From: Dehalogenimonas lykanthroporepellens BL-DC-9
Lineage (GTDB): Bacteria > Chloroflexota > Dehalococcoidia > Dehalococcoidales > Dehalococcoidaceae
Length of the DNA: 64,000 nt
Direction of reading: 5' to 3'
NCBI GenBank assembly: GCA_000143165.1
Contig: CP002084.1
Coordinates: forward strand, 1,116,001-1,180,000
How positions within the stretch are numbered: position 1 is the first letter of the stretch; each line of letters starts with the position of its first letter. The notes under the pieces are model-generated. The model made no database searches. It was not told where the DNA came from and worked only from the letters and a program-made list of their open reading frames with translations. Of the stretch, positions 1 through 64,000 are shown piece after piece. The position numbers and the translations under genes were made by a program.

Positions 1-2566
1 ACTGACGGGCAAAAGTCAGCATCCGGCGCACTATGTCCTTGACCCGCTGACTGCCTTCATTGATGATATGCAGGTCTTCCTTCATGTCATCGGGAACATC
101 GGGCCGGGTCATCAGTAGTTCAGAGAAGCCTATAACACCGGTCAGCGGGTTGTTGATTTCGTGGGCGATACCGGCGGCCATTTCACCGACCGCCGCCAGG
201 CGGCTGGACATTTCGGCTTTTTCACGAAGCAGGCGTTCATTTTCCTCCGCCCGTTTCCGGCCGGAAACATCCTTGATGATATGTACCGACCCCACCATGT
301 TACCGTCGACGTCCATTATCGGCGAAGCGGTAGCCTCCACCCACAAACCCAGCTTTTCATCGAAATACTCGCTGGTTTCCACCTGTCGGGTGGTCAGAGC
401 GCGGGCATAGGGACAATCCGGGTGCGGCCCTTTAAGCCCGTGAATCACCTCATAGCATCGCTTACCCAGCAGTTCACCGGGTTTTCGGCCCAGCACCCGG
501 GCGAAAGCCTGGTTAACCCTGGTTATTCTGTGCCCGGTATCGACCAGAGCGACCATATCGGTGATGGAATCGAAGGTGGCCAGCCATTCGGCGGCCGAGC
601 GCAAAGCCTCTTCTTCCGCCTGTTTACGCTCGGTGATGTCTATCATGATACCGCGAAGCTTAACCGGCTGACAGCCGGCTTGCTCCACGCTGACAATGTT
701 CCTCAGCCAGACAGATTTGCCGTCTTTTTTCAGAAACCGATATTCCAGCGAGTGGTCCCGACCGGCCCGGGCGGCGGTAAGACAATATTTCGGCGCCCAG
801 TCCCGGTCTTCCGGATGGATATGATCCGCCCAGAACTGTAAATCGGTGAACTCCTCCGGACGGTAGCCCAGAATCCGTCCGACCTGTGACGCCAAATAGG
901 TCCACCTGTCCTGTTCGATATCATATTCCCAGGAGATGGACTCGGTGTTTTCCGCCAGTTGACGGTATTTTTCTTTCGACTCCGCCAGCGCTCGTTCCCG
1001 GTTAATCTGCTCTGTAATCACTTCAGTATAAACGATGATACCACCGACAGAGCCATCCTTTTCGAACCAGGGACGACATTCCCAGCGAGTCCACTCGACG
1101 GTGCCGTCCTCTCGGACGAATTCGTCACGGTCGGCACGGCAGATTTCACCGGCCAGGGCTCGTTGATGTACATCACGCCATTTTTGTGGCAGGTCAGGAA
1201 AGACATCATAATGGTGCCGGCCGATGATATTCCGAGGACCTAAATTGTATTCATCAAGGTATCGCTGGCTGACGTAGATGTAGTTCAGATTACGGTCATG
1301 AACCGCGATACCGGCCTGGTCGTGTTCAATGATATAACGCATCAAATTCAGGGTGTGGTTCAATTCACGGCGCGCGCTTACAGCTTCGGTCTCATCCCGA
1401 ACCGTGGAAACCATTACTCCCTGGTCCGGTATCGGGATATTGGCCGCGGCGACGACGCGCTTTCCCCCGTCTTTCCGGGTTATCTCAATGTCTTCCCAGT
1501 GCATCCGGGCTGGATCGCTACTTTCGATATCGGCCATAATACGGGACACGATAGCCTCGCGGTACCCGGCGTCAGGATAAACCTTCTCAAAAAAGGTGGC
1601 TATATCGGTGATTTCTTCCTTCGGCCAGCCGTATATCTCTTCGAAACGCGAATTCATGTAGGTAACCTGGCCGTCACCTGTATTGTTGATGGCCAGACCG
1701 ATGGGCAACTGGTCGATTATGGTCTGAATGAAAAGATTGCGATTTTTCAGTTCATCAGCTTGCAGTTTTAATTCTTCCTCGGCTTTTTTACGCTTGGTAA
1801 TATCCCTCGCCAGCGTCAACACAGCGGGTTTACCCTGCAATTCAAACCTGTGGATAACGACTTCAACAGGAATCTCGTGTCCATCCTTGTGTCGAAAAGC
1901 GGATTCCCGGGTGACTTTCTTTACAGCTTCCAGTATTTTCATGATATCCGGAGGAGTTACTCCGAATTTTTCCCAAACCACAATGTCCCTTGGGCCAAGT
2001 TTCAAAAACTCATCTTTGGTGTAACCCAGCAACTCACAGGCAGTCTGGTTCACCTCCAGGAAAACACCCGGCAGGCCTTCCGGGGTCGGCTGATGGACAA
2101 AAGCGGCGTCACCGCTACTTTCAAATAAAGCCTGATATTTCTGCCGGCTTTGTTGCATAGCTGTTTCCGCTTGCCGGGCTTCGGTGACATCCTGCAGGAC
2201 ACAATGAGTCTGTTGAAAATTGCCGTCGATGTCATAGGCTATGCGTCCGTCGACGACCTCTACCCGCAATGAACCATCCTTACGCTTGAAACAAAATTCG
2301 GTGCCGACGATACCCTTTTCCTTGAATCGAGGGAAAGTCAGCCGGAATTTTTCCGCGCTCTCGGGGTTGAGAAATTCACCGAACCAGTGACCGATGACTT
2401 CGTCCCGGGTGTAGCCCAGACTGTCCAGCCATGCCTGATTGACTTCGATGATGTTTCCCCCGGCGTCCAGGGAATGATATCCGGAGGGATGTTGCTGGAA
2501 AAGCTGTTTATAACGTTCTTCGAGTTGTTGGAACCGGGCTTCGGCCTCTTCGGATTTCCTGTTCAT
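1..2566 (-). CDS. Multi-PAS sensor histidine kinase (C-terminus off the left edge)
   Basis: Reading leftward from the ATG at 2566 the frame stays open to base 1, so the gene is truncated by the window; about 855 codons are visible. I count six PAS or PAC-type sensor blocks, at roughly residues 10-130, 140-265, 275-400, 400-520, 525-650 and 655-775. Several carry the usual GY/TxEE and KDG motifs. The dimerisation/phosphoacceptor domain follows, with the H-box AHEINNPLTG near residue 800. The ATPase domain must lie outside. I see no transmembrane segment, so the protein is probably cytoplasmic and senses small ligands or redox state. The signal cannot be named, and no partner regulator is visible. 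The N-terminal start is the first ATG after the divergent hisA region. Confidence 0.85.
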   Translation of the reverse strand, partial: MNRKSEEAEARFQQLEERYKQLFQQHPSGYHSLDAGGNIIEVNQAWLDSLGYTRDEVIGHWFGEFLNPESAEKFRLTFPRFKEKGIVGTEFCFKRKDGSLRVEVVDGRIAYDIDGNFQQTHCVLQDVTEARQAETAMQQSRQKYQALFESSGDAAFVHQPTPEGLPGVFLEVNQTACELLGYTKDEFLKLGPRDIVVWEKFGVTPPDIMKILEAVKKVTRESAFRHKDGHEIPVEVVIHRFELQGKPAVLTLARDITKRKKAEEELKLQADELKNRNLFIQTIIDQLPIGLAINNTGDGQVTYMNSRFEEIYGWPKEEITDIATFFEKVYPDAGYREAIVSRIMADIESSDPARMHWEDIEITRKDGGKRVVAAANIPIPDQGVMVSTVRDETEAVSARRELNHTLNLMRYIIEHDQAGIAVHDRNLNYIYVSQRYLDEYNLGPRNIIGRHHYDVFPDLPQKWRDVHQRALAGEICRADRDEFVREDGTVEWTRWECRPWFEKDGSVGGIIVYTEVITEQINRERALAESKEKYRQLAENTESISWEYDIEQDRWTYLASQVGRILGYRPEEFTDLQFWADHIHPEDRDWAPKYCLTAARAGRDHSLEYRFLKKDGKSVWLRNIVSVEQAGCQPVKLRGIMIDITERKQAEEEALRSAAEWLATFDSITDMVALVDTGHRITRVNQAFARVLGRKPGELLGKRCYEVIHGLKGPHPDCPYARALTTRQVETSEYFDEKLGLWVEATASPIMDVDGNMVGSVHIIKDVSGRKRAEENERLLREKAEMSSRLAAVGEMAAGIAHEINNPLTGVIGFSELLMTRPDVPDDMKEDLHIINEGSQRVKDIVRRMLTFARQ

Positions 2567-2675
2567 CTAAGGCCCCTTTCAAAAAGGTTGCTCACGGCGC
2601 GGTGATGCCGGCGTTCAACCACACATATAAAATACTACCACATCTACCTGTTTGTATATATCTGATTTTGGGCTT

Positions 2676-2705
2676 TTGGCCGCTGTCGTCGCATGGTGTT
2701 ATAAT
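2676..2705 (+). promoter_or_regulatory. Probable sigma-70 promoter for hisA
   Basis: A perfect TATAAT lies at 2700-2705. A weak -35 (TTGGCC, 2676-2681) lies 18 bp upstream. Transcription would begin near 2712, which excludes the upstream in-frame start codons of the hisA frame and supports the short hisA start at 2743. Confidence 0.5.
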
Positions 2706-2742
2706 ACGTCCCGTTTTCAATGACTGCAGAAGAGGTTTCAAG

Positions 2743-3450
2743 ATAGAAATCATACCGGCCATAGACATCCGCGGCGGACGTTGCGTGCGGCTCTTTCAGG
2801 GCGATTATGCCCAAGAGACAGTTTACTCCGATAATCCGGTAGCGGTAGCCCTGAAATGGCAGTCTTTGGGGGCCCCACGGCTTCATATCGTTGACCTGGA
2901 TGGTGCCAGGGATGGCGAGATGGTCAATCTGAACGTCATCTCCCAGATAGCCCAGTCGGCAGTGGTGCCGGTACAGATGGGCGGCGGCATCCGTGACCTG
3001 GACAGCATCCGCCGACTGCTGAAAGCCGGCATCGACCGGGTAATACTGGGCACCGCCGCCGTGGAAAACCCCGACCTGGTTGCCGAAGCCTGCCGCAACT
3101 TCGGTGAGGCAGTGGTGGTATCGGTGGATTGCCGTGACGGACTGATGGCGGTCAAGGGCTGGCAGGAAGACAGCGGCATGCCGGCAGATGAATTCGCTGG
3201 AAAAATGAAAAAGCTGGGGGTCGGGCGCTTCGTCTTCACCGACATCGCCCGTGACGGAACGCTGACCGAGCCGAATTTCACCGCTCTTTACGAATTCATC
3301 CAGGCGGTCAAGGCGCCGGTTATCGCCTCCGGGGGTATCGCCAGATTGAGTCACCTGAAGATACTGCGTCTCATCGGGGCCTCAGCGGCGATACTGGGCA
3401 AGTCTCTCTACACCGGGGACATCGACCTGCGACAGGCGCTGAAGGTCTGA
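2743..3450 (+). CDS. hisA: Phosphoribosylformimino-AICAR ribotide isomerase HisA
   Basis: HisA converts ProFAR to PRFAR, the fourth step of histidine synthesis. It is a TIM barrel, with two half-barrel phosphate loops visible (QMGGGIRD and IASGGIARL) and the N-terminal catalytic-Asp motif IPAIDIRGG. The length of about 235 residues is normal. The family N-terminus aligns with the codon ATA at 2743, which follows a good Shine-Dalgarno (AGAAGAGG, 7 nt spacing). No ATG, GTG or TTG lies between the predicted transcription start and this point, so either AUA is the initiator or an ATG has mutated or been misread. The frame itself extends back to 2602, but that extra N-terminus looks spurious. hisI follows 58 bp downstream. 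Confidence 0.9.
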   Translation: MEIIPAIDIRGGRCVRLFQGDYAQETVYSDNPVAVALKWQSLGAPRLHIVDLDGARDGEMVNLNVISQIAQSAVVPVQMGGGIRDLDSIRRLLKAGIDRVILGTAAVENPDLVAEACRNFGEAVVVSVDCRDGLMAVKGWQEDSGMPADEFAGKMKKLGVGRFVFTDIARDGTLTEPNFTALYEFIQAVKAPVIASGGIARLSHLKILRLIGASAAILGKSLYTGDIDLRQALKV

Positions 3451-3508
3451 TACATAAAGCCCGAATCGGGGCGACACTACACGATTATCATTTGGAGGAG
3501 AATATACA

Positions 3509-3859
3509 TTGGCAAACAAGGGTAAGGGTCTGAAACTCGACGACAAGGGACTGGTGGCGGCCATCGTCCAGGACGTCAACACCAACCAGGTGCTCATGCT
3601 GGGCTATATGAACAAGGAATCCGCGGAACTGACGCTCAAGACCGGCACCGTCTGGTTCTATTCACGTTCCCGCCAGGAACTCTGGAACAAGGGCGCCACT
3701 TCCGGCAACGTCCTTAAAGTCAAGGAACTCTGGCTGGACTGCGACAACGACGCCATCCTGGTAAAGGCCGAGCCGGCCGGGCCGACCTGTCACACCGGTG
3801 AAATCAGCTGTTTCTTTGAACCGCTGACGGCCGAAGAAGTCGCCGCCACCGAATCCTAG
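3509..3859 (+). CDS. hisI: Phosphoribosyl-AMP cyclohydrolase HisI
   Basis: HisI hydrolyses phosphoribosyl-AMP, the third step of histidine synthesis; it is a cytosolic zinc/magnesium enzyme. The 116-residue protein is a single-domain HisI without the HisE fusion. The metal site is visible as LDCDND, with the Cys pair in [13 protein letters not shown]. The start is TTG at 3509, preceded by a strong GGAGGAG at 3494-3500. It lies immediately downstream of hisA, so the two are probably co-transcribed, and a terminator follows at 3877-3908. The other histidine genes are not in this window. Confidence 0.95.
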
Positions 3860-3876
3860 ACACTGGTTCAAACACG

Positions 3877-3908
3877 AAAAGCCGGAGGGTATTCCCCGGC
3901 TTTTTTGT
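3877..3908 (+). terminator. Rho-independent terminator after hisI
   Basis: An inverted repeat AAGCCGG / CCGGCTT with a 10-nt loop is followed by a run of T. It separates hisAI from the convergent kinase gene and could serve both strands. Confidence 0.8.
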
Positions 3909-3921
3909 TATCCGGAGTGTA

Positions 3922-4710
3922 TCAGGTGTTGAGGCGGGCTTTTATCTCGTATTCGCGGGCAGGCAGTTCACACAAATTGCCTTCATTAGGCACTTCCACC
4001 GTCACCACGGTGCCGTGACCGGACTGGCTGTTGATTCGGACATGCCCGCCGATAAGCTGAGCCCGTTCCCGCATGCCGGCCAGCCCGAGCTTGCCCATGG
4101 CGGCCAGGTCGCAGACCCTTTCCGGTATGGAGAAGCCGCGGCCGTTGTCGGAAATGGTGATGATGGTTCTGGCGTCGCCGAAATTGACCCCGATTTCTAC
4201 GTTGGAAGCCTCGGAATGCTTGCGGATGTTATTCAGCGCTTCCTGGGCGATGCGGAACAGCAACAGCTGAACTTCGCTGGGCAAAGGACGTTCCTCGCCG
4301 TTGATGTCCACCTTGGCCTCGATGCCGTGGTTCTTGATAAGGTTATCGGCCATCCACTCCAGCGCCGGAATCAGGCCCAGGTCATCCAGGATGCGAGGCC
4401 GCAGGTCCTGAGCAATGCGCCGGGTGCTTTCCAGGGCTTCCACCGTCTGCACCCGCAGGTCTTCCATCTTGTCCTTCATTGTTTCTGAGAGTTTCAGAGT
4501 TTTACTGTTGGAGACGATGGTATCGATGCGCTGAATCAGCAGAAGAAGCGACGGCGAAACTTCGTCATGGAGTTCCCGGGCAATGCGCTTGCGTTCTTGC
4601 TCCTGCGCCCGGATAACCTCCTGGACGTAGAAACGCATATTGTCTTGAGACAGGTGTTCACCGTTGCCGGTAAAGGCTTTATCCGCCAAATCAGATTTTC
4701 TCTTTCTCAT
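3922..4710 (-). CDS. NarL-type sensor histidine kinase (HisKA_3 family, cytoplasmic)
   Basis: This is a short kinase of the DegS/NarX-like class. The H-box ARELHDEVSPS has its phosphoacceptor His near residue 48, followed by a HisKA_3 helix pair, an N-box (EALNNIRKHS) and a G-box (DNGRGF ... GLAGMRERA). There is no sensor domain and no membrane segment, so input must come from a partner or from its short N-terminus. The start chosen is the ATG at 4710, which overlaps the end of the upstream regulator gene by 20 bp; an alternative ATG lies at 4734. It is co-transcribed with the regulator, which is its obvious phosphotransfer partner. The regulated genes are not evident. Confidence 0.88.
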   Translation of the reverse strand: MRKRKSDLADKAFTGNGEHLSQDNMRFYVQEVIRAQEQERKRIARELHDEVSPSLLLLIQRIDTIVSNSKTLKLSETMKDKMEDLRVQTVEALESTRRIAQDLRPRILDDLGLIPALEWMADNLIKNHGIEAKVDINGEERPLPSEVQLLLFRIAQEALNNIRKHSEASNVEIGVNFGDARTIITISDNGRGFSIPERVCDLAAMGKLGLAGMRERAQLIGGHVRINSQSGHGTVVTVEVPNEGNLCELPAREYEIKARLNT

Positions 4711-5389
4711 AGGCCTCGATACCCTGGGGCACATCTTCCAGCGTCACATACCCTTCCCGGAAGCCCTTGACGATGGCCTCGGTACGGCTGGAACAGCGCA
4801 TCTTGTTAAAGATATTCGACAGGTGAGCCTTGACCGTCCGCATGGACAGCTCCAGCTTTTCGGCGATGTCCCGGTTACTGAGACCCCGGGCGGCCAGGCG
4901 AAGAATCTCTATTTCCCGCGGTGACAACTGGCCGCGGCCTTTTTCATCCGGCACTTCCTTGGACAGATTGACCACACGCTCAAGCAGTTTACGGGTGGCC
5001 ATGGAATCCAGCACCGATTCGCCGGCACGCACGGCGCGGATGGCGCCGACAATTTCATCGGCCCGGGCGCTTTTCAGCAGATACCCGGATGCCCCGGCTT
5101 CCAGCAAGCCGAGGATGTAGCGGATGTCGGAATAAGCGGTCAGAATCAGAATGCAGGTGGAAGGATGCACCTTCTTGATGAGCTTGGTGGCTTCAACGCC
5201 GGTCAGTTTGGGCATGACGATGTCCATCAGGACGACATCAGGCTTCAGTTCATCCACCAGGCTGACGGCTTCTTCCCCGTCCGAGGCCTCGCCGACGACA
5301 TCCATATCCTTTTCCTGCTCCAGCATGCGCCGCATACCTTCGCGCAGAACGGCGTGGTCATCGGCTATCAATACACGTGTTTTTGCCAT
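4691..5389 (-). CDS. NarL/LuxR-family response regulator
   Basis: The 232-residue protein has a receiver domain with the acidic pair at residues 10-11, phosphoacceptor Asp56 (VLMDIVMPK) and the late Lys in LLKSA. A C-terminal LuxR-type helix-turn-helix follows (LSPREIEILRLAARGLSNRDIA, then TVKAHLSNIF). Its 3' end overlaps the start of the kinase gene, so the order is regulator then kinase from one promoter at 5429-5457. It should bind DNA as a phosphorylated dimer. Targets are unknown. A C-terminal extension of about 25 residues (EGYVTLEDVPQG) is not typical of the family. Confidence 0.92.
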   Translation of the reverse strand: MAKTRVLIADDHAVLREGMRRMLEQEKDMDVVGEASDGEEAVSLVDELKPDVVLMDIVMPKLTGVEATKLIKKVHPSTCILILTAYSDIRYILGLLEAGASGYLLKSARADEIVGAIRAVRAGESVLDSMATRKLLERVVNLSKEVPDEKGRGQLSPREIEILRLAARGLSNRDIAEKLELSMRTVKAHLSNIFNKMRCSSRTEAIVKGFREGYVTLEDVPQGIEAYEKEKI

Positions 5390-5428
5390 TGTTTCCTCAC
5401 TCCGGGTCTTAATGCTGACCCAGAGGGA

Positions 5429-5457
5429 ATTATAGTATGAATCGTGGGTTAAAGCAA
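5429..5457 (-). promoter_or_regulatory. Sigma-70 promoter of the NarL-type regulator/kinase operon
   Basis: On the minus strand TTGCTT (5452-5457) and TATAAT (5429-5434) are separated by exactly 17 bp. The promoter lies 40 bp upstream of the regulator start, and nothing resembling an operator overlaps it. Confidence 0.75.
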
Positions 5458-5750
5458 TTAGTAATTAGACCATTGGATATAGAACCTTCAGTCTCTGGTA
5501 AGTATCTTTAATAACCTTGCCATTGCTGTCCATTGCGTCTATTTCCGAAATTACCGGCGAACTGACGATTGGCCATGTGAGAAAAATGAAGCGTCCGCAG
5601 TCACGGAATCGCCAAAAACAAGGTTATACGTTCAGCGTAAAGATATCCGTTATGCCTTTAACCAGCAGACACAAAAACACGCATGAATAATTTTATCAGA
5701 ACCCGGCCGGAAAGAATCGGAAGCGTTTTTCGTCAGTCGGTCAGTGCCGA
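5458..5750. other. Intergenic stretch with a possible coding remnant
   Basis: No intact gene is seen. On the minus strand a roughly 50-codon open stretch ending at the TAA at 5465-5467 reads like protein (fragments GRFIFLTWPIVSSPV and DSNGKVIKDTYQRLK). It has no convincing start and is preceded by an in-frame stop, so it may be the tail of a decayed gene. I cannot assign it. Confidence 0.3.
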
Positions 5751-5942
5751 CTAGTCATCCAGCCTGACAGTGCCGGAACCGCCGCAGGCATGACATCTGT
5801 CCTTGCCGGTACCGCCGCACTCCGGACACGGCGCCTCAGCGCCGTAACTGCCGGGTTGAACCATTCTGCCGGTACCGTGGCACAGCGGGCATTGTATCTG
5901 TCCGCTGCCGCCGCATCTGCCGCAAGTTTCATGGTGTGTCAT
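5751..5942 (-). CDS. Small DnaJ-type zinc-finger protein
   Basis: The 63-residue protein consists almost entirely of four CxxCxGxG repeats (CGRCGGSG, CPLCHGTG, CPECGGTG, CHACGGSG), the full set needed to bind two zinc ions as in the central domain of DnaJ. There is no J domain. A strong ribosome site (GAGGAGGGG) precedes the ATG at 5942. It lies 33 bp downstream of ruvA and is probably co-transcribed with it. Stand-alone modules of this kind occur as anti-TRAP-like regulators or chaperone accessories; which applies here cannot be decided. Confidence 0.8.
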   Translation of the reverse strand: MTHHETCGRCGGSGQIQCPLCHGTGRMVQPGSYGAEAPCPECGGTGKDRCHACGGSGTVRLDD

Positions 5943-5975
5943 CCGAACCCCTCCTCAGCGGTTTATGCCCTCAGG

Positions 5976-6563
5976 TCAACCGACATGGTCGCTCAGTCCC
6001 GCCAGCGCCAGCCGGATTTTTTCTTCCAGAGTCAATTTTCCGTCACGGGGCAGAGCCACGACCGCCCGGGCGGCCTCGGCGCCGCTGTAACCCAGCGCGG
6101 TCAGGGCGGCCATGACATCGTTGTCCACGGCCCCGCCTTCGCCGGCCGGCGCCGCTGACCAGTTTCTGGCCACCTTGTCCTTTAATTCCAGGACTATACG
6201 GGAGGCGGTCTTTTTACCGACGCCGGGGACGGTACAGAGCATATCGGCATTACCGGTGGCGATGATATTGGCCAGGTCTTCCGGCTTGAAAGCTGACAGA
6301 AGGGCCAGCGCCAGCCGGGCGCCGATGCCGGAAACCTCCAGCATGGTTTCGAAGATACCCAGTTCCTCAAAGGTGAGAAAGCCGAAAAGCGTCAGCGCGT
6401 CTTCCCGCACCTGGAGATGGGTGTAAAGCCGGATTTCGCCGGCATTCTGTATCTGGGACAGGGTAGCTGTGGAGACGAACACCTTATAGCCGACGCCGCC
6501 GACTTCGACGATGACCCAGTCAGCGCCGAGGAGAGCCGCCTTACCCTTGAGTGTGCTTATCAT
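5976..6563 (-). CDS. ruvA: Holliday junction branch-migration protein RuvA
   Basis: RuvA binds four-way junctions as a tetramer and loads the RuvB helicase during recombinational repair. The 195-residue protein shows the N-terminal OB-fold (MISTLKGKAALL), tandem helix-hairpin-helix motifs (LEVSGIGARLAL and LCTVPGVGKKTA) and the C-terminal RuvB-binding domain (MAALTALGYSGAEA). The length is normal. ruvB and ruvC are not adjacent, which is common in this class. Confidence 0.95.
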   Translation of the reverse strand: MISTLKGKAALLGADWVIVEVGGVGYKVFVSTATLSQIQNAGEIRLYTHLQVREDALTLFGFLTFEELGIFETMLEVSGIGARLALALLSAFKPEDLANIIATGNADMLCTVPGVGKKTASRIVLELKDKVARNWSAAPAGEGGAVDNDVMAALTALGYSGAEAARAVVALPRDGKLTLEEKIRLALAGLSDHVG

Positions 6564-6703
6564 AAGTTCCCACCTTCAGTCATCAGGCCATAATGTACGA
6601 CAGGCGGGCTTAAAAGGCAAGGAGGCGCTACCAGTCAACTTGAACGCTCCGCCCGCAGACGTTAAGATTACGTCTGAATGTAATTCATGGAGTACGACCC
6701 CCG

Positions 6704-9151
<2,448 letters not shown>

Positions 9152-9170
9152 CGGCACAGGAGACAACGCC

Positions 9171-9971
9171 ATGAAAATAGCCTTTATCGGCGGCGGCAAC
9201 ATGGGCCGCGCCATGATTAACGCCATCATCCGACAGCAACTGGCCGAACCGGAAGACATCACCGTAGCCGATGCCCGCGCCGAAAGCCGGGAAGCCCTGG
9301 CGGTGGAACTGGGGGTGACTACCACCGACTCCAATATTTCAGCGGCCATGAGCGGCGACGTCATCGTACTGGCAGTCAAACCACAGAACCTGGACGAAGT
9401 GATGGCCGACCTCAACGGACAGTTATGCGGCACCCATCTGGTTGTTTCCATCATCGCCGGCCGGAAGCTGGCGTCGCTGACCGCCGGACTGGGGCACCAA
9501 GCCGTCATCCGGGTCATGCCCAACACCCCGGCGCAGATCGGCCTGGGGATGAGCGTCTGGACGGCGACCGACGCCGTAGACGCCGCTCAGAAGGAAACTG
9601 CCCGGCACATCCTGACGGCCATGGGCGAGGAGTATTACACGCCGGCTGAAGCCGATATCGACCTGGCCACCGCCATCAGCGGCAGTGGCCCCGCCTACTT
9701 CTTCCTGTTCATGGAAGCTCTGGTGGCGGCGGCGGAGAAGATGGGGCTGGACCCGGCACCGGCACGCCAGCTGGTCATTCAGACCGCCGTAGGTTCAGCC
9801 GAATACGCCCGGCAGTCAGAACACGACCTGGGCGAACTGCGCCGTATGGTGACCTCACCCGGCGGCACCACCGCCGAAGCGATAAAGGTCTTCGAAGACC
9901 GCCATTTGCGGGAGATTGTGACGGCCGCGGCTGAAGCCGCCCTCCGGCGCGCCCGCGAACTGGGCGGATAA
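9171..9971 (+). CDS. proC: Pyrroline-5-carboxylate reductase
   Basis: ProC reduces pyrroline-5-carboxylate to proline with NAD(P)H. The 266-residue protein has an N-terminal Rossmann motif (IAFIGGGNMGRAM), the AVKPQ and RVMPNTPAQIG motifs, and the C-terminal signature (SGSGPAYFFLFMEAL ... TSPGGTTAEAI) that builds the substrate site in the dimer. It begins 19 bp after leuS with an AGGAGA ribosome site, so the two genes may share a transcript. It is convergent with the next gene, with a gap of only 7 bp. Confidence 0.96.
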   Translation: MKIAFIGGGNMGRAMINAIIRQQLAEPEDITVADARAESREALAVELGVTTTDSNISAAMSGDVIVLAVKPQNLDEVMADLNGQLCGTHLVVSIIAGRKLASLTAGLGHQAVIRVMPNTPAQIGLGMSVWTATDAVDAAQKETARHILTAMGEEYYTPAEADIDLATAISGSGPAYFFLFMEALVAAAEKMGLDPAPARQLVIQTAVGSAEYARQSEHDLGELRRMVTSPGGTTAEAIKVFEDRHLREIVTAAAEAALRRARELGG

Positions 9972-9978
9972 GACAACA

Positions 9979-10584
9979 CTACTCTGCAGTAGACACTTCC
10001 CGGATGGCATCGACCACCCGGGCGGCCAATACCGTGACCGAATAGCGGCATTCCGGCATTTCCTGAAGGGCGTGTTTGCCGTCCTGGTCGGTGGTCTGCG
10101 GCCAGACACGGCAGGTATACGGCCTGATGTTGTAAATGGCGCACCGGCCGTTGCGAGGGTTCCACCAACCGCAGGGATGCGCCTGTTTGATGACCCAGTC
10201 TTTACCGTCCTGAATGAAAAACGTTTGCGGCTTCTGCTTGAGCGCCTTGGATATCCGTTCCACGTCCTCGGCGGTAACCACGATGCGGGAGGTCTGCGAA
10301 CAGCACCAGCCGCACCCGTCGCAGGCTTCCGCCCAGCGTTTCATCTGCCCCCGAGACGGGCCGCCGGAAATGTCCACCACGGCAATGAAATTGCGGAGAT
10401 TGTCATCGGTCATGGCCTGGAACATCTGGGGGAAATTGTCCCGCAGAAGCACGGCCGTCCGGTTGAGATATTCATCATAGCGCGGGCCGATAACCCGGCG
10501 CTTGTCGGCAATCAGCTCCTGCGCTTTCTCCAGGTCATGAAGCTGTCCGAGGGCGGAACCGGCCTGGTTTTCCGGGACGGCCAC
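9979..10584 (-). CDS. YkgJ-family cysteine-cluster protein
   Basis: The 201-residue protein carries the CxxCxxCC signature CDGCGWCC and, later, the C-x(n)-C partner residues in HPCGWW ... CAIYNIRPYTCRVWP. This pattern is typical of the UPF0153/YkgJ family of predicted Fe-S or zinc proteins. The stretch before the cluster (residues 1-65) is family-variable. It ends next to the convergent proC stop and starts 3 bp after coaD ends, so it belongs to the rsmD-coaD transcript. The biochemical role is unknown. Confidence 0.85.
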   Translation of the reverse strand: MAVPENQAGSALGQLHDLEKAQELIADKRRVIGPRYDEYLNRTAVLLRDNFPQMFQAMTDDNLRNFIAVVDISGGPSRGQMKRWAEACDGCGWCCSQTSRIVVTAEDVERISKALKQKPQTFFIQDGKDWVIKQAHPCGWWNPRNGRCAIYNIRPYTCRVWPQTTDQDGKHALQEMPECRYSVTVLAARVVDAIREVSTAE

Positions 10585-10587
10585 GGC

Positions 10588-11073
10588 TCAGTCCCGACTC
10601 GCCGTTTTCTGCCGAACGGCCTCGGCCACGAACTCCGGCACCAGCCCGTCCACGTCACCGCCCAGGCGGGCGACCTCCTTGAGAATGGACGAGGACAGGA
10701 ACTGATACTCGGGCGAAGCCAGCAGGCAGACCAGCTCTATATCCGGCGCCAGGCGGCGGTTGATCATGGCCATGTCGAATTCCAGCTCGAAGTCATTGTT
10801 GACCCGCAGACCGCGCACCACAGTGGTGACGCCGTGCCGGCGGGCAAACTCCACCATCAGCCCGGAGAAGGGTTCGACGCTGACGTTGGGCAGGTCGGCT
10901 ATCGCCCTGGCGGCCAGCGCCACCCGTTCGTCCGTGGTAAACATCAGCTTCTTGCCGGGCGTGTCGTAGACACCGACGATGACCCGGTCGAAGAGACGGG
11001 CCGAGCGGCGAACGATATCGATATGGCCGGCGGTTATCGGGTCGAAGGACCCCGGATAGAGGGCTATTCTCAT
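10588..11073 (-). CDS. coaD: Phosphopantetheine adenylyltransferase
   Basis: CoaD makes dephospho-CoA from 4'-phosphopantetheine and ATP, the penultimate step of CoA synthesis. At 161 residues it has normal length. The nucleotidyltransferase motifs are intact: ALYPGSFDPITAGHIDI holds the T/HxGH-type site, and EYQFLSSSILKEVA is the C-terminal ISSS/T-type motif. The start overlaps the rsmD stop as ATGA, indicating translational coupling; the rsmD-coaD order is common in bacteria. Confidence 0.96.
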   Translation of the reverse strand: MRIALYPGSFDPITAGHIDIVRRSARLFDRVIVGVYDTPGKKLMFTTDERVALAARAIADLPNVSVEPFSGLMVEFARRHGVTTVVRGLRVNNDFELEFDMAMINRRLAPDIELVCLLASPEYQFLSSSILKEVARLGGDVDGLVPEFVAEAVRQKTASRD

Positions 11074-11627
11074 TGTTCCTGATTCTCCTTGTGATAGATG
11101 GCAATGACGGAGTCACCGTGCCGCCGCTCCTTGTACAGCGCCAGAGGCCCGTAGGCTGAATCCAGCGTCACCCGCGGCGAATGGGTTATCACCAGCCAGG
11201 TGTGGGGGCCGATAAGCTCCGTCCCGGACATTTTCTCCAGCAGTTCGCCGATGTCTTCCCGGCGGTAAGGCGGGTCCATGAGGATGACGTCATAGGTTTT
11301 ACCCAGAAAACCGACCGCTTTTTCCACCGGCACGCAATGTACCCGGGCGCTTTCTTCGACCCCGCAGGCGCGGAGGTTGGCTCTGATTATATCACAGCAG
11401 TCCCGCCCCTGTTCCACGAAGTCCACGTGACCGGCGCCTCGCGACAGCGCCTCGATGCCCAGCGAGCCGGAACCGGAGAACAGGTCCAGCACTTCGTCCC
11501 AGTCTTCGGTCAGGTTGGCCAGCATGGAAAAGATGGCGCCGCGTACCAGTTCGGTGGCCGGGCGGGTGGACTTGCGGTCCGGCACCTTGATGGGACGGCC
11601 TTTGCAATCCCCGGCGATGATTCTCAT
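11070..11627 (-). CDS. rsmD: 16S rRNA (guanine-966 N2) methyltransferase RsmD
   Basis: RsmD methylates G966 of 16S rRNA on the small-subunit assembly intermediate, using SAM. The sequence shows MRIIAG at the N-terminus, the SAM-binding loop LDLFSGSGSLGIEALSRGA and the catalytic DPPY motif (ILMDPPYRRED). The start was placed at the ATG at 11627 because family members begin MRIIAG; an ATG three codons upstream (11636) is possible. It is coupled to coaD by a 4-bp overlap. Confidence 0.93.
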   Translation of the reverse strand: MRIIAGDCKGRPIKVPDRKSTRPATELVRGAIFSMLANLTEDWDEVLDLFSGSGSLGIEALSRGAGHVDFVEQGRDCCDIIRANLRACGVEESARVHCVPVEKAVGFLGKTYDVILMDPPYRREDIGELLEKMSGTELIGPHTWLVITHSPRVTLDSAYGPLALYKERRHGDSVIAIYHKENQEQ

Positions 11628-11636
11628 GTAACCCAT

Positions 11637-12153
11637 GGCGTCATTTTGAACGATGGAAGGGAGATTGGCAAGCCGGGGTTTCAGGTATCAGCTGTCAGCC
11701 GATATATAAATCACAAGCGCCAAATTTCAAATAACAAACAAGTTTCAATAACCAGTATTCAATACTCAAACGGGATCATAGAAAACCGGGGGTGCTTCGG
11801 CGTAACCTTGCAGTGGCGTGATTATGGCGGTCAACGGACGGTCAAGGTCTGCACCGACCAATATCACGATGCCGGTTGTTTTCCTAAGGAAGGGTGTCAT
11901 CGGGAAATGTTTCGTCTTTAAACTAAAATCGAAGGAAACGAATGCCGTTTTTCAGCTTTGGAAAAAGATGCCCCAAACGTAGCGGCCTTTTGACGATACA
12001 ATTCAAACAATGCGGTGGAACTTTCCGGCAGACAGGTCTCCGGGGGTGTTATGGGTATTTGCTGTCGGCGTATAGATGTTCTTGTAATAGAGGCTGATTC
12101 TAGCGTTCCTACGAACGCGTTGTCAATAGGGAAATGGCACAGGTTCTACTTCA
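11637..12153. other. Long intergenic region downstream of rdhA1
   Basis: No convincing gene. An AT-rich, low-complexity tract of CAAAT/AACAA-like repeats lies at about 11721-11770 and resembles a second tract at about 35060-35115. A rightward frame from 12015 has no ribosome site and no recognisable composition. The rest may be decayed dehalogenase-locus DNA, but I found no readable remnant. Confidence 0.4.
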
Positions 12154-12200
12154 ATAGCTTTGATGAGAGATTTTTCACTCTCATCAAAGCTATTTTCCTA
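12154..12200. terminator. Long perfect hairpin downstream of rdhA1
   Basis: A perfect 16-bp inverted repeat lies at 12154-12169 and 12178-12193 around an 8-nt loop. On the plus strand it is followed by TTTTCCTATTT. It lies 90 bp beyond the rdhA1 stop. On the rdhA1 strand the T run sits in the loop rather than after the stem, so its role as the rdhA1 terminator is likely but not textbook. Confidence 0.55.
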
Positions 12201-12283
12201 TTTATTCCCTTTTACTTCGCGATAGGCACGAATAATTTTGGGTTATGTACTCTTGAGAATCCAATGCGTCCTGTTGTCAACAA

Positions 12284-13672
12284 TCAAATTTCTTGACCAT
12301 ACAGTGGTAAATCCAAATCCCACCACTGCTCGTATTCTGAAGTCAGCCCGTAACCGAAGGCATCATCCATATCACGGAAGAAGGAGGTAAACATCGAGGA
12401 ATTGGCGACAACAACCTTAATCAACGAGTGGACTGAAGCGATATCATACTTATTAAACATACATATGCCCTGGCAAATACCGCAACCGGCCGCCGGCCCC
12501 GTTATCCAGTAGTTGAAACAGGTATTGAAATTGGTTTTCCAGCTTTTTATGCCCGGGTTATTCCAGGGACCGGAGCCGGATTCCCAACTGGCGTCCTCGG
12601 TGCTGATCGAACCTGAGGGGCAGTTATCAGAGCATTTCAGGCAACCAGCACAGAATTTTTCAATGCCGGCATCGATTGGATTGGTAGGAGCCATGGGGAA
12701 ATCGGTAATCAGCATCATGGGCATACGGACAAGGGCCCCATGCTTGGGTGATATCAAGACCCCCATTCTTCCCAGTTCACCTAATCCGCTTAGTGTGCCG
12801 AAACCTGTAATAGCACCCGGGTGAGAACCGATTCCCCGATAGCCGAGATTTCCCAGGAAGTTCTGGACATGAGCCTGAGTCACCGCGGCGCGGGAGTAAG
12901 CGTGGGCGAAAGTCGCGGTACCGAGCTGGGTCCCAACCCGTTTATTAAGTTCATGGGACTGGACAATGGAGTAGCTCAGCACCCACCGGAATCGGTTAGG
13001 AATAACTTTGGTAGTGGCGGTTTCTTCAGGTTCATCCACGTCCCGGAAAACAATATCGTGTTGCCCATCGTTGGCAAATATAAGTTTCCTGGTTTGTTCG
13101 GTCAGCTCGGTAACACCGATTTCCGACCCGCCAAAGTGCCTGACAGCCGCCAGCATCGTCTGCAGATTTTCTTCTTCGGTGCCCTGCCAGGGTGGTAAGC
13201 CTTTATCCTTCGGATCCGAATGGTCACCAAGAGGCATTGCAGAACTATAGGTAGTATGGAGGAATTTCCCCGCCGAAGACAACCCGATTTCCTCACCAAA
13301 AATGGCTGACGCCTGAAGTGCCCAGTCCCGCCGGGTAAAGCCCGGTTGGTTGGCCAGGGCTTTTTGTCGCACTTCTTCATTCTGGGCCATCATCTTACCG
13401 ATGTTTTCGGGAGCAACGAAGGGAATGGCCTGGCCCATCGGTCGTTTGTCGAAACGTTGCATCTTGTTCCAGTCGATATCTGTCGTTGGTTTCCCGATGT
13501 CCATCTTCTTTATCCACCAGGGTTGTTTGTTCGGATCATTAGCAGATGAAGTCAGTTCATCGATATCCTGGAACGGGGTAGCTACACCGGCTGCTACTCC
13601 CAAACCGGCTCCGGCCAGTCCCAACCCTTTCATGAATTGCCGTCTTGATAACGTGTTGTGGTATTTAACCAT
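12284..13672 (-). CDS. rdhA: Reductive dehalogenase catalytic subunit (rdhA1, no rdhB beside it)
   Basis: RdhA is the corrinoid and Fe-S terminal reductase of organohalide respiration and acts on the outer face of the membrane. The 462-residue protein has a twin-arginine signal (SRRQFMKG, then a hydrophobic AGAGLGVAAGVA). Near its C-terminus are two [4Fe-4S] sites: CAGCLKCSDNCP (canonical CxxCxxCxxxCP) and GCGICQGICMF (CxxCxxxC, with the usual Pro replaced by Met, and an upstream Cys at NTCFNYW). The start is the ATG at 13672 after AGAGG; a TTG lies two codons upstream. No rdhB follows, so the anchor must come from elsewhere, for example rdhB at 16.2 kb. Its promoter carries the 11-bp-spaced TTAAC boxes. 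The substrate cannot be read from sequence. Confidence 0.95.
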   Translation of the reverse strand: MVKYHNTLSRRQFMKGLGLAGAGLGVAAGVATPFQDIDELTSSANDPNKQPWWIKKMDIGKPTTDIDWNKMQRFDKRPMGQAIPFVAPENIGKMMAQNEEVRQKALANQPGFTRRDWALQASAIFGEEIGLSSAGKFLHTTYSSAMPLGDHSDPKDKGLPPWQGTEEENLQTMLAAVRHFGGSEIGVTELTEQTRKLIFANDGQHDIVFRDVDEPEETATTKVIPNRFRWVLSYSIVQSHELNKRVGTQLGTATFAHAYSRAAVTQAHVQNFLGNLGYRGIGSHPGAITGFGTLSGLGELGRMGVLISPKHGALVRMPMMLITDFPMAPTNPIDAGIEKFCAGCLKCSDNCPSGSISTEDASWESGSGPWNNPGIKSWKTNFNTCFNYWITGPAAGCGICQGICMFNKYDIASVHSLIKVVVANSSMFTSFFRDMDDAFGYGLTSEYEQWWDLDLPLYGQEI

Positions 13673-13704
13673 AATCAAACCTCTCCCAACATAATGTTAC
13701 GACA

Positions 13705-13736
13705 ATTGTATAACCTGAAGGTTAAATTTTAGTTAA
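13705..13736 (-). promoter_or_regulatory. rdhA1 promoter with PhoB/OmpR-type direct repeat
   Basis: On the rdhA1 strand two TTAAC half-sites start exactly 11 bp apart (complement of GTTAA at 13732-13736 and 13721-13725). Ten bases after the second, TACAAT (complement of 13705-13710) could serve as the -10 element. There is no good -35, as expected for an activator-dependent promoter. The same arrangement occurs before rdhA2. Confidence 0.65.
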
Positions 13737-13775
13737 GAAAAAGTAATGCTAACATGAATGAACACACTGGGATTA

Positions 13776-14450
13776 TCAGACCGGCTTAAAAAGATAGCCG
13801 AGTCCGGAGACGTTATGTATGGGATCTTTTAATCCTATCTCATCCATTTTACGCCTCAGGTGATTGATATGGACCTTCAGTTTACCGATATTGTTTTCGG
13901 CTTCTTCACCCCAAATGCATTCCGAAAGGTGGTCGTAAGTAACTGCCGAGGGCGCGTTTTTTAATAACTCCAAGAGTATCTGACTCTCAATTATACTCAG
14001 GTGAATTTCCCGTCCTTCGAACAGCAGAGTCCGTTTAGAGATATTCAGTTCGATTTTATCGAATTTGATAAACTCGGTCTGTGTACCACGGGTTAAGGCC
14101 GTCAGCCGAGCAATAAGCTCGTTTTGCCGTGGGGGTTTAGTCAGGTAATCATTGGCGCCCATTGTCAGACAGTTGACAACATCTGTTTCCTCGCCCCGAC
14201 AGGTCAGCACCAGGATGGGGACCGGAGAGAAGAACCTGATGTCCTTGATGACCTGCAATCCGTCAGTGTCGGGCAGTCCGAGGTCAAGCACTACGACATC
14301 CGGATGGAAAGTCTCGACCAGTTCTATCCCCCCTTGCCCGTTGTTGGATGAAACGATATCCACGCTGGGAACAGCGCTTTCCAATGCGAATATCAGGGAT
14401 TCCACTACTCCGGGATCGTCTTCTATGATAAGGATTTTTTTCATATTCAT
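13776..14450 (-). CDS. OmpR/PhoB-family response regulator of the rdh locus
   Basis: The 224-residue protein has a receiver domain with acidic residues 11-12, phosphoacceptor Asp56 (VVLDLGLPD) and Lys in LTKPPRQ. A winged-helix domain follows, ending in HINHLRRKMDEIG ... VSGLGYLF. Its start overlaps the kinase stop by one base (TAATG), so the pair is translationally coupled. It sits between the kinase and rdhA1. OmpR/PhoB regulators bind direct repeats with about 11-bp spacing, which is what both rdhA promoters contain, so it is the likely activator of both. The direct link is inference. Confidence 0.93.
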   Translation of the reverse strand: MNMKKILIIEDDPGVVESLIFALESAVPSVDIVSSNNGQGGIELVETFHPDVVVLDLGLPDTDGLQVIKDIRFFSPVPILVLTCRGEETDVVNCLTMGANDYLTKPPRQNELIARLTALTRGTQTEFIKFDKIELNISKRTLLFEGREIHLSIIESQILLELLKNAPSAVTYDHLSECIWGEEAENNIGKLKVHINHLRRKMDEIGLKDPIHNVSGLGYLFKPV

Positions 14451-15991
14451 TACCCTGAAACCGGTAACACCAGCGTGAATTTACTGCCTTTTCCCGGTTG
14501 GCTGATTACGCTGACCGAACCATTATGAAGTTCAGCCAGATTTTTAGCCAGCGCCAGACCGAGGCCCAAACCACCTGTTTTAGAGAAATAAGGCTTGAAG
14601 ATAACGTCAAGCTGGCTCGGCTCGATTCCGACGCCATGGTCAACAATATCGATAACCGCATTTTTACCCTGTTCGCCGCTGTATATCTCGATAGCTTGTC
14701 CTGATACCGAATACTTGATGGCGTTGTTCAAAAGGTTGAGAATGATTTGACGGATTCTGCCCCGGTCGGCGTTCAGCCTTATGTTGGCCTTACCCTGGAA
14801 TTGTTCAAAGATAATATTTTTTTCTTTTATCTGGGGAGACAATAACTCAGTGACCTCAGCTATCAGGTCGTCCAGGTCGAATTTCGCAGGGGAAAGGGAC
14901 AGTGTGCCGACTTCGCTTCTTATCAGGTCATGCAAGTCATTAATTATGTCCTCGAGCAATCTGGCTCCCCGTACGATACCTTCCATTTGAGGTTTGAACC
15001 GTGGCTCGACTCTATCAGACAACGCTTCAGCGGTTAACATGATGGGGGTCAGCGGCGTTTTGAGTTCATGTACCAGTGCTCGATAAAATTCAGTTTGTTC
15101 GTAGGTTTGTTTTTCCAGACGGGACCTCAAGATGCGTTCCTGTTCCAACAGTTTTTCAATGGTTTCTTGTTTTTTTAATCGTGCGGAGATGTCCCGACAA
15201 ATAGCGATAGCGTATTTTTCGCCCCCGATTTCGACTACCTGCGCCCTCAGCTCCACATCTATCGATTGCCCGTTTTTAGCCAGATGCCTGGTTTCGATAG
15301 CCCCCTGCCCGTTACCCAGGAGCCGGCTTCGTCGGGCGTCCATAGCCGAACCGCACTCCGAAAGCGGGCGCAGTATGGATGTCGGTCGACCGATCAATTC
15401 CTCGCGCCGGTAACCCAGCATGCGGCAGGTTGCCGGATTTACATCGTAGATTATCGTATCCGGGAAATCCACTGCGTGAATTTTAGAAATAATTACAGAA
15501 TCGTTACAGTTCTCGAAGATGACATCGCGCTGGACGAGGTGAGACTCTTGAGCCTGGAGTGATTTCTGATGCTCCGTTCTTTCGGTGGCAATCTCCTGTC
15601 GGGCATCAGCCAGGTTAGAAGAGAGCTCTGTTGTCCGGCGATCATCCCGGGCAAGGATGAACACCATCTCGTTTTCACCATCGGCTATGTGATGCCCGCT
15701 GACAATTACAGGCACTTGTTCGCCTCTGCTGTCGACAAAAATTGTTTCTTTTTCAGAAACAGCGACACTCGCCAAGTTGGCGAACATTTTTCCCCATTTA
15801 CCCTTGTCCAGACTGGGATCCAGTTCCCATACGAACATCTTTTTCAGATTACCCTGAGTATGACCGAGAAAACGGCATAGGGCTTCATTAACGACCAGAA
15901 TACGCCCGCTCCGGTCTGCCCAAAGCGCCATAAGCCCCGAATGTTCCAGGGATAGTCCGGCCAGATGAAGGTATTTGCTGTTTTCTGTCAT
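14450..15991 (-). CDS. Cytoplasmic PAS-PAS sensor histidine kinase of the rdh locus
   Basis: The 513-residue protein has no membrane segment. Its first PAS domain spans about residues 8-125, a coiled-coil stretch about 125-155, and a second PAS about 155-285 (GYRREELIGRPTS). HisKA follows with H-box ALVHELKTPLTP near residue 315, then HATPase with N-box IILNLLNNAIKYS and G-boxes DHGVGIE and GGLGLGLALA. Soluble PAS kinases of this type are commonly encoded beside rdhA in Dehalococcoidia and are thought to sense halogenated compounds or redox state; the ligand here is unknown. It is transcribed from its own promoter at 16043-16071. Confidence 0.94.
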   Translation of the reverse strand: MTENSKYLHLAGLSLEHSGLMALWADRSGRILVVNEALCRFLGHTQGNLKKMFVWELDPSLDKGKWGKMFANLASVAVSEKETIFVDSRGEQVPVIVSGHHIADGENEMVFILARDDRRTTELSSNLADARQEIATERTEHQKSLQAQESHLVQRDVIFENCNDSVIISKIHAVDFPDTIIYDVNPATCRMLGYRREELIGRPTSILRPLSECGSAMDARRSRLLGNGQGAIETRHLAKNGQSIDVELRAQVVEIGGEKYAIAICRDISARLKKQETIEKLLEQERILRSRLEKQTYEQTEFYRALVHELKTPLTPIMLTAEALSDRVEPRFKPQMEGIVRGARLLEDIINDLHDLIRSEVGTLSLSPAKFDLDDLIAEVTELLSPQIKEKNIIFEQFQGKANIRLNADRGRIRQIILNLLNNAIKYSVSGQAIEIYSGEQGKNAVIDIVDHGVGIEPSQLDVIFKPYFSKTGGLGLGLALAKNLAELHNGSVSVISQPGKGSKFTLVLPVSG

Positions 15992-16042
15992 TTGTCGGCG
16001 TTTTTATGAAGTGACGATGATAGTCGGGTTTGGTTACGAATA

Positions 16043-16071
16043 ATTATAGTGAATATACTCGCCCTTGTCAG
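16043..16071 (-). promoter_or_regulatory. Sigma-70 promoter of the rdh-linked kinase/regulator operon
   Basis: On the minus strand CTGACA (16066-16071) and TATAAT (16043-16048) are spaced 17 bp apart. This is a near-consensus promoter without TTAAC boxes, suggesting the sensor pair is expressed constitutively while the dehalogenases are induced. Confidence 0.75.
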
Positions 16072-16087
16072 GGAATGTAAAGCATAT

Positions 16088-16130
16088 GAAAGCGGTGTCA
16101 TCCCTTCAAATCAGGAACGACACCGCTTTC
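16088..16130 (-). terminator. Hairpin downstream of rdhB
   Basis: A 12-bp perfect stem (16088-16099 with 16119-16130) and a 19-nt loop lie 12 bp after the rdhB stop. No T run follows on the minus strand, so it may be an mRNA-stabilising or weak termination hairpin separating rdhAB from the kinase operon. Confidence 0.6.
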
Positions 16131-16142
16131 GATTCACATTTT

Positions 16143-16415
16143 TTACTGTCGGGCCTGGTTGTGCCGCCAGGCGGTCAGGCCGGTAACAACTGCCAGAACA
16201 ACAGCCGGGATACCGAAAATCATCAATCCCAGGTTCGCCGCCTGAGGAATATTTTCCTGCATGGAACCCGAATAATGCTGGATGGCGGCAACAGCGAGAA
16301 TTATCGCCAGGGCGCCCATCAGCCATTCGTACCACCTCAGTTTAATGTTTTGCTTTAACAACCAGACGATTAGAGTGGCTACCGCCGCACCGAATAAAAA
16401 GAACAAAAAGTACAT
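16143..16415 (-). CDS. rdhB: Reductive dehalogenase membrane anchor RdhB
   Basis: The 90-residue protein has three predicted membrane helices, at about residues 1-20, 32-50 and 60-82. It shows the WYEWLMG-like segment typical of RdhB and ends in a short basic tail. It should tether the exported RdhA to the outer face of the cytoplasmic membrane. A GGAGG site precedes the ATG, and the gene starts 21 bp after rdhA2 ends, so the two form one transcript. It is the only rdhB in the window and may also serve rdhA1. Confidence 0.92.
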   Translation of the reverse strand: MYFLFFLFGAAVATLIVWLLKQNIKLRWYEWLMGALAIILAVAAIQHYSGSMQENIPQAANLGLMIFGIPAVVLAVVTGLTAWRHNQARQ

Positions 16416-16436
16416 ATTATCCTCCGTTACTTTTAT

Positions 16437-17813
16437 TTATCTGTAAGTATCATAACCATGAGTCGGTTGCTTCCACCAGGTTTCCCAGTAGCCTTCCTGA
16501 GGCAGTTTGCCATAACCCATGGCATGATCCATGTCGGCGAAGAAACTGTTGAATACCGGAGCGGTCGAGACGGTCAACCTGATGGCATCATGAATAAAGC
16601 TGGTTTTCTCTGCCGAATTGAACGGGCACGTCGCCTGACACTGCGGACAATGCGGGCAATTGGCAATGGTAGTTCGCCATCCTTTATATCCGGCTCTGAA
16701 ATCCGGCCGCGGGGTCTCCCAACTTGACGGCCCGGTTTCAATCAATCCCCCGGGGCAGGTATCAGCGCACAGGCCGCAGGTCTCACAGAAACGCATCAGT
16801 CCAGCGTCAATGGGATTGGTCGGCGGTAACGGCAGGTCGGTGTACATATTGTACAACCCGCGAATCGTCGCACCATATAACGGGTGGACACCGACACTAC
16901 CCATCCGAGCGTGTTCGATCATTCCTGTCACCGAACCGATGGCACCCCTCAAGCCGAAACCTGGCGCACCCCGGTAGCCAATGCCTCTCAGGAAAACCTG
17001 TATCCTTCGTTCGACTATGGCCAGGTGGGTATAGGCCATCCAGACGGCGGCGCTTTCAGCGATTCCCAGCGGGTTGCCGGCTTCAGCATCAGCTCTGCCG
17101 GCTCCGCCGCCCTGACGCAGAGTCAGGTCCTGAGCCTGACGCATTGTCCAGACGAAACCCCAGTTATAACTGGACGGTGTTACCTTAGTGCCATCGGCCT
17201 TTTGATATGGCTCGGAGATACCGCTTTCGGTGGCCCAATCTGCGTCTGCGATTTTCAGGCACTTGTCATCCCGTTCAACTACACCGACATCAGAACCACC
17301 CAGGAAACGAACGGCACCTCGCAGGAGTTTGAAATTCTCTTCCAGCGTCCCATTCCATTTGGGATACCCCTGTTCTTCTGGGGTCATGGTTACCGGCGGA
17401 CCGGCCAGGCTGGCTCCCAGGGCACCGCCTCTTTCCCTTGCCGCGGCATCGAGGGCGGCCCGGCGCGGATCGAGCCAGTCGAAAGTCGGGTCTCGCTTGT
17501 TCATGGCTTCTACATATTTCCGGCCGTTTTCCGTTGAATATGGGTCCATGTACAAAGGGTCTCCCGGAGACATCCTGACTCTGCCAGGGAACGGTTTGAT
17601 TACATCCCAGTCAATTTCTGCCGTCGGGTCATAAAGATCCCGTTGCTTTACCCACCATGGCATATCCGGCTTCTGGTAGTCGCCAATTGCGGCAAGTTCT
17701 TCCAGGTCTTGTACCGGCGGCGAAATTGCGGTAGCGGCTCCCAGACCGGCACCAGCCAATCCCAGTCCTTTCATAAAGTCACGGCGTGAGATAGTGCTGT
17801 GAAATGTCGACAT
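16437..17813 (-). CDS. rdhA: Reductive dehalogenase catalytic subunit (rdhA2)
   Basis: The 458-residue terminal reductase of organohalide respiration has a Tat signal (SRRDFMKG followed by AGAGLGAATAI). Its two C-terminal Fe-S motifs are complete: CETCGLCADTCP and CPHCPQCQATCPF. Upstream segments such as GIGYRGAPGFGLRGAIG are typical of the corrinoid-binding core. The ATG at 17813 follows AGGAGG. It is co-transcribed with rdhB, and its promoter has the same TTAAC direct repeat as rdhA1. It differs clearly from rdhA1 in the middle of the protein, so substrate ranges may differ. The substrate is unknown. Confidence 0.96.
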   Translation of the reverse strand: MSTFHSTISRRDFMKGLGLAGAGLGAATAISPPVQDLEELAAIGDYQKPDMPWWVKQRDLYDPTAEIDWDVIKPFPGRVRMSPGDPLYMDPYSTENGRKYVEAMNKRDPTFDWLDPRRAALDAAARERGGALGASLAGPPVTMTPEEQGYPKWNGTLEENFKLLRGAVRFLGGSDVGVVERDDKCLKIADADWATESGISEPYQKADGTKVTPSSYNWGFVWTMRQAQDLTLRQGGGAGRADAEAGNPLGIAESAAVWMAYTHLAIVERRIQVFLRGIGYRGAPGFGLRGAIGSVTGMIEHARMGSVGVHPLYGATIRGLYNMYTDLPLPPTNPIDAGLMRFCETCGLCADTCPGGLIETGPSSWETPRPDFRAGYKGWRTTIANCPHCPQCQATCPFNSAEKTSFIHDAIRLTVSTAPVFNSFFADMDHAMGYGKLPQEGYWETWWKQPTHGYDTYR

Positions 17814-17848
17814 ATATCCTCCTTTGCTTTTTTTAGATTCTTACAATA

Positions 17849-17880
17849 ATTGTATAAAACAGGGGTTAATTTATTGTTAA
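17849..17880 (-). promoter_or_regulatory. rdhA2 promoter with PhoB/OmpR-type direct repeat
   Basis: The two TTAAC half-sites (complement of GTTAA at 17876-17880 and 17865-17869) are 11 bp apart. They are followed after 10 bp by TACAAT, with TTATACAATT shared with the rdhA1 promoter. Spacing between boxes and -10 is identical at both promoters to the base. Confidence 0.65.
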
Positions 17881-18128
17881 CGCTATTAACCTCTAACACT
17901 ATTCTTATTCACATCCTGATAGGTAATGCCAGCCATGTGAAAAAACGGGGGAATTCCCGGACTAAAGCCTTGTATACGTGCCAGGATATTCGACGGCAAG
18001 AAGTTGGGAGGAATCAGCAACTTCCGTTGGCTATTCCGAGTTCAGGCTTATGCCTTCCTGCTGGTAACGGACGACTACCCGCCTTTCAGCCTGCAATAAA
18101 CACATCGAAAAAGATAAAGGAGTTCACC
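17881..18128. other. Divergent upstream region with structured leader
   Basis: Several short inverted repeats are visible, for example GGGAATTCCC near 17950 and GAAGTTG/CAACTTC near 18000-18027. They lie upstream of the 47-residue gene and suggest a structured 5' leader. I could not match it to a known riboswitch class. Confidence 0.35.
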
Positions 18129-18272
18129 ATGGACAAGAAAAGTTCCCTGGGGCCGACGATCTGGTTCATCGGCTGGCTGTTCACCATCGGTTTCACCCAT
18201 CTGTCCTTCTGGAAGGGCGAGCTGGCCATCATCATCTGGCCGGTGTTCCTGGGGCAGGAACTGGCGGGGTAA
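18129..18272 (+). CDS. Small hydrophobic protein, function unknown
   Basis: The 47-residue protein starts at ATG 18129 after AAGGAG and begins MDKKSSLGPTIWF. Two short hydrophobic segments (about residues 9-23 and 30-42) suggest a membrane microprotein. A hairpin at 18292-18316 follows its stop, giving it its own transcript unit. It is divergent from rdhA2 and shares the intergenic region with it. I do not recognise the family; a link to the dehalogenase locus is only positional. Confidence 0.65.
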   Translation: MDKKSSLGPTIWFIGWLFTIGFTHLSFWKGELAIIIWPVFLGQELAG

Positions 18273-18291
18273 GGGAAATTACCGGGAAAGA

Positions 18292-18316
18292 AAGGCCGCC
18301 GAGTTTCGGCGGCCTT
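18292..18316 (+). terminator. Hairpin terminator after the 47-residue gene
   Basis: AAGGCCGCC and GGCGGCCTT pair across a 7-nt loop. Only a weak T-rich stretch (CTGGTTTC) follows. Confidence 0.65.
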
Positions 18317-18378
18317 CTGGTTTCAAAGGTCTGAGTTTATGCTAAGAACTATTTCGGTTAAAGATTATCTAAACGGCA

Positions 18379-18702
18379 TCAACACCGCGCCAGCTTGTCG
18401 CTGATGAGCCGGTTCAGGCTGACCCTGGATTCTGCGGCCTGAATCTGAAGAGCTTTATGCAATTCCGGGGTGATACGTACCTGAAGCTTGCCGGAACAAT
18501 TCTTTGAAGCTAAGGGTTCGGGTACGGATTCGCCGTTGGCCGCCAAATCCTGAATTACCTGGCTTACCGTATTCCGGATACCAACCAATGCTTCTCCCTG
18601 GCTTTCTGCCAGCCAGCTCAAGGAAGGGAACTCAGCGCACAGCCCGACATATTCTTCGTCTTCATCCGACCAGGTTACTCTGTAAGTGTATTTATCCATC
18701 AT
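18379..18702 (-). CDS. hicB: HicB-family antitoxin
   Basis: The 107-residue protein has the HicB N-terminal fold (YTYRVTWSDEDEEYVGLCAEFPSLSWLAES) and a C-terminal ribbon-helix-helix or HTH-like domain (GKLQVRITPELHKALQIQAAESRVSLNRLI). In intact modules HicB binds and neutralises the mRNase HicA and represses the operon. Here hicA, immediately upstream, is broken, so this is an orphan antitoxin or degenerate module. Start ATG codons at 18702 and 18699 overlap the hicA remnant frame. Confidence 0.85.
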   Translation of the reverse strand: MMDKYTYRVTWSDEDEEYVGLCAEFPSLSWLAESQGEALVGIRNTVSQVIQDLAANGESVPEPLASKNCSGKLQVRITPELHKALQIQAAESRVSLNRLISDKLARC

Positions 18703-18862
18703 TAACTCCTAACCGGTCCAAGCCCTGTAATACCTGCTTGACCTGATAAGGTTTCGCTTTTCCGTTTTTATCCTGTATGTTGATTCTGGCATCACCTTGC
18801 CATGGTGTCTTATAGATACGGTGACTGCCCTTGTTTTGTCGAGACTCCCCAAAGTGTTGCCA
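18692..18862 (-). pseudogene. hicA: hicA toxin remnant
   Basis: Read in frame on the minus strand, these 56 codons match the C-terminal two-thirds of HicA toxins: HFGESRQ, then the active-site context GSHRIYKTPWQGD, then INIQ and KAKPYQVKQVL. A TAG at 18863-18865 blocks the frame, and no start or N-terminal third can be found upstream. The toxin is therefore truncated. It overlaps the hicB start, as in intact hicAB operons. About 120 bp of unrecognisable DNA separates it from the IS5-type element. Confidence 0.75.
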
Positions 18863-18986
18863 CTATTGGTACTCATATTGCAAGCCGTAACCAGCCCATC
18901 CGATGTAATATTGAGAGCCGGGTCAACAACATAACAATAGCGACCTCTGGTGTTTCCTGTCCAGGCGCTGGAATACTCAATTCTAA

Positions 18987-20177
18987 GGAATCTCTGAACA
19001 AGTCACGTTTGATGAGGTATAATTAGTCATCCATAAACGAAGGATGGCGAAGTTAATGAAGACCTTGTCATTTGCCAGTCTGGCTTATGCTAACAAAAAG
19101 AAACAGACGCGACGGGAAGTATTCCTTCAGGAAATGGATCGGGTAATTCCCTGGAAAGAACTACTGGAAATCATAGTTGAGTATTACCCCAAAGCCGGTA
19201 ATGGTCGACATCCAATGCCGCTGGAGCGCATGCTACGGATATATTTCATGCAACAGTGGTACGGTTTATCGGATCCGGCGATGGAAGACGCGCTTTACGA
19301 TATAGAATCGATGAGACGATTTGCCGGAATCGATATCCAATCTGACCCTGTACCGGATGAAAGTACTATACTGCATTTTCGTCATCTGCTGGAGAAGCAC
19401 AATCTGACCATGGCGTTATTTGAAAAGACAAGGAATTATCTTTCAGACAAAGGTTTATTGTTAAAAGAAGGGACAATAGTCGACGCTACGATAATCAATG
19501 CGCCATCTTCGACCAAAAACCGGGATAAGGCCCGAGACCCACAGATGCGACAGACCAAAAAGGGGAATCAGTGGTATTTTGGCATGAAGGCTCATATAGG
19601 CGCAGACACCGGCAAGGGACTGGCGCATACGATAGTGGTGACCGATGCCTCAGTTCATGATTCACAGGTCATGGATAAGTTACTGCACGGAGAGGAAAAG
19701 GCGGTCTATGGAGATAAAGCCTATACCAGTGAGGAAAGGCAAAGACGTTACGAATCCCGAGGCATTGATTGGCGGGTAAAACGCAAAGCCAGCCGGCACT
19801 ATCAACTGACACCGGAAGACGCCGAGTTTAACCGAAGACAAGGCAAAGTTCGAGCCAAGGGTGAGCATGCGTTTCTGGTGGTCAAGCATCTATGGCGATA
19901 CCGGAAGGTCAAATACAAAGGCCTCCACAAGAATATGGTGCAGGTCTTCAGCCTGTTCACGCTGGCTAATTTATATCTGGTACGCCGGGAATTAAGCATG
20001 ATGGCAACCTGAAGGGTGAATTGCGCCCAATAACCGGAAAACCGCTCCTTCAGGGTGGAGCAAACCGGATAAAGGCCGGTGTAACCTGCCAAAAACACTG
20101 CGGTTTCGCTTCGTGGGCGCAAGATATCACCAACAATATCACCGAAACTTTACAACTATGTGTTTTTCAGAGGTTCC
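18987..20177 (+). mobile_element. IS5-family insertion sequence, complete
   Basis: The element is 1191 bp. Terminal inverted repeats begin GGAATCTCTGAA on the left and GGAACCTCTGAA on the right (read inward). It is flanked by the 4-bp direct duplication CTAA (18983-18986 and 20178-20181), fitting the YTAR target preference of the IS5 group. The single transposase gene is intact, so the copy could be active. Confidence 0.93.
19044..20012 (+). CDS. IS5-family transposase
   Basis: This is a 322-residue DDE transposase. The N-terminal DUF772-like domain (MERMLRIYFMQQWYGLSD-type segment, residues 50-75) is followed by the catalytic core: first Asp in TIVDATIINAP, second in VYGDKAYTS, and the Glu region in KGEHAFLVVKHLWRYRKVKYKG. 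Length and domain order match the IS5 group. It lies wholly within the element bounded by CTAA duplications. No frameshift is seen. Confidence 0.94.
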   Translation: MAKLMKTLSFASLAYANKKKQTRREVFLQEMDRVIPWKELLEIIVEYYPKAGNGRHPMPLERMLRIYFMQQWYGLSDPAMEDALYDIESMRRFAGIDIQSDPVPDESTILHFRHLLEKHNLTMALFEKTRNYLSDKGLLLKEGTIVDATIINAPSSTKNRDKARDPQMRQTKKGNQWYFGMKAHIGADTGKGLAHTIVVTDASVHDSQVMDKLLHGEEKAVYGDKAYTSEERQRRYESRGIDWRVKRKASRHYQLTPEDAEFNRRQGKVRAKGEHAFLVVKHLWRYRKVKYKGLHKNMVQVFSLFTLANLYLVRRELSMMAT

Positions 20178-20320
20178 CTAACTCTACCGTTCTCAAAGAG
20201 TTGTTTACTCTCAAGCAACAGACGAGAGTTACGCCAAAAGTACGCTACCTAAGCCTAAACTACTGAAAGAGGTGTGGATCATTGATTTCGTTTGTTGCTC
20301 CGCCCCAAAAAGGTAGTGTC

Positions 20321-20349
20321 TTGCGTCATAGCTATTGCACGCCTATAAT
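20321..20349 (+). promoter_or_regulatory. Promoter of the methylase/nuclease operon
   Basis: TTGCGT (20321-20326) and TATAAT (20344-20349) are 17 bp apart. Transcription should begin near 20356, which rules out the far-upstream TTG at 20335 as the methylase start. Confidence 0.65.
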
Positions 20350-20394
20350 TGCCCTAATCAAAAGGACTGGTTTTTAAAAAGGGACTGGTTTCTG

Positions 20395-21564
20395 TTGCTA
20401 GAAAGAAATGACGTCATAGAAAGCAAACCACTCAACCGTCGTCTGAGCGCCGCCAAGGCCGCCAAGCAGGACGAGTTCTACACTCAGTACGTCGACATCC
20501 AGAAAGAAATCGAAGCCTACCTCGAGTTCGACCCGAACACCTTTCGCGGCAAGGTCGTCTACTGCAACTGCGACGATCCCTTCGAGAGCAACTTCTTCAA
20601 GTACTTCGCCGCCAACTTCAACAAGCTCGGCCTGAAGAAGCTCATCACCACCAGCTACGATGGCTCCCCCATCGCCGGGCAATTAAACCTGTTCCCGGAA
20701 TACAACGAGGGCAACGGCAAGCGCCAAAAACCGAAAGCGGTCGCATTCATTATTGATCATGTGAAGGACGAAGACGGTGACGGTGCCGCCAATGTGACCG
20801 ACGTATCCTTATTCCTCAAACGCAACAAGGCTGCCCGTATCGCCCTCAAGGGCAACGATCAATACCCCGGCGGCGACTTCCGTAGCCCCGAATGCCTTGC
20901 CTTCCTCAAAGAAACCGATATCGTAGTCACCAACCCGCCGTTCTCGCTGTTCCGTGAGTACGTGGCACAGCTCATGGAGTACGGGAAGAAATTCGTCATC
21001 ATCGGACCGAAGAGTGCCATCACCTACAAAGAGATTTTCCCGCTGATCAAAGAATCTAAGCTTTGGCTAGGGTCAGGATTCGCTAACGGGAACGCCTACT
21101 TCAGCATTCCAACCCATGCATGCCGAGAGTTCGCAGATGGCGTTTATGACGAAACCACAGGGCTGGTGAAGTTCCGTAATGTCGGATGGTTCACCAACCT
21201 CGACCATGGCCGTCGTCACGAGAAACTTCCACTAATGACAATGGCAGACAACCTGAAGTTCAGCAAGCACAAGGAGATAAAGGGCAAGGCGGCCTACGCC
21301 AGGTACGACAACTACGACGCCATTGAAGTGCCGTTCACCGATGCCATTCCCAACGACTACGAAGGTATCATGGGCGTCCCCATTACCTTCCTTGACAAGT
21401 ACAACCCTGAGCAGTTCGAGATCATCGGGTTAGCCGCGGGGAATATTCGCGGACTTGCCGGCATTCCCAGTGCTACCGGCAAGGACGGGCCATACATGGA
21501 TGGCAAACTGAAATACGGCCGCATCCTCATCCGCCACCGCCACCCGACAAAGGAGAAAAAATAG
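20395..21564 (+). CDS. EcoRI-type adenine-specific DNA methyltransferase
   Basis: The protein of about 389 residues resembles the EcoRI methylase family. It has a [12 protein letters not shown] segment near the N-terminus, a CDDPFESNF block, and the catalytic NPPF motif in [12 protein letters not shown] near residue 182. It should place N6-methyladenine to protect sites cut by its partner. The start is uncertain: TTG at 20395 is the best in-frame candidate downstream of the promoter, and a duplicated GGACTGGTTT just before it gives only a weak ribosome site. Its TAG overlaps the GTG start of the nuclease gene by one base, so the pair is coupled. Confidence 0.85.
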
Positions 21565-22730
21565 TGAAAACTACCCTCCGTACCGATCTCACCGTCGCCG
21601 ATGTCTGCAATGGTTTCGTTTACAACCAGCTCGAAGGAAGAGGCCTCTTCGGGCTAGGCGGTAAACTTACCATCCAGCCGGAGTATCAGCGGAACTATAT
21701 CTACGCTGAGAGCGAAGGAAAACGCGAGCAGGCGGTCATACACTCGCTACTCAAAGGGTATCCGCTCGGGCTGATCTACTTCAACAAGGTCACTGCGGAT
21801 AAGTTCGAAGTCTTGGACGGCCAGCAGCGAATAACCAGTATCGGGCGGTTCGTTACGAATAAATTCGCCATCATGGATAACGGCAATCCGAAGAATTTCG
21901 ACAGCCTGCCTCTCGACCAGCAGAAGCGGATTAAAGAATCTAAGCTACTGATCTACGAGTGCGAGGGGGCGGAAACAGAGATCAAGCAGTGGTTCGAAAC
22001 GATCAACATCGCCGGCGTCCCTCTCAACGCGCAGGAGCTCCTAAATGCCATCTACTCGGGGCCATTCGTTACACTTGCGAAGGCCGAGTTCAGCAACAGC
22101 CAGAACGCCAACATCCAAAAATGGAGTGCCTACATCAAGGGTAGCGCCAACCGGCAGAACTTTCTGGAGCGGGCACTCGATTGGGTGAGCAAGGGCGACA
22201 TCGGTAGCTACATGAGCGCTCACCGCAACGATAAGGACATCAATGAACTCAAGACCTACTTCAACAGCGTAATCGACTGGATTTCAACGGTTTTCACAGA
22301 TGTTAAGAAAGAGATGCAGGGTTTAGAGTGGGGCAAGCTCTACGAGCAATATCACTCCCAGTCATACAACCCGGAGAAGGTGTCCGCCGACGTGAAGCGG
22401 CTCTACGCCGACCCCTACGTAAAGAAGAAACGCGGGGTATTCGAGTTCATCCTTGGCGGCCAGCAGGACACGAAGCTCCTTGAGGTGCGCGTCTTTGATG
22501 ACGCCACCAAGCAGTCAGTCTATGAGAAGCAAACAGACGTGGCACAGGCGAAGGGCGAGTCCAACTGTCCGCTCTGCGCAATTGGACACAACGCGAACAA
22601 AAGCAGAATCTATAAGTTTAACGAAATGGACGCCGACCACGTTTCCGCGTGGAGCAAGGGCGGCGACAGCTCGCCTGAGAATTGCGAAATGCTATGCATT
22701 ACCCACAATCGGGCCAAAGGTAATTTATAG
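21564..22730 (+). CDS. DUF262/GmrSD-like protein with C-terminal HNH nuclease
   Basis: The 388-residue protein has an N-terminal DUF262 (ParB/GmrS-like) domain with the motif [12 protein letters not shown] near residue 90, and a C-terminal HNH domain ([13 protein letters not shown] ... [27 protein letters not shown]). DUF262 domains use NTP, and with HNH they form restriction enzymes, including type IV GmrSD. Pairing with an EcoRI-type methylase suggests a modification-sensitive or classical restriction system. It starts at GTG 21564, overlapping the methylase stop. Which bases it cuts is unknown. Confidence 0.87.
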
Positions 22731-23093
22731 TATGGCTTTGCCCTGATATCTAAAAACGAGCCCAGTTTCATGCTGGTCTGCAATGATGGCCGCGTGGCCT
22801 TACCAACCCCTCGTTCTGATTTAGTATCAACCACTCCCAGATATCAACCCGTGTTTCAGGTATAGTCCGATTCTCCAACCGATGGGCCTTGATAAGCAAT
22901 GGGTTTTACAGCATAGTAAACACGTGATATGCTTTACTCAAGAATTTTTGAGAAAAAATCACTTTACTCAAACAAGAAAATCATTTTGAAAAATTCACAC
23001 ATTTTTGAGTATAGTTAAAGTTGTTATCACTTTACTCAAAATATTTAGGTCAACGCTGATAAATCTTGTAAAATCATCCAACTCTATAATGAG
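22731..23093. promoter_or_regulatory. AT-rich upstream region with repeated CTTTACTCAA boxes
   Basis: CTTTACTCAA occurs at 22932-22941, 22962-22971 and 23030-23039. An inverted relative (TTTTTGAGTATAGTTAAAG) lies at about 23002-23020, and a local CTCAAGAATTTTTGAG palindrome overlaps the first copy. A TATAAT at 23085-23090 lies directly before the small winged-helix gene. The boxes look like an operator array, plausibly for that regulator. Confidence 0.5.
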
Positions 23094-23363
23094 ATGAAAA
23101 CAGAAATACTTGAACTAACTCGCTCACAGCATGCAATCCCAATACTCGATCACATGTTTGAACGTCCAATCTTTAAGAGTAATAGTATTAAGAGCCTGCC
23201 AAACACGCCAACAAAAGCTACCATAACAGGTTTATTAAATACTCTTAAAGAGGCTGGTATTCTTGTAGTAATCCGTGAGAGTTCAGGCCGCAGGCCGCAA
23301 ATCCTGGCCTTTCCAAAACTGTTAAACCTTTGCGAAGGTTCTGATGTAATTTCCCCGAGATAG
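23094..23363 (+). CDS. Small winged-helix DNA-binding protein
   Basis: The 89-residue protein resembles the C-terminal winged-helix domain of Fic-family proteins (LTRSQHAIPILDHMFERP, then TKATITGLLNTLKEAGIL, then a basic wing GRRPQILAF). No Fic catalytic domain is present. It could be a stand-alone regulator or a detached Fic tail. The only upstream -10 (23085-23090) lies so close that the mRNA would start at or near the ATG, giving a leaderless transcript. Repeated boxes upstream suggest autoregulation. Low GC content marks it as accessory. Confidence 0.6.
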   Translation: MKTEILELTRSQHAIPILDHMFERPIFKSNSIKSLPNTPTKATITGLLNTLKEAGILVVIRESSGRRPQILAFPKLLNLCEGSDVISPR

Positions 23364-23481
23364 CCCTTCAAAATTCAAGCCCCCGTGTTTCCGGCAGAGT
23401 GCGACTCTCCCCCGTCTCCACCGCAAACTAACAAACGTTGCCCCCCTTGCACCCCACCCCCCAATCCGCTAAAGTTCCACC

Positions 23482-24882
23482 ATGCCTAAACAAAAACTGG
23501 TCTTCGTCTGTTCCGGGTGCGGTAACGAAAGCCCCAAGTGGCAGGGCAAGTGCCCCGGGTGCGGCGAATGGAACACCATGTACGAACAGGCGGTCAGCAC
23601 CGCCAAACCGGCGGCGCGCCGCAAGCCGGCCGGCGCCAATCTGCCCCAGAGCCTGTCCGACATCAAACTGGACGCCGGTGCGGAACGCCTGCCGGTAGGC
23701 CTGGGCGAAATAGACCGGGTGCTGGGTGGGGGGCTTGTACCCGGGTCTCTCACACTCATCGGCGGTGAGCCTGGCATCGGCAAGTCCACCCTTCTATTAC
23801 AGATCTCCGCCCTGCTGGCCGAGGGCGCGCCGGTGCTGTACGTTTCCGGCGAGGAAACCCGCCACCAGATAAAAACGCGCGCGGCGCGGCTGGGCATCGA
23901 CGGCAAGCAGTTATACCTGCTGAACGAAACCGACCTGGAAGCGATTACCGAGGAACTGGACCGGCTGTCGCCGGGACTGGCGGTCATCGACTCCATCCAG
24001 ACAATCTATACCCCCGACCTGGAGATGGCCCCCGGCGGCGTATCCCAAGTGCGGGAATGCGCCGCCCGGCTGGTGCGGTGGGCCAAGTCCACCCAGGTGC
24101 CGGTGCTGATTGCCGGCCACGTCACCAAGGACGGGGCCATCGCCGGGCCGCGACTGCTGGAGCATATCGTGGACACGGTGCTGTACCTGGAGGGCGAGCA
24201 GTTCTCCAGCTACCGGATACTGCGGTCGGTCAAGAACCGCTACGGCTCGGTCAACGAGGTGGGCATCTTCGAGATGAAACCGCAGGGGCTGACCGAGGTG
24301 CAGAACCCTTCCGAAGTGTTTCTGTCACGCGACCGCCAGAACCCGATAGGCTCGGCGGTGGTGCCGGTGCTGGAAGGATCGCGGCCGCTCCTTGTCGAAA
24401 TACAGGCGCTGACCAACGCCACCAGCTTCGGCCAGCCGCGCCGAACCGCCAACGGGCTGGATTTCGGGCGGCTCCTCATCATCACCGCGGTACTGTCGCG
24501 CCGGGCCTATCTCAAACTGGGTAACCAGGATGTCATCGCCTCGGTGACGGGTGGGCTGAACGTCGCCGAACCGGCCGCCGACCTGGCGGCGGCCATCGCC
24601 ATCGCTTCCAGCTACAAGAACATCGCGGTGGACCCGCGTCTGGCGGCCATCGGCGAGGTGGGGCTGTCCGGGGAAATCCGCAACGTGCCGCAACTGGAAA
24701 GAAGGCTGAGCGAAGCGCGGCGGCTGGGCTTTACCGCCGCCATCGTACCGGCATCGGCCCGGGCCAGATCCGAATGGCCGGATTTCAAGCTGATTCACGC
24801 CCGGGACATCCGCCAGGCGCTGGGCGCGGCGCTGACCGGACAGGCGGAGACCGAAGAGCTGTTTCCGGACACGACCGACTGA
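23482..24882 (+). CDS. radA: DNA repair protein RadA/Sms
   Basis: RadA is a RecA-like, DnaB-like helicase that processes recombination intermediates. The 466-residue protein has the N-terminal zinc finger (CSGCGNESPKWQGKCPGCGEW), Walker A GGEPGIGKSTL, the RadA-specific KNRYGS motif, and the C-terminal Lon-like domain (GGLNVAEPAADLAAAIAIASS). Start and length are normal. It lies at the junction between accessory DNA on the left and an AT-rich gene pair on the right. Confidence 0.96.
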   Translation: MPKQKLVFVCSGCGNESPKWQGKCPGCGEWNTMYEQAVSTAKPAARRKPAGANLPQSLSDIKLDAGAERLPVGLGEIDRVLGGGLVPGSLTLIGGEPGIGKSTLLLQISALLAEGAPVLYVSGEETRHQIKTRAARLGIDGKQLYLLNETDLEAITEELDRLSPGLAVIDSIQTIYTPDLEMAPGGVSQVRECAARLVRWAKSTQVPVLIAGHVTKDGAIAGPRLLEHIVDTVLYLEGEQFSSYRILRSVKNRYGSVNEVGIFEMKPQGLTEVQNPSEVFLSRDRQNPIGSAVVPVLEGSRPLLVEIQALTNATSFGQPRRTANGLDFGRLLIITAVLSRRAYLKLGNQDVIASVTGGLNVAEPAADLAAAIAIASSYKNIAVDPRLAAIGEVGLSGEIRNVPQLERRLSEARRLGFTAAIVPASARARSEWPDFKLIHARDIRQALGAALTGQAETEELFPDTTD

Positions 24883-24915
24883 ATAATTGACCAACTAGTC
24901 AAACAAGGAGACTTA

Positions 24916-26055
24916 ATGATAGCAATTGACCCGGGATCCATTGCCCAAATAATGCAGAACACAAACGGAATTTGGACTGTTCCAGATACAATTGTCAACG
25001 CCATCTCTCAGAAATTAACATCAGATACTAATACTCTCGAGGATGAAAAAGAACGGTTTGAAAAGGAGTTCAGAGACTGCCGAAAAAGTGATTCCCCGAT
25101 AAATATTGACTACTACCTTAAGGGCGAAGTAAGTCTTGATGCCTATACAGCATTTTATTTACCACGCTATTCTTTAATACCAGCGATAAGCTTCCGCGAC
25201 CTGTCACTGCACTCGAATCTGAAACAATTACCGGACGAAATAAAAATACTAGATATGGGAAGCGGTACAGGTGCGATTACTCTTGGTTTACTCCACTTTC
25301 TAACTGAACTTGGCTACCCACGCGAGTCAATCCAGATAGTGAACTTGGATTGTTGTGGTCCAGCAACAAAAAGAAGAAAGGATTTGATCAGTTCATGCGG
25401 GTTTGACAGGTACCATATTGCCCACGAAACAATTGACTTCAATCACACGTCTATTTTGAGTTCAACATTAGAGTATTATGGACCATTTGATTATATCTTT
25501 ACCGGAAGCTGTCTTACCGAGCTCGATCATACGGTAATAGATACGCTTATCAAATTATTCTCACGTACACTTAGCGAACCAGGGGCGATAATTATTGCCG
25601 AGGCACGGCGAACATATACCGGAAACTTGATCCATAGGCTGGCGCTGAATGCTCCAAATCACGGATTGAATGTATATTATCCTTGTATTGATATGCATTG
25701 TTCTTCATCATCTTGCTGGTGTTGGCGCGAACACAGCTATGCTCCTCCAAACATTCGGCTACCCGATGGTAAACGACTCACCGGCGTCGACAACAATCTT
25801 ACCCTTAATTGGTTGATTCTTACAAAATTACCGGTCCGGATATTAGATAATTTTCAAGCCAGAGAGCCTGAGCTTCGTTGGGATATAATTAACAAAGAGC
25901 CAAAGCCGCATTATCAAAATACTGAAAACTTCGGCGTTTGTAGTGATGAAGATATAATGTTGGATGTTAGTAAAGTCGGGCGCCACCACTGTAGACGTGG
26001 TTCAATCGTAGGTTTCGATAATAACGGCGTAGTTCAAAGGGTGGTAACATTATAG
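24916..26055 (+). CDS. Rsm22-like SAM-dependent methyltransferase domain protein
   Basis: The 379-residue protein has a Rossmann methyltransferase core. Motif I is ILDMGSGTGAITLGLL (residues about 113-128), followed by an acidic strand end VNLDC and later FTGSCLTEL. A cysteine-rich stretch follows (YYPCIDMHCSSSSCWCWREHS), recalling the PCxxxxxCP...WC pattern of the Rsm22 family, which is linked to Fe-S binding and small-subunit ribosome assembly. The stop TAG abuts the ATG of the next gene, so the two are translationally coupled. Low GC compared with radA points to acquisition. Function and substrate are unproven. Confidence 0.65.
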   Translation: MIAIDPGSIAQIMQNTNGIWTVPDTIVNAISQKLTSDTNTLEDEKERFEKEFRDCRKSDSPINIDYYLKGEVSLDAYTAFYLPRYSLIPAISFRDLSLHSNLKQLPDEIKILDMGSGTGAITLGLLHFLTELGYPRESIQIVNLDCCGPATKRRKDLISSCGFDRYHIAHETIDFNHTSILSSTLEYYGPFDYIFTGSCLTELDHTVIDTLIKLFSRTLSEPGAIIIAEARRTYTGNLIHRLALNAPNHGLNVYYPCIDMHCSSSSCWCWREHSYAPPNIRLPDGKRLTGVDNNLTLNWLILTKLPVRILDNFQAREPELRWDIINKEPKPHYQNTENFGVCSDEDIMLDVSKVGRHHCRRGSIVGFDNNGVVQRVVTL

Positions 26056-27003
26056 ATGATTATCTCAGCCAGTCGCAGAACTGATCTCCCAGCTTTCTAT
26101 TCTGAATGGTTCATAAATAGGATCCAAGCTGGGTTCTGTTGTGTCGTAAATCCTTTGAATGCACATCAAGTCTCAAGGGTGTCTCTAAAACCAGAGGACG
26201 TAACCGCCATTGTTCTGTGGTCAAAAAACCCTGCACCTTTAATACCTTCTCTACCGATTTTAGACCGAATGGGATACCGTTATTATTTTCAATACACTTT
26301 AAATGATTACTCTAATGATCTCGAGCAACGAATTCCTCCTTTCCACCAAAGATTGGATACATTTAAAAGTCTTGCAAATAAAATAGGTCAACAACGAACC
26401 ATTTGGCGATATGACCCCATAATATTTTCACCATCCCTGGATGAAAGTTACCATCTCGACCGCTTCAACAAGATTGCAACAGAACTGAATGGAAGCACAA
26501 ATCGAGTAATGATTAGCATTCTCGATATGTACGATAAAGTAAGTAACCGCCTCGAAAAGCAGGGGCAATACTTCAACACCGCATACTCACCTGATCCTCC
26601 TGGGGGGAAACTTCTAACTTTTCTCCGAGAATTACACGATATCGCCGGAACTAATGGCATGGAGATATTTAGTTGTGCCGAAGAAACAGATTTTGCCGAT
26701 GCGGGCATTCAGCATGGGCATTGCATCGACACCGATTTGATACGTCAGCTTTGGCACTTGCCGATTAAATTTAAGAAAGACAAAGGCCAAAGAAAAGCTT
26801 GCGGTTGCAGTGTAAGTAAAGATATTGGAGCTAACAGCACCTGCCTCCACGAATGCGTCTATTGCTACTCAACAATGAGCCTTGAACTTTCACGAAAACG
26901 TTATAAACAGCATGACCCAACATCACCTTTTCTCTGGGGTACCGGTAATATTCCCGCCGAAAAAGAACTAAAACCAAATCACTCCCAACTTGAGTTATTA
27001 TAA
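26056..27003 (+). CDS. DUF1848 family protein (radical-SAM-like cysteine motif)
   Basis: The 315-residue protein matches my memory of DUF1848: N-terminal ISASRRTDLPAFYSEWF, central ILWSKNP-like segment (VLWSKNPAPL) and RYDPIIFSP. A C-terminal cysteine cluster (CGCSVSKDIG ... CLHECVYCYST) contains a CxxxCxYC-type Fe-S/SAM motif. It is expressed with the Rsm22-like gene with no intergenic gap. Having the CxxxCxxC motif at the C-terminus instead of the N-terminus is unusual for radical-SAM proteins. The reaction is unknown. Confidence 0.75.
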   Translation: MIISASRRTDLPAFYSEWFINRIQAGFCCVVNPLNAHQVSRVSLKPEDVTAIVLWSKNPAPLIPSLPILDRMGYRYYFQYTLNDYSNDLEQRIPPFHQRLDTFKSLANKIGQQRTIWRYDPIIFSPSLDESYHLDRFNKIATELNGSTNRVMISILDMYDKVSNRLEKQGQYFNTAYSPDPPGGKLLTFLRELHDIAGTNGMEIFSCAEETDFADAGIQHGHCIDTDLIRQLWHLPIKFKKDKGQRKACGCSVSKDIGANSTCLHECVYCYSTMSLELSRKRYKQHDPTSPFLWGTGNIPAEKELKPNHSQLELL

Positions 27004-27056
27004 CGAGTCATGTATAACTCAATAGCCTCTCTAATCCGTCTGGTAGTCGCTTCAAA

Positions 27057-27428
27057 TTGAAACAAACAATTCGTATATTACTAATATTTGTCGGTACCGT
27101 TTCCGTCGGCCTGGGCATACTGGGCATCTTCCTTCCGTTACTCCCGACAACACCGCTTCTGCTTCTGGCGGCGGCCTGCTACGCCCGCAGTTCCCAGCGT
27201 TTCCATGACTGGTTGTTAAATCACCGGGTGTTCGGCGAATACATCCGCAACTACCGCGACCACCGGGCCATCAGGTACCGGGCCAAGGTGACGGCCATCA
27301 GCCTGCTATGGATAACCATCGGCATCAGCATTTTTCTGGTGGGTTACTTCTGGGTCAGGTTGCTTCTGCTGGGTATCGCCGTGGGCGTCACCTGGCACCT
27401 GCTGTCACTCAAAACCATCCGCTCGTAA
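27057..27428 (+). CDS. DUF454 (YbaN-like) inner-membrane protein
   Basis: The 123-residue membrane protein has an N-terminal hydrophobic hairpin (LGILGIFLPLLPTTPLLLLAAACYARSS), followed by a conserved amphipathic part (RFHDWLLNHRVFGEYIRNYRDHRAI) and two more hydrophobic segments. This layout is diagnostic of DUF454. The likely start is TTG at 27057. GC content returns to the core level here. A terminator follows at 27433-27461. The role is unknown. Confidence 0.88.
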   Translation: MKQTIRILLIFVGTVSVGLGILGIFLPLLPTTPLLLLAAACYARSSQRFHDWLLNHRVFGEYIRNYRDHRAIRYRAKVTAISLLWITIGISIFLVGYFWVRLLLLGIAVGVTWHLLSLKTIRS

Positions 27429-27432
27429 CAAT

Positions 27433-27461
27433 AAAGGAGCCTCCGGAGAGGCTCCTTTTAT
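27433..27461. terminator. Bidirectional terminator between DUF454 gene and MFS exporter
   Basis: An 11-bp stem AAAGGAGCCTC / GAGGCTCCTTT closes on a CGGA loop and is followed by TTTA. A tail rich in A precedes it, so it can act on both convergent transcripts. Confidence 0.85.
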
Positions 27462-27476
27462 CTGCCGCCAACCGGG

Positions 27477-29147
27477 TTACAACGACGGCTGGTGTTTCTT
27501 GTCCGACTGACCGAATTCCAGATCCAGCGTGATGCCGGCTTCTTCCGCCGCCGGTTGATGGTTCGTTTGCCGCAGGGGCAGTTGCGGCAGAAAAATGGTC
27601 GTCAGCGTGCCCAGCCCCAGCAGTATGGCGCCGACGATGAAAACCTGGTCGATGGAGGCAGAGTACGCGGTTTTCAGCGTTTCTACAAAACTATGAAACG
27701 CTGAGGTCAACTGATCCTGAACAGCCGGTGGCGCCTGGGAAAGCATGCCCAGAATCTCCGCCTGCCCGTCCGGAGTCAGAAAGGCCTGAATGGTGTTGCC
27801 GTCGATGGTTACCGGCGTGGTCGGTGAGATTTCCCTGACCGCCTGAACGAAGGGGTCAGCCGAAATATCGGTTAGCCGGGAAGCCAGGCCAGCGTTCATG
27901 ACACCGCCGAGGACGGCTACGCCGACGGTGCCGCCGACGGAGCGGAAAAGTTGCGTACCGGCGGTGACCTCACCCAGCCGGGAGTGGTCGAAAGCGTTCT
28001 GCACCGCCAGGGTGAAGATGGGCATGGTGACGCCCAGGCCCAGGCCGGTGATAATCATACGCAGTACCAGTCCACCGGACGTGGTGGCAGGACCGATTTG
28101 GGAGAAGAGCGCCATGCCGAAAGTGGCCAGCGCCATGCCGAAAACGGCCAGGATTTTATAATTGCCGGTACGTGAAACCAACTGACCGCTAATGATGGAC
28201 GCGGTGACCATAGCCAGAGACATAGGCATGAGAATTAGCCCGGAGTTGGTGGCCGATACGCCGATGACGCCCTGGGCGAAGACCGGAATGAACAGGATAG
28301 AGCCGAACATGCCCAGACCGCTGAAGAAGACGGCTATAATCGACACGGTAAAGACACGGTTCCGGAACAGGCCCATCGAGAGGATAGGGTCTTTAGCCCG
28401 CAGTTCACGCCAGATGAAAAGCACCAGAGAAACGACCGCCACCGAAAGCAGGCCGATGATGGTACCGGAACCCCAGGAGTATTCCGAACCGCCCCAGACC
28501 AGCGCCAGCAGTAAAGGCACCAGTGTCAGGGTGATGAGCGCCGCGCCGATATAGTCGATGGAGCGGTTACCACTGGCGTGGGTCGGCAGATGTTTGGGCA
28601 GGGCGGCGGCCATGACACCAAGGGCCGCCAGGCCGACCGGGATATTGACGTAGAAGATCCAGCGCCAGGAGAAGGCATCGGACAGCCAGCCACCGAGCAA
28701 AGGCCCGGCAATCGCCGTAACCCCGGAAACCGCCCCCAGCAGTCCCTGATACTTGCCACGCTGAGCCGGTGGGAAGAGGTCACCGACGATGGCGAAGGAA
28801 TTGACCATGATGGCGCCGCCGCCGATACCCTGAAGGCCGCGAAACAGAATGAGCTGGGTCATGCTCTGCGCCACGCCGGACAGCATGGAGCCTATAAGGA
28901 AGATGACCACGGCCAGCAGGAAGAGGTTGCGCCGGCCGAAGATGTCGGTCAGCTTGCCGTAGATGGGCACGGTGACCGCCGAAGCCAGCATGTAGGCGGT
29001 GAAGACCCATGACAGGTGGGACAGCCCCTGGAACTCCTGAACGATGCGCGGCATGGCGGTAGCTACGATGGTCTGGTCGAGGGAAGACAGCATCAGCGTC
29101 AGCATGACGCCGAGCATAACGAGGGCGGTTTTAGGATTGGGTGACAT
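27477..29147 (-). CDS. DHA2-family MFS drug exporter (EmrB/QacA-like)
   Basis: The 556-residue protein has the 14-helix DHA2 pattern. Motif A is GKLTDIFGRRNLFL, motif C-like is GVTAIAGPLLGGWLSDAFSWRWIFYVNIP, and motif D1 is LDQTIVATAMPRI at the N-terminus. It should export hydrophobic compounds by proton antiport. The ATG lies 7 bp after the stop of the marR gene, so it is the target of that regulator. The C-terminal tail is cytoplasmic and polar. The substrate is unknown. Confidence 0.94.
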   Translation of the reverse strand: MSPNPKTALVMLGVMLTLMLSSLDQTIVATAMPRIVQEFQGLSHLSWVFTAYMLASAVTVPIYGKLTDIFGRRNLFLLAVVIFLIGSMLSGVAQSMTQLILFRGLQGIGGGAIMVNSFAIVGDLFPPAQRGKYQGLLGAVSGVTAIAGPLLGGWLSDAFSWRWIFYVNIPVGLAALGVMAAALPKHLPTHASGNRSIDYIGAALITLTLVPLLLALVWGGSEYSWGSGTIIGLLSVAVVSLVLFIWRELRAKDPILSMGLFRNRVFTVSIIAVFFSGLGMFGSILFIPVFAQGVIGVSATNSGLILMPMSLAMVTASIISGQLVSRTGNYKILAVFGMALATFGMALFSQIGPATTSGGLVLRMIITGLGLGVTMPIFTLAVQNAFDHSRLGEVTAGTQLFRSVGGTVGVAVLGGVMNAGLASRLTDISADPFVQAVREISPTTPVTIDGNTIQAFLTPDGQAEILGMLSQAPPAVQDQLTSAFHSFVETLKTAYSASIDQVFIVGAILLGLGTLTTIFLPQLPLRQTNHQPAAEEAGITLDLEFGQSDKKHQPSL

Positions 29148-29154
29148 AGTTCCT

Positions 29155-29592
29155 CTACTGAATATTTTTGGAATCGACGATCTTTTCGATGATGTGAATC
29201 AGTGTTTCCAGTTCGGCGTCGTCGAGGGCCGAAAAGAGACCGGTCAGCCGTTCCAGGCGCTCCTGCCGCACCTGCTCCACCTTCCGGCGGCTGTCTTCAG
29301 GCAGGTTCAGAATTAGAGCGCGGCGGTCATCAGGCGACGGACGGCGTTCCAAGAGGCCCTTGCCGACCAGGTTATCGACGAGCTGGGTGGCGGCGCTGGA
29401 AGAGACGCCGAGCAAACCGGCCAGGTCTTTCAGGCCGATTCCTTCATTCTCCGAAATAAGATGCAGGGCCAGCCACTGGGAATGGGCCAGGCAGTCACCG
29501 GAGGGGGTCTGGTGGGCTTCGGGCGCCATCAGGCGCTTCAGGGAATGGAAGCGGCCCATCAGGAAACCGATACGCTGTTTGCGGTCGAGCAT
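29155..29592 (-). CDS. MarR-family transcriptional regulator
   Basis: The 145-residue winged-helix regulator has recognition region IGLKDLAGLLGVSSSAATQLVDNLVGKGLLERRPSPDDRRALIL, which includes the MarR wing with DxR. It precedes the MFS gene in one operon. A 9-bp inverted repeat (TTAGATAAG and CTTATCTAA) just upstream is the likely operator. By analogy the repressor would leave DNA on binding a toxic compound and so induce the exporter. Confidence 0.93.
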   Translation of the reverse strand: MLDRKQRIGFLMGRFHSLKRLMAPEAHQTPSGDCLAHSQWLALHLISENEGIGLKDLAGLLGVSSSAATQLVDNLVGKGLLERRPSPDDRRALILNLPEDSRRKVEQVRQERLERLTGLFSALDDAELETLIHIIEKIVDSKNIQ

Positions 29593-29602
29593 GATACCAT
29601 CC

Positions 29603-29639
29603 TTAGATAAGATACTGAATATTTTAGCACCTTATCTAA
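29603..29639 (-). promoter_or_regulatory. Probable MarR operator
   Basis: Inverted half-sites TTAGATAAG (29603-29611) and CTTATCTAA (29631-29639) are separated by 19 bp. They lie directly upstream of the marR ATG at 29592 and overlap the expected promoter. Confidence 0.6.
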
Positions 29640-29687
29640 TAACCGGTCAAACAGCGGTTACGCGTTTTGCCGGGGAAATGGCCGGGC

Positions 29688-30530
29688 TCAGCCCTCGGTG
29701 CGGAAAGTAACCGCCAATACGCCAGGGCCGCCGTGTACGCCCAGCACCGGCCCGAAGCGGGCGATGTGGATTTTGTCGGTGGCGACGAATTCGGCCAGCC
29801 GTTTGGCCAGAGCTTTGGCCTCATCCGGGGTGGTGGAATGAATCACCGCCAGTTCAGCGATGGAATGGCCGGCGCTCTTGACCAGTTCCACCAGGCGGTC
29901 GACGCCGCGGGCGCGGCTCCTGACCTGCCCTACCGGAACGAACTCACCGCCCTGGATATCGAGGAGGGGTTTGACGTTCAGCACCGAGCCCATGAGGGCC
30001 TTGGCGCGCCCGATGCGGCCGCCGCGGGCGATGTATTTCAAAGTATCGAACAAAACCAGCAAATCGATTTTACCGATCGATTCCCTGGCCCCGGTGACTA
30101 CCGAGCCAAGGTCATGGCCGGCTCTGGCCAGACGGGCGGCGGCTACGGCGACCAGACCGGTGGCCATGGATGTGAAGGTGGAGTCAACCACTTCCACCGG
30201 CACCGTGTTCTTCATCATCATGGCGCCCTGGCGGGCGGCGGAGATGGTGCCGCTCATCTTTTCCGACAAATGGACGGAGACGATGGCGTCGGCGCCTTCG
30301 GCGATGCGGTCGTAGGCGTCGGCAAAGTCCTGAGGCGAGGGCTGGGCGGTAGTGGGATGAACGGGGCCGTTTTGCAGGCGGGCGTAAAAATTGTCCTCGG
30401 TTATGTCCACCCGGTCACGGAATGATTCGCCCCCGAATTGAACGTAGAGCGGAACTGTAGTGATACCCAGCTCACCGGCCAGTTCAGCCGGGATATCGGC
30501 GGTGGAATCGGTTACGACTTTGACGCTCAT
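29688..30530 (-). CDS. DegV family fatty-acid-binding protein
   Basis: The 280-residue protein has the DegV signature VVTDSTADIP at the N-terminus, TAQPSPQDF, and HLSEKMSGTISAA. DegV (FakB-like) proteins hold a fatty acid between two domains and present it to a kinase such as FakA. No fakA is seen nearby. The gene stands alone between the marR operon and the helicase. Confidence 0.93.
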   Translation of the reverse strand: MSVKVVTDSTADIPAELAGELGITTVPLYVQFGGESFRDRVDITEDNFYARLQNGPVHPTTAQPSPQDFADAYDRIAEGADAIVSVHLSEKMSGTISAARQGAMMMKNTVPVEVVDSTFTSMATGLVAVAAARLARAGHDLGSVVTGARESIGKIDLLVLFDTLKYIARGGRIGRAKALMGSVLNVKPLLDIQGGEFVPVGQVRSRARGVDRLVELVKSAGHSIAELAVIHSTTPDEAKALAKRLAEFVATDKIHIARFGPVLGVHGGPGVLAVTFRTEG

Positions 30531-30610
30531 GGCATAACCCCCTTTAACTTCGTACAGATGGCTACCAGTATAACCGAAAGGACCAATAAAACCTAGCCGG
30601 GGAAATGTTG

Positions 30611-31900
30611 TCAGGCCTGCGGCGGCGCGGCGGGTCTGCGCCGCGGCGGGCGGCGTCGCTTCTTGCGGGGAGGTGCCTCTTCAGCCGGGTCCAGGGCGGC
30701 CTGCCGGGGTTTGGGGGCAGGCCGGTTGCCGCGGCCGGGCGCGCCGGAGAAGCGGGACGGCGGCGGCTCCGGGGCGTTGTAATCGAAGCCCTCGACGGTG
30801 CGCCGTTCGATAGTGGTTTTGAGCAGTTTCTCCAGGGCGCGCACCATGGATTCGTCCTCGGGGGTGACAAAGGTGAAGGCATCGCCGGATCTGCCGATGC
30901 GGCCGGTTCTGCCGATGCGGTGGATGTAGGCGTCGGCGGTATCGGGCATATCGTAGTTGATGACGTGGGAAACATCGGAAACGTCGATACCGCGTGAGGC
31001 GATATCGGTGGCTACCAGCACCTTGAAGGTGCCGTCCTTGAAGCCGTCAAGTGCCGCCTGCCGGCGGTATTGCGACAGGTTGCCCTGGATGGAGGCCACG
31101 GCGTAGCCAGCCTGTCGCAGGGCGATGGCCACCCGCTCCGTGCGGTGCTTGGTGCGGGTGAATACCAATACGGAACCGGCGTCTTCTATCTGCCGCAGTA
31201 TCTGCTTCAGCAATGCCGTCTTGAGATCCTGACGCACCGGGTAGAGGGCGTGAGTGACGGTAACCGCCGGGGCCACGGTGCCGATCTGGACGGTGACCGG
31301 GTCGGTCAGGAATTCCTGAACCAGCTTGCGAACGTCCGCCGGCATGGTGGCCGAAAAAAGAAGGGTCTGACGTTCCGGCCGCACCAGGCACCGGAGAATC
31401 TTGCGGATATCGGGCAGAAAGCCCATGTCGAACATGCGGTCAGCTTCGTCGATGACCAGCATTTCGACGTCATCAAAGTCGATGGTGCCCTGCCAGACGT
31501 GATCCAGCAGGCGACCGGGGCAAGCGATGACGATGTCGGTGCCGGCCCGGAGTTTGGCCTTCTGTGGTTCCATACCGACGCCGCCGTAGATGGCCATGGC
31601 ACGCAGTCCGGTGTGCTGTGAGAGGGTCTTGACGCTGTCGTAAATCTGTTCCGCCAGTTCACGGGTGGGCGAAACGATGAGGCCGCGCAGTTTGCCGCGG
31701 GGGCCGCGGAGCAGGCGCTGGAGCATGGGCAGAACGAAGGCAGTGGTCTTGCCGGTGCCGGTCTGGGCCAGACCGATGAGGTCACGCCCCTGGAGGGCGG
31801 GCGGGATGGCCTGGGCCTGGATGGGGGTGGGCTCGGTGTAGCCGGCGGATTTCACCCCGTCCCTGACGGCGGGATGGAGGTCGAAGTTTTCGAAGGTCAT
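30611..31900 (-). CDS. DEAD-box ATP-dependent RNA helicase
   Basis: The 429-residue protein has the full motif set: Q-motif (GYTEPTPIQAQAIP), motif I AQTGTGKT, Ia PTRELAEQ, II DEAD, III SAT, IV VFTRTK, V ATDIASRGID and VI HRIGRTGR. The last 60 residues are rich in Arg, Lys and Pro and probably bind RNA non-specifically, as in RhlE-like helicases. It would remodel rRNA or mRNA structures. It is monocistronic. The AT-rich PIN/XRE pair lies upstream on the same strand. Confidence 0.95.
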   Translation of the reverse strand: MTFENFDLHPAVRDGVKSAGYTEPTPIQAQAIPPALQGRDLIGLAQTGTGKTTAFVLPMLQRLLRGPRGKLRGLIVSPTRELAEQIYDSVKTLSQHTGLRAMAIYGGVGMEPQKAKLRAGTDIVIACPGRLLDHVWQGTIDFDDVEMLVIDEADRMFDMGFLPDIRKILRCLVRPERQTLLFSATMPADVRKLVQEFLTDPVTVQIGTVAPAVTVTHALYPVRQDLKTALLKQILRQIEDAGSVLVFTRTKHRTERVAIALRQAGYAVASIQGNLSQYRRQAALDGFKDGTFKVLVATDIASRGIDVSDVSHVINYDMPDTADAYIHRIGRTGRIGRSGDAFTFVTPEDESMVRALEKLLKTTIERRTVEGFDYNAPEPPPSRFSGAPGRGNRPAPKPRQAALDPAEEAPPRKKRRRPPRRRPAAPPQA

Positions 31901-32081
31901 TAGTCTTGATTATTCCTTGGGATATATTTATATCGGGCTGGAGTTACGGGAAAGGTCGAACCCGACAGAAAGGCGGGAGATAAAGAAGCGGTCATTCCGA
32001 TAAGTACATGCTGACGATATATGACGTCATTATACACGTCACCGGCAAAGGGTACAATCGCATATAAGAAACTAGGATATA

Positions 32082-32591
32082 TCAGAGTAAATTCAACTTA
32101 AACGTTGAACTCATTTGCCAAACAAAATTAGTATATCGAAGACAGTTAATATTTAGCCCATGACATATATCCGGTATTTTCTTTTTTTGTGGCGATGTCC
32201 TGTTCGGATTGGAGGTTTCATTAGTTACTACAGTACCTCCTGTTTCTAAAGCTAAAGCAATTATATAAGGGTCTGCACGCTTTTCAAGAAACTCAATATC
32301 CAACTCGGTTCTTACTCCATAGGCCCCCAGAACAGACGGAAGTTGGTTTAATGAGTTTTCGGTTGGCTCGTTAACTGTGTTTGGTAAAGCACTTACAATC
32401 AATTTACTCAACCCATCAGTCCCGCATTCTATTTCTTCCCTAACTGCTTGAGGGATTACGATTTGATGTATAGTGGCAAGCCCATTAAGCCATTCCCAAA
32501 AACCGTTATGCGCCCCAGTCGGAGGGAAATCATGACGATAAGCTGCAATAAGTGCGCAAGTATCGATAATATATATTGAACTAGCTGTCAT
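32082..32591 (-). CDS. DUF4411/PIN-like ribonuclease (probable toxin)
   Basis: The 169-residue protein has PIN-fold acidic residues: IIDTCALIAAYR at the N-terminus, EKRADPYIIALAL in the middle and VVTNE near the end. This fits DUF4411, a VapC-related family. Its start overlaps the stop of the XRE-ImmA gene by 4 bp. Such two-gene units behave like toxin-antitoxin modules, with the upstream protein as regulator. It is AT-rich compared with flanking genes. Toxicity is inferred, not shown. Confidence 0.8.
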   Translation of the reverse strand: MTASSIYIIDTCALIAAYRHDFPPTGAHNGFWEWLNGLATIHQIVIPQAVREEIECGTDGLSKLIVSALPNTVNEPTENSLNQLPSVLGAYGVRTELDIEFLEKRADPYIIALALETGGTVVTNETSNPNRTSPQKKKIPDICHGLNINCLRYTNFVWQMSSTFKLNLL

Positions 32592-33814
32592 GCAATCTTT
32601 ATAAATTTGTCAATTTTCACACTCATTATATGAGATGCGTCAAGTTCGGAAATACGACCGTCGCGAACCGCATCAAGAATAGTCGAAACAAGCTTCTGCC
32701 CAAGTTTGGAACGGGTTCTTATTCTGTAGCTGATTAAATTATGGGTATCCAACTCCTCTTCGCTTTCTTTAGCCGAACTAGATTTAATATCCTTCAACGT
32801 CTCGAATATTTGCCAATACTTTGTTATCTGTATCAAGCCCAAATCTTTCAATCGTCTTAATATGACAAGTCTACTCACGTTGAAACGGTGCGATAATAAC
32901 TCAATGCTATCCTCAGTCTTCAAGGAAGGAGGAATCTGTGATAAAGCTTCTTTGAATTCTATTTCTGGAACAAGAAACTCAGCGGCTGTTCGATCACATA
33001 ATATCTCATTCGATAGCTGATTCTCCTGTAGTTGAGAGTCAATACTATTCCAATTACTGATACCACTCTCTCCAATGAAGATGTGACACAGTTCATGTAT
33101 CAAAGTAAAAAGCCTTGCTGTTTGAGAATCGTTTGCATTAACAACGATCATTGGAGCAATTTTATCACTCAGAGCAAGACCTCTGAAGACTAATGGACTT
33201 ATATTAGAATGATGACTACCCAGGTTACCAATACGAAGAACAAATACCCCCTTTTCTTCAATTGCTTTTCGGATATCGGCAAATAACGAGCTAGGATCGC
33301 GAGCTTTTAACTGTTGTTCAATTGAATAGTTAAGAAACTTTCGAATTATCTCGGCAAATTGTCTGTAGTCAATGTCTGGCCGTGTACCACCAACAAATTC
33401 TAGTTGTTGGGTATTCGACTTATCTAAAATATCCTGAAGAGAACGATGTATCATTTCAACGTGTCGAGTTAGAGCAGCAAATTCAGGGTTATTAATATCT
33501 ATTCCTTGACCACGAACAGTCCGAAAATCATGTAGCTTTGTCTCACATTCCGGCGGATTCTGTAAAAAGAAAGTAAGAACAGGACGCCTATATGCTTTCG
33601 CTAAATTCTTTAATTGTGTAAACGAAGGAGTTGATTCGCCTTTTTCCCAGCTCAACAATCGCTCTGTGGCAGTTATCTCAATGCTTTCCCCTTTTCCTTT
33701 CAGTTCATTAACATGGGCTTTTTGCGCAGCAAGTTGTACTGACATATTTGCATTATTTCTTGCCCATTCGAGAATTTTGGGGTTTACTGGGATACTATTT
33801 GAGGTCATAATCAT
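32588..33814 (-). CDS. XRE regulator fused to ImmA/IrrE metallopeptidase (COG2856)
   Basis: The 408-residue protein has an N-terminal Cro/CI-type helix-turn-helix (residues about 10-75, with ITATERLLSWEKGESTPSF) and a central zinc metallopeptidase with HELCHIFIGE (HExxH). The C-terminal portion has LSHRFNVSRLVILRRL. ImmA/IrrE proteases cleave repressors. With the overlapping PIN gene it forms a regulatory pair. It begins only 7 bp after the htpX stop without a clear ribosome site, so it appears inserted precisely behind htpX. Confidence 0.88.
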   Translation of the reverse strand: MIMTSNSIPVNPKILEWARNNANMSVQLAAQKAHVNELKGKGESIEITATERLLSWEKGESTPSFTQLKNLAKAYRRPVLTFFLQNPPECETKLHDFRTVRGQGIDINNPEFAALTRHVEMIHRSLQDILDKSNTQQLEFVGGTRPDIDYRQFAEIIRKFLNYSIEQQLKARDPSSLFADIRKAIEEKGVFVLRIGNLGSHHSNISPLVFRGLALSDKIAPMIVVNANDSQTARLFTLIHELCHIFIGESGISNWNSIDSQLQENQLSNEILCDRTAAEFLVPEIEFKEALSQIPPSLKTEDSIELLSHRFNVSRLVILRRLKDLGLIQITKYWQIFETLKDIKSSSAKESEEELDTHNLISYRIRTRSKLGQKLVSTILDAVRDGRISELDASHIMSVKIDKFIKIA

Positions 33815-33821
33815 TGTCTGT

Positions 33822-35030
33822 CTATTTGTTTATTGCCTGGTTGACCGTGCCGCAATGGGGACAACGCACCACCGGGGCCTTGTAGTCCGGCGGCAGACGC
33901 AGGACGGTGCCGCACTGTTGGCAGTCCAGCTTGCGGTAGCGGCTCATACCGAAGAGCATATCCTGGGTTTCCCGGGTGCGGGCCAGCTTATCCGGTTCAC
34001 CGACGGCGCCTTCGGTGGAAGGCTCACGGGCCGCCAGGGTCTGCGCCCCGGCCAGGGCCGAAGTCGGGATAATGCGCTGGCGGGTGACTTCTTCGGCCGC
34101 CTGTTCGTATGACTGGTAGGAGATGCCGCCGCCCATCTTGCGCAGTATCTTGACGCGCTCCGAAATAGGCGGGTGGGTGCTGGTCAGGTCGGCGGCCTTG
34201 CGGCCTTTTTCCCGGAAGGGGTTAACGGTGTACATCGGGGCCGTGGCCTGGTTGGCGGCCTTGACCTGGTTGGTGGAACTGCCCAGCTTTTCCAGCGCTG
34301 AGGCCAGACCTTCCGGATAGCGAGTGTAAAGCGCCGCCGAAGCATCGGCCAGGTATTCGCGCCGGCGGGAGATGGCGAAGTAGATGAGCTGGGCGAAGAT
34401 GGGGGCCAGAATGATGAAGACCAGGCCGATGATGGCGATAATGGCGCCGCCGGCGCCGCCGGAGTCCGATGAGCGGCGCGAACCGCCGCCGGTGAAAAAC
34501 ATCATGCGGCTGAAGTAATAGGACAGGATGACAATGGTGCCCAGAAGCACCGCCGTCATGGACATCAGGAGGACGTCGCGGTTCTTGATGTGGGCCAGTT
34601 CATGGGCGATGACACCCTGAAGCTCGTCACGGTTGAGCTTCTGAAGCAGGCCGGAGGTTATGGCCACGGCGGCCTTCTCCGGGTCACGCCCGACGGCGAA
34701 GGCGTTGAGGGCGGGGTCGTCAATGATATAGACGTCCGGCATCTTCGGCAGGCCACAGGCGATGGTCATCTCTTCGACCACGTTGAAAAGCCGGGGGTGG
34801 TCTTTCTTTCCAATCTTTTTGGCCCCGGAGGTAGCCAGCAGAATGCTGTCGCCCTGGAAGTAGCCGACCAGGGTCATGATGACCCAGATGACGCCGGCCA
34901 CGGCGACACCGGCATAGACGTTGTCGAAAAAGTAGACGCCGATGCCGTAGCCGAGGGCCACCAGCAGAACGCCCATGCCGATAACCAGCAGGATGGAGCG
35001 GTTGCGGTTAGCCTTTATCTGTTCCCACAT
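33822..35030 (-). CDS. htpX: HtpX-like M48 membrane metalloprotease with zinc ribbon
   Basis: The 402-residue protein has two N-terminal membrane helices (residues about 13-52), the catalytic motif VIAHELAHIKNRD (HExxH), two further membrane segments (about 155-215) and a downstream Glu in RREYLADASA. It has an extra C-terminal CxxC...CxxC zinc ribbon (CQQCGTVLRL ... CPHCGTVNQ). It degrades misfolded membrane proteins. It lies downstream of lemA and a zinc-finger gene on the same strand, a common lemA-htpX arrangement. Confidence 0.92.
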   Translation of the reverse strand: MWEQIKANRNRSILLVIGMGVLLVALGYGIGVYFFDNVYAGVAVAGVIWVIMTLVGYFQGDSILLATSGAKKIGKKDHPRLFNVVEEMTIACGLPKMPDVYIIDDPALNAFAVGRDPEKAAVAITSGLLQKLNRDELQGVIAHELAHIKNRDVLLMSMTAVLLGTIVILSYYFSRMMFFTGGGSRRSSDSGGAGGAIIAIIGLVFIILAPIFAQLIYFAISRRREYLADASAALYTRYPEGLASALEKLGSSTNQVKAANQATAPMYTVNPFREKGRKAADLTSTHPPISERVKILRKMGGGISYQSYEQAAEEVTRQRIIPTSALAGAQTLAAREPSTEGAVGEPDKLARTRETQDMLFGMSRYRKLDCQQCGTVLRLPPDYKAPVVRCPHCGTVNQAINK

Positions 35031-35133
35031 CAGGCAGAACCACCGGGCCGGAAAATATCAGATTCCAAAAACCAAATCCCAAACAAATTCAAATTATCAA
35101 TCCACAAGTTCCAAACTTCAGATGACCCAGGGA

Positions 35134-35700
35134 TCAGTTGAAGCTTACCTTGGGAGCGGTGCGCTCCGCCTCTACCTTGACCTCGAAATACTCGTTCATG
35201 GTGAAGCCGAACATGCCGGCGATGATGTTGGAAGGGAACATCTGGGTCTTGTTATTGTAGTTCAGAACCGAATCATTGTAGAACTGGCGGGAGAAGGATA
35301 TCTTGTTTTCGGTGGAGGTCAGCTCTTCCTGAAGGGCCAGGAAGTTCTGGTTGGCCTTGAGGTCGGGATAGGCTTCGGCCACCGCCAGCAGGCGGGACAG
35401 CCCGGCGGAAAGTTCACCTTCCGCCTGTGCCCGGACGCCGGGCGAAGAGTTGGAGACCTGCTGAGCCAGGTTGCGGGCTTTGGTGACGTTTTCAAAGACT
35501 TCACGCTCATGCTTGGCATAGCCCTTGACTGTTTCCACCAGGTTGGGGATGAGGTCATAGCGCCGCTTGAGCTGGACATCTATCTGAGCCCAGGCGTTTT
35601 TGACCTGGTTGCGCAGTTTTACCAGCCCGTTGTAGATGCCGACGAGCCCCAGCACCACCAGGACGATGACCACCAAAATGACTATCAGGGTGATTTCCAT
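35134..35700 (-). CDS. lemA: LemA family protein
   Basis: The 188-residue protein has one N-terminal membrane helix (residues about 3-23) with a short outside tail, followed by the coiled-coil LemA domain ([29 protein letters not shown]). Such proteins often sit beside htpX. A 100-bp AT-rich gap with CAAAC-like low-complexity sequence separates it from htpX. The function is poorly known. Confidence 0.93.
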
Positions 35701-35718
35701 GTTGTTGTTTCCTCCGTA

Positions 35719-36138
35719 TTAATCGGCCGCGTCGGCCTTGAGCGCTTCCCGCAGAAAGGTCATCATGCCGCCGGCGGGGGTATTGTCCCGCACCGGCACC
35801 TGGGACAGAACCTGATGCAGTTCACCGCCGTCAAACCACAGCCCGTCTTCGCGGTCGGCGCAGGCGTCAATGATGACCTCGGGGGCGACACCGATTTTCT
35901 CCTTGCGCATGGTGCGGCGGCAGATGGGACAACGGCGTTTGGCCTCATCGACGACGGCCGGGCGGCGCTGGAAGATATCCTCCAGGCTGACGTCGGCTTC
36001 ATCAGCACAGGTGCGTTCTACCAGCAGTTCCAGTTCACCCCGGTCCAGCCAGACGCCGCGGCACTGGGGACAATAGTCTATGGCGATGCGGTCATGTTCA
36101 ACCACAATCATCGGCGAGTGATCTTCAGGGCAATGCAT
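35719..36138 (-). CDS. TFIIB-type zinc-finger protein
   Basis: The 139-residue protein has paired zinc-binding modules: CPEDHSPM with YCPQCRGVWLDRGELE, then CPICRRTMRKEK with a degenerate partner (DACADREDGLWFDGGELHQ). This is the zf-TFIIB family seen with membrane or stress proteins. It is 18 bp upstream of lemA on the same strand, so the three genes form an operon. No enzymatic motif is visible. Confidence 0.85.
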   Translation of the reverse strand: MHCPEDHSPMIVVEHDRIAIDYCPQCRGVWLDRGELELLVERTCADEADVSLEDIFQRRPAVVDEAKRRCPICRRTMRKEKIGVAPEVIIDACADREDGLWFDGGELHQVLSQVPVRDNTPAGGMMTFLREALKADAAD

Positions 36139-36218
36139 ATTATGGGGTTAAGTCTATACTCCGGCTAGGGAGGTGTCAATTTATTACAACGACGCCAACC
36201 GGCCGAAGTTACCATTGC

Positions 36219-36716
36219 TTACTGAAAAAACTCCTTGATGGAATCGAACTGGGCCGGCAGGAGAGACAGGATAAAGGGAAATTTGTCCAGCAGAAAGCCG
36301 GCCATGAAGGAATCCGCCAGGACGTCGCCGCCGAAGAATTTAGCCCAGGCCGCCAGCGCGGCTCCGGCGATGAACATGCCCATCAGCAGACCGAACAGCG
36401 CCCCGCCCAAACGGTTGACCCAGCCGAGAAAGACAATGGAGGCCAGTTTGGAGAGAAGGCGGGCCAGTATGGCGAAGATAAGCCAGACGGCGAGGATGAT
36501 AACGACGTAGGCGACAATGTTGGCCCAATCCGGATTGGAGATGAAATTGAAGAGGGACCCGGCCAGTTGCTCATGGTAGCGCCCGGCCAGCATGATGCCG
36601 ACGATGAGACCGAGCAGACCGGCCAGCGACTTGATGAGCCCCTGAGTCAGCCCGCGGAAAACCAGCAGGGCCAGAAGTACCAGAATGACGATGTCGAGTA
36701 CGTTCACGTCAATCAT
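36219..36716 (-). CDS. CvpA-family membrane protein
   Basis: The 165-residue protein has four hydrophobic segments and the family pattern LDIVILVLLALLVFRGLTQGLIKSLAGLLG at the N-terminus. The start ATG at 36716 follows AAAGGTGG with 4-nt spacing; a longer frame to 36743 lacks this. CvpA proteins affect colicin V production and envelope homeostasis. It is divergent from the ferredoxin gene. Confidence 0.85.
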   Translation of the reverse strand: MIDVNVLDIVILVLLALLVFRGLTQGLIKSLAGLLGLIVGIMLAGRYHEQLAGSLFNFISNPDWANIVAYVVIILAVWLIFAILARLLSKLASIVFLGWVNRLGGALFGLLMGMFIAGAALAAWAKFFGGDVLADSFMAGFLLDKFPFILSLLPAQFDSIKEFFQ

Positions 36717-36831
36717 TAAACCACCTTTTATCCCCTGACGCAATACCTGTGACTTACCCGCTGTTTACCATAGCGATTTTTTTAGATATAATGGGGGCTA
36801 CCAACTTTGGCGAGAGGTATAAAAAAAGAAA

Positions 36832-37095
36832 ATGGCTTTCAAAATTACCGAGGAATGCATCAGTTGCGGCGCCTGTGAACCGGAATGCCCCAACAACGCC
36901 ATCACCGAGGGAGAAACTATCTACGTTATCGACCCGACCAGGTGCACCGAATGTGTCGGTGCCTTTTCCACCAAGCAGTGCGCCGATATCTGCCCGGTAG
37001 ACTGCTGTGTCCCCGATGACGCCAACCAGGAAACTCACGAAGAGCTACTGGAAAAATGGCGTGGCCTGCATCCCGGCGAAGAACCCAAGCTGTAA
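36832..37095 (+). CDS. 2[4Fe-4S] ferredoxin
   Basis: The 87-residue protein has two cluster motifs, [12 protein letters not shown] and [18 protein letters not shown]. The second has the long insertion between the second and third Cys typical of YfhL/Allochromatium-type ferredoxins. A short C-terminal helix ([19 protein letters not shown]) follows. It should carry low-potential electrons, possibly toward reductive metabolism, but no partner is adjacent. A terminator follows. Confidence 0.93.
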
Positions 37096-37117
37096 GCCGA
37101 GTAAAAAGAAACCAGAC

Positions 37118-37146
37118 AGGCGGCCCGTAACGGGCCGCCTGTTCTT
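37118..37146 (+). terminator. Terminator after the ferredoxin gene
   Basis: A 10-bp GC-rich stem AGGCGGCCCG / CGGGCCGCCT with loop TAA is followed by GTTCTT. Confidence 0.8.
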
Positions 37147-37210
37147 GACTCCAAAGCGCCGGCTCTATTTAATCCCCTTTCAGCCGATGTGCTATAATTC
37201 GTTTCCGCAT

Positions 37211-37287
<77 letters not shown>

Positions 37288-37421
37288 AGGGGACAATACC
37301 TAGAACTCCTTCACGAGGGAGAGTTTTTTCAATAACCTTCCCATGGCTCTAGTTTAGAATTTTCCTACCGATATATGCTACCATTTCAACAATGACCAAC
37401 GCCGTAATGTAGGTGGCATAC

Positions 37422-39209
37422 ATGCCTCTGACACAACAAGAGAAAAGATGTGTTGCACTCGCCTGTCGTTACCTCCGAGAACACTATGGAGGTGACTGGT
37501 CCGTCCATGAGAACCTAGACGACCGCAAGCTTCAGGAGCCTACCCCAGAGGTAATTGCTGGCAATGGTACCAAGACGGCTGCTATTGAAGTCAAGCGACT
37601 CATAGACTCCGCATCTCAGGATTACATTGCATACCTTCGCAATAATGAAAGGTTCCTGGCACCATCATGCGGCGGTTCCTACTACCTCTGCCCAGCACTC
37701 GGCTTTCAACTACCAATGACTCGTTCCATGCGTAAGCTAGTAAGACAAGAGGTAACACGTGTCGCCCCAACCCTGAAACCGGGTCAGAAGGGCACCATCC
37801 GAATCCCACGAGAAGGACACATCTCCCTGATTGCCCCGTCTAGCCCGTCTCTCATAATGTGCCTTCATGGCAATCAGTACCCTGAACTAATGCGCCGTAT
37901 CGGAGAGCGAATAGCGGGGAAGTTCATGCTCGTTGACGAAGGTCTAGAGCATTCTTTCATTACACAGGAGTGCAAAGACGCCTTTGAAGAAGCAGTTGTC
38001 GCGGCTTGTAACAGAAGGTTAATGGGCAACAGTGATAAGTTCACCTGGTATGAGGAGTGGGAGCTTGTCAGGACTGACAAAGGCGGCGGCTCTAAAGGCA
38101 GTGTTTGGGTGGTAGCAACCACAGGCGCACATTCCATGCAAACATCAGTCGAACAGTGCGTTCATGCCGTCCTGGATAATGCCATGCGGAAGTTCAGACG
38201 AACGCCACGCTGGGCAGACGTTCAGGTTATCGTATTGGAGACTTCAGCAATGGCTCCATCAGACCTGGCGGCTGGTGCAGCAGAGACCTTCCACCCACAA
38301 GACAAAGAGCTTATCAACCACTTCCTGATTGTGGAAGGCGAGGACATAAATGAGGCTAACACCATAGTGGCCTCCCTGAAGCGAGAAGCTGAAGCTGAAC
38401 GCCAGCGCCAGGAGACTCATATCCTCCAATCGTCCGTGTCAGAGGCACGCGTGCAAGTATTCGAGGACGATTACTTGAAGAGTCGAAAAGAGATAGGTGC
38501 AGCGGAGAAAATATTCAGGTACTATGGTGCATTCCAGAACAAGGCTACCCCAAATCATTTGACAAGCTTTGGCTTTAACCAACTGGTCAACAAAGGCCCA
38601 TTTGTGGACGGCTCAAACTGGCTTGACCTTAGAGGGTGGGAATTCGCTGTTGCAGAAGAGCGCCACCTACTGAAGACATTGCATACCCGCCTGATAGATT
38701 CAGTTCGCCATACCCGTCAAGCTCTCTCAGATGCTGTCGCTCCACAGCCAGAGAGAATCCTTGACACAGCCAAGAAGATGGCTGCCTTATTAGGCAAACC
38801 AGAAGGGTGCCTGATAGTGATAGCCGCCCATTTGGATGTTGACACTGTGGTGTCCCTCGACAAGTTGCTCACTACGCCAGGATGGGAACTTGGCGACGAC
38901 CTTAGAACAAACTGGATTTTGGGCAAACATGAGGGTTGTCCGATTTTCCACCTGAATGAGCCAGGATTACATAGCCTCTACGCCATCGACGTGCCCAGGT
39001 TTGCTTCTCTTATTCAGTATGATCCAGTAGTTGATTTGAGGGTAACGGCAATAGATGAAGTTACTGCGAAACAGTTGTTGAAAAACAATCCTAACCTCAA
39101 ATCGGATGTGAGTACTCTCTTATCAATGGTGCACCTTATCCTATACCAGTCTTATGAGATACATATCAGTGACGAATGTGCAGTCTGGGCTGCCAATCTT
39201 TCGCCCTGA
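37422..39209 (+). CDS. Large protein of unknown function, possible N-terminal nuclease-like domain
   Basis: The 595-residue protein starts at ATG 37422 behind AGGTGG; a GTG three codons upstream is possible. I do not recognise the family. Near residues 40-60, PTPEVIAGNG followed by TAAIEVKRL resembles the E...ExK core of PD-(D/E)xK nucleases. The middle is mixed alpha/beta, with a helical stretch rich in Glu/Arg around residues 310-350. No membrane segment is seen. Moderate GC and position just after tRNA-Ala suggest acquired DNA, perhaps a defence function. It is convergent with the HNH gene. Confidence 0.7.
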   Translation: MPLTQQEKRCVALACRYLREHYGGDWSVHENLDDRKLQEPTPEVIAGNGTKTAAIEVKRLIDSASQDYIAYLRNNERFLAPSCGGSYYLCPALGFQLPMTRSMRKLVRQEVTRVAPTLKPGQKGTIRIPREGHISLIAPSSPSLIMCLHGNQYPELMRRIGERIAGKFMLVDEGLEHSFITQECKDAFEEAVVAACNRRLMGNSDKFTWYEEWELVRTDKGGGSKGSVWVVATTGAHSMQTSVEQCVHAVLDNAMRKFRRTPRWADVQVIVLETSAMAPSDLAAGAAETFHPQDKELINHFLIVEGEDINEANTIVASLKREAEAERQRQETHILQSSVSEARVQVFEDDYLKSRKEIGAAEKIFRYYGAFQNKATPNHLTSFGFNQLVNKGPFVDGSNWLDLRGWEFAVAEERHLLKTLHTRLIDSVRHTRQALSDAVAPQPERILDTAKKMAALLGKPEGCLIVIAAHLDVDTVVSLDKLLTTPGWELGDDLRTNWILGKHEGCPIFHLNEPGLHSLYAIDVPRFASLIQYDPVVDLRVTAIDEVTAKQLLKNNPNLKSDVSTLLSMVHLILYQSYEIHISDECAVWAANLSP

Positions 39210-39237
39210 TGAAAAGGCGACTTAGGGCACTGGTAGG

Positions 39238-39894
39238 TTATCGCCTCGTCAGATAGCGGGCAAGCTCCTCACTAATGACATAGCGTGAGACATTGTTGTA
39301 GGTGATTTCCCTAATGAGACCACGATTCTGGAGGATAAGCAGCTTGCTTTCGAGGTCAGGGTGGTCTTCGAAATAATAGACTAACACAGGATGTTCAGGA
39401 CGCCCATTGTACACCCAAGTCTTCTTCAGGATAACGAACTCGCGGCTCAAGTGGTTGGCAGCCAGGTCGTTCCTCATTTCGCTGAACATGTCCGGCATAA
39501 CACTTTCGAGCTCTGCGCACTTGTCAGTGGAATCTTCGCCAACACCTGAATGGCTCTCTAACTCATGGATTGCCGTCGTCTCTGCAAGCCTCTTCCAGAG
39601 CTGCAACACATCCACCGCATAACGGATTGGGTCATTGTCAACTAACTTGGCGCATGATTGACAGAGCCAGATTCCATTGCCAGTACCTTGCCTATCGTCG
39701 GAGGTCATGGCCGGATCGAAGCGAGGACCACCCTCCGAGGCGGCTGTGATGTGCGCCGCAACCCCGATGTTTACTGCCTTGGTGGTGTCTGTCTGTGGCC
39801 CACTAGTCACATGGCGGCATGCTGGGTTCGAGCAGCGATAGGCCACCCGTTTTGCTAGGAGTTCTTTGGTTGGCAAAGAAAAATCGTCTCTCAT
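39238..39894 (-). CDS. HNH-like zinc/nuclease domain protein
   Basis: The 218-residue protein has a treble-clef/HNH-like N-terminus: RCSNPACRHVTSGP, then NIGVAAHITAAS, then NGIWLCQSCAKLVDND. The His after AA and the two CxxC pairs are those expected for an HNH nuclease. The C-terminal half (residues about 130-218) is unrecognised but ends in a possible winged-helix-like stretch (LESKLLILQNRGLIREI). It is convergent with the preceding gene, and an AT-rich gap follows. Probably a phage-defence or mobile-element nuclease. Confidence 0.75.
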   Translation of the reverse strand: MRDDFSLPTKELLAKRVAYRCSNPACRHVTSGPQTDTTKAVNIGVAAHITAASEGGPRFDPAMTSDDRQGTGNGIWLCQSCAKLVDNDPIRYAVDVLQLWKRLAETTAIHELESHSGVGEDSTDKCAELESVMPDMFSEMRNDLAANHLSREFVILKKTWVYNGRPEHPVLVYYFEDHPDLESKLLILQNRGLIREITYNNVSRYVISEELARYLTRR

Positions 39895-40226
39895 CTACTA
39901 AAATCCAAATGTTTAGTGTTTCTATCTAAAGATATAAACAGTTTACATCTGACGGTAAATGCTTTTCAATTAACAACTGTTCAACCGGGTTATTTTAGGG
40001 TGTATTAGCTACCTATTCATTCGAGATTTTTCTTATTACCTAACGCCAAGCTCCCCCAAATTCACCGGTCCAACACCAACGATAATGCCGCTCCGTTGGG
40101 CAGACAACCTTATTTCTTTTCGTGCAGTAAATATTTGATAACGCAAATATATTGTTGACACTTTCGCATTTACTAAGCTAAAATGTCTGATAAGCATTTA
40201 CTTACTCCAAGAGGTGAGGTGCCTCA
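39895..40226. promoter_or_regulatory. Regulatory region of the XRE-NurA-HerA-GHKL-radicalSAM operon
   Basis: A promoter is clear: TTGACA at 40155-40160 and TAAAAT at 40179-40184, 18 bp apart. Two copies of GCATTTACT overlap it (40166-40174 in the spacer, 40194-40202 at the transcription start). An inverted GTAAATGC lies at 39955-39962. This layout fits repression by the first gene product. The rest of the gap is AT-rich with nothing recognisable. Confidence 0.65.
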
Positions 40227-40457
40227 ATGCCTATCAGCTACAACAAGCTATGGAAACTGTTAATCGATAAAGGAATGAACAAACAAGACCTGAAGCGATT
40301 ATCGGGTATCAGTACAACATCCATCGCGAAATTAGGTAAAGGCGAGAACATAACGACGGATGTATTACTGAAGATTTGTAAGGCTTTGAATTGCGATGTG
40401 GCGGATATTATGGAAGTCACTCCTGGCAATGGGAAGACTAAAAGGAGGACAAAGTAA
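40227..40457 (+). CDS. Small XRE-family (Cro/CI-type) regulator
   Basis: The 76-residue protein is a single helix-turn-helix domain (NKQDLKRLSGISTTSIAKLGKGENITTDVLLKICKALNCD) with a short basic tail. It resembles YozG-type small regulators. Ribosome site AGAGGTGAGG precedes it. It is the first gene of a five-gene rightward operon and lies 1 bp from the next start, so it is likely the autoregulator acting at the GCATTTACT boxes. Confidence 0.9.
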   Translation: MPISYNKLWKLLIDKGMNKQDLKRLSGISTTSIAKLGKGENITTDVLLKICKALNCDVADIMEVTPGNGKTKRRTK

Positions 40458-40458
40458 C

Positions 40459-41646
40459 ATGGCTAATTCCGCTACCAAGCTAAAGCACGAAAAGGTCATG
40501 AGCATTCTTGCCGAGGTCACCGGCGGGAAGAGCTACAAGGCACATAAATATGCCCTTGACCATACAGACCGTCCAGCAGTCGACTACGGCGATAGTGAGA
40601 TCATCTGGAAAAGGAGAGCTGAAACTACGCTGCATAAGACATATGTCGATTTGTCAGGATTGAGCAAGAAGCCCGCCTTTCGTGACGGCCAGATTTTGAG
40701 CTACTTTTTAGATGGCTCACGCAGGGTTTTTAAGGTGGATGACATCGCATATGCACAATCCGGCGGCCGAAGCGTTATTTATCCAGTGATTGCTGGTCAG
40801 ATAGGTGTTGGATGCTGCCGACGTGTCGATAAAAAAGTTATTCCGATCAAGTTCGAGAGAGAGTTTGTTTTATCTATGCCGGATGTAGCTGACGCCGATG
40901 GGAAACCCGGCTTTTGGCCAGCCACAGCTAAGAAACTTAGCGAGTGTAACGAATTGAAGAGACTAGGGATAGAATTTTCGACTATTCTGCCGTATAAGAC
41001 ATCCAAAAATACAGATAAAAAATTCGAGGATCGGGCAACGGCCTGTGTCCAGGATAGAATGATTGAATGTGAGAAAAAACTCGTTGCCGAGCTTGTGCGT
41101 CTAGATAATCTGAACCAGGATAATTACTTGGTCAAGGATGGGTCTTTGGAGTATCGGCCAAGTAAGGAAGATAAAATAGATAGGAAGAAATACCAGACTT
41201 TTAAGAATAACTATAGCTGGGTTATTGGTGCCTCAAAGAATTTCAATCCGGAGGTCTGTGAGGATATAAACGGCAAACCCAATCCTGGCTTCATTGCCGA
41301 TTTACCTCTATACCACCGTACTCCCGTTGCAGAGTATGAAAACCAAATGCTCGGCGATATCAAGTTTGCAGTGTGGTACATACGACTCAGAGATAAGACA
41401 CAGACTCGGACTCCGTTCGACGGTATCCTCAAGGTAGAGAAAATTCTCGTGACGGAGGAAGAAAACGAGTTTGGTATTGATAGTCAGCTCGTTGATACAT
41501 TGAGTGCTTATCTTATGAATGAGAGAAACCCCGTTTGTTATGGGTCGGACCTGAGGTGGGCGAATCACATCTATCCCATCTACCTTACAGAGTCTTTTGT
41601 AAAATCACGTTATCTGAATGCTGAAAGCTTCCTGCACCTATTTTAA
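40459..41646 (+). CDS. NurA-like nuclease
   Basis: The 395-residue protein starts at ATG 40459 behind AGGAGGAC. Features recall NurA, the 5'-3' nuclease that works with HerA: SYFLDGSRRV with the motif-I Asp at residue 85, a central WVIGASK segment matching the NurA VxGxxK motif, FAVWYIRL before the end, and a C-terminal WANHIYPIYLTESFVKSRYL resembling the YPxPLxxAH tail. Overall divergence is high. The HerA-like ATPase is encoded 12 bp downstream, as expected for a NurA-HerA machine. Catalytic competence is not proven. Confidence 0.65.
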   Translation: MANSATKLKHEKVMSILAEVTGGKSYKAHKYALDHTDRPAVDYGDSEIIWKRRAETTLHKTYVDLSGLSKKPAFRDGQILSYFLDGSRRVFKVDDIAYAQSGGRSVIYPVIAGQIGVGCCRRVDKKVIPIKFEREFVLSMPDVADADGKPGFWPATAKKLSECNELKRLGIEFSTILPYKTSKNTDKKFEDRATACVQDRMIECEKKLVAELVRLDNLNQDNYLVKDGSLEYRPSKEDKIDRKKYQTFKNNYSWVIGASKNFNPEVCEDINGKPNPGFIADLPLYHRTPVAEYENQMLGDIKFAVWYIRLRDKTQTRTPFDGILKVEKILVTEEENEFGIDSQLVDTLSAYLMNERNPVCYGSDLRWANHIYPIYLTESFVKSRYLNAESFLHLF

Positions 41647-41658
41647 GGAGGATCGCGA

Positions 41659-43344
41659 ATGAGCAAATTAATTGGACGGGTCTTGGCGACCGAGAAAAGC
41701 CCCACAACAATGGACGAATTTAACTTCTGGACTAACTCTGATCTGAAGCTTCATGCATTTGATATTGTTAAGGTTGAACATATAGAAAAATCTTACACTT
41801 TTGGAGTGATTGAGAACATCTCACATATCACTGATGCCCAGAGCTTTCTAACGAACTTCATCTCTAGTGATTTTGGTGATGTTAACATCGATGAACCTAC
41901 ACTTCGCGTCGGTATGAATTATGCCCAGGCCAAGGTATCCTTCAATAGTGGGAGCCTATATACACCAGTGCATAACAATGCAAAAGTATATCTTGCTACA
42001 CCCGAGGAGATTACCATGGCACTGGGGCTGGACAAGATTGAAAACCCGTTGGTGTGCGGTTCTCTCAAGATGTATGAAGGAACCTCGGATGAAGTTACAC
42101 TACCTGTATACTTAAATTCGAAGTTCATCCTGGGGCCTGAAGGCGCGCATCTGAATATCTCGGGAATTTCAGGGCTTGCAGCAAAGACATCTTATGCGAT
42201 GTTTCTGATGAAGGCCATTCAGGATAGGTATTTTAATACTGGTGAAACAGACGAAAGCGTGGCTTTTGTTATTTTCAACGTAAAGGGCAAGGACTTGATG
42301 GCTATCGATAGACCGAACGACTTCTCGGCCGACAGCCCCGGGGAAAGAGACCGAACCCTTGCAGAATATAAGTCTTTGGGTTTATCCACCGAACCGTTTA
42401 ACAAGGTGAAGTACTATATCCCTTACGCAAGTAATACCTCGGCTAAGCAAAGCACCTATTTGACAAAGGACGAAATTGATAACTATCTAAAGGCCGCTCA
42501 GTTAAAAAAATTCAAATACATTTACTCTGACGACAAAGAGAACATCGAGATGATGTTTGCAGATATTGATGATCCAGCTCAAACCATGGAGTCAATTATC
42601 AGTAAAATTATTGACAATGATGATAAGGATTTTGGGGGTCTGTCCACGTGGAAGGACTTTATGGACAAAGTGACAGAAAATGCACAGAAAGGTTCAACTG
42701 GTGCTAAGGGTGATATTTCCGTCTTGAGCTGGAGGAAGTTTAAACGGGTGGTGCGTAAGGCAATTCAAGATGATATGTTTGCTAACGCGGTAAATCCTTC
42801 TAAAGCTGAGTGTCGCCTCGCTGATGATCTGAAGCATATTCATAAGAATGAAGTATATGTTGTCGATATAGCTAAGCTCCCAGAGGACAAACAGGCATTT
42901 GTCTTTGGCGATGTAGTAAGGACTATCTATAACCTGAAACTTGGAGAGTACGATGGTGAATCTGAGGTAAAACCACCGTCCAGGATCATCGTCTTCATCG
43001 ACGAACTAAATAAATACGCATCCAAAGAGGTTCCCAAGACGTCTCCGATTCTGCGGGAAATTCTTGATGTGACCGAACGCGGAAGATCACTTGGGGTTAT
43101 ATTGTTCGCCGCAGAACAATTCCGGTCGTCAATCCATGACCGCGTAACAGGTAACTGCGCAACACACGCTTACGGAAGGACCAATTCCATCGAAACGTCG
43201 ATGAGAGACTATGGCAGCTTGCCCAATACATATAAGAGCATGCTGATGCGCTTGGAACAAGGTGACTATCTCGTACAAAATCCGGTCTTTAGATCGTTGT
43301 TAAAGATCAACTTTCCAAAACCTATCTACAAACAGTTTAAATAA
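41659..43344 (+). CDS. HerA-like FtsK/DUF87 ATPase
   Basis: The 561-residue protein has an N-terminal HAS-barrel-like region (LIGRVLATEKSPTTMDEFNFW) and a P-loop region LNISGISGLAAKTSY near residues 165-179, in which the Gly before Lys is Ala. The HerA strand VIFNVKGKDLMAID, Walker B RIIVFIDELNKYAS near residue 445, and the C-terminal LEQGDYLVQNPVFRSLLKINFP follow. It should form a hexameric DNA translocase with the NurA-like protein. An AAGGAGG site precedes the ATG. The altered Walker A may lower or alter ATP hydrolysis. Confidence 0.8.
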   Translation: MSKLIGRVLATEKSPTTMDEFNFWTNSDLKLHAFDIVKVEHIEKSYTFGVIENISHITDAQSFLTNFISSDFGDVNIDEPTLRVGMNYAQAKVSFNSGSLYTPVHNNAKVYLATPEEITMALGLDKIENPLVCGSLKMYEGTSDEVTLPVYLNSKFILGPEGAHLNISGISGLAAKTSYAMFLMKAIQDRYFNTGETDESVAFVIFNVKGKDLMAIDRPNDFSADSPGERDRTLAEYKSLGLSTEPFNKVKYYIPYASNTSAKQSTYLTKDEIDNYLKAAQLKKFKYIYSDDKENIEMMFADIDDPAQTMESIISKIIDNDDKDFGGLSTWKDFMDKVTENAQKGSTGAKGDISVLSWRKFKRVVRKAIQDDMFANAVNPSKAECRLADDLKHIHKNEVYVVDIAKLPEDKQAFVFGDVVRTIYNLKLGEYDGESEVKPPSRIIVFIDELNKYASKEVPKTSPILREILDVTERGRSLGVILFAAEQFRSSIHDRVTGNCATHAYGRTNSIETSMRDYGSLPNTYKSMLMRLEQGDYLVQNPVFRSLLKINFPKPIYKQFK

Positions 43345-43356
43345 CGAGGAAATACA

Positions 43357-44913
43357 ATGGATAAGACAGATTACGTCTTTGGCGCGAACATTCTGGAAAA
43401 CCTTACAACGGGAATGTATCAAGATTCGAAGGTGATTTACCGCGAATATATTCAAAACTCCTGTGACCAGATAGATAAAGCAGTCAAAGACGGAATCCTG
43501 AAACCCGGCGAAGGCACCATAAAGATATGGCTGGACCATGACCAACGAACCATCGTTATCGAAGATAATGCTACGGGTATTCCTGCCACATCATTCCAAC
43601 GAACCCTTGGAAATATCGCCGATTCTGACAAGAAGATCGGTGAAGACAAAGGTTTTCGAGGGATCGGTAGATTGTGTGGCCTGGCGTATTGCAAACAGCT
43701 GGTCTTCGAATCGTGTTGCCTGGGCGAGGAAACTGTTTCAATCATGTTATGTGATGCCAAGAAGATGCGAGGTCTCATTGAAGAGAATCAGCGAGGTAAG
43801 AAGCATACGGCTAATGAAGTGCTGCATGCTATCAACCGCTTTGAACAGAAGAAGACAAACAATTCTGACTCTCATTTCTTTCGAGTTAAACTTATTGATA
43901 TTAACCCTGAGAATACCGACCTGCTCGATTTTCAGAAGGTTAAGGATTATCTCTCGTTTGTTGCACCCGTACCTTACCAGAATAGCTTCTATTATCGAAG
44001 TGAAGTGTACAAGCATGCCCAGTACTTGGGCGTTAGGCTCGACGAATACAATATCACTCTCGATGGAGAGACTGTTTTCAAGAAGTTTTCGACTATCCTT
44101 AAAGACTCAGCCGGAAACAAATACGATGACATATTTGCTGTCCATTTTAAGGACTTTTATGACGCAGATAGAGAACTATTTGCTTGGATGTGGGTTGGTT
44201 TATCAAAATTCCAGAAGGCTATCCCGAAGATTAACCAGATGCGTGGCTTGAGGTTACGTAAAGAAAATATCCAGATTGGTGGAGAAGACTCGCTCCAAAA
44301 ACTTTTCAAAGAGGACCGCGGAAACAGCTATTTTGTTGGCGAGGTTTTTGCTGTGAACAAGGACTTGATTCCAAATTCGCAGCGTGACTATTTCAATGAG
44401 AACATGGCGCGGGCAGAGTTCGAGCGCGAGTTGCGAAAGTACTTCAACGAGGAATTACATAAGATTTATTACGACGGGTCAGCCATCAATAGCGCATATA
44501 AGAAAATCGATACATACGAGAAAAAGGAAGCTGAATTCAAAGAAAAAGAGAATTCGGGCAGCTTTGTTAATAAAGGCCATCGTGACTCAGAGTTGAACGT
44601 CGTTCTTCGGTCAAAGAAGGACGCACAAGATGCCCAGGTACGAATTGAAAAGTTGAAAGATAAAGCTAATGACCTAATGCAAAAGGTCATAGACCGGATA
44701 GAGGACGAACGACCTAAGACGGTTATAAAAGCGACCAATCCACCTGACACGAACCCACCTAAAGACAAATTAGGGCGTCGAACTGACAGGCTTTCACAGT
44801 ATAGCCGGAGCGATCGCAAGCTCATATCAAAAATATTCGACATTATTTTGAGAGCAGCAGATCGCGAGACTGCTGAACGAATAATCAGCAGCATTGAGGA
44901 AGGACTCCAATGA
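43357..44913 (+). CDS. MORC/Hsp90-like GHKL ATPase
   Basis: The 518-residue protein has an N-terminal GHKL fold. The N-box is YREYIQNSCDQID (Glu30, Asn34, Asp38), motif D is IVIEDNATGIP (Asp70, Gly74), and motif GFRGIGR is at residues 99-105. The middle is a transducer-like region with conserved basic residues (MRGLRLRKENIQIG). The tail has a coiled coil (about 380-450) and a Pro/Thr linker. MORC-type bacterial GHKL ATPases are linked to DNA clamping and restriction systems. It follows the HerA-like gene by 12 bp and overlaps the next start by 4 bp. Confidence 0.85.
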   Translation: MDKTDYVFGANILENLTTGMYQDSKVIYREYIQNSCDQIDKAVKDGILKPGEGTIKIWLDHDQRTIVIEDNATGIPATSFQRTLGNIADSDKKIGEDKGFRGIGRLCGLAYCKQLVFESCCLGEETVSIMLCDAKKMRGLIEENQRGKKHTANEVLHAINRFEQKKTNNSDSHFFRVKLIDINPENTDLLDFQKVKDYLSFVAPVPYQNSFYYRSEVYKHAQYLGVRLDEYNITLDGETVFKKFSTILKDSAGNKYDDIFAVHFKDFYDADRELFAWMWVGLSKFQKAIPKINQMRGLRLRKENIQIGGEDSLQKLFKEDRGNSYFVGEVFAVNKDLIPNSQRDYFNENMARAEFERELRKYFNEELHKIYYDGSAINSAYKKIDTYEKKEAEFKEKENSGSFVNKGHRDSELNVVLRSKKDAQDAQVRIEKLKDKANDLMQKVIDRIEDERPKTVIKATNPPDTNPPKDKLGRRTDRLSQYSRSDRKLISKIFDIILRAADRETAERIISSIEEGLQ

Positions 44914-46715
44914 ATCGGAAGATTCTCTTGATAGAACCGAACTATAGAAACAAATACCCTCCGATGGGTCTCATGAAGTTGGCCACTTATTACCGCACAC
45001 GAGGCGATGATGTTCGTTTTTTCAAAGGCGACTTAAAAGTTTTTGCAGCCCAACTGTTATGTGAAGAGTTTTTGGCAGAAGTGAACGACCCCACACTTGG
45101 TAAACAGGTCCCTAAACTTATTGAATACATAAAGACAGGTAAATACGCTCCGCTCGATGCGATACCAAATTTCAGGAACAGCGAACAGGACTCGCTACTG
45201 AAAGAATACCGCCTTCGTTTTCGAGATAGCAGGTTTCCGCAGTTTGATGTCATCGGAGTCACTACACTATTCACATTTTATTGGCGTGAAACAATCGATA
45301 CGATAAACTATGCGAAGAAGTTCTGCTCGGACAAAGGTAGAATTATTCTAGGCGGGATTGCCGCAAGCATTCTTCATAAGCAAGTACGTGAAGAAACCGG
45401 GATTGAACCTATTTGCGGCCTATTAAACAAACCAGGCATGCTGGATGCCGATAACGAAGACATCATCGATGAACTCCCATTGGATTACTCCATCTTAGAA
45501 GAGATTACTTATCAGTACCCGGCATCTAATTCTTATTTGGCCTACATGACACATGGGTGCCCACGCAAATGCGCTTTTTGCGCTGTCCCTCAGTTGGAGC
45601 CAAAGTTTAAGGATTATGTGGGTATGAAGGAGCAAATCCGGCAGGCTACTGAACGGTTCGGACCACAAAAAGACCTACTACTGTTAGACAATAATGTCTT
45701 TGCTTCGAAACACTTTAATAAAATCATAGATGAAATTAAAGAGTGCGGTTTCGAACGTGGTGCTATGTATATCCCAGAGAGTGAATATGCTATCGCGATG
45801 AAAAACCTGCGTGCCGGTTACAATGTGCGAGCATATACAAGAAAACTAATCGAGCTATATGATCGGATTTCTGGCAAACTACCGGAGACGGAACAGGCGG
45901 ACTTCTACTTGAAGCGAGAAGAGCGCAATCTGCTATATTCGGAAGTGGCAACTCAAGAAGCAATGATCGAGTTTGATGATATTGCGCGTCCCCTCTACCA
46001 AAAGTATTTCAAACGGCTAAAGCGCATGCGTATTATTGATTTCAATCAGGGCGTCGACGCTCGTCTCGTAACCGACAAGAAAATGGAGAAATTGGCCGAG
46101 ATCAACATCCGTCCACTGCGGTTTGCCTTCGACCACTACTCTATGAAAGACACCTACGAGAAGGCGATTCGTACTGCTGCAAAATATAACATTACGGAAT
46201 TGTCCAACTACTTACTCTATAATTTCGAGGACGAGCCGGATGATTTGTACCATAGGATGAGAATCAATGTTGCCTTGTGCGATGAACTTGGTGTGAATAT
46301 CTACTCATTCCCGATGAAGTATCATCCCATCGACGACCCGGAATACTTTGATAATCGAGAATATATTGGAGAACATTGGAACCGCAAGTTTATACGATCT
46401 ATCCAGGCGGTCCTTAATGCCACAAAAGGAAAGATTGGCCGTGGGAAATCCTTCTTCGAAGAGGCCTTTGGTAAAGATATTGATGAGTTTCACAAAATAC
46501 TATGGATGCCGGAGGCATTTATTATCCATCGTTTCAAATATAAAGACAATTTAACTGCCGAGTGGTGGGGGAAATATAATCGTCTTGATGACGTACAAAT
46601 AATAAGACTAAAAGAAATCGTAGCAAAAAATGTTTTTGATGAGACTACAATCACGGGGGATGCGGCTGTGGATGAGGTTCTGAAGTATTATCACGTGAGA
46701 CGCGACCACAAATAA
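44910..46715 (+). CDS. Radical-SAM protein with B12-binding-like N-terminus
   Basis: The 601-residue protein begins with a cobalamin-binding-like Rossmann region (ILLIEPNYRNKYPPMGLMKLATYYRTRGDDV, then DVIGVTTLFTFYW and IILGGIAAS). The radical-SAM motif is CPRKCAFC near residues 217-224. The barrel follows with LLLDNNVFAS and INIRPLRFAFDHY. A long insertion separates barrel strands around residues 300-370. It overlaps the GHKL gene by 4 bp (ATGA), so it is part of the same operon. A radical enzyme alongside HerA/NurA and GHKL proteins is unexpected. The substrate is unknown. Confidence 0.88.
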   Translation: MNRKILLIEPNYRNKYPPMGLMKLATYYRTRGDDVRFFKGDLKVFAAQLLCEEFLAEVNDPTLGKQVPKLIEYIKTGKYAPLDAIPNFRNSEQDSLLKEYRLRFRDSRFPQFDVIGVTTLFTFYWRETIDTINYAKKFCSDKGRIILGGIAASILHKQVREETGIEPICGLLNKPGMLDADNEDIIDELPLDYSILEEITYQYPASNSYLAYMTHGCPRKCAFCAVPQLEPKFKDYVGMKEQIRQATERFGPQKDLLLLDNNVFASKHFNKIIDEIKECGFERGAMYIPESEYAIAMKNLRAGYNVRAYTRKLIELYDRISGKLPETEQADFYLKREERNLLYSEVATQEAMIEFDDIARPLYQKYFKRLKRMRIIDFNQGVDARLVTDKKMEKLAEINIRPLRFAFDHYSMKDTYEKAIRTAAKYNITELSNYLLYNFEDEPDDLYHRMRINVALCDELGVNIYSFPMKYHPIDDPEYFDNREYIGEHWNRKFIRSIQAVLNATKGKIGRGKSFFEEAFGKDIDEFHKILWMPEAFIIHRFKYKDNLTAEWWGKYNRLDDVQIIRLKEIVAKNVFDETTITGDAAVDEVLKYYHVRRDHK

Positions 46716-46772
46716 ACGTTGGTTTTAAATCCAAGTAATAACCATTCAGAATAATATCATTTTCAACAAACA

Positions 46773-46806
46773 AGAAGGGGGCCGTGAATATTCACGGCCC
46801 CCTTCT
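46773..46806. terminator. Perfect palindromic bidirectional terminator
   Basis: A 34-bp perfect palindrome has arms of 17 bp (starting AGAAGGGGGCC). It lies between the convergent rightward operon and the leftward mobile block and marks the right end of the five-gene operon. Confidence 0.85.
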
Positions 46807-46827
46807 AAAGATAACCACCAAATTGTC

Positions 46828-47313
46828 TTAGAACTCAAACAACGCTGGCTGTTCCGATTCTCTTTTGGCTACCTCCTCTTCTTTCTGATGACGTCTTTCT
46901 GCCCGTTCTTGTTCCTGTCTGGCTGTGGTTCGCCGTTGATATAGCCATTCTTTCAGCCGGATCAGGTCGGACATCTGCTGGTCTGTTAATGAATTAACCC
47001 TGATATCCTTTGGCATCTCACTCTTGCTCCATCGGGTATAGGTTTTACTAGCGACATACAGATAAATCTGGCTCCAGTCGCTATCCATCGGCAAAGTAAG
47101 CGAAGCCGTATTGAGATAGGCACAGGCTTCAGAATCCGTGCCAGTAGGTTGTTCTCCTTTAGTTACCTTCATGTTTTCAGTTAACCGTTCCAGAGTAATG
47201 GCATTTTTTAACCATTCTGGGAGACTATCCCCCCAACCTCCTGGATAGACAATGATAGGATCGGTTAGCGTACCTACTAAGTCATCTATCATCGTATTGA
47301 TATTTTTGGACAA
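46828..47313 (-). CDS. Hypothetical protein of the mobile block
   Basis: The 161-residue protein starts at TTG 47313, placed 5 nt after GGAGGG. The N-terminal half is mixed, with PIIVYPGGWGDSLPEW. The C-terminal 45 residues form a charged helix (RQEQERAERRHQKEEEVAKRE) ending PALFEF. The middle, YLYVASKTYTRWSK, is conserved-looking. I do not recognise it. It is the last gene of the leftward plasmid/phage-like block and lies before the shared terminator. Confidence 0.65.
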   Translation of the reverse strand: MSKNINTMIDDLVGTLTDPIIVYPGGWGDSLPEWLKNAITLERLTENMKVTKGEQPTGTDSEACAYLNTASLTLPMDSDWSQIYLYVASKTYTRWSKSEMPKDIRVNSLTDQQMSDLIRLKEWLYQRRTTARQEQERAERRHQKEEEVAKRESEQPALFEF

Positions 47314-47352
47314 AGTTACCCTCCTTAATTTAGGATTTTTGTGGTTTGAGGT

Positions 47353-47670
47353 CTAGTATTCGTCGGGGAATAGAATAGTGGTTGAGCTCCGATCGGCCTC
47401 GGTGATTATCCAGATGTTAGCCACTCCATTCTTAGGAAAGCGGTCATCGTTGTAAGCCGATAACAAACGTGTATCTTGTTTCAGCGCCTGGTCGTTAGCC
47501 TGCTTGTCCTCTTCATCCACATCACCCCAGTCACCCTTAACGTGACGATTAAGGGACTTCTGAATGAATTGGGCAAAGTCGGGGTTTTCACACGCAAGGT
47601 CGTAGACTCCTCTGGTGGCGACAATCTGGCCAGTATTGAAAGCAGCGTTGATTACGAATAATGTATTCAT
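47353..47670 (-). CDS. Plasmid/ICE-type conserved hypothetical protein
   Basis: The 105-residue protein has the segments VATRGVYDLACENPDFAQFIQKSL, then HVKGDWGDVDEEDKQAND, and RLLSAYNDD. I recall this pattern (GDWGDxxxEDxxxN) from small proteins of conjugative and plasmid elements. Role unknown. The ATG follows AAAAGGAG. A two-codon mini-ORF (ATG CCC TAA) ends 13 nt upstream. Confidence 0.7.
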   Translation of the reverse strand: MNTLFVINAAFNTGQIVATRGVYDLACENPDFAQFIQKSLNRHVKGDWGDVDEEDKQANDQALKQDTRLLSAYNDDRFPKNGVANIWIITEADRSSTTILFPDEY

Positions 47671-47683
47671 TTCATTTCTCCTT

Positions 47684-47692
47684 TTAGGGCAT
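47684..47692 (-). promoter_or_regulatory. Two-codon mini-ORF upstream of the 105-residue gene
   Basis: GAAGGGGTAACT precedes ATG CCC TAA, a complete ribosome site plus start and immediate stop. The stop is 13 nt before the true start, with a separate AAGGAG between. Similar mini-ORFs precede two neighbouring genes. Confidence 0.45.
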
Positions 47693-47724
47693 AGTTACCC
47701 CTTCATAAATTAGGAATAAGCCTT

Positions 47725-48207
47725 TTAGTCCTTGAACTTGGTTATATGCAGGCAGGCGTAGTGTGACCTGAAGTTGTCTATTGGGCTTTGCCAGAAACCG
47801 TTGCGGAAGTCTAGCAGGTAGTGCCAGTAACCCTGGTATTCCTGTTCCCGCACGGCCACGAGGTAGTCGGTGAATATCCTGACGGCTGCTGACTTGCTTC
47901 CCCAGAGTACGATGACACTGGGAATATAGGTGTGGTCGCTCTTGAGTCTCATGGGATGCCATTCCAGTTGAAGTCTGGGGAGTTTCAGATTATCGAGCCA
48001 GAAGTGGCGTCCGCCGGCGTCGTAAGAGCCGATGTAGATGTCCTTACCTTCCAGCTCTTCCAATATCTCCATCAGGCGCTTTATGGCTTCCCGCCGTTTC
48101 TTACGAAGCGGTATCTGGACGGTTTTTCGTCCCAGTTTCACTGTAGTGGTCGGCTCAGGTTCGGCAAGTTTGACTCCATCAAACAAGTCCATCTGACCTG
48201 TTGCCAT
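47725..48207 (-). CDS. Hypothetical protein of the mobile block
   Basis: The 160-residue protein starts at ATG 48207 after AAAGGAG. The N-terminus is polar (MATGQMDLFDGVKLAEPE) and a basic helix RKKRREAIKRLMEILEEL follows. The rest is rich in aromatic residues (GRHFWLDNLKLPRLQLEWHP and YQGYWHYLLDFRNGFWQS). No known motif. Encoded between two other small genes with the same leader organisation. Confidence 0.6.
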   Translation of the reverse strand: MATGQMDLFDGVKLAEPEPTTTVKLGRKTVQIPLRKKRREAIKRLMEILEELEGKDIYIGSYDAGGRHFWLDNLKLPRLQLEWHPMRLKSDHTYIPSVIVLWGSKSAAVRIFTDYLVAVREQEYQGYWHYLLDFRNGFWQSPIDNFRSHYACLHITKFKD

Positions 48208-48227
48208 GTTTTTTTACTCCTTTCTAT

Positions 48228-48242
48228 TCAGATTTCGGGCAT
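48228..48242 (-). promoter_or_regulatory. Four-codon mini-ORF upstream of the 160-residue gene
   Basis: GAAGGGGTTACC precedes ATG CCC GAA ATC TGA. The stop is 20 nt before the gene start, with an AAAGGAG in between. Confidence 0.45.
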
Positions 48243-48277
48243 GGTAACCCCTTCAATTGCCGGTATCGCTGGCTTTG

Positions 48278-48613
48278 TTAACTCACTAAACTGAGCTGTT
48301 TGCCGCTGTTTGCCTTCTGCCGCTCTGCCTCTACCATTCCATTGGGTATAGACTCACGGACAGAGCTAATCGCGGAACGAACATACCCCGGATGAGGTTG
48401 CTGGTTCCAAGACAATACCCCACCAGTAACCCGCTCGATTTCGCCAATGAGACGGGACAGGTGCTGGTCAATGTAGCCTGGCAGGTTGGGGATTTTCCTC
48501 GCTTCCACAGCTACCAGCTTTGCCTGTTCCAATGGCTCAATGGCTTGATTGACGTATTCCTCGACCATATCCATTGCCTCATTGACCATCAGCGCATTCC
48601 ACTTGATAGGCAT
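48278..48613 (-). CDS. Hypothetical helical protein of the mobile block
   Basis: The 111-residue, mostly helical protein starts at ATG 48613 after AAAGGAGGT. The N-terminal half has VNEAMDMVEEYVNQAIEPLEQAKLVAVEAR and a conserved-looking IPNLPGYIDQHLSRLIGEIERV. No recognised domain. It is preceded by a four-codon mini-ORF at 48632-48646. Confidence 0.6.
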   Translation of the reverse strand: MPIKWNALMVNEAMDMVEEYVNQAIEPLEQAKLVAVEARKIPNLPGYIDQHLSRLIGEIERVTGGVLSWNQQPHPGYVRSAISSVRESIPNGMVEAERQKANSGKQLSLVS

Positions 48614-48631
48614 AGTTTTACCTCCTTTATT

Positions 48632-48646
48632 TCAGTTATTAGGCAT
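48632..48646 (-). promoter_or_regulatory. Four-codon mini-ORF upstream of the 111-residue gene
   Basis: AGGGGTAACT precedes ATG CCT AAT AAC TGA. The stop lies 18 nt before the gene start. The sequence resembles the gene's own start (GGTAAAACTATGCCTAT), suggesting a duplicated initiation region. Confidence 0.45.
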
Positions 48647-48680
48647 AGTTACCCCTGCAAGAATGGGTAAGTGGGGTGGT

Positions 48681-48869
48681 CTAGCTCTTGAGAGCCATAT
48701 TGATGGCTTCCTTGACGACATCAGACCAGCACTCCATTCCCCATTCCACACCCTTCTTCACCTGGGCGAGGATGTCATCGGTTATCGCTTCTTCAGGGAT
48801 ACCCATCTCCCTGGCACAATCAATGACATCTACCTTGCTGAGGACAAAGATAGTGTCCGTATCCGCCAT
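48681..48869 (-). CDS. Small hypothetical protein of the mobile block
   Basis: The 62-residue protein starts at ATG 48869 behind AAAGGAGG; a longer in-frame extension to 49097 lacks a ribosome site. It is acidic and helical (VSKVDVIDCAREMGIPEEAITDDILAQVKKGVEWG-like composition). I do not recognise it. It is the first gene after the beta-clamp terminator, so it begins a separate transcript; I see no strong promoter in the gap. Confidence 0.6.
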   Translation of the reverse strand: MADTDTIFVLSKVDVIDCAREMGIPEEAITDDILAQVKKGVEWGMECWSDVVKEAINMALKS

Positions 48870-49079
48870 AGTCGGCTTCCTCCTTTCTAAATGAATTACG
48901 AATAAATATCTGGGAGTACCTACTCTCTTTGGTTGTGGCTCGTACTGTGCAACTGTCCCTGGGGACTTCCAAAAAGTACGCAACCGCTGGTGCTGTCCCT
49001 GCCATCGAGGGCTTACGTCTATCGAGGTCTGCCTCTGCCATCGGGTATCGGTGCTCCCTGCCCTTTTAGCCATAAAAAA

Positions 49080-49158
49080 AAGGGTATCCGTTCCCACGCA
49101 TTGGGGAAACGAATACCCCTAAAAAAGCAAAAAAGCGGGGTCTCCCCCGCTTTTTTGC
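49080..49158 (-). terminator. Tandem hairpins after the beta-clamp gene
   Basis: A perfect 14-bp stem (49127-49140 with 49145-49158, loop TCTC) is followed on the minus strand by TTTTTT. A second hairpin formed by GGGTATCCGTTCCC and GGGAAACGAATACCC lies just beyond. Together they make a strong stop for the clamp transcript. Confidence 0.85.
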
Positions 49159-49195
49159 GTTGGCTGTTTTCTGAGTTCAAGCGTTCAGTTCAGGC

Positions 49196-50356
49196 TTATG
49201 CTACGGCGACTGGTTCTTTTGCCTTGCTTCGCTTCCGCTTCGGCTTATCGGCTTTAGTGATTGCTTCGGCTTCGGCTACCGCTTGGGCTTTCTCGGCTTC
49301 GCTTACCATCTCGGCTTCTGGCTCGGTTGGTTCGGTATCCTCGGCGGGTTCGGTTTCTGCCTTGACTGGCTCGGCGGTCTGTGTCTCACCTTTCGGCTTC
49401 TGGCTTTCACCAGCAAACATCGGCATTACCACAAGCTCATAGTCGGGAGAGGTAAAGAGCATTGGCGATTTACTATCTACCAGCTTAAGCTCTACCATCC
49501 CGCCACAAGCTCTTAAGGCGTCAGCAAGGTAACTGCCATCCAGTCTTATCCTGCCTTCGCCCTGTGTATCGGCGGGTATCTCTGCCATTCCCTTATCATC
49601 GGGACTGGACATTGTGAGCTTGCCGTTGCCGATTGTGAGGTCTATCGGGTATGCCTTGCTATCGGACAGGACTTTGAGTGAGCTTACCGCCCTGATTGCC
49701 TCGTTAGTATCAAAGCTAACAAAGGTATTGAAGTAGGCGGGTATGAGCTTCTCGTATTCGGGAAAGTTCCCGTCAGCCCCCCGCCATTTATAGCGGATTA
49801 GCTCCGTGTCCAGAACAAGGCTCATTCCGTCAAGGCTTTCCCCGCTTTTCTCAAAGCCCACCCTTACCCTGTATGCCCTTCGCAGAGCACTGATTACACC
49901 CCTTAGCTCATCCCGATTTATCAGGACTTGCCCTTCATCACCGTCAAAATCCAGCTTCACCATCGCAAGTCTGTAACCATCGGCGCTTACCATCGTGAGC
50001 TTGCCGTCTGCCACCTTGAAGAGGACACACTGTAAAACAGGTCTGTTATCCTCTTTAGCGGTGAACGGCACGACCCTTGATAGTGCTTCCGATAGCTCCA
50101 GTGCTCCGAGGTTAGGCTTGACGGAATTGGAAGGACTTACTCTGACATCGCAGAGTGTTAGAGGTGTTTTATCACCTACCCAAGCCATATCGTCAAGGTA
50201 ACTGGTATTTGCTCCGCAAACCACCTTCAGTCTTTTATCGGCAACCCGCAACCCGCTGGCATCGCCGTTAGACGAGGGAACGACTTTTACAACGTTACTC
50301 CCGCCTAATGACTTAATGTAGGTAAGAAAGCCTTTACGCCCTATCGTGAAATCCAT
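49196..50356 (-). CDS. DNA polymerase III beta-clamp homologue on a mobile block
   Basis: The 386-residue protein has the three-domain sliding-clamp layout: MDFTIGRKGFLTYIKSL start, RPVLQCVLFKVADGKLTMVSADGYRLA (clamp signature, residues about 125-150), and domain III ending DYELVVMPM. After it comes an acidic, Ala/Glu/Pro-rich tail of about 55 residues with a basic end (KPKRKRSKAKEP), not found in chromosomal DnaN. The ATG at 50356 follows AAAGGG and matches clamp N-termini; a TTG at 50455 is an unlikely alternative. As a second clamp it probably serves replication of an integrated element. Confidence 0.85.
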   Translation of the reverse strand: MDFTIGRKGFLTYIKSLGGSNVVKVVPSSNGDASGLRVADKRLKVVCGANTSYLDDMAWVGDKTPLTLCDVRVSPSNSVKPNLGALELSEALSRVVPFTAKEDNRPVLQCVLFKVADGKLTMVSADGYRLAMVKLDFDGDEGQVLINRDELRGVISALRRAYRVRVGFEKSGESLDGMSLVLDTELIRYKWRGADGNFPEYEKLIPAYFNTFVSFDTNEAIRAVSSLKVLSDSKAYPIDLTIGNGKLTMSSPDDKGMAEIPADTQGEGRIRLDGSYLADALRACGGMVELKLVDSKSPMLFTSPDYELVVMPMFAGESQKPKGETQTAEPVKAETEPAEDTEPTEPEAEMVSEAEKAQAVAEAEAITKADKPKRKRSKAKEPVAVA

Positions 50357-50590
50357 CAGCACTACCCTTTCGGCTAGTGCCCTTGATAGAGCGTTTACCA
50401 ATATCGCCTTGTGAGCACAAAAGCCCTCACCTGAACGCTTGCCCTCAATATTCAATTGTTCTATTTGAACACCCCCTATTGACTATCCGACAGTGGGCAA
50501 GGCTATCGGCTTCGTCTAGTAGTAAGCTACCGATAACCCGCAATTCGCTGGCATTATCGGTGCTCCCACTATATATATTGGTAAGGGGTG

Positions 50591-51205
50591 TCAGTTTGCG
50601 ACATACTGTAATAATCTTTTTTGTTCGTGTCGTCTGAACCGCTCCAGATACTTCTGGTCTTTTTTATCAAGAGGCGTGCCCTCAAGCCTCTTGTGAGCTA
50701 TCTCAACTAACCTATTCGGGAAACTAAGAAGGAAAGTTCGGGCGTCAATCCAAGCTCCAACGTCAATCGCCTTATCATCAGCGATGGTATTCCCGAACTC
50801 GGTTACGTTGCCATCGCCGTCTGTTATCGGCTTTGACAGGTATTCAGTCTTGATAGCCTTTGGACATTCGCCGTAGAGATAACCCGCCTTGCATTTTGCT
50901 CTTTGCCTCTGGCTACAGCTTCCGCAATCAAGCCCATTGGTGAGCTTGTATTGCTTACGCCAGTAAAGAGCGACCACACAGCTTGCGATACGGCACATCA
51001 TCGCTTCACTGAAGGACTTATTGCCGTTTCTGGCTCTGGTCAATGCCAGTTCCAGTATGATATTATGTCGGATGTCTCCCCTATCCTGTGCGGGCACTTT
51101 GTGTTCAAACCTTTGGGCGGTGCGAAACCATTGTGCCCATTCGCCGTTAAGTCGGTCATAGGATAGGGGGTTCTCGTCTTGTGGACAGCATAAAGTAGTT
51201 ACCAC
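50591..51205 (-). CDS. Hypothetical protein with cysteine cluster and basic tail
   Basis: The 204-residue protein starts at GTG 51205 behind AAAGGGGG; TTG at 51232 is possible. Features: RGDIRHNIILELALTRARNG, then SFSEAMMCRIASCVVALYWRK, resembling sigma-factor-like helices from phage and plasmid genes. A Cys cluster CGSCSQRQRAKCKAGYLYGEC follows, then a basic C-terminus (KKDQKYLERFRRHEQKRLL). I cannot place it firmly. It precedes the clamp gene by 234 bp on the same strand. Confidence 0.6.
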   Translation of the reverse strand: MVTTLCCPQDENPLSYDRLNGEWAQWFRTAQRFEHKVPAQDRGDIRHNIILELALTRARNGNKSFSEAMMCRIASCVVALYWRKQYKLTNGLDCGSCSQRQRAKCKAGYLYGECPKAIKTEYLSKPITDGDGNVTEFGNTIADDKAIDVGAWIDARTFLLSFPNRLVEIAHKRLEGTPLDKKDQKYLERFRRHEQKRLLQYVAN

Positions 51206-51514
51206 GCTTAAACCCCCTTTTTGTTCGGGCAAGCGTTCAGGTCAGGGTCTTTGTCCTCTGTATTCTGTTGTTAATGTGCTTCGTGTTTTGTATCTGTTTA
51301 GCTTCATTTTCCAACAAAAATACATAAGGTAAAATTTCAAGAACTAGCTATATAATCGTCCCTCTAGGAGTAGGTTAGAAGACATGAAAAATAACTTATT
51401 GCCTTGATAGGAAAAACCCTAATTATCGCTAAACCAAACCGGTAATTGGTACAGCAAAACCACAACAATTTGATAGCCTTTCTTCTAAGTTCTATACTTA
51501 GGTGGGAAACTGTG
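51206..51514. promoter_or_regulatory. Divergent region between the mobile block and the PhoB/PhoR-like pair
   Basis: A TATAAT at 51351-51356 points rightward, but its -35 is poor. A seven-codon ORF (MKNNLLP, ATG at about 51381) follows a GGAG-like site and could be a leader peptide. No tRNA or attachment repeat is visible at this island edge. Confidence 0.35.
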
Positions 51515-52204
51515 ATGCAAAATAAAGTATTAATTGTTGAGGACGACCCTAATCTACTGAAAACTCTCAAATACAACCTGAACAAAGAGAGTTATGATGT
51601 GGTCATTGCTGCGGATGGGGAGCAGGCACTTGAGGTAGCTCGTAAGGAAAAACCTGATCTTATCTTGCTCGATATTATGTTGCCGAAACTTAGTGGGTTT
51701 GAAGTATGCCGCATCCTCCGCAAGGAAATGAATTCACCTATTTTAATGTTAACTGCGAAAGCTGATGAGACTGACAAAATAGTTGGGCTTGAAATTGGGG
51801 CCGATGACTATGTCACCAAGCCTTTTAGCATGAGAGAGCTGATAGCTCGCGTTAGAGCCATGCTTCGCAGGACACAAATTATGGAGACGAAACCGTCCGA
51901 AGATAAAATTATTAAAATTGGAGACATCAGAGTTGATATAGATCGGCATCAGGCTTCATTAGCGGAAGTTATCCTGGAACTGAAACCAAAAGAGTTTGAT
52001 TTATTGGCTTTTCTAGCTAGAAACAAGGGTTTGGTTTTTAGCAGAGAGCAGCTGTTAGAAAAAGTATGGGGTTATGATTATGCTGGCGATACCAGGACGG
52101 TTGACGTGCACATCCGGTGGTTAAGGCAGAAAATTGAAAATGACCCGGGTAACCCAACCTATCTCGTAACTGTCAGGGGCACAGGTTATAAACTGGAAGG
52201 TTAG
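51515..52204 (+). CDS. PhoB/PhoP-like OmpR-family response regulator
   Basis: The 229-residue protein has a receiver domain with acidic residues 10-11, phosphoacceptor Asp53 (LILLDIMLPK), and DDYVTKPFSMREL. The winged helix ends in VDVHIRWLRQKIENDPGNPTYLVTVRGTGYKL. The start is ATG 51515 after AGGTGGG. The kinase gene follows at once. Three to four 11-bp TTAA repeats behind the kinase gene are its probable binding site. PhoB/PhoP-like by sequence, but no phosphate transporter genes are present. Confidence 0.93.
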   Translation: MQNKVLIVEDDPNLLKTLKYNLNKESYDVVIAADGEQALEVARKEKPDLILLDIMLPKLSGFEVCRILRKEMNSPILMLTAKADETDKIVGLEIGADDYVTKPFSMRELIARVRAMLRRTQIMETKPSEDKIIKIGDIRVDIDRHQASLAEVILELKPKEFDLLAFLARNKGLVFSREQLLEKVWGYDYAGDTRTVDVHIRWLRQKIENDPGNPTYLVTVRGTGYKLEG

Positions 52205-52206
52205 GA

Positions 52207-53952
52207 TTGTTCAAAAGTATTCAGTGGCGGATCGCAATACCTTTTATAATCCTCATACTCGTTAGTACGGGGATTACTGGCGGTTACCTCATAAGCTCTG
52301 TAAGAAACTCACAGATCGATAATTTAAGATTCCACCTAGAAGAAGAAGCCCGTATAACCGCTGAAGCCAGTTTGCCACTACTTATTCAGAATAGCGACCT
52401 TGATATTTTAGCAAAGAAATTAGGGCAAGAAATCGAAGCACGAGTCACTATCATTGCTCCGAACGGGAAAGTTTTAGGTGACTCGCAAGAGAACCCAGCC
52501 GCGATGGAAAACCACGCCACCCGCCCTGAGGTGAAAGATGCTCTAACCTCAGGCTTTGGTGAAAGTACCCGTTATAGCATTACCCTGAATGAACAGATGA
52601 TGTATGTTGCAGTACCTATTTATAGCCAGGAAACTGTCCTTGGAGTAGCAAGGGTAGCTTTGCCACTGACGGCTATCCAAAAATCAATAAATCATTTAAC
52701 ACTTACTATCATTCTTACAATGGTAGGTTTAGCTTTGTTAACAGTATTGGCTGCTTGGTTTATTGCTCGCAGGACTACGGGACCGCTTCGGCAACTTACC
52801 AAAGCAACCAAGCAAATTACAGCCGGTCAATTAGGCCGAAAAATTACCTTAAATACTGGAGATGAAATAGGGCAGCTCGGCAATGCTTTTAATGAAATGT
52901 CATCAAGCTTAAAGAGCACAATGGAAGCGGTCTCAGCAGAAAAAGCCAAACTATCAACGGTTCTTAATAATATGGTCGATGGCGTAATATTAACTGACAA
53001 AGAGGGTATCATTTCAACTGCGAACCGCACCGCCAGTAAATTGTTTGGATTTGAAGATAAGAATGTGTCAGGTAAATCCATAATCGAAGTGGTGCGCGAG
53101 CATGAAGTTGATGCAGTGTTAGTAAGGTGCTTACAAACCAGTAAAGAACAGTCAGCCCAATTTGAGTCGGCCGTAACGAAACGTTTCATAAGAGTAATAG
53201 CCGCACCGGTTATTGATGGCAAGCCAAGCGAAATCCTACTGCTCTTTCAAGATCTCACGGAATTAAGAAACCTGCAAACAATGCGTAAGGAATTAGTAGG
53301 TAATATATCTCATGAGTTGAGGACACCCATTACTGGCATCAAAGCCATGGTCGAGACCTTGCATGACGGAGCAATCGATGATAAAGAAGCCGCTAAGGAC
53401 TTCTTAACCCGGATTGAATCTGAAGTTGACCGTTTGGCGCAGACGGTTTCTGAATTAACTGAGCTCAGTCGTATCGAAACTGGTAAAGCTGAATTAAGGC
53501 TTGAGCCTTTAGATCTCAATGTCCTGGTCAAAGATGTGATTGAGCAGCTACAACCTTTAGCAGAAAGGCAACAGGTGACCGTATCTGCTACTTTGGCGAA
53601 AGATTTACCCGAAGTCCTGGCTGACCGAGATCGTATCAGGCAAACGATTATTAATTTGGTTCATAATGCCGTTAAGTTTAATAGAGTTGGTGGCAACGTG
53701 AAACTATATACCAAGACCAACAATAATGAAGTTATCGTAGATATATCAGACACAGGTATTGGAATTTCAAAAGATGATTTACCTCATGTCTTTGAGCGAT
53801 TTTATAAAGCCGATAGAGCCCGTTCAAAAAGTGGTAGTGGACTTGGGTTAGCTATTGCCAAGCACACTATCCAAGCCCACAACGGAAAAATATGGGTTGC
53901 GAGTGAACAGGGCAACGGTTCCACATTTAGCTTCAGCTTACCTCTCAAATAA
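52207..53952 (+). CDS. PhoR-like membrane sensor histidine kinase
   Basis: The 581-residue protein has two membrane helices (about residues 10-30 and 162-184) flanking an extracytoplasmic sensor (LEEEARITAEASLPLL). HAMP follows (ARRTTGPLRQLTKATKQITAGQLGRKI), then PAS (about 255-350), HisKA with H-box GNISHELRTPITGIKAM near residue 370, N-box TIINLVHNAVKFN, and G-boxes DTGIGIS and SGSGLGLAIA. The start is TTG 52207, two bases after the regulator stop. The sensor is typical of phosphate or envelope-stress kinases. Confidence 0.93.
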   Translation: MFKSIQWRIAIPFIILILVSTGITGGYLISSVRNSQIDNLRFHLEEEARITAEASLPLLIQNSDLDILAKKLGQEIEARVTIIAPNGKVLGDSQENPAAMENHATRPEVKDALTSGFGESTRYSITLNEQMMYVAVPIYSQETVLGVARVALPLTAIQKSINHLTLTIILTMVGLALLTVLAAWFIARRTTGPLRQLTKATKQITAGQLGRKITLNTGDEIGQLGNAFNEMSSSLKSTMEAVSAEKAKLSTVLNNMVDGVILTDKEGIISTANRTASKLFGFEDKNVSGKSIIEVVREHEVDAVLVRCLQTSKEQSAQFESAVTKRFIRVIAAPVIDGKPSEILLLFQDLTELRNLQTMRKELVGNISHELRTPITGIKAMVETLHDGAIDDKEAAKDFLTRIESEVDRLAQTVSELTELSRIETGKAELRLEPLDLNVLVKDVIEQLQPLAERQQVTVSATLAKDLPEVLADRDRIRQTIINLVHNAVKFNRVGGNVKLYTKTNNNEVIVDISDTGIGISKDDLPHVFERFYKADRARSKSGSGLGLAIAKHTIQAHNGKIWVASEQGNGSTFSFSLPLK

Positions 53953-53986
53953 AAGCCTCGCAAAATAATCCCTGGTTATCAAAGAT

Positions 53987-54040
53987 TTAACCGCGCGTTA
54001 ACAATGTGTTAAAGCGCCGTTAAAGTCCCCCTTGTATTCT
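53987..54040 (+). promoter_or_regulatory. Four-repeat Pho-box promoter leading into the first IS256 copy
   Basis: TTAAC at 53987 and 53998, then TTAAA at 54009 and 54020, are exactly 11 bp apart. After 10 bp comes TATTCT (54035-54040), the likely -10. A ribosome site (GAAGGAGGGGGG) and ATG at 54091-54093 follow, but the IS element begins at the next base. The original gene is gone. Confidence 0.65.
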
Positions 54041-54093
54041 ATTAATAGATGGACATAAGCGTATTTGGATTATCAGAAGGAGGGGGGCAGATG

Positions 54094-55467
54094 GTAGTGT
54101 CCCGTCAAGTGGTGTAAATTCATCATTGGTGGTTTCCCGAATAATCAAGCTGGTAAAGCCATGATCAGGGGTTCCTCCTGCGCCCCTTCCAGCGTTTTCT
54201 TCATCGAATCCAAAGAAAAGTAGCGTCGTCCGACCTCCCACTCGTCCTGCTGTTCCATTAACACCGCCCCAATCAGCCTGATTACCGATTGGCTGTTGGG
54301 AAAGATGCCGACCACATTACTGCGGCGCTTGATTTCCTTGTTCAGTCTCTCCAGGGGATTGGTAGAGTACAGTTGCCGCCAGTGTTCCCGCGGGAAGGCG
54401 GTATAGGCCAGGATATCCGGTTCTGCCTCTTCCAATTGGTCGGCCACAGGACCGAATCGGAGTCTGAGGTTATCGGCTACCCGGCGGAGTTGGCTGCAAG
54501 CGCTATCGCGGTCAGGTTGAGCGAAAATGGTCCGGATAGCGGCAGATACCATAGCCTGGGCGCCCCGCGGCACTCTGGCCAGCGCATTGCGCATGAAGTG
54601 CACCCGGCAGCGTTGCCACGATACCCCGGTGAGTACCGTGCTGATGGCTTCCTTCAGCCCCAGATGAGCATCACTGATTACCAGCATCACCCCGCTCAAA
54701 CCACGGCTGACCAACCCCCGCAGAAACTCTTTCCAGAATACACCGTCTTCACTGGGGCCGACCTCAAGCCCGATGATCTCGCGTTCTCCGGTTTCACGGA
54801 CTCCGTAGGCGATAATTACCGCCTGACTGACCACCCGCCCTGAATCCCTGACCTTGACGTAGGTCGCATCCAGCCACAGATAGGGATAACGCCATAACAA
54901 AGGCCGGTGGCGCCATCGTTCCACTTCATCGTCCAGAGCCCCGCATATTCGCGATACCTCGCTCTTACTGACCCCGTTAAGCCCCAGTGACTGAACCAGA
55001 GATTCCACCTTGCGGGTGCTGATGCCCAATACATAGGCTTCCTGGATTACCGCCAGCAAGGCATGTTCCGCCCGGCGCCGGGGCTCGAGCAAGCTGGGGA
55101 AATAACTGCCGTCCCGCAACCGGGGAATCGCCAAGGGTATCGTGCCGGCCCGGGTGTCCCAGATACGCCCCCGGTAGCCGTTACGGTAGGTTAAACGACC
55201 GTTACTGCGCTCATGTTTCTCAGCTCCGGTCTTCTGCTTAACCTCAAGCTCCATGACCGCTTCGGCCAGCATCTTCACCCCTTCTCTCAGAAAATCAAGA
55301 TCACCGTCACTTCCTGACTTGCGTAGCAATTCCAAAAGTGTCATCCTGTCTTTGGCCATTGTCGTGGTTACCTCCTGAAAGTTTGTGTTGTTACTTTCTT
55401 TCAAGAAACCACACAATGGCCTGCTTTTTCAACTCCAGGAATTTACACCACGTATTGGGATTCTACT
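54094..55467 (-). mobile_element. IS256-family element, copy 1 (no target duplication)
   Basis: The element is 1374 bp. Inverted ends start GTAGTGTCCC on the left and share GTGGTGTAAATTC with the right end read inward. Left flank (GGGCAGATG) and right flank (AACTGCTGG) do not match. The left flank is a start codon behind a Pho-type promoter; the right flank is the middle of a slipin gene. This indicates deletion or recombination at the element. Confidence 0.92.
54145..55359 (-). CDS. IS256-family transposase, copy 1
   Basis: This is a 404-residue mutator-type DDE transposase. Visible are the N-terminal segment LLELLRKSGSDGDLDFLREGVKML, first catalytic Asp in YLWLDATYVKVRD, second in VISDAHLGL, the C/H motif region CRVHFMRNAL and the C-terminal Glu region in NPLERLNKEIKRRS. 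The start is ATG 55359 after AGGAGGTAACC. It differs from copy 2 by only two residues (His versus Gln near RRRAE, Cys versus Tyr near DSA). Confidence 0.94.
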   Translation of the reverse strand: MAKDRMTLLELLRKSGSDGDLDFLREGVKMLAEAVMELEVKQKTGAEKHERSNGRLTYRNGYRGRIWDTRAGTIPLAIPRLRDGSYFPSLLEPRRRAEHALLAVIQEAYVLGISTRKVESLVQSLGLNGVSKSEVSRICGALDDEVERWRHRPLLWRYPYLWLDATYVKVRDSGRVVSQAVIIAYGVRETGEREIIGLEVGPSEDGVFWKEFLRGLVSRGLSGVMLVISDAHLGLKEAISTVLTGVSWQRCRVHFMRNALARVPRGAQAMVSAAIRTIFAQPDRDSACSQLRRVADNLRLRFGPVADQLEEAEPDILAYTAFPREHWRQLYSTNPLERLNKEIKRRSNVVGIFPNSQSVIRLIGAVLMEQQDEWEVGRRYFSLDSMKKTLEGAQEEPLIMALPA

Positions 55468-55850
55468 AACTGCTGGCCGAGCGGGACAAACTGAACGACA
55501 TCGTCCAGGACATCATCGACAAGCACACCGACCCGTGGGGCATCAAGGTCAGCACCGTCGAAATCAAGGAAGTGGAACTGCCCGAAGCCATGCGCCGGTC
55601 AATGGCGGCTCAGGCGGAGGCGGAACGGGAACGCCGGGCCAAGATCATCCACGCCGAAGGCGAATTCCAGGCGGCGGCCAAGCTGTCGGAAGCCGGTAGC
55701 GTCATCGCCAAGGAACCGGTAACCCTGCAACTGCGCTACCTGCAGACATTGACCGAGATTGCCTCGGAAAACAATTCTACGTTGATTTTCCCGGTGCCGG
55801 TGGATCTGATCACCATGTTCATGAAGAACATGGAAAACAAAAACAAGTAA
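55468..55850 (+). pseudogene. Slipin/stomatin (SPFH) C-terminal fragment
   Basis: The frame reads from the IS boundary: [21 protein letters not shown], then [38 protein letters not shown], then [13 protein letters not shown]. This is the conserved C-terminal half of a slipin, a membrane SPFH protein. The membrane anchor and N-terminal half are missing because the IS256 copy replaces them. Roughly 125 codons remain, and no start or promoter is apparent. Confidence 0.85.
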
Positions 55851-56336
55851 CCGCTGTTTTAGAAAAACCATGCCAAAACTGCGGCCTCAGTCTGACGCCT
55901 TCGACGCGTTGGGCCGAGGCCGCGGTTCGTTCATGGCGGCTTCGGTCAGTAGAATCTTTCAGATAGTTTCGGTTGTCGGACAGAAGGGGCTTTTCGCGAG
56001 TTACCGCCATCTACCACGAAATGGTTTATAAATATCAATGTCACTATTTCCCGTAAAAGTAATTCACGGCCGGATATAAGGCTAACCCCCCGATTTATTC
56101 ATGACGTAACAAGTGCCGATACCGCTAAAACGACTGATGAAAAGATGATAGCGCACGAAAATACCTGGGGGAATCTTGTACCGTTTTTGCTGTTGACGGC
56201 GGCGCTGGGCTACCGCGGCTACATCGAGACCCGGCCGGTGCGTGAATTGAACCGGAAATAGTACCGGCGCAACTCGTAAAGTAAAGAAGGCGGCACCTTG
56301 TGCCGCCTTCTTTATGTCATGTGTATGATTGTGAGA
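55851..56336. other. Intergenic region with a terminator hairpin and a 38-codon ORF
   Basis: A hairpin near 55874-55925 (GCGGCCTC with GAGGCCGC) may end the slipin transcript. A 38-codon ORF at 56145-56261 encodes a small hydrophobic peptide (NLVPFLLLTAALGYRGYIETRPV). It could be a membrane microprotein or a fragment; it has only a weak ribosome site. A strong terminator follows at 56282-56314. Confidence 0.4.
56282..56314. terminator. Bidirectional terminator
   Basis: A 14-bp stem TAAAGAAGGCGGCA / TGCCGCCTTCTTTA has a 5-nt loop. It lies between the small ORF and the convergent secreted-protein gene. Confidence 0.88.
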
Positions 56337-56978
56337 TTACTTGTTCTTGCCTTTGGCCAAGCCGTTATTGCTTTTTTCCTTGTCCGGTTTGCCGGTGTCG
56401 GCGGAACCGGCTTCAACCTCAGGCTCTTCACCGGCTTCTGCGCCGGCGTCATAATTGATGAGGCTGTATTCGAAGAGATAGCCGGTGGGATTCCAGCCAA
56501 CCATGGAACCTTCTCCCAGGTCAGCCGACAACACCAGCCATATCTTGGCGCCTTCGGTGTTTTCATCACCTTCACCCGGCAGAGTGCCGGTCTCCGCCGA
56601 ACCTTTTATCAGCAGATTACCGTCTTCATCGGCGACTGCTTCGCCCAGAACGATCAGACCCTCACCCGGCCAGGGGTCAGGATAGTATATGAGAGCATAG
56701 GCGACGCCGGCTTCCAGGCCGTGAGCGTTCAAGTGGAAGTCGAAAACATCGCCGGTGAGACCGTATTTGAGTTTAGCCCAGGCGCCTTGGGTGTCAACTT
56801 CCCAGGTGTCCGGATTCTTGGTCACCAGTTCGGTGAAGGCATTGTTGGAGTTGCCCGCCTGCCCGATATTGCCGTGGTCGCCGCTCTCCTTGGATACGCG
56901 TTCGGCACCGAGAGCCACCGGGGCGGCCAGAGCCAGCACCAGCAAACCGGCAATCAGTACCATAGAAATTCTTTTCAT
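56337..56978 (-). CDS. Secreted protein of unknown function
   Basis: The 213-residue protein starts at ATG 56978 behind AGGAGGT. It has a Sec signal peptide (MKRISMVLIAGLLVLALAAPVALGA, probable cleavage after ALG or ALGA). The mature part has a beta-rich domain with DTWEVDTQGAWAKLKYGL and YALIYYPDPWPGEGLIVLGEA. The C-terminal 45 residues are acidic then Lys-rich and low-complexity. No catalytic motif is seen. An extracytoplasmic role is likely but cannot be named. Confidence 0.75.
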   Translation of the reverse strand: MKRISMVLIAGLLVLALAAPVALGAERVSKESGDHGNIGQAGNSNNAFTELVTKNPDTWEVDTQGAWAKLKYGLTGDVFDFHLNAHGLEAGVAYALIYYPDPWPGEGLIVLGEAVADEDGNLLIKGSAETGTLPGEGDENTEGAKIWLVLSADLGEGSMVGWNPTGYLFEYSLINYDAGAEAGEEPEVEAGSADTGKPDKEKSNNGLAKGKNK

Positions 56979-57100
56979 ACCAAAATACCTCCTGATTAAA
57001 CACATCACGGAAATTGTACCCCGGAGCCGCTACCAAGTAAATAGCCGTTTCGTACCTGGCAACCTGTCCGAAAGTACCGGTACAAACGCTGGTCAGTGGT

Positions 57101-57141
57101 AAAAAACGAAAGGCCCGGACCTGACGGCCGCGAGCCTTTCG
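57101..57141 (-). terminator. Terminator after the rubrerythrin gene
   Basis: On the minus strand CGAAAGGCTC and GGGCCTTTCG form a stem followed by TTTTTT. Confidence 0.75.
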
Positions 57142-57157
57142 CAGGGAGGGCTGATTA

Positions 57158-57736
57158 TTACCAGTTTTCGGCAAGCAGTTCGTAGTAAGAGCGGGGATGC
57201 TTGCAGGCAGGACAGAGTTCCGGGGCTTCCGGGCCTTCGTGAACATAACCGCAGTTGAGGCAGTGCCACTTGACGGTAGCCGGTCGCTTGAAGACCTCAC
57301 CCTTGTCGATGTTAGCCGCCAGACCGCGGTAACGCCGTTCGTGGAATTCTTCCACCTCGGCGATTTCCCGGAATGACGTGGCAATTTCACCGAAACCTTC
57401 TTTATCGGCCTCGGCGGCGAAGTTGGCGTAAATGACCGACCACTCCATCTTTTCCCCGTTGGCGGCTTCTTCCAGATTTTCCCGGGTGGTGCCGATGACA
57501 CCGGCGGGGTAGCTGGCTTTGATTTCCACCTCACCGCCTTCGAGATACTTGAAGAAGACCTTGGCATGCTCCTTTTCGTTATCGGCGGTTTCAATGAAGA
57601 TACGGGAAATCTGCTCGTAGCCTTCTTTCTTAGCGGCGCCGGCGAAATAAGTATAGCGATTGCGTGCCTGTGACTCGCCGGCGAAGGCGGTCAGCAGATT
57701 GATTTCGGTTCGAGTTCCCTTGATTGACTTACCCAT
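57158..57736 (-). CDS. Rubrerythrin
   Basis: The 192-residue protein has an N-terminal diiron four-helix domain (AFAGESQARNRYTYFAGAAKKEGYEQISRIFIETADNEKEHAK and EFHERRYRGL) and a C-terminal rubredoxin domain (CLNCGYVHEGPEAPELCPACKHP). It reduces hydrogen peroxide in anaerobes, using electrons from a reductase through the rubredoxin-like iron. The start is ATG 57736 after AGTGAGG. It fits a strictly anaerobic lifestyle. Confidence 0.95.
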   Translation of the reverse strand: MGKSIKGTRTEINLLTAFAGESQARNRYTYFAGAAKKEGYEQISRIFIETADNEKEHAKVFFKYLEGGEVEIKASYPAGVIGTTRENLEEAANGEKMEWSVIYANFAAEADKEGFGEIATSFREIAEVEEFHERRYRGLAANIDKGEVFKRPATVKWHCLNCGYVHEGPEAPELCPACKHPRSYYELLAENW

Positions 57737-57791
57737 CAACAACCTCACTTGAATTATTTGTTAACTAATATGATAGCAATAATGCCGCCGG

Positions 57792-58449
57792 TTACAAAAC
57801 AGCGGTATTGCCCCCATTGTTTCCGCCGGCCGGTGGCTTGAACGGGTTGTTTTCCAGCAGGGAATGAAACAGCGCCGGATAAAATCGGGCCAGGTAGTTC
57901 ATGTGTTCCAGCCACAGCTTTACCAACGGATTGTAAATCTTGGTAATGTCGTTGGCCAGATGGTCGAGCTTATGTTGCTTCAGCACGGTCAGGTCGGGAT
58001 GGGTGGCCAGTTCACCGCGCAGATGAAACATAGTGCGGAGCAGGGAATTGAAAAGGTCGTGCTCGAAAACGTGGGGCGCTTCCAGCAGTCGAAACAACAA
58101 ACTGGAAGCCAGCAGTTTCCGCAGGGCTTCGGTGTCGGCCGACAGCGGGTCGATGTCCACCCGATGGCTCCTGAGCGCTGACGCCAGCGACTTGAAATGA
58201 GCCTCCGTCCACTCCTCCGGCGCCGGCAGGGTTTGGGACAGATGTTGATTGGCCCGGTCACACTGGTTGAGCATGCGGATAAGGTTATCGCCTATTTCGC
58301 TGAAAAACAGAGTGGTCAGGGTATTGAGTTGCTGGGCCCGGCGGGTTTCATCGCGCCGCTCGAAAAACAACTGAACGGTGGTGACCACCACAGCGGTGAA
58401 GAAGGTAAAACCGGTGATGACCACGCCGATGGACAGCAGGCGCCCGGCG
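57792..58449 (-). pseudogene. Potassium-channel gene, 3' part (split by IS256 copy 2)
   Basis: This is the continuation of the channel gene beyond the IS. After the junction AGRLLSIG the frame reads VVITGFTFFTAVVVTTVQLFFERRDE, a membrane helix and basic cytoplasmic start. A long soluble domain of unknown type follows to the stop at 57792. With the 59824-60041 part it would encode a protein of about 288 residues. The soluble domain has no RCK (Rossmann) signature. A GTG at 58424 could in principle start a shorter product. Confidence 0.8.
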
Positions 58450-59823
58450 GTAGTGTCCCGTCAAGTGGTGTAAATTCATCATTGGTGGTTTCCCGAATAA
58501 TCAAGCTGGTAAAGCCATGATCAGGGGTTCCTCCTGCGCCCCTTCCAGCGTTTTCTTCATCGAATCCAAAGAAAAGTAGCGTCGTCCGACCTCCCACTCG
58601 TCCTGCTGTTCCATTAACACCGCCCCAATCAGCCTGATTACCGATTGGCTGTTGGGAAAGATGCCGACCACATTACTGCGGCGCTTGATTTCCTTGTTCA
58701 GTCTCTCCAGGGGATTGGTAGAGTACAGTTGCCGCCAGTGTTCCCGGGGGAAGGCGGTATAGGCCAGGATATCCGGTTCTGCCTCTTCCAATTGGTCGGC
58801 CACAGGACCGAATCGGAGTCTGAGGTTATCGGCTACCCGGCGGAGCTGGCTGTAAGCGCTGTCGCGGTCAGGTTGAGCGAAGATGGTCCGGATAGCGGCA
58901 GATACCATAGCCTGGGCGCCCCGCGGCACTCTGGCCAGCGCATTGCGCATGAAGTGCACCCGGCAGCGTTGCCACGATACCCCGGTGAGTACCGTGCTGA
59001 TGGCTTCCTTCAGTCCCAGATGAGCATCACTGATTACCAGCATCACCCCGCTCAAACCACGGCTGACCAACCCCCGCAGAAACTCTTTCCAGAATACACC
59101 GTCTTCACTGGGGCCGACCTCAAGCCCGATGATCTCGCGTTCTCCGGTTTCACGGACTCCGTAGGCGATAATTACCGCCTGACTGACCACCCGCCCTGAA
59201 TCCCTGACCTTGACGTAGGTCGCGTCCAGCCACAGATAGGGATAACGCCATAACAAAGGCCGGTGGCGCCATCGTTCCACTTCATCGTCCAGAGCCCCGC
59301 ATATTCGCGATACCTCGCTCTTACTGACCCCGTTAAGCCCCAGTGACTGAACCAGAGATTCCACCTTGCGGGTGCTGATGCCCAATACATAGGCTTCCTG
59401 GATTACCGCCAGCAAGGCTTGTTCCGCCCGGCGCCGGGGCTCGAGCAAGCTGGGGAAATAACTGCCGTCCCGCAACCGGGGAATCGCCAAGGGTATCGTG
59501 CCGGCCCGGGTGTCCCAGATACGCCCCCGGTAGCCGTTACGGTAGGTTAAACGACCGTTACTGCGCTCATGTTTCTCAGCTCCGGTCTTCTGCTTAACCT
59601 CAAGCTCCATGACCGCTTCGGCCAGCATCTTCACCCCTTCTCTCAGAAAATCAAGATCACCGTCACTCCCTGACTTGCGTAGCAGTTCCAAAAGTGTCAT
59701 CCTGTCTTTGGCCATTGTTGTGGTTACCTCCTGAAAGTCTTTGTTGTTATTTTCTTTCAAGAAACCACACAATGGCCTGCTTTTTCAATTCCAGGAATTT
59801 ACACCACGTACGGGGATTCTACT
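58450..59823 (-). mobile_element. IS256-family element, copy 2, with 9-bp target duplication
   Basis: The 1374-bp element is nearly identical to copy 1. It is flanked by direct CGCCCGGCG repeats (58441-58449 and 59824-59832), the 8-9 bp duplication typical of IS256. Removing the element and one repeat restores the reading frame VAQTTAGRLLSIG of the potassium-channel gene, proving a simple insertion. Confidence 0.95.
58501..59715 (-). CDS. IS256-family transposase, copy 2
   Basis: The 404-residue mutator-type DDE transposase has the same motifs as copy 1 (LDATYVKVRD, VISDAHLGL, NPLERLNKEI) and is intact. The start is ATG 59715 after AGGAGGTAACC. The clean target duplication around this copy implies recent transposition, and the near-identity of the two copies implies that copy number rose recently. 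Confidence 0.94.
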   Translation of the reverse strand: MAKDRMTLLELLRKSGSDGDLDFLREGVKMLAEAVMELEVKQKTGAEKHERSNGRLTYRNGYRGRIWDTRAGTIPLAIPRLRDGSYFPSLLEPRRRAEQALLAVIQEAYVLGISTRKVESLVQSLGLNGVSKSEVSRICGALDDEVERWRHRPLLWRYPYLWLDATYVKVRDSGRVVSQAVIIAYGVRETGEREIIGLEVGPSEDGVFWKEFLRGLVSRGLSGVMLVISDAHLGLKEAISTVLTGVSWQRCRVHFMRNALARVPRGAQAMVSAAIRTIFAQPDRDSAYSQLRRVADNLRLRFGPVADQLEEAEPDILAYTAFPREHWRQLYSTNPLERLNKEIKRRSNVVGIFPNSQSVIRLIGAVLMEQQDEWEVGRRYFSLDSMKKTLEGAQEEPLIMALPA

Positions 59824-60041
59824 CGCCCGGCGGTGGTCTGAGCAACGACATCACCGTAACCGACGGTGGTGATGGTGACCATGGTCAAATAGAAAGCATC
59901 GATGAATGAGAGCTTTTCGATAGCCATGAAGCCGGAGGTGCCGGCGACAATGATGACTACCAGGATACCGATGACCAATAGCAGGCGTTTCAGGGTATTG
60001 CTCAAGTATTTCGCGCTCCCGGTAAAATCAGGATATGACAT
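59824..60041 (-). pseudogene. Potassium-channel gene, 5' part (split by IS256 copy 2)
   Basis: The first 73 codons of a two-helix ion channel: basic start, first membrane helix (LLLVIGILVVIIVAGTSGF), then the pore helix and selectivity filter TITTVGYGDV. The frame enters the IS after TTAGR. In the intact ancestor it would join the second membrane helix at 58440. The gene is inactivated in this strain. Start ATG 60041 overlaps no neighbour. Confidence 0.88.
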
Positions 60042-60074
60042 CTTAACCCATCAACGACCTCAGTTCCAAATGAA

Positions 60075-60105
60075 ACGGGAGAGGTTTTACCCCCTCCCGT
60101 CAGAA
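60075..60105 (-). terminator. Probable terminator after the serpin gene
   Basis: ACGGGAG and CTCCCGT pair across a 12-nt loop. On the minus strand TTTCATTT follows. Confidence 0.55.
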
Positions 60106-60121
60106 CCGGTGAGTAGTCAGC

Positions 60122-61393
60122 TTATTCCAGCGGATTCATCACCCGGCCGGTGAAAAGCACCGAGCCGGTAGCGTTGTCCTGGATGAGGAAGATAAACGGC
60201 CGGTCGATAGTCATGGTAACCGGCTCGCCGCCGGGCGCCGAAGTCAGGTCCATGATGACGCCGGTGGCGGCGGCGGCTTCGGTACCGGACTCATCTACCG
60301 AAACGAAGGACTTGTGCACCACATCGGAAATCAGTAGATTCGACTGACCGGTGATGCCGGAGAAATCGGCCTGGTCGGTAAAAGCTACCGGCATACCCAG
60401 CGCCGAAAGCGCGTTCTTCAGGGAAAACTGAGAGTCGAACTCGAACTTCGGCATGGCCAGGTTGACCGTATGGCTGTCCAAGCCAGCCAGTATGGCGGCA
60501 AGAGTCGTTGCGTCCAGATTGTTTTCAAAGTCATTGAAAGCGCCGGCGTCCGGCAGGATGATGACCATCGACAGCTCTCCGCCGTCGTATTTGAGCTCCA
60601 CCGCCTGCCAGCCCTGGCCGGCACCGTAGTTGAGCGTTTCGCTCTGGCGCATCATGGAGACGGTCACCTGACGACCGTCAACCAGGTGGAAGGCGGCGTT
60701 GCCGGTAGCGCTTTCCTCGAAGGGCTTGGCCCAGCCGCCGTTGAAATAGATGGCGTTGGTCAACACCAGACGGGTGATTTCCTTGATGGAACCGGGCGGG
60801 AGGAGGTTCTGGATGCGTTTTTCGGTTTCCTTGGACACCCAGTCATTGATGGTCTGGCGGGCGCCGTCAGGGTCGGCGGCAAAATCCAGCGTCCGCAGAC
60901 CGGCGCCGTAATTCTCGGCCAGCGTATCGAGGAACGACGGCAGAAAGTTGAAGTCCTGCTGGCCCCAGATGGCGTTGACCACCTTCAGGGAGAAGGGCTG
61001 GTCATCCTTGCCTCTGGCTTCCTGACCTCGTGAATTGATGGCGGCGTCAAGGACGTTCATCGCCTGGTGAAGTCCTTCCTGACCCAGGCTGAACCGAAGA
61101 GCCTGCCTCATCTGAGCTTCGGTTTCCCCCTCGGCGCCGGCATAAGTCATGGCCAGAGCGACGGAGATGCTGTAAGGAGAATAGAAGAAGTTGCCGCCGT
61201 CTTCCTTCAGCAACTGGTACAGCGCCAGGGCGAAGTCGGTATTGCCGGTGACCAGTTCGGCCATATCCGCGGCAGAAACGTCAGGAGTCAAACGCGGCAG
61301 GTCGGACTTGAGTTCCTCGCCATAACTGGGCCGGGCACAGGCGGAAACTATCATCAGCAGAGACAGAAGCAGGGGAACGAGCAGTTTTTTCAT
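60122..61393 (-). CDS. Serpin family lipoprotein
   Basis: The 423-residue protein has a lipoprotein signal (LLLSLLMIVSAC, lipobox VSAC, Cys about 19). The full serpin fold follows: FFYSPYSISVALAMTYAGAEG, LVLTNAIYFNGGWAKPF, and the hinge/reactive-centre region SVDESGTEAAAATGVIM, ending in DRPFIFLIQDNATGSVLFTGRVMNP. The small-residue hinge (EAAAATG) suggests an inhibitory serpin that traps serine or cysteine proteases on the cell surface. Monocistronic. Confidence 0.94.
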   Translation of the reverse strand: MKKLLVPLLLSLLMIVSACARPSYGEELKSDLPRLTPDVSAADMAELVTGNTDFALALYQLLKEDGGNFFYSPYSISVALAMTYAGAEGETEAQMRQALRFSLGQEGLHQAMNVLDAAINSRGQEARGKDDQPFSLKVVNAIWGQQDFNFLPSFLDTLAENYGAGLRTLDFAADPDGARQTINDWVSKETEKRIQNLLPPGSIKEITRLVLTNAIYFNGGWAKPFEESATGNAAFHLVDGRQVTVSMMRQSETLNYGAGQGWQAVELKYDGGELSMVIILPDAGAFNDFENNLDATTLAAILAGLDSHTVNLAMPKFEFDSQFSLKNALSALGMPVAFTDQADFSGITGQSNLLISDVVHKSFVSVDESGTEAAAATGVIMDLTSAPGGEPVTMTIDRPFIFLIQDNATGSVLFTGRVMNPLE

Positions 61394-61519
61394 TTTGGTT
61401 GCCTCTCAGCGATTATAGAACTTTCAGGTTCTTCGACCAACATCTATAACGCCGGAGGGAGGGCGGGGGTTAGTTTTCGGACTCGGCTCCCCTTCACGAG
61501 GGTGGTCATGCGAACCCTC

Positions 61520-61663
61520 TCAGCAACCGGGTTCGCCATGGTGGCCGCAACAACTCTGCCGTTTTACCAGCTTGATGCCGTTATTGCGGAAAACCAGATA
61601 GATTTTGCGGTACCAGGGCATGGGTACTGACATATTGGTAAAAAAGGCTTTGAGACTGGGCAT
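61520..61663 (-). CDS. Small conserved protein with Cys/His tail
   Basis: The 47-residue protein starts at ATG 61663 behind GGGAGGTGG; a longer frame to 61720 runs into tRNA-Arg and is rejected. It reads FFTNMSVPMPWYRKIYLVFRNN and ends QSCCGHHGEPGC, a likely metal-binding tail. I recall close relatives in Dehalococcoidia, but no function. It is adjacent to and on the same strand as the tRNA. Confidence 0.75.
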   Translation of the reverse strand: MPSLKAFFTNMSVPMPWYRKIYLVFRNNGIKLVKRQSCCGHHGEPGC

Positions 61664-61687
61664 TTCAGCACCACCTCCCGAATAATA

Positions 61688-61763
61688 TGGTACCCCTGGC
61701 GCGACTCGAACGCGCGACACGCGGTTTAGGAAACCGCTGCTCTATCCTCTGAGCTACAGGGGC
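61688..61763 (-). tRNA. tRNA-Arg (CCT)
   Basis: On the minus strand the 76-nt cloverleaf runs from GCCCCTG to an encoded CCA. The anticodon loop TTCCTAA gives CCT, which reads AGG. D-arm (GCTCAGAGGATAGAGC) and T-arm (GCGCGTTCGAGTCGCGC) are well formed. The first acceptor pair is G1-U72. Confidence 0.96.
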
Positions 61764-61808
61764 CTGCAAATGATTATAGCAAGATTACGGTAGCGGGTAA
61801 CCCAGCGG

Positions 61809-63158
61809 TTAGTGCTTTTGGGGTTTCTCCGGTTCCAGGGTACAGGTGTCCGTCACCGGCTGTTTTAACAGGAACAACACACCGATAATACCCGCCAGCA
61901 TTGAGGTGCCGACGATGGCCAGCTTGGCCGAATCAATGGAGCCGGCGTCAGTGAAGGCCAGGCCGGTGATGAAGATGGACATGGTGAAACCCACGCCGGC
62001 CAGCAACCCGGCACCGATTATATGACTCCACTGGCAGGACGCAGGCTTGGAGATCAATCCCATTTTACTGACCAGCCAGGTCAGGCCGATGATACCCAAT
62101 GGTTTACCGATGAGCAGACCGGCGATGATACCCAGAGTGATGGGTTGAATCATCTCGATGTCACCGCTCATGGCAACCCCGGCATTGGCCAGAGCGAACA
62201 CCGGCATGATGAAGAAAGCGCTGATCGGGTGCAGGGCGTGTTCCAACCGAAGCAGGGGATTCTGGACATGATCATAGGCGGTGCCGATATTTTCCAACGC
62301 TTCCTGCTGTTCCGAGGTGAGCAGAACATTCTGTCGCTTGCTTTCAGCCCCGCCGATGGTGTCCAACTCCAGTTTACAGGTATCGACGAATTCCACCGGT
62401 GATATCTTCTGACGCACCGGAATGGTCAGCGCCAGCAGGACGCCGGCGATGGTGGCGTGGATGCCGGACTGAAAAACGAACAACCACAGAATCACGCCCA
62501 GGGCCAGATATGGCGTCAGCTTCTTGACCCCACCGGCGTTAAGCATGATGAGACCGGCCACCGTCAGACCGGCCATACCCAGGGCGCCCCAGTCGAGATT
62601 GCTGGAGTAAGCCACGGCGATAATCAGGATGGCGCCGAGGTCATCGATGACAGCCAGGGATACCAGAAAAACCTTGAGTGCCAGCGGCACCCGCTTGCCC
62701 AGAAGCATCAGAAAACCCAGAGCGAAGGCGATGTCGGTGGCCATGGGGATACCGAAGCCGTGAGCCTGACCGCCCTCGGCCATGTTGATGGCCAGGTAGA
62801 TGCCGGCCGGTACCAGCATGCCGCCCAAAGCGCCGATGGCGGGGAAAGCGGCTTTAGCCGGAGACGACAGCTCACCTACCATCAGTTCCCGCTTGATTTC
62901 CAAACCGACCATCAGGAAGAAGAGGGCCATCAAGCCGTCATTGATCCAGTGGGCCAGCGACATTTCCAAGTGAAAATCACCGACGCTGATGCCGGCTTCG
63001 ATATGCAGGAAATCAAAATATTGAGCCGCCAGCGGGGAATTGGCCAGTATCATCGCCAGAACCGCGGCGCCGAAAAGCAGGAAGCCGCCGGTAGATTCCT
63101 TGTGCAGGAAGTTTTCGATGGCGCTGACGAATTTAGGTTTGCTTGAACCGGAACTCAT
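61809..63158 (-). CDS. nhaA: Na+/H+ antiporter NhaA
   Basis: The 449-residue membrane protein has about 12 helices. Visible are the conserved TDIAFALGFLMLLGKRVPLALKVFLVSLAVIDDLGAI segment with the paired Asp transport site (IDDLG) and the N-terminal KRELMVGELSSPAKA motif. It exports sodium in exchange for protons. A loop of about 50 residues near 250-300 (CKLELDTIGGAESKRQNVLL) is longer than in E. coli NhaA. Monocistronic, divergent from clpC. Confidence 0.96.
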   Translation of the reverse strand: MSSGSSKPKFVSAIENFLHKESTGGFLLFGAAVLAMILANSPLAAQYFDFLHIEAGISVGDFHLEMSLAHWINDGLMALFFLMVGLEIKRELMVGELSSPAKAAFPAIGALGGMLVPAGIYLAINMAEGGQAHGFGIPMATDIAFALGFLMLLGKRVPLALKVFLVSLAVIDDLGAILIIAVAYSSNLDWGALGMAGLTVAGLIMLNAGGVKKLTPYLALGVILWLFVFQSGIHATIAGVLLALTIPVRQKISPVEFVDTCKLELDTIGGAESKRQNVLLTSEQQEALENIGTAYDHVQNPLLRLEHALHPISAFFIMPVFALANAGVAMSGDIEMIQPITLGIIAGLLIGKPLGIIGLTWLVSKMGLISKPASCQWSHIIGAGLLAGVGFTMSIFITGLAFTDAGSIDSAKLAIVGTSMLAGIIGVLFLLKQPVTDTCTLEPEKPQKH

Positions 63159-63288
63159 GAATCATAATTCTCCGAAAGAAACCAGGAATTGATTTTACCA
63201 ATTTTTGTTGCCTTCTGCAAAACAGCATAAGAGTCAATTACAAGCAGGCCGGCAAGGCCCTTTCACATTTATTTCATAGCCGCTATCC

Positions 63289-63317
63289 TTTACGCATTTG
63301 CCTTTTTGACTTATAAT
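63289..63317 (+). promoter_or_regulatory. clpC promoter
   Basis: TTTACG (63289-63294) and TATAAT (63312-63317) are 17 bp apart. No CIRCE or CtsR-like inverted repeat is obvious next to it. GGGAGGGG before the ATG is the ribosome site. Confidence 0.65.
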
Positions 63318-63348
63318 GGATTGGTATCCCAAGGGAGGGGATAGTTTT

Positions 63349-64000
63349 ATGGCAAGCCGTTTCGACAAGTTTTCAGAACGCGCCCGTCGCGTTTTAACCT
63401 ACGCCCAGGAAGAGGCGCAGAATCTGAACCATAATTACATCGGCACCGAGCATATCCTGCTGGGTATGGTGCGTGAAGAGGACGGCGTCGCCGCCCGGGT
63501 ACTGGCCAGCATGGATGTCAACCTGGCCAAGCTACGCTCCGCCGTCGAGTTCGTCATCGGCCGTGGCGAAAAGCCATCCAGCGGTGAAACCGGACTGACT
63601 TCGCGAGCCAAGAAGGTCATCGAACTGGCCATCGACGAAGCCCGGACGCTCAATCATAACTACATCGGCACCGAACACCTGCTCCTGGGCCTGCTCCGGG
63701 AAGGCGAGGGCGTCGCCGCCGGGGTGCTGGACAGCTTCGGCATCACCATTGACAAGACCAGGGCTGAAATCACCCGGGTGCTGTCTCAGGGCGCCATCAA
63801 CCGGGGCGCACCGCTCAAGGCCGGCGGCAGAAGCCAGAGCAAGACGCCCAACCTGGACGCCGTATCGCTGGACCTGACCGCCGCCGCCCGGGCCGGCAAG
63901 CTGGATCCGGTGGTCGGCCGACAGAAGGAAATAGACCGGGTTATCCAGATTCTGTCCCGGCGCACCAAGAACAACCCGGCGCTCATCGGTGAACCCGGTG
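63349..64000 (+). CDS. clpC: ClpC-type AAA+ chaperone (C-terminus off the right edge)
   Basis: The 217 visible residues hold both Clp N-repeats ([30 protein letters not shown] and [31 protein letters not shown]). The start of the first AAA domain follows ([33 protein letters not shown]), cut in the Walker A. ClpC unfolds proteins for ClpP and acts in heat and stress proteolysis. The ATG at 63349 follows GGGAGGGG. Confidence 0.95.

What the first reader, a model, noticed from the sequence alone, without database searches (positions are those of the whole stretch)
13705..17880. Identical 11-bp-spaced TTAAC boxes in both reductive-dehalogenase promoters
Upstream of rdhA1 and rdhA2 the layout is the same to the base: TTAAC, 6 bp, TTAAC, 10 bp, TACAAT within TTATACAATT. 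An 11-bp direct repeat is the usual PhoB/OmpR-type site. The regulator gene between the two rdhA genes is of that class. This predicts one regulon: a soluble PAS kinase and its regulator activate both dehalogenases, while the sensor pair has its own strong unregulated promoter.
Basis: partly seen in the sequence, partly recalled or inferred. Interest (0 to 1): 0.72.

Follow-up and report, generated by a model that had tools for sequence, protein, structure and literature searches.

The report
Response-regulator sites at two dehalogenase promoters
Two genes for enzymes that strip chlorine from pollutants carry the same switch-like DNA signal just ahead of their start, and similar signals recur next to related regulator genes in sister bacteria, so the regulator encoded between them very probably turns both on; this is a good, testable example of an ordinary kind of bacterial switch.

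Summary
TTAAC-N6-TTAAC-N10-TACAAT lies upstream of both rdhA genes, and the full pattern occurs nowhere else in the 1.69-Mb genome. Neither promoter has a recognisable -35 box, whereas the kinase-regulator pair has an 11/12 sigma-70 match and a terminator ahead of it. The main new evidence comes from ten sister genomes. With the two own promoters left out, TCS-adjacent rdhA promoters score highest for exactly period 11 and spacer 10 (z 7.7; 5.1 after collapsing related regulators), and rdhA promoters without a regulator nearby do not (z 1.0). The KTWAC-N10-TANNNT signature tracks the regulator's own clade: 7 of 8 clade regulators against 3 of 25 others, p 2e-4. One correction: TTAAC repeats at period 11 are not dehalogenase-specific. 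In this genome they also precede the pst operon and follow a PhoP/WalR-type kinase gene, so cross-binding by another regulator is not excluded. The regulator's helix resembles KdpE, whose half-sites are TTTATA/TTTACA at the same period. I found no earlier description of this cis-element in the held papers. No binding or expression data exist here.

The parts
13732..13736 (-). upstream half-site TTAAC of the rdhA1 promoter
13721..13725 (-). downstream half-site TTAAC of the rdhA1 promoter, 11 bp from the first
13705..13710 (-). -10 hexamer TACAAT of rdhA1, 10 bp after the second half-site
12284..13672 (-). rdhA1, reductive dehalogenase (ATG at 13672 after GGGAGAGG; twin-arginine signal SRRQFMK); no rdhB found next to it
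13776..14450 (-). response regulator, OmpR/PhoB type; nearest solved structure KdpE; recognition helix KLKVHINHLRRK
14450..15991 (-). soluble PAS histidine kinase (H-box HELKTPL)
16043..16071 (-). sigma-70-like promoter of the kinase-regulator pair, CTGACA-17-TATAAT (11/12)
16088..16130 (-). terminator-like hairpin (18 pairs) between rdhB and the kinase promoter
16143..16415 (-). rdhB, small hydrophobic membrane anchor
16437..17813 (-). rdhA2, reductive dehalogenase (SRRDFMK)
17876..17880 (-). upstream half-site TTAAC of the rdhA2B promoter
17865..17869 (-). downstream half-site TTAAC of the rdhA2B promoter
17849..17854 (-). -10 hexamer TACAAT of rdhA2B
53985..54040 (+). comparison site, not part of the rdh cluster: four TTAAC/TTAAA units at period 11, N10, TATTCT, downstream of a PhoP/WalR-type TCS (51518-53952)

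Best explanation
The boxes are a two-half-site operator for the OmpR/PhoB-type response regulator encoded between the two rdhA genes. The kinase and regulator are made at a basal level from their own sigma-70 promoter. On an unknown cytoplasmic signal (organohalide or redox), the soluble PAS kinase phosphorylates the regulator. Two regulator subunits then bind head to tail on TTAAC-N6-TTAAC, covering the place where a -35 box would be, and recruit sigma-70 RNA polymerase to TACAAT 10 bp downstream. This co-activates rdhA1 and rdhA2B. Shown: the sites, their geometry, the missing -35, the intact TCS, and the co-occurrence of this signature with the same regulator clade in other genomes. Inferred: binding, activation rather than repression, the signal, and that this regulator rather than another is the main binder.
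For: Full pattern only at these two promoters in the genome. Only these 2 of about 20 rdhA genes have it, and they are the two flanking this TCS. Out-of-sample test on 49 TCS-adjacent rdhA promoters, nearly all from sister genomes: score peaks at period 11 and spacer 10 in a 7x7 grid (z 7.7, next 5.3), against 1.0 for 17 rdhA promoters with no regulator found nearby; still the peak (5.1) after averaging within 21 regulator clusters, and at 4.3 (next 4.1) when only the nearest rdhA per cluster is used. KTWAC-N10-TANNNT at rdhA promoters of 7 of 8 regulators in the same clade against 3 of 25 others (Fisher p 2e-4; about 4% expected), with the spacing count peaking at 10. The regulator tree groups the local regulator with two Dehalococcoides regulators next to rdhA (support 100/95); one of those has TTTAC-N6-TTAAC-N10-TACAAT. 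Score correlates with identity to the local regulator (Spearman 0.52, p 1.4e-4). Nearest solved structure is KdpE (E about 1e-35), which binds TTTATA-N5-TTTACA and needs R193 and R200 (PMC3264566); the aligned residues here are K and R, while the two PhoP-type regulators have D at the first.
Against: The same TTAAC word and near-identical spacing occur at non-rdh promoters in this genome and across the order, so the sequence alone does not name the binder. Several TCS-adjacent rdhA promoters, and one regulator inside the clade (L110_9325), lack the signature. Orthologous promoters inflate the counts: the 7 positive clade regulators represent about four independent lineages. Some clade members had been seen with the motif before the clade was drawn. 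The Dehalococcoides triplet has 12 rather than 11 bp between its TTTAC words. No expression or binding data.
Confidence: 0.72

Rival explanations
1. The boxes are Pho-type sites read by one of the genome's PhoP/WalR-type regulators (window 51518-52204, or the pair near the pst operon), placing the two dehalogenases under phosphate or envelope control; the neighbouring TCS is incidental or secondary.
For: Same TTAAC word, period 11 and N10 to a TA...T -10 at the pst operon (tandem units) and after the PhoP/WalR-type kinase gene. One 11-mer unit, GCGTTAACAAT, is identical in the rdhA2 promoter and the 53985 site. Order-wide the pattern precedes regulators, ppk and ammonium transporter genes.
Against: Only the two rdhA genes flanking this TCS carry it, of about 20. 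In sister genomes the signature follows the clade of the adjacent rdh regulator. rdhA sites have two units where Pho sites have four or five. The Pho-type regulators differ at the KdpE-R193 position.
Confidence: 0.12
2. Both: the local regulator is the main activator, but because the half-site word is shared, a PhoP/WalR-type regulator also binds and modulates the two promoters.
For: Shared word and geometry in one genome; both regulator types share a V-H-I ... L-R-x-K recognition-helix frame.
Against: No direct evidence; regulators usually discriminate by bases outside the core, which cannot be read from two sites.
Confidence: 0.1
3. The regulator represses: bound over the -35/-10 spacer it blocks polymerase, and phosphorylation releases it.
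For: The site overlaps the core promoter.
Against: Neither rdhA promoter has a -35 hexamer matching TTGACA at 16-18 bp (at most 3 of 6, read), so it should need an activator; the S. multivorans regulator, whose sites also overlap -35, was argued to activate (PMC7755780).
Confidence: 0.04
4. Coincidence of AT-rich promoter sequence.
For: TTAAC is AT-rich, intergenic DNA is AT-rich, and direct repeats of 10-12 bp are somewhat enriched at TCS-adjacent rdhA promoters whatever the word.
Against: 0.10 boxes expected in the window against 5 found; a score as high as the own two was never reached in 9,900 shuffled promoters; out-of-sample peak at exactly 11/10.
Confidence: 0.02

Closest known systems
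E. coli KdpE and its kdpFABC site (TTTATA-N5-TTTACA; PMC3264566)
   Same: Period-11 AT-rich direct repeat with near-identical half-site word; nearest solved structure to the regulator; basic residue and arginine at the two essential helix positions.
   Different: Not a KdpE by NCBIfam cut-off (134 of 325 bits); falls outside the KdpE branch in the tree; no kdp genes in the cluster; the partner kinase is a soluble PAS protein, not KdpD-like.
PhoB/PhoP Pho box promoters (PMC4415409, PMC4832192)
   Same: 11-nt direct repeat units in place of a -35, read by tandem winged-helix domains of the same protein family.
   Different: Here two units, no pst/phoA genes; below the PhoB cut-off (135 of 296 bits); different helix residues.
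Sulfurospirillum multivorans PceP/PceS (TCS2) regulating pceAB (PMC7755780)
   Same: TCS with OmpR-family regulator controlling reductive dehalogenase genes through direct repeats overlapping the -35 region; TCS made at low constitutive level.
   Different: Site is CTATW-N17-CTATW; the sensor kinase is membrane-bound with seven helices; the site sequences are unrelated.
rdhPS two-component systems of Dehalogenimonas and Dehalococcoides (PMC13390414)
   Same: Same gene context: soluble kinase plus regulator beside rdhAB; this cluster is an instance.
   Different: That work names the gene neighbourhood as the likely regulator but, in the section read, describes no cis-element for it; the operator is what is added here.

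Membership tests
OmpR/PhoB-family response regulators | Receiver domain plus winged-helix Trans_reg_C domain | tested here: met
   PF00072 E 5e-24 and PF00486 E 2e-14, both over cut-off
OmpR/PhoB-family response regulators | Binds direct-repeat DNA | not testable with these tools
   direct repeats present at both promoters; binding needs a gel shift
rdhPS two-component systems of Dehalococcoidia | Regulator and kinase genes adjacent to rdhA(B) | tested here: met
rdhPS two-component systems of Dehalococcoidia | Kinase lacks transmembrane helices | tested here: met
   highest 19-aa hydropathy 0.93 vs 2.54 for the membrane kinase at 52207-53952
rdhPS two-component systems of Dehalococcoidia | Regulator groups with other rdh-linked regulators rather than with housekeeping ones | tested here: met
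   clade with two Dehalococcoides rdh regulators, support 100/95
KdpE | Scores above the KdpE equivalog cut-off | tested here: not met
   134 of 325 bits
PhoB / Pho regulon | Scores above the PhoB equivalog cut-off | tested here: not met
   135.4 of 296.2 bits
PhoB / Pho regulon | Site made of 11-nt direct repeat units in place of a -35 | tested here: met
   shows it works like one, not that it is one
CprK/FNR dehalobox control | TTAAT-N4-ATTAA palindrome at the promoter | tested here: not met
   no match in the window, nor the FNR site
MarR (Rdh2R-type) control | Divergent marR gene next to rdhA | tested here: inconclusive
   no such gene recognised among the ORFs around 12.3-18.7 kb, but only some ORFs were profile-searched

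The most novel reading that the evidence does not exclude
The rdh-linked regulators of Dehalococcoidia form a readable specificity code: each regulator clade keeps the same frame (two half-sites 11 bp apart, 10 bp from the -10) while the half-site word drifts with its recognition helix (TTWAC for this clade; TTAGN for another, L164 and L187). Because this clade's word equals the genome's Pho-type word, dehalogenation and nutrient starvation could be wired together by cross-binding.
Probability: 0.2. Interest if true: 0.65.

Novelty: new member of a known kind. Interest (0 to 1): 0.5.

Why it matters
TCS control of dehalogenase genes in these slow-growing, genetically intractable bioremediation bacteria has been proposed from gene neighbourhood, and a 2026 comparative study says the regulatory role still needs verification (PMC13390414). 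A concrete operator makes it testable with purified protein and short DNA or in a surrogate host, and allows orphan dehalogenases to be assigned to regulators by sequence. If the word is really shared with Pho-type regulators, nutrient status at contaminated sites could influence dehalogenase expression.

Tried and rejected
CprK dehalobox and FNR palindromes: none in the window. Recent duplication of the promoter block: rejected, flanks unrelated. Reading the motif as rdhA-specific: rejected after finding it at pst and a PhoP/WalR-type TCS. Word-agnostic repeat test: TCS-adjacent promoters show excess at 10-12 bp but without a sharp -10 spacing, so it could reflect phased A-tracts; not used as main evidence. 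The genome-contig scan with the regulator protein returned only distant, non-Chloroflexota hits. KTWAC pattern totals per genome are not above control; location next to rdhA, not total count, carries the signal. The one- and two-mismatch sites in the own genome outside pst and the 53985 site showed no rdhA or consistent gene downstream. No AlphaFold job was run: fold assignment by sequence was already unambiguous.
Full report
WHAT IS THERE. The window lies in a complete 1,686,510-bp genome; the length and gene content fit Dehalogenimonas lykanthroporepellens BL-DC-9 (own knowledge, not tested by name). On the minus strand the order is rdhA2 (17813-16437), rdhB (16415-16143), a PAS histidine kinase (15991-14450), an OmpR/PhoB-type response regulator (14450-13776) and rdhA1 (13672-12284). 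The leader from -10 to ATG is also alike (32 and 35 nt). At 16-18 bp upstream of each -10 there is at most 3 of 6 agreement with TTGACA (read), so these look activator-dependent. By contrast the kinase has CTGACA-17-TATAAT, 11 of 12, and the rdhA2B operon is closed by an 18-pair terminator-like hairpin. The kinase has no membrane-spanning stretch and keeps its phosphorylatable H-box.

IS IT MORE THAN CHANCE. The full pattern occurs twice in the genome, 0 times reversed. The bare double box occurs 7 times (control 1), in four promoter-like places. With 2 mismatches allowed there is no excess over control. The two promoters resemble each other only across the 40 bp from first box to just after the -10 (29/40, against 0-3 per 10 in most flanking blocks), and the proteins are 34% identical. 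That argues for selection on the sites rather than recent duplication.

A CORRECTION. The word is not private. In this genome tandem 11-bp units ending N10 before TATACT precede an mgsA-like gene and a phosphate-binding PstS gene, with an alkaline phosphatase gene upstream. Four units ending N10 before TATTCT follow a PhoP/WalR-type TCS inside the window. Across 61 genomes of the order the pattern is found 30 times against 1 in the reversed control, ahead of response regulators, polyphosphate kinase, ammonium transporter, HtrA-like and secreted-protein genes. So TTAAC-N6-TTAAC-N10 is a general OmpR/PhoB-type promoter signature in this order, and the word alone does not identify the local regulator as binder.

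WHO BINDS: COMPARATIVE TEST. I fetched stretches around the regulator's relatives in ten sister Dehalogenimonas and Dehalococcoides genomes and extracted 68 distinct rdhA promoters. Leaving out the two own promoters, 49 rdhA promoters within 3.5 kb of a regulator homologue were scored for TTAAC-(period)-TTAAC-(spacer)-TATAAT over a 7x7 grid against shuffles. The maximum is exactly period 11, spacer 10 (combined z 7.7; next best 5.3); 17 promoters with no regulator found nearby give 1.0 there. After averaging within 21 regulator clusters (at least 60% identity) the peak stays at 11/10 (z 5.1, next 4.0); with one promoter per cluster it is 4.3 with neighbours at 4.1. The score rises with identity of the adjacent regulator to the local one (Spearman 0.52, p 1.4e-4). 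Examples: TTTAC-N6-TTAAC-N10-TACAAT next to the closest relative (45%) in G008; TTAAC-N6-GTAAC-N10-TATGAT in G006; TTTAC-N6-GTTAC-N10-TATACT directly behind a regulator gene in G003. In a maximum-likelihood tree the local regulator joins two Dehalococcoides rdh regulators (100/95), within a 7-row clade (96/86) and a 9-row clade (92/75); the two PhoP-type regulators of this genome and KdpE lie outside. KTWAC-N10-TANNNT is present at rdhA promoters of 7 of 8 clade members (own excluded) and 3 of 25 others (p 2e-4; about 4% expected in shuffles), and the count peaks at spacer 10. Caveats: three of the seven are one orthologous group with 12 bp between TTTAC words, and two more are orthologues, so about four lineages are independent. 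Some members were seen with the motif before the clade was drawn. Shuffles were first-order resamples. The no-regulator group is small, and for the own genome only 1.5 kb flanks were inspected.

HOW THE PROTEIN COULD READ IT. The nearest solved structures are E. coli KdpE, including DNA-complex entry 4kfc (entry described). KdpE reads TTTATA-N5-TTTACA, period 11, and needs R193 and R200 in the recognition helix (PMC3264566). The aligned residues here are K and R (KLKVHINHLRRK); the closest rdh regulators keep them (KLKVHIQYLRTK), while the PhoP-type regulators have D at the first (TVDVHIRWLRQK). The match is of mode, not membership: KdpE and PhoB equivalog cut-offs are missed by far.

MECHANISM. 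Most likely: basal kinase and regulator; signal sensed in the cytoplasm by the PAS kinase; phosphorylated regulator dimerises head to tail on the two half-sites, standing in for the -35 and recruiting sigma-70 polymerase to TACAAT; rdhA1 and rdhA2B are co-induced. Steps shown: site, geometry, gene layout, co-occurrence with regulator clade. Steps inferred: binding, phosphorylation, activation, signal, exclusivity.

RELATION TO KNOWN WORK. TCS control of rdhA is proposed from gene neighbourhood for Dehalogenimonas and Dehalococcoides, with soluble kinases, and is stated to await verification (PMC13390414). In Sulfurospirillum an OmpR-type regulator binds CTATW-N17-CTATW over the -35 of pceAB (PMC7755780). 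I found no description of the present element in the open papers searched; the 2013 Dehalococcoides regulation paper was not held, so absence from the literature is not proven.

VERDICT. Observation confirmed; interpretation largely right on regulon and regulator class, with the correction that the word is shared with Pho-type promoters. A new instance of a known kind of switch, useful because it makes an open regulatory question directly testable.

Noticed in passing
window 53985-55500: A four-unit TTAAC-type promoter downstream of a PhoP/WalR-type TCS is followed at once by an IS256 copy (54145-55416); the DNA beyond the element reads as a fragment of an SPFH/slipin-like gene, so the promoter seems separated from its original target.
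   Followed up: partly
window 54145-55416 and 58501-59772: Two nearly identical IS256 transposase genes about 4 kb apart, bracketing rubrerythrin-like and other genes.
   Followed up: no
L112 7966-12041 (G010:C1, contig 1,469,720 bp): Regulator-kinase-rdhA-rdhB cluster; the contig length fits D. mccartyi 195 and the position suggests the DET0315-0319 (pceAB) cluster (own knowledge). Its promoter keeps TTAAC-N10-TAGAAT but has a degenerate upstream box.
   Followed up: partly
L164 5345 and L187 2551 (upstream regions): Two related rdhA promoters beside a different regulator clade have TTAGT-N6-TTAGC-N10-TACAAT and TTAGT-N6-TTAGA-N10-TACTAT: same frame, different word, different recognition helix (YLHVFIGRLR/YLHVFIGKLR).
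   Followed up: partly
window 12284-13672: rdhA1 has no rdhB recognisable next to it, unlike rdhA2; how it would be anchored is unclear.
   Followed up: no
window 18379-20012: HicB-like antitoxin ORF (18379-18702, minus; no NCBIfam match) followed by an IS5-family transposase (19044-20012), just upstream of the rdh cluster.
   Followed up: no
order-wide, loci L075-L102: TTAAC-N6-TTAAC-N10-TA...T is enriched 30 to 1 over its reversed control across 61 genomes of the order, often ahead of response-regulator genes and secreted or stress proteins: a general, apparently undescribed promoter class of the group.
   Followed up: partly

What the first reader, a model, noticed from the sequence alone, without database searches (positions are those of the whole stretch)
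39895..46806. Five-gene operon: XRE regulator, NurA-like nuclease, HerA-like ATPase, MORC-type GHKL ATPase and radical-SAM enzyme
The genes are tightly packed (gaps of 1, 12 and 12 bp and a 4-bp overlap), share one promoter with repeated GCATTTACT boxes, and end at a perfect palindromic terminator. HerA-NurA pairs resect DNA ends or act in phage defence, and GHKL/MORC proteins occur in restriction systems. I know of no described defence or repair system that adds a B12-like radical-SAM protein to these. The set sits in an acquired island beside other nuclease genes. That it works as one system is inference.
Basis: partly seen in the sequence, partly recalled or inferred. Interest (0 to 1): 0.86.

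Follow-up and report, generated by a model that had tools for sequence, protein, structure and literature searches.

The report
Nuclease-pump operon with radical enzyme
A mobile four-gene set, found in the same order in very different anaerobic bacteria and at least one archaeon, couples a DNA-pumping nuclease (HerA-NurA) to an Hsp90/MORC-like ATPase and a vitamin-B12-type radical enzyme; it looks like an undescribed anti-virus system in which the radical enzyme may chemically mark the host's own DNA.

Summary
XRE, NurA, HerA, GHKL ATPase and radical-SAM genes are packed at 40227-46715 with the stated gaps. AlphaFold/Foldseek gives the 395-aa protein a NurA fold (D. radiodurans NurA, E 3e-12). 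The 561-aa protein is a full-length homologue of D. radiodurans HerA. The radical-SAM protein has the fold of cobalamin-dependent radical-SAM methylases (MgmA, TsrM, AprD4). The decisive test passed: in 57 of 63 complete loci NurA-HerA-GHKL-rSAM occur together in this order, across Bacillota, Chlorobiota, Planctomycetota, Synergistota, Spirochaetota and Methanomicrobiales. Eight of eight HerA hits of at least 46% identity, found without reference to the radical-SAM gene, also carry all four. XRE is optional. GHKL-rSAM also pairs with DndB/DGQHR, ParB-like or cyclase-like proteins, and phage relatives of the rSAM sit beside DNA methyltransferases more often than distant genes do. I infer a modification-restriction-like defence system: rSAM marks DNA, HerA-NurA destroys unmarked DNA, GHKL licenses. 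Only the anatomy and co-inheritance are shown; the chemistry and the defence phenotype are untested. No paper in the held library and no PADLOC model describes the set. Corrections: the 'terminator' has its T-tract on the minus strand, and XRE is not core.

The parts
40155..40184 (+). sigma-70-like promoter TTGACA-18-TAAAAT
   Evidence: 11 of 12 consensus matches; a consensus match only, function inferred
40166..40174 (+). GCATTTACT box 1, in the promoter spacer; putative XRE operator
   Evidence: only two copies in the 64 kb window
40194..40202 (+). GCATTTACT box 2, downstream of the -10 hexamer
40227..40457 (+). XRE/Cro-type regulator, 76 aa (HTH_26); accessory, not in most relatives
   Evidence: Pfam PF13443 E 1e-20; found in about 10 loci by similarity
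40459..41646 (+). NurA-family nuclease, 395 aa; D85, E205, D227, H370 invariant
   Evidence: AF2 model pLDDT 87.7; Foldseek 7f6d_G DrNurA E 2.6e-12, 2ygk SsNurA 4e-8; VIA Z 20.9 over 295 residues; residues
41659..43344 (+). HerA-family hexameric DNA translocase, 561 aa; variant Walker A G169-ISGLAAKTS178, Walker B D448-E449
   Evidence: phmmer to DrHerA 7f6d_B E 2e-40, profile E 1e-115; residues
43357..44913 (+). GHKL ATPase (Hsp90/MORC/TopoVIB-type nucleotide site; E30, N34, D70, G74, S90, K92, G102, G104 invariant), 518 aa
   Evidence: HATPase_c_3 E 1.6e-7; profile to HtpG 2ior E 5e-11; residues
44910..46715 (+). radical-SAM protein with N-terminal cobalamin-binding-like Rossmann domain; cluster cysteines C217, C221, C224; family motif DFNQGVDAR 377-385
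   Evidence: AF2 pLDDT 93.1; MgmA 9ccb E 3e-9, TsrM 1e-8, AprD4 2e-7; VIA Z 15.2 / 14.3; phrog_9298 E 1.7e-41
46773..46806 (-). 34-bp perfect palindrome; terminator-like on the minus strand, for the converging gene 46828-47313
37211..37286 (+). tRNA-Ala(cgc), left border of the acquired region
   Evidence: synteny with G098 ends at 37286

Best explanation
The four genes form a horizontally moving anti-invader system that works like a modification-restriction pair. Proposed steps: (1) the B12-type radical-SAM enzyme, with the GHKL ATPase as an ATP-driven clamp or loader, puts a chemical mark on the cell's own DNA; (2) HerA forms a hexamer on a NurA dimer, pumps incoming double-stranded DNA that lacks the mark and shreds both strands; (3) the GHKL protein couples or licenses the two halves; (4) in this genome an XRE repressor, through two GCATTTACT boxes at the promoter, keeps expression low. 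Shown here: the folds, the intact catalytic residues, the conserved order and co-inheritance of the four genes, sporadic spread and mobility. Inferred: that DNA is the substrate of the radical enzyme, that the mark controls HerA-NurA, and that the outcome is defence.
For: Order NurA-HerA-GHKL-rSAM in 57 of 63 complete loci, median gaps 12/12/0 bp. Reciprocal HerA search: 8 of 8 hits of at least 46% identity have all four. Pairwise distances of the four proteins correlate, r 0.85-0.94 (host phylogeny not removed). NurA and HerA folds or homology with intact residues. rSAM has a cobalamin-rSAM methylase fold. NurA also resembles TdpB of TdpAB (8wet, Z 15.1), by my own knowledge the HerA/NurA-like restriction half of a DNA phosphorothioation system. 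In alphaproteobacterial plasmids GHKL-rSAM is paired with a DGQHR/DndB protein and PIN_8 nuclease-GHKL; L143 adds a ParB-like gene. Phage relatives of the rSAM: DNA methyltransferases in 18 of 130 near ORFs, plus Mom 2 and PAPS reductase 5, against 3 listed in 130 far ORFs (Fisher p 0.001-0.017). Sporadic, with recombinases, relaxases, AbiE, pAgo and mad3 among flanking genes. T. kodakarensis HerA-NurA degrades both strands and its authors suggest antiviral defence (PMC12977600).
Against: No phenotype and no measured DNA modification. The closest structural matches of the rSAM act on proteins (MgmA), amino acids (TsrM), sugars (AprD4) and tRNA (MiaB), not DNA. DNA methyltransferases are common in phages, and the near/far contrast is modest. 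Deinococcus HerA-NurA is linked to recombination. Flanking genes are a mix of defence, mobile and housekeeping, and no background control for defence enrichment was run. The 57 of 63 figure comes from the 80 closest of 408 rSAM relatives; more distant ones use other partners.
Confidence: 0.45

Rival explanations
1. Defence system without DNA marking: HerA-NurA is the effector, GHKL the sensor or switch, and the radical-SAM enzyme matures one of the proteins or makes a modified nucleotide or signal, as viperin does.
For: MgmA (protein glutamine C-methylase) and TsrM are among the best structural matches. Viperins are antiviral radical-SAM enzymes (PMC12926258). In some loci GHKL-rSAM stands next to a cyclase-like protein (L095; L063 Guanylate_cyc E 9e-4).
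Against: DndB/DGQHR and ParB-like partners, and the methyltransferase neighbourhood of the phage relatives, point to DNA. Cyclase-like variants are few.
Confidence: 0.27
2. DNA repair: a NurA-HerA end-processing machine whose GHKL and rSAM partners replace Mre11-Rad50 in anaerobes.
For: More distant HerA relatives sit in NurA-HerA-SbcD-SbcC clusters (L006-L008, L192, L196). D. radiodurans HerA-NurA affects recombination (discussed in PMC12977600).
Against: Sporadic: one genome of those searched in the genus, 6 of 291 in the class of G156 and 2 of 197 in the archaeal phylum (counting strong hits only, seeds included). Mobile context. T. kodakarensis HerA-NurA does not make 3' overhangs (PMC12977600).
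Confidence: 0.15
3. Mobile-element function: the genes help the host element compete, replicate or transfer, for example by destroying rival elements.
For: Recombinases, relaxases and an integrase next to the set, conjugative plasmids for the DGQHR variant, copies in predicted viral contigs.
Against: No fixed integrase, relaxase or replication gene accompanies the set; the carriers differ.
Confidence: 0.1

Closest known systems
Bacterial/archaeal HerA-NurA (D. radiodurans, S. solfataricus, T. kodakarensis)
   Same: NurA fold and catalytic D/E/D/H; HerA full-length homology and gene order nurA-herA
   Different: There the pair is alone or with Mre11-Rad50; here it is nearly always with a GHKL ATPase and a radical-SAM enzyme
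TdpABC DNA phosphorothioation system (own knowledge; structures 8wet, 8wfd)
   Same: A HerA/NurA-like restriction pair coupled to a DNA-modification enzyme; TdpB matches the NurA model at Z 15.1
   Different: The modification enzyme is not a radical-SAM protein and there is no GHKL ATPase (own knowledge); HerA here is closer to DrHerA
DndABCDE/DndFGH and 'HerA/FtsK capture systems' (PMC10853773)
   Same: A HerA/FtsK motor in a modification-linked counter-invader system; DndB relatives in the alphaproteobacterial variant
   Different: That paper's text has no NurA, GHKL or Hsp90 and no radical-SAM superfamily member of this kind
HerA defence systems (Sir2-HerA, HerA-DUF4297) and MADS mad8
   Same: A HerA-type hexamer with a partner enzyme; P0002 hits mad8 at E 1e-8
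   Different: The partner is NurA rather than Sir2 or DUF4297; no MADS gene set in the operon
MORC/Hsp90/TopoVIB GHKL ATPases
   Same: Bergerat ATP site
   Different: No MORC-specific domain was tested; the C-terminal half has no named family match
Cobalamin-dependent radical-SAM methylases (MgmA, TsrM, OxsB) and phage phrog_9298
   Same: Rossmann plus radical-SAM barrel fold; phrog_9298 matches at E 1.7e-41 with the DFNQG motif
   Different: Substrate unknown; about 75-residue insertion (295-370) absent from phage and alphaproteobacterial relatives; B12 binding not shown

Membership tests
NurA nuclease | NurA (RNase H-like) fold | tested here: met
   Foldseek to DrNurA E 2.6e-12, SsNurA 4e-8; VIA Z 20.9 and 15.4
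NurA nuclease | conserved acidic metal-binding residues and His | tested here: met
   D85, E205, D227, H370 in 54 of 54; assignment by motif, not superposed residue by residue
HerA translocase | sequence homology over full length, Walker A/B | tested here: met
   7f6d_B E 2e-40; profile 3-565 of 566, E 1e-115; K176, D448, E449 invariant; Walker A is a variant (GLAAKT)
HerA-NurA complex | physical complex, dsDNA nuclease | not testable with these tools
   adjacent genes only
GHKL ATPase | Bergerat motifs | tested here: met
   Pfam; invariant E30, N34, D70, G74, G102, G104
MORC proper | S5 domain and CW/coiled-coil architecture | not tested
   no model of this protein was made; best profile hits are Hsp90/HtpG
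Radical SAM superfamily | CxxxCxxC cluster motif and barrel | tested here: met
   C217, C221, C224 in 55 of 55; fold
Cobalamin-dependent radical SAM | cobalamin bound by N-terminal domain | tested here: inconclusive
   fold present, but binding cannot be seen here
Modification-restriction system | a modification enzyme acting on DNA | not testable with these tools
   indirect context only
TdpABC | TdpC-type phosphorothioation enzyme | tested here: inconclusive
   no TdpC-specific model was searched; the operon's genes are all assigned to other folds
Known PADLOC defence system | curated model hits for the operon's proteins | tested here: not met
   only mad8 (1e-8) and a weak HerA hit for P0002; none for NurA, GHKL or rSAM

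The most novel reading that the evidence does not exclude
A B12-type radical-SAM enzyme puts a new chemical mark on DNA (for example C-methylation at an unactivated carbon), and a HerA-NurA shredder with a GHKL licensing ATPase enforces it: a modification-restriction class built on radical chemistry and spread among anaerobes, with GHKL-rSAM as a module that also pairs with DndB, ParB-like and PIN partners.
Probability: 0.35. Interest if true: 0.95.

Novelty: new variant of a known kind. Interest (0 to 1): 0.8.

Why it matters
If the radical enzyme modifies DNA, it would be a bacterial epigenetic mark made by radical chemistry, with a shredder to enforce it, and one would expect new modified nucleosides in many gut, rumen and sediment anaerobes. 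If not, it is still a widely shared, strictly ordered four-enzyme set that curated defence models miss and that gives HerA-NurA, whose role is disputed, a concrete antiviral context to test. Either way the question can be tested with one operon.

Tried and rejected
Five-gene unit including XRE: rejected, since XRE is found in only about ten loci. Palindrome as the operon's terminator: the T-tract is on the other strand. GCATTTACT boxes as a conserved operator: not found upstream of nine XRE-bearing relatives, including the 74%-identical XRE of L092. The set as a phage or plasmid gene cluster with fixed companions: no other conserved neighbour. tRNA 3'-end direct repeat as right attachment site: none in the window. 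P0001 in plasmids by tblastn: no match. P0003 as a single-sequence viral query: none. Rfam was not searched, as no RNA was in question. Solved-structure profile search for rSAM by sequence: nothing at E 0.1, so only the fold search informed it. PADLOC tally of flanks gives families, not per-protein counts, so no enrichment was computed. The nearest open-library paper on HerA/FtsK systems (PMC10853773) does not describe the set. Papers holding NurA+HerA+radical SAM: one, on DHH/DHHA1 proteins of D. radiodurans by its title and abstract (not read). TdpABC papers were not found in the held library.
Full report
OBSERVATION. A promoter-like site TTGACA-18-TAAAAT lies at 40155-40184. The box GCATTTACT occurs only twice in 64 kb, at 40166 and 40194, one inside the promoter spacer, which fits autoregulation by the XRE protein. 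The boxes are not seen upstream of nine XRE-bearing relatives, so they are at best local. The 34-bp palindrome at 46773-46806 is perfect, but its T-rich tail is on the minus strand, so it better ends the converging gene.

ISLAND. Synteny with the closest same-genus genome (G098, about 78% identical) runs to the last base of tRNA-Ala (37286) and stops there; in G082 a recombinase gene follows the same tRNA. GC falls from 58% in the left flank to 43% in the operon. No other searched genome of the genus has the rSAM or HerA gene. The right border was not found.

WHAT THE PROTEINS ARE. The 395-aa protein has no Pfam, PADLOC or NCBIfam hit, but its AlphaFold model (pLDDT 87.7) matches D. radiodurans NurA (Foldseek E 2.6e-12), T. 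maritima TM1739 and S. solfataricus NurA (VIA Z 20.9, 19.0, 15.4). It also matches TdpB of the TdpAB complex (Z 15.1). D85, E205, D227 and H370 are identical in 54 of 54 relatives. The 561-aa protein is homologous to D. radiodurans HerA along its length (phmmer E 2e-40; profile E 1e-115), with Walker residues invariant. The 518-aa protein has a complete GHKL nucleotide site. The 601-aa protein folds (pLDDT 93.1) as a Rossmann domain plus radical-SAM barrel; the best solved matches are MgmA, TsrM, AprD4 and MiaB, and the three cluster cysteines are invariant. Whether cobalamin is bound is not shown.

CO-OCCURRENCE. A scan of GTDB genomes with an alignment of the radical-SAM protein found 408 relatives, of which the best 80 became loci. 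Of 63 with enough upstream sequence, 57 hold NurA, HerA and GHKL in the same order and strand, with median gaps of 12, 12 and 0 bp. By record titles they come from Bacillota, Chlorobiota, Planctomycetota, Synergistota, Chloroflexota, Cloacimonadota, Spirochaetota, a betaproteobacterium and a methanogenic archaeon, mostly anaerobes (lifestyle from own knowledge). The archaeal set is 67-84% identical to this one, which implies lateral transfer. The reverse test started from HerA alone in sampled genomes: eight of eight non-seed hits of at least 46% identity (G208, G416, G239, G327, G396, G613, G922, G785) carry NurA, GHKL and rSAM. One Chloroflexota hit at 39% (G072) has NurA-HerA and a DNA methyltransferase but no rSAM; hits near 31% sit with SbcD-SbcC or with NurA only. 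Pairwise distances of the four proteins correlate at r 0.85-0.94; this does not remove host phylogeny. No other gene is conserved around the set.

MODULARITY. The extended forms are informative. In L190 and L191 the order is NurA-HerA-GHKL1-AAA_15-unknown-GHKL2-rSAM; in L143 it is NurA-HerA-GHKL1-ParB-like-rSAM-GHKL2 ('ParB-like' by reading, no Pfam match). In alphaproteobacterial plasmids GHKL-rSAM follows a DGQHR/DndB protein and often lies beside PIN_8-GHKL. In L095 and L088 it goes with a cyclase-like protein. So there is an rSAM-GHKL module and an exchangeable effector module that often has its own GHKL protein.

WHY DNA MARKING. DGQHR/DndB proteins are known from DNA-modification systems (NCBIfam names; PMC10853773). 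The rSAM protein belongs to phage family phrog_9298 (E 1.7e-41). Among 130 ORFs within 1 kb of phage members there are 18 DNA-methyltransferase matches (N6_N4 8, C5 7, D12 3), 2 Mom and 5 PAPS-reductase; among 130 ORFs more than 2.5 kb away, 3 C5 methyltransferases are listed (Fisher p 0.001 to 0.017, depending on unlisted singletons). Counts are family matches, not curated genes. The structural kinship of NurA to TdpB (own knowledge: the restriction half of a phosphorothioation system) gives a precedent for HerA-NurA guarded by a DNA mark. T. kodakarensis HerA-NurA cleaves both strands and was suggested to act in defence (PMC12977600).

MECHANISM. I therefore favour: rSAM with GHKL marks host DNA; HerA-NurA pumps and degrades unmarked DNA. 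Steps shown: gene set, folds, intact active sites, co-inheritance, mobility. Steps inferred: substrate, mark, licensing, phenotype. Rivals are defence through protein or nucleotide modification, DNA repair, and mobile-element competition.

NOVELTY. PADLOC gives only a mad8 resemblance and a weak HerA hit. No paper in the open library was found to hold the combination as a system (nearest text read). Subscription papers, preprints and recent DefenseFinder models were not searchable, so prior description cannot be excluded.

Noticed in passing
window 37413-39209: 598-aa protein right after tRNA-Ala with no Pfam match; weak N-terminal likeness to Hjc Holliday-junction resolvase (E 0.012).
   Followed up: no
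window 39238-39894 (minus): HNH-type protein resembling the N-terminal domain of SAVED-HNH/CBASS effectors and PADLOC candidate PDC-M68A (E 1.5e-22), divergent to the operon.
   Followed up: no
window 20335-22730: EcoRI-type adenine methyltransferase directly followed by a GmrSD_N (DUF262)-HNH protein: a second possible restriction system.
   Followed up: partly
window 46828-51232 (minus): Cluster of small genes with a divergent DNA polymerase III beta-clamp homologue (49196-50455), phage- or element-like.
   Followed up: no
window 54145-55416 and 58501-59772: Two almost identical 423-aa IS256-like transposase genes about 3 kb apart.
   Followed up: no
window 12284-13678 and 16437-17813: Two TAT-signal iron-sulphur proteins resembling reductive dehalogenases, which suggests a Dehalococcoidia host (own knowledge).
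   Followed up: no
L027 and L043: Radical-SAM relative standing alone, downstream of a ClpB-like gene, in two Synergistales genomes; like an orphan modification enzyme.
   Followed up: partly
L095:6726-10626, L088:8914-13164, L063:10912-13151: Cyclase-like protein next to a GHKL ATPase, with rSAM or just downstream of the four-gene set.
   Followed up: partly
L112, L198, L199, L201, L202: Abundant phage family phrog_9298 (472 relatives in viral contigs) near methyltransferases, PAPS reductase, Mom, ParB and Thoeris inhibitors Tad2/Tad3: a candidate phage DNA-modification or anti-defence enzyme.
   Followed up: partly
L193:4532-8617: NurA-HerA followed by a DNA N6/N4 methyltransferase in Chloroflexota: another possible HerA-NurA modification-restriction pair.
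   Followed up: no
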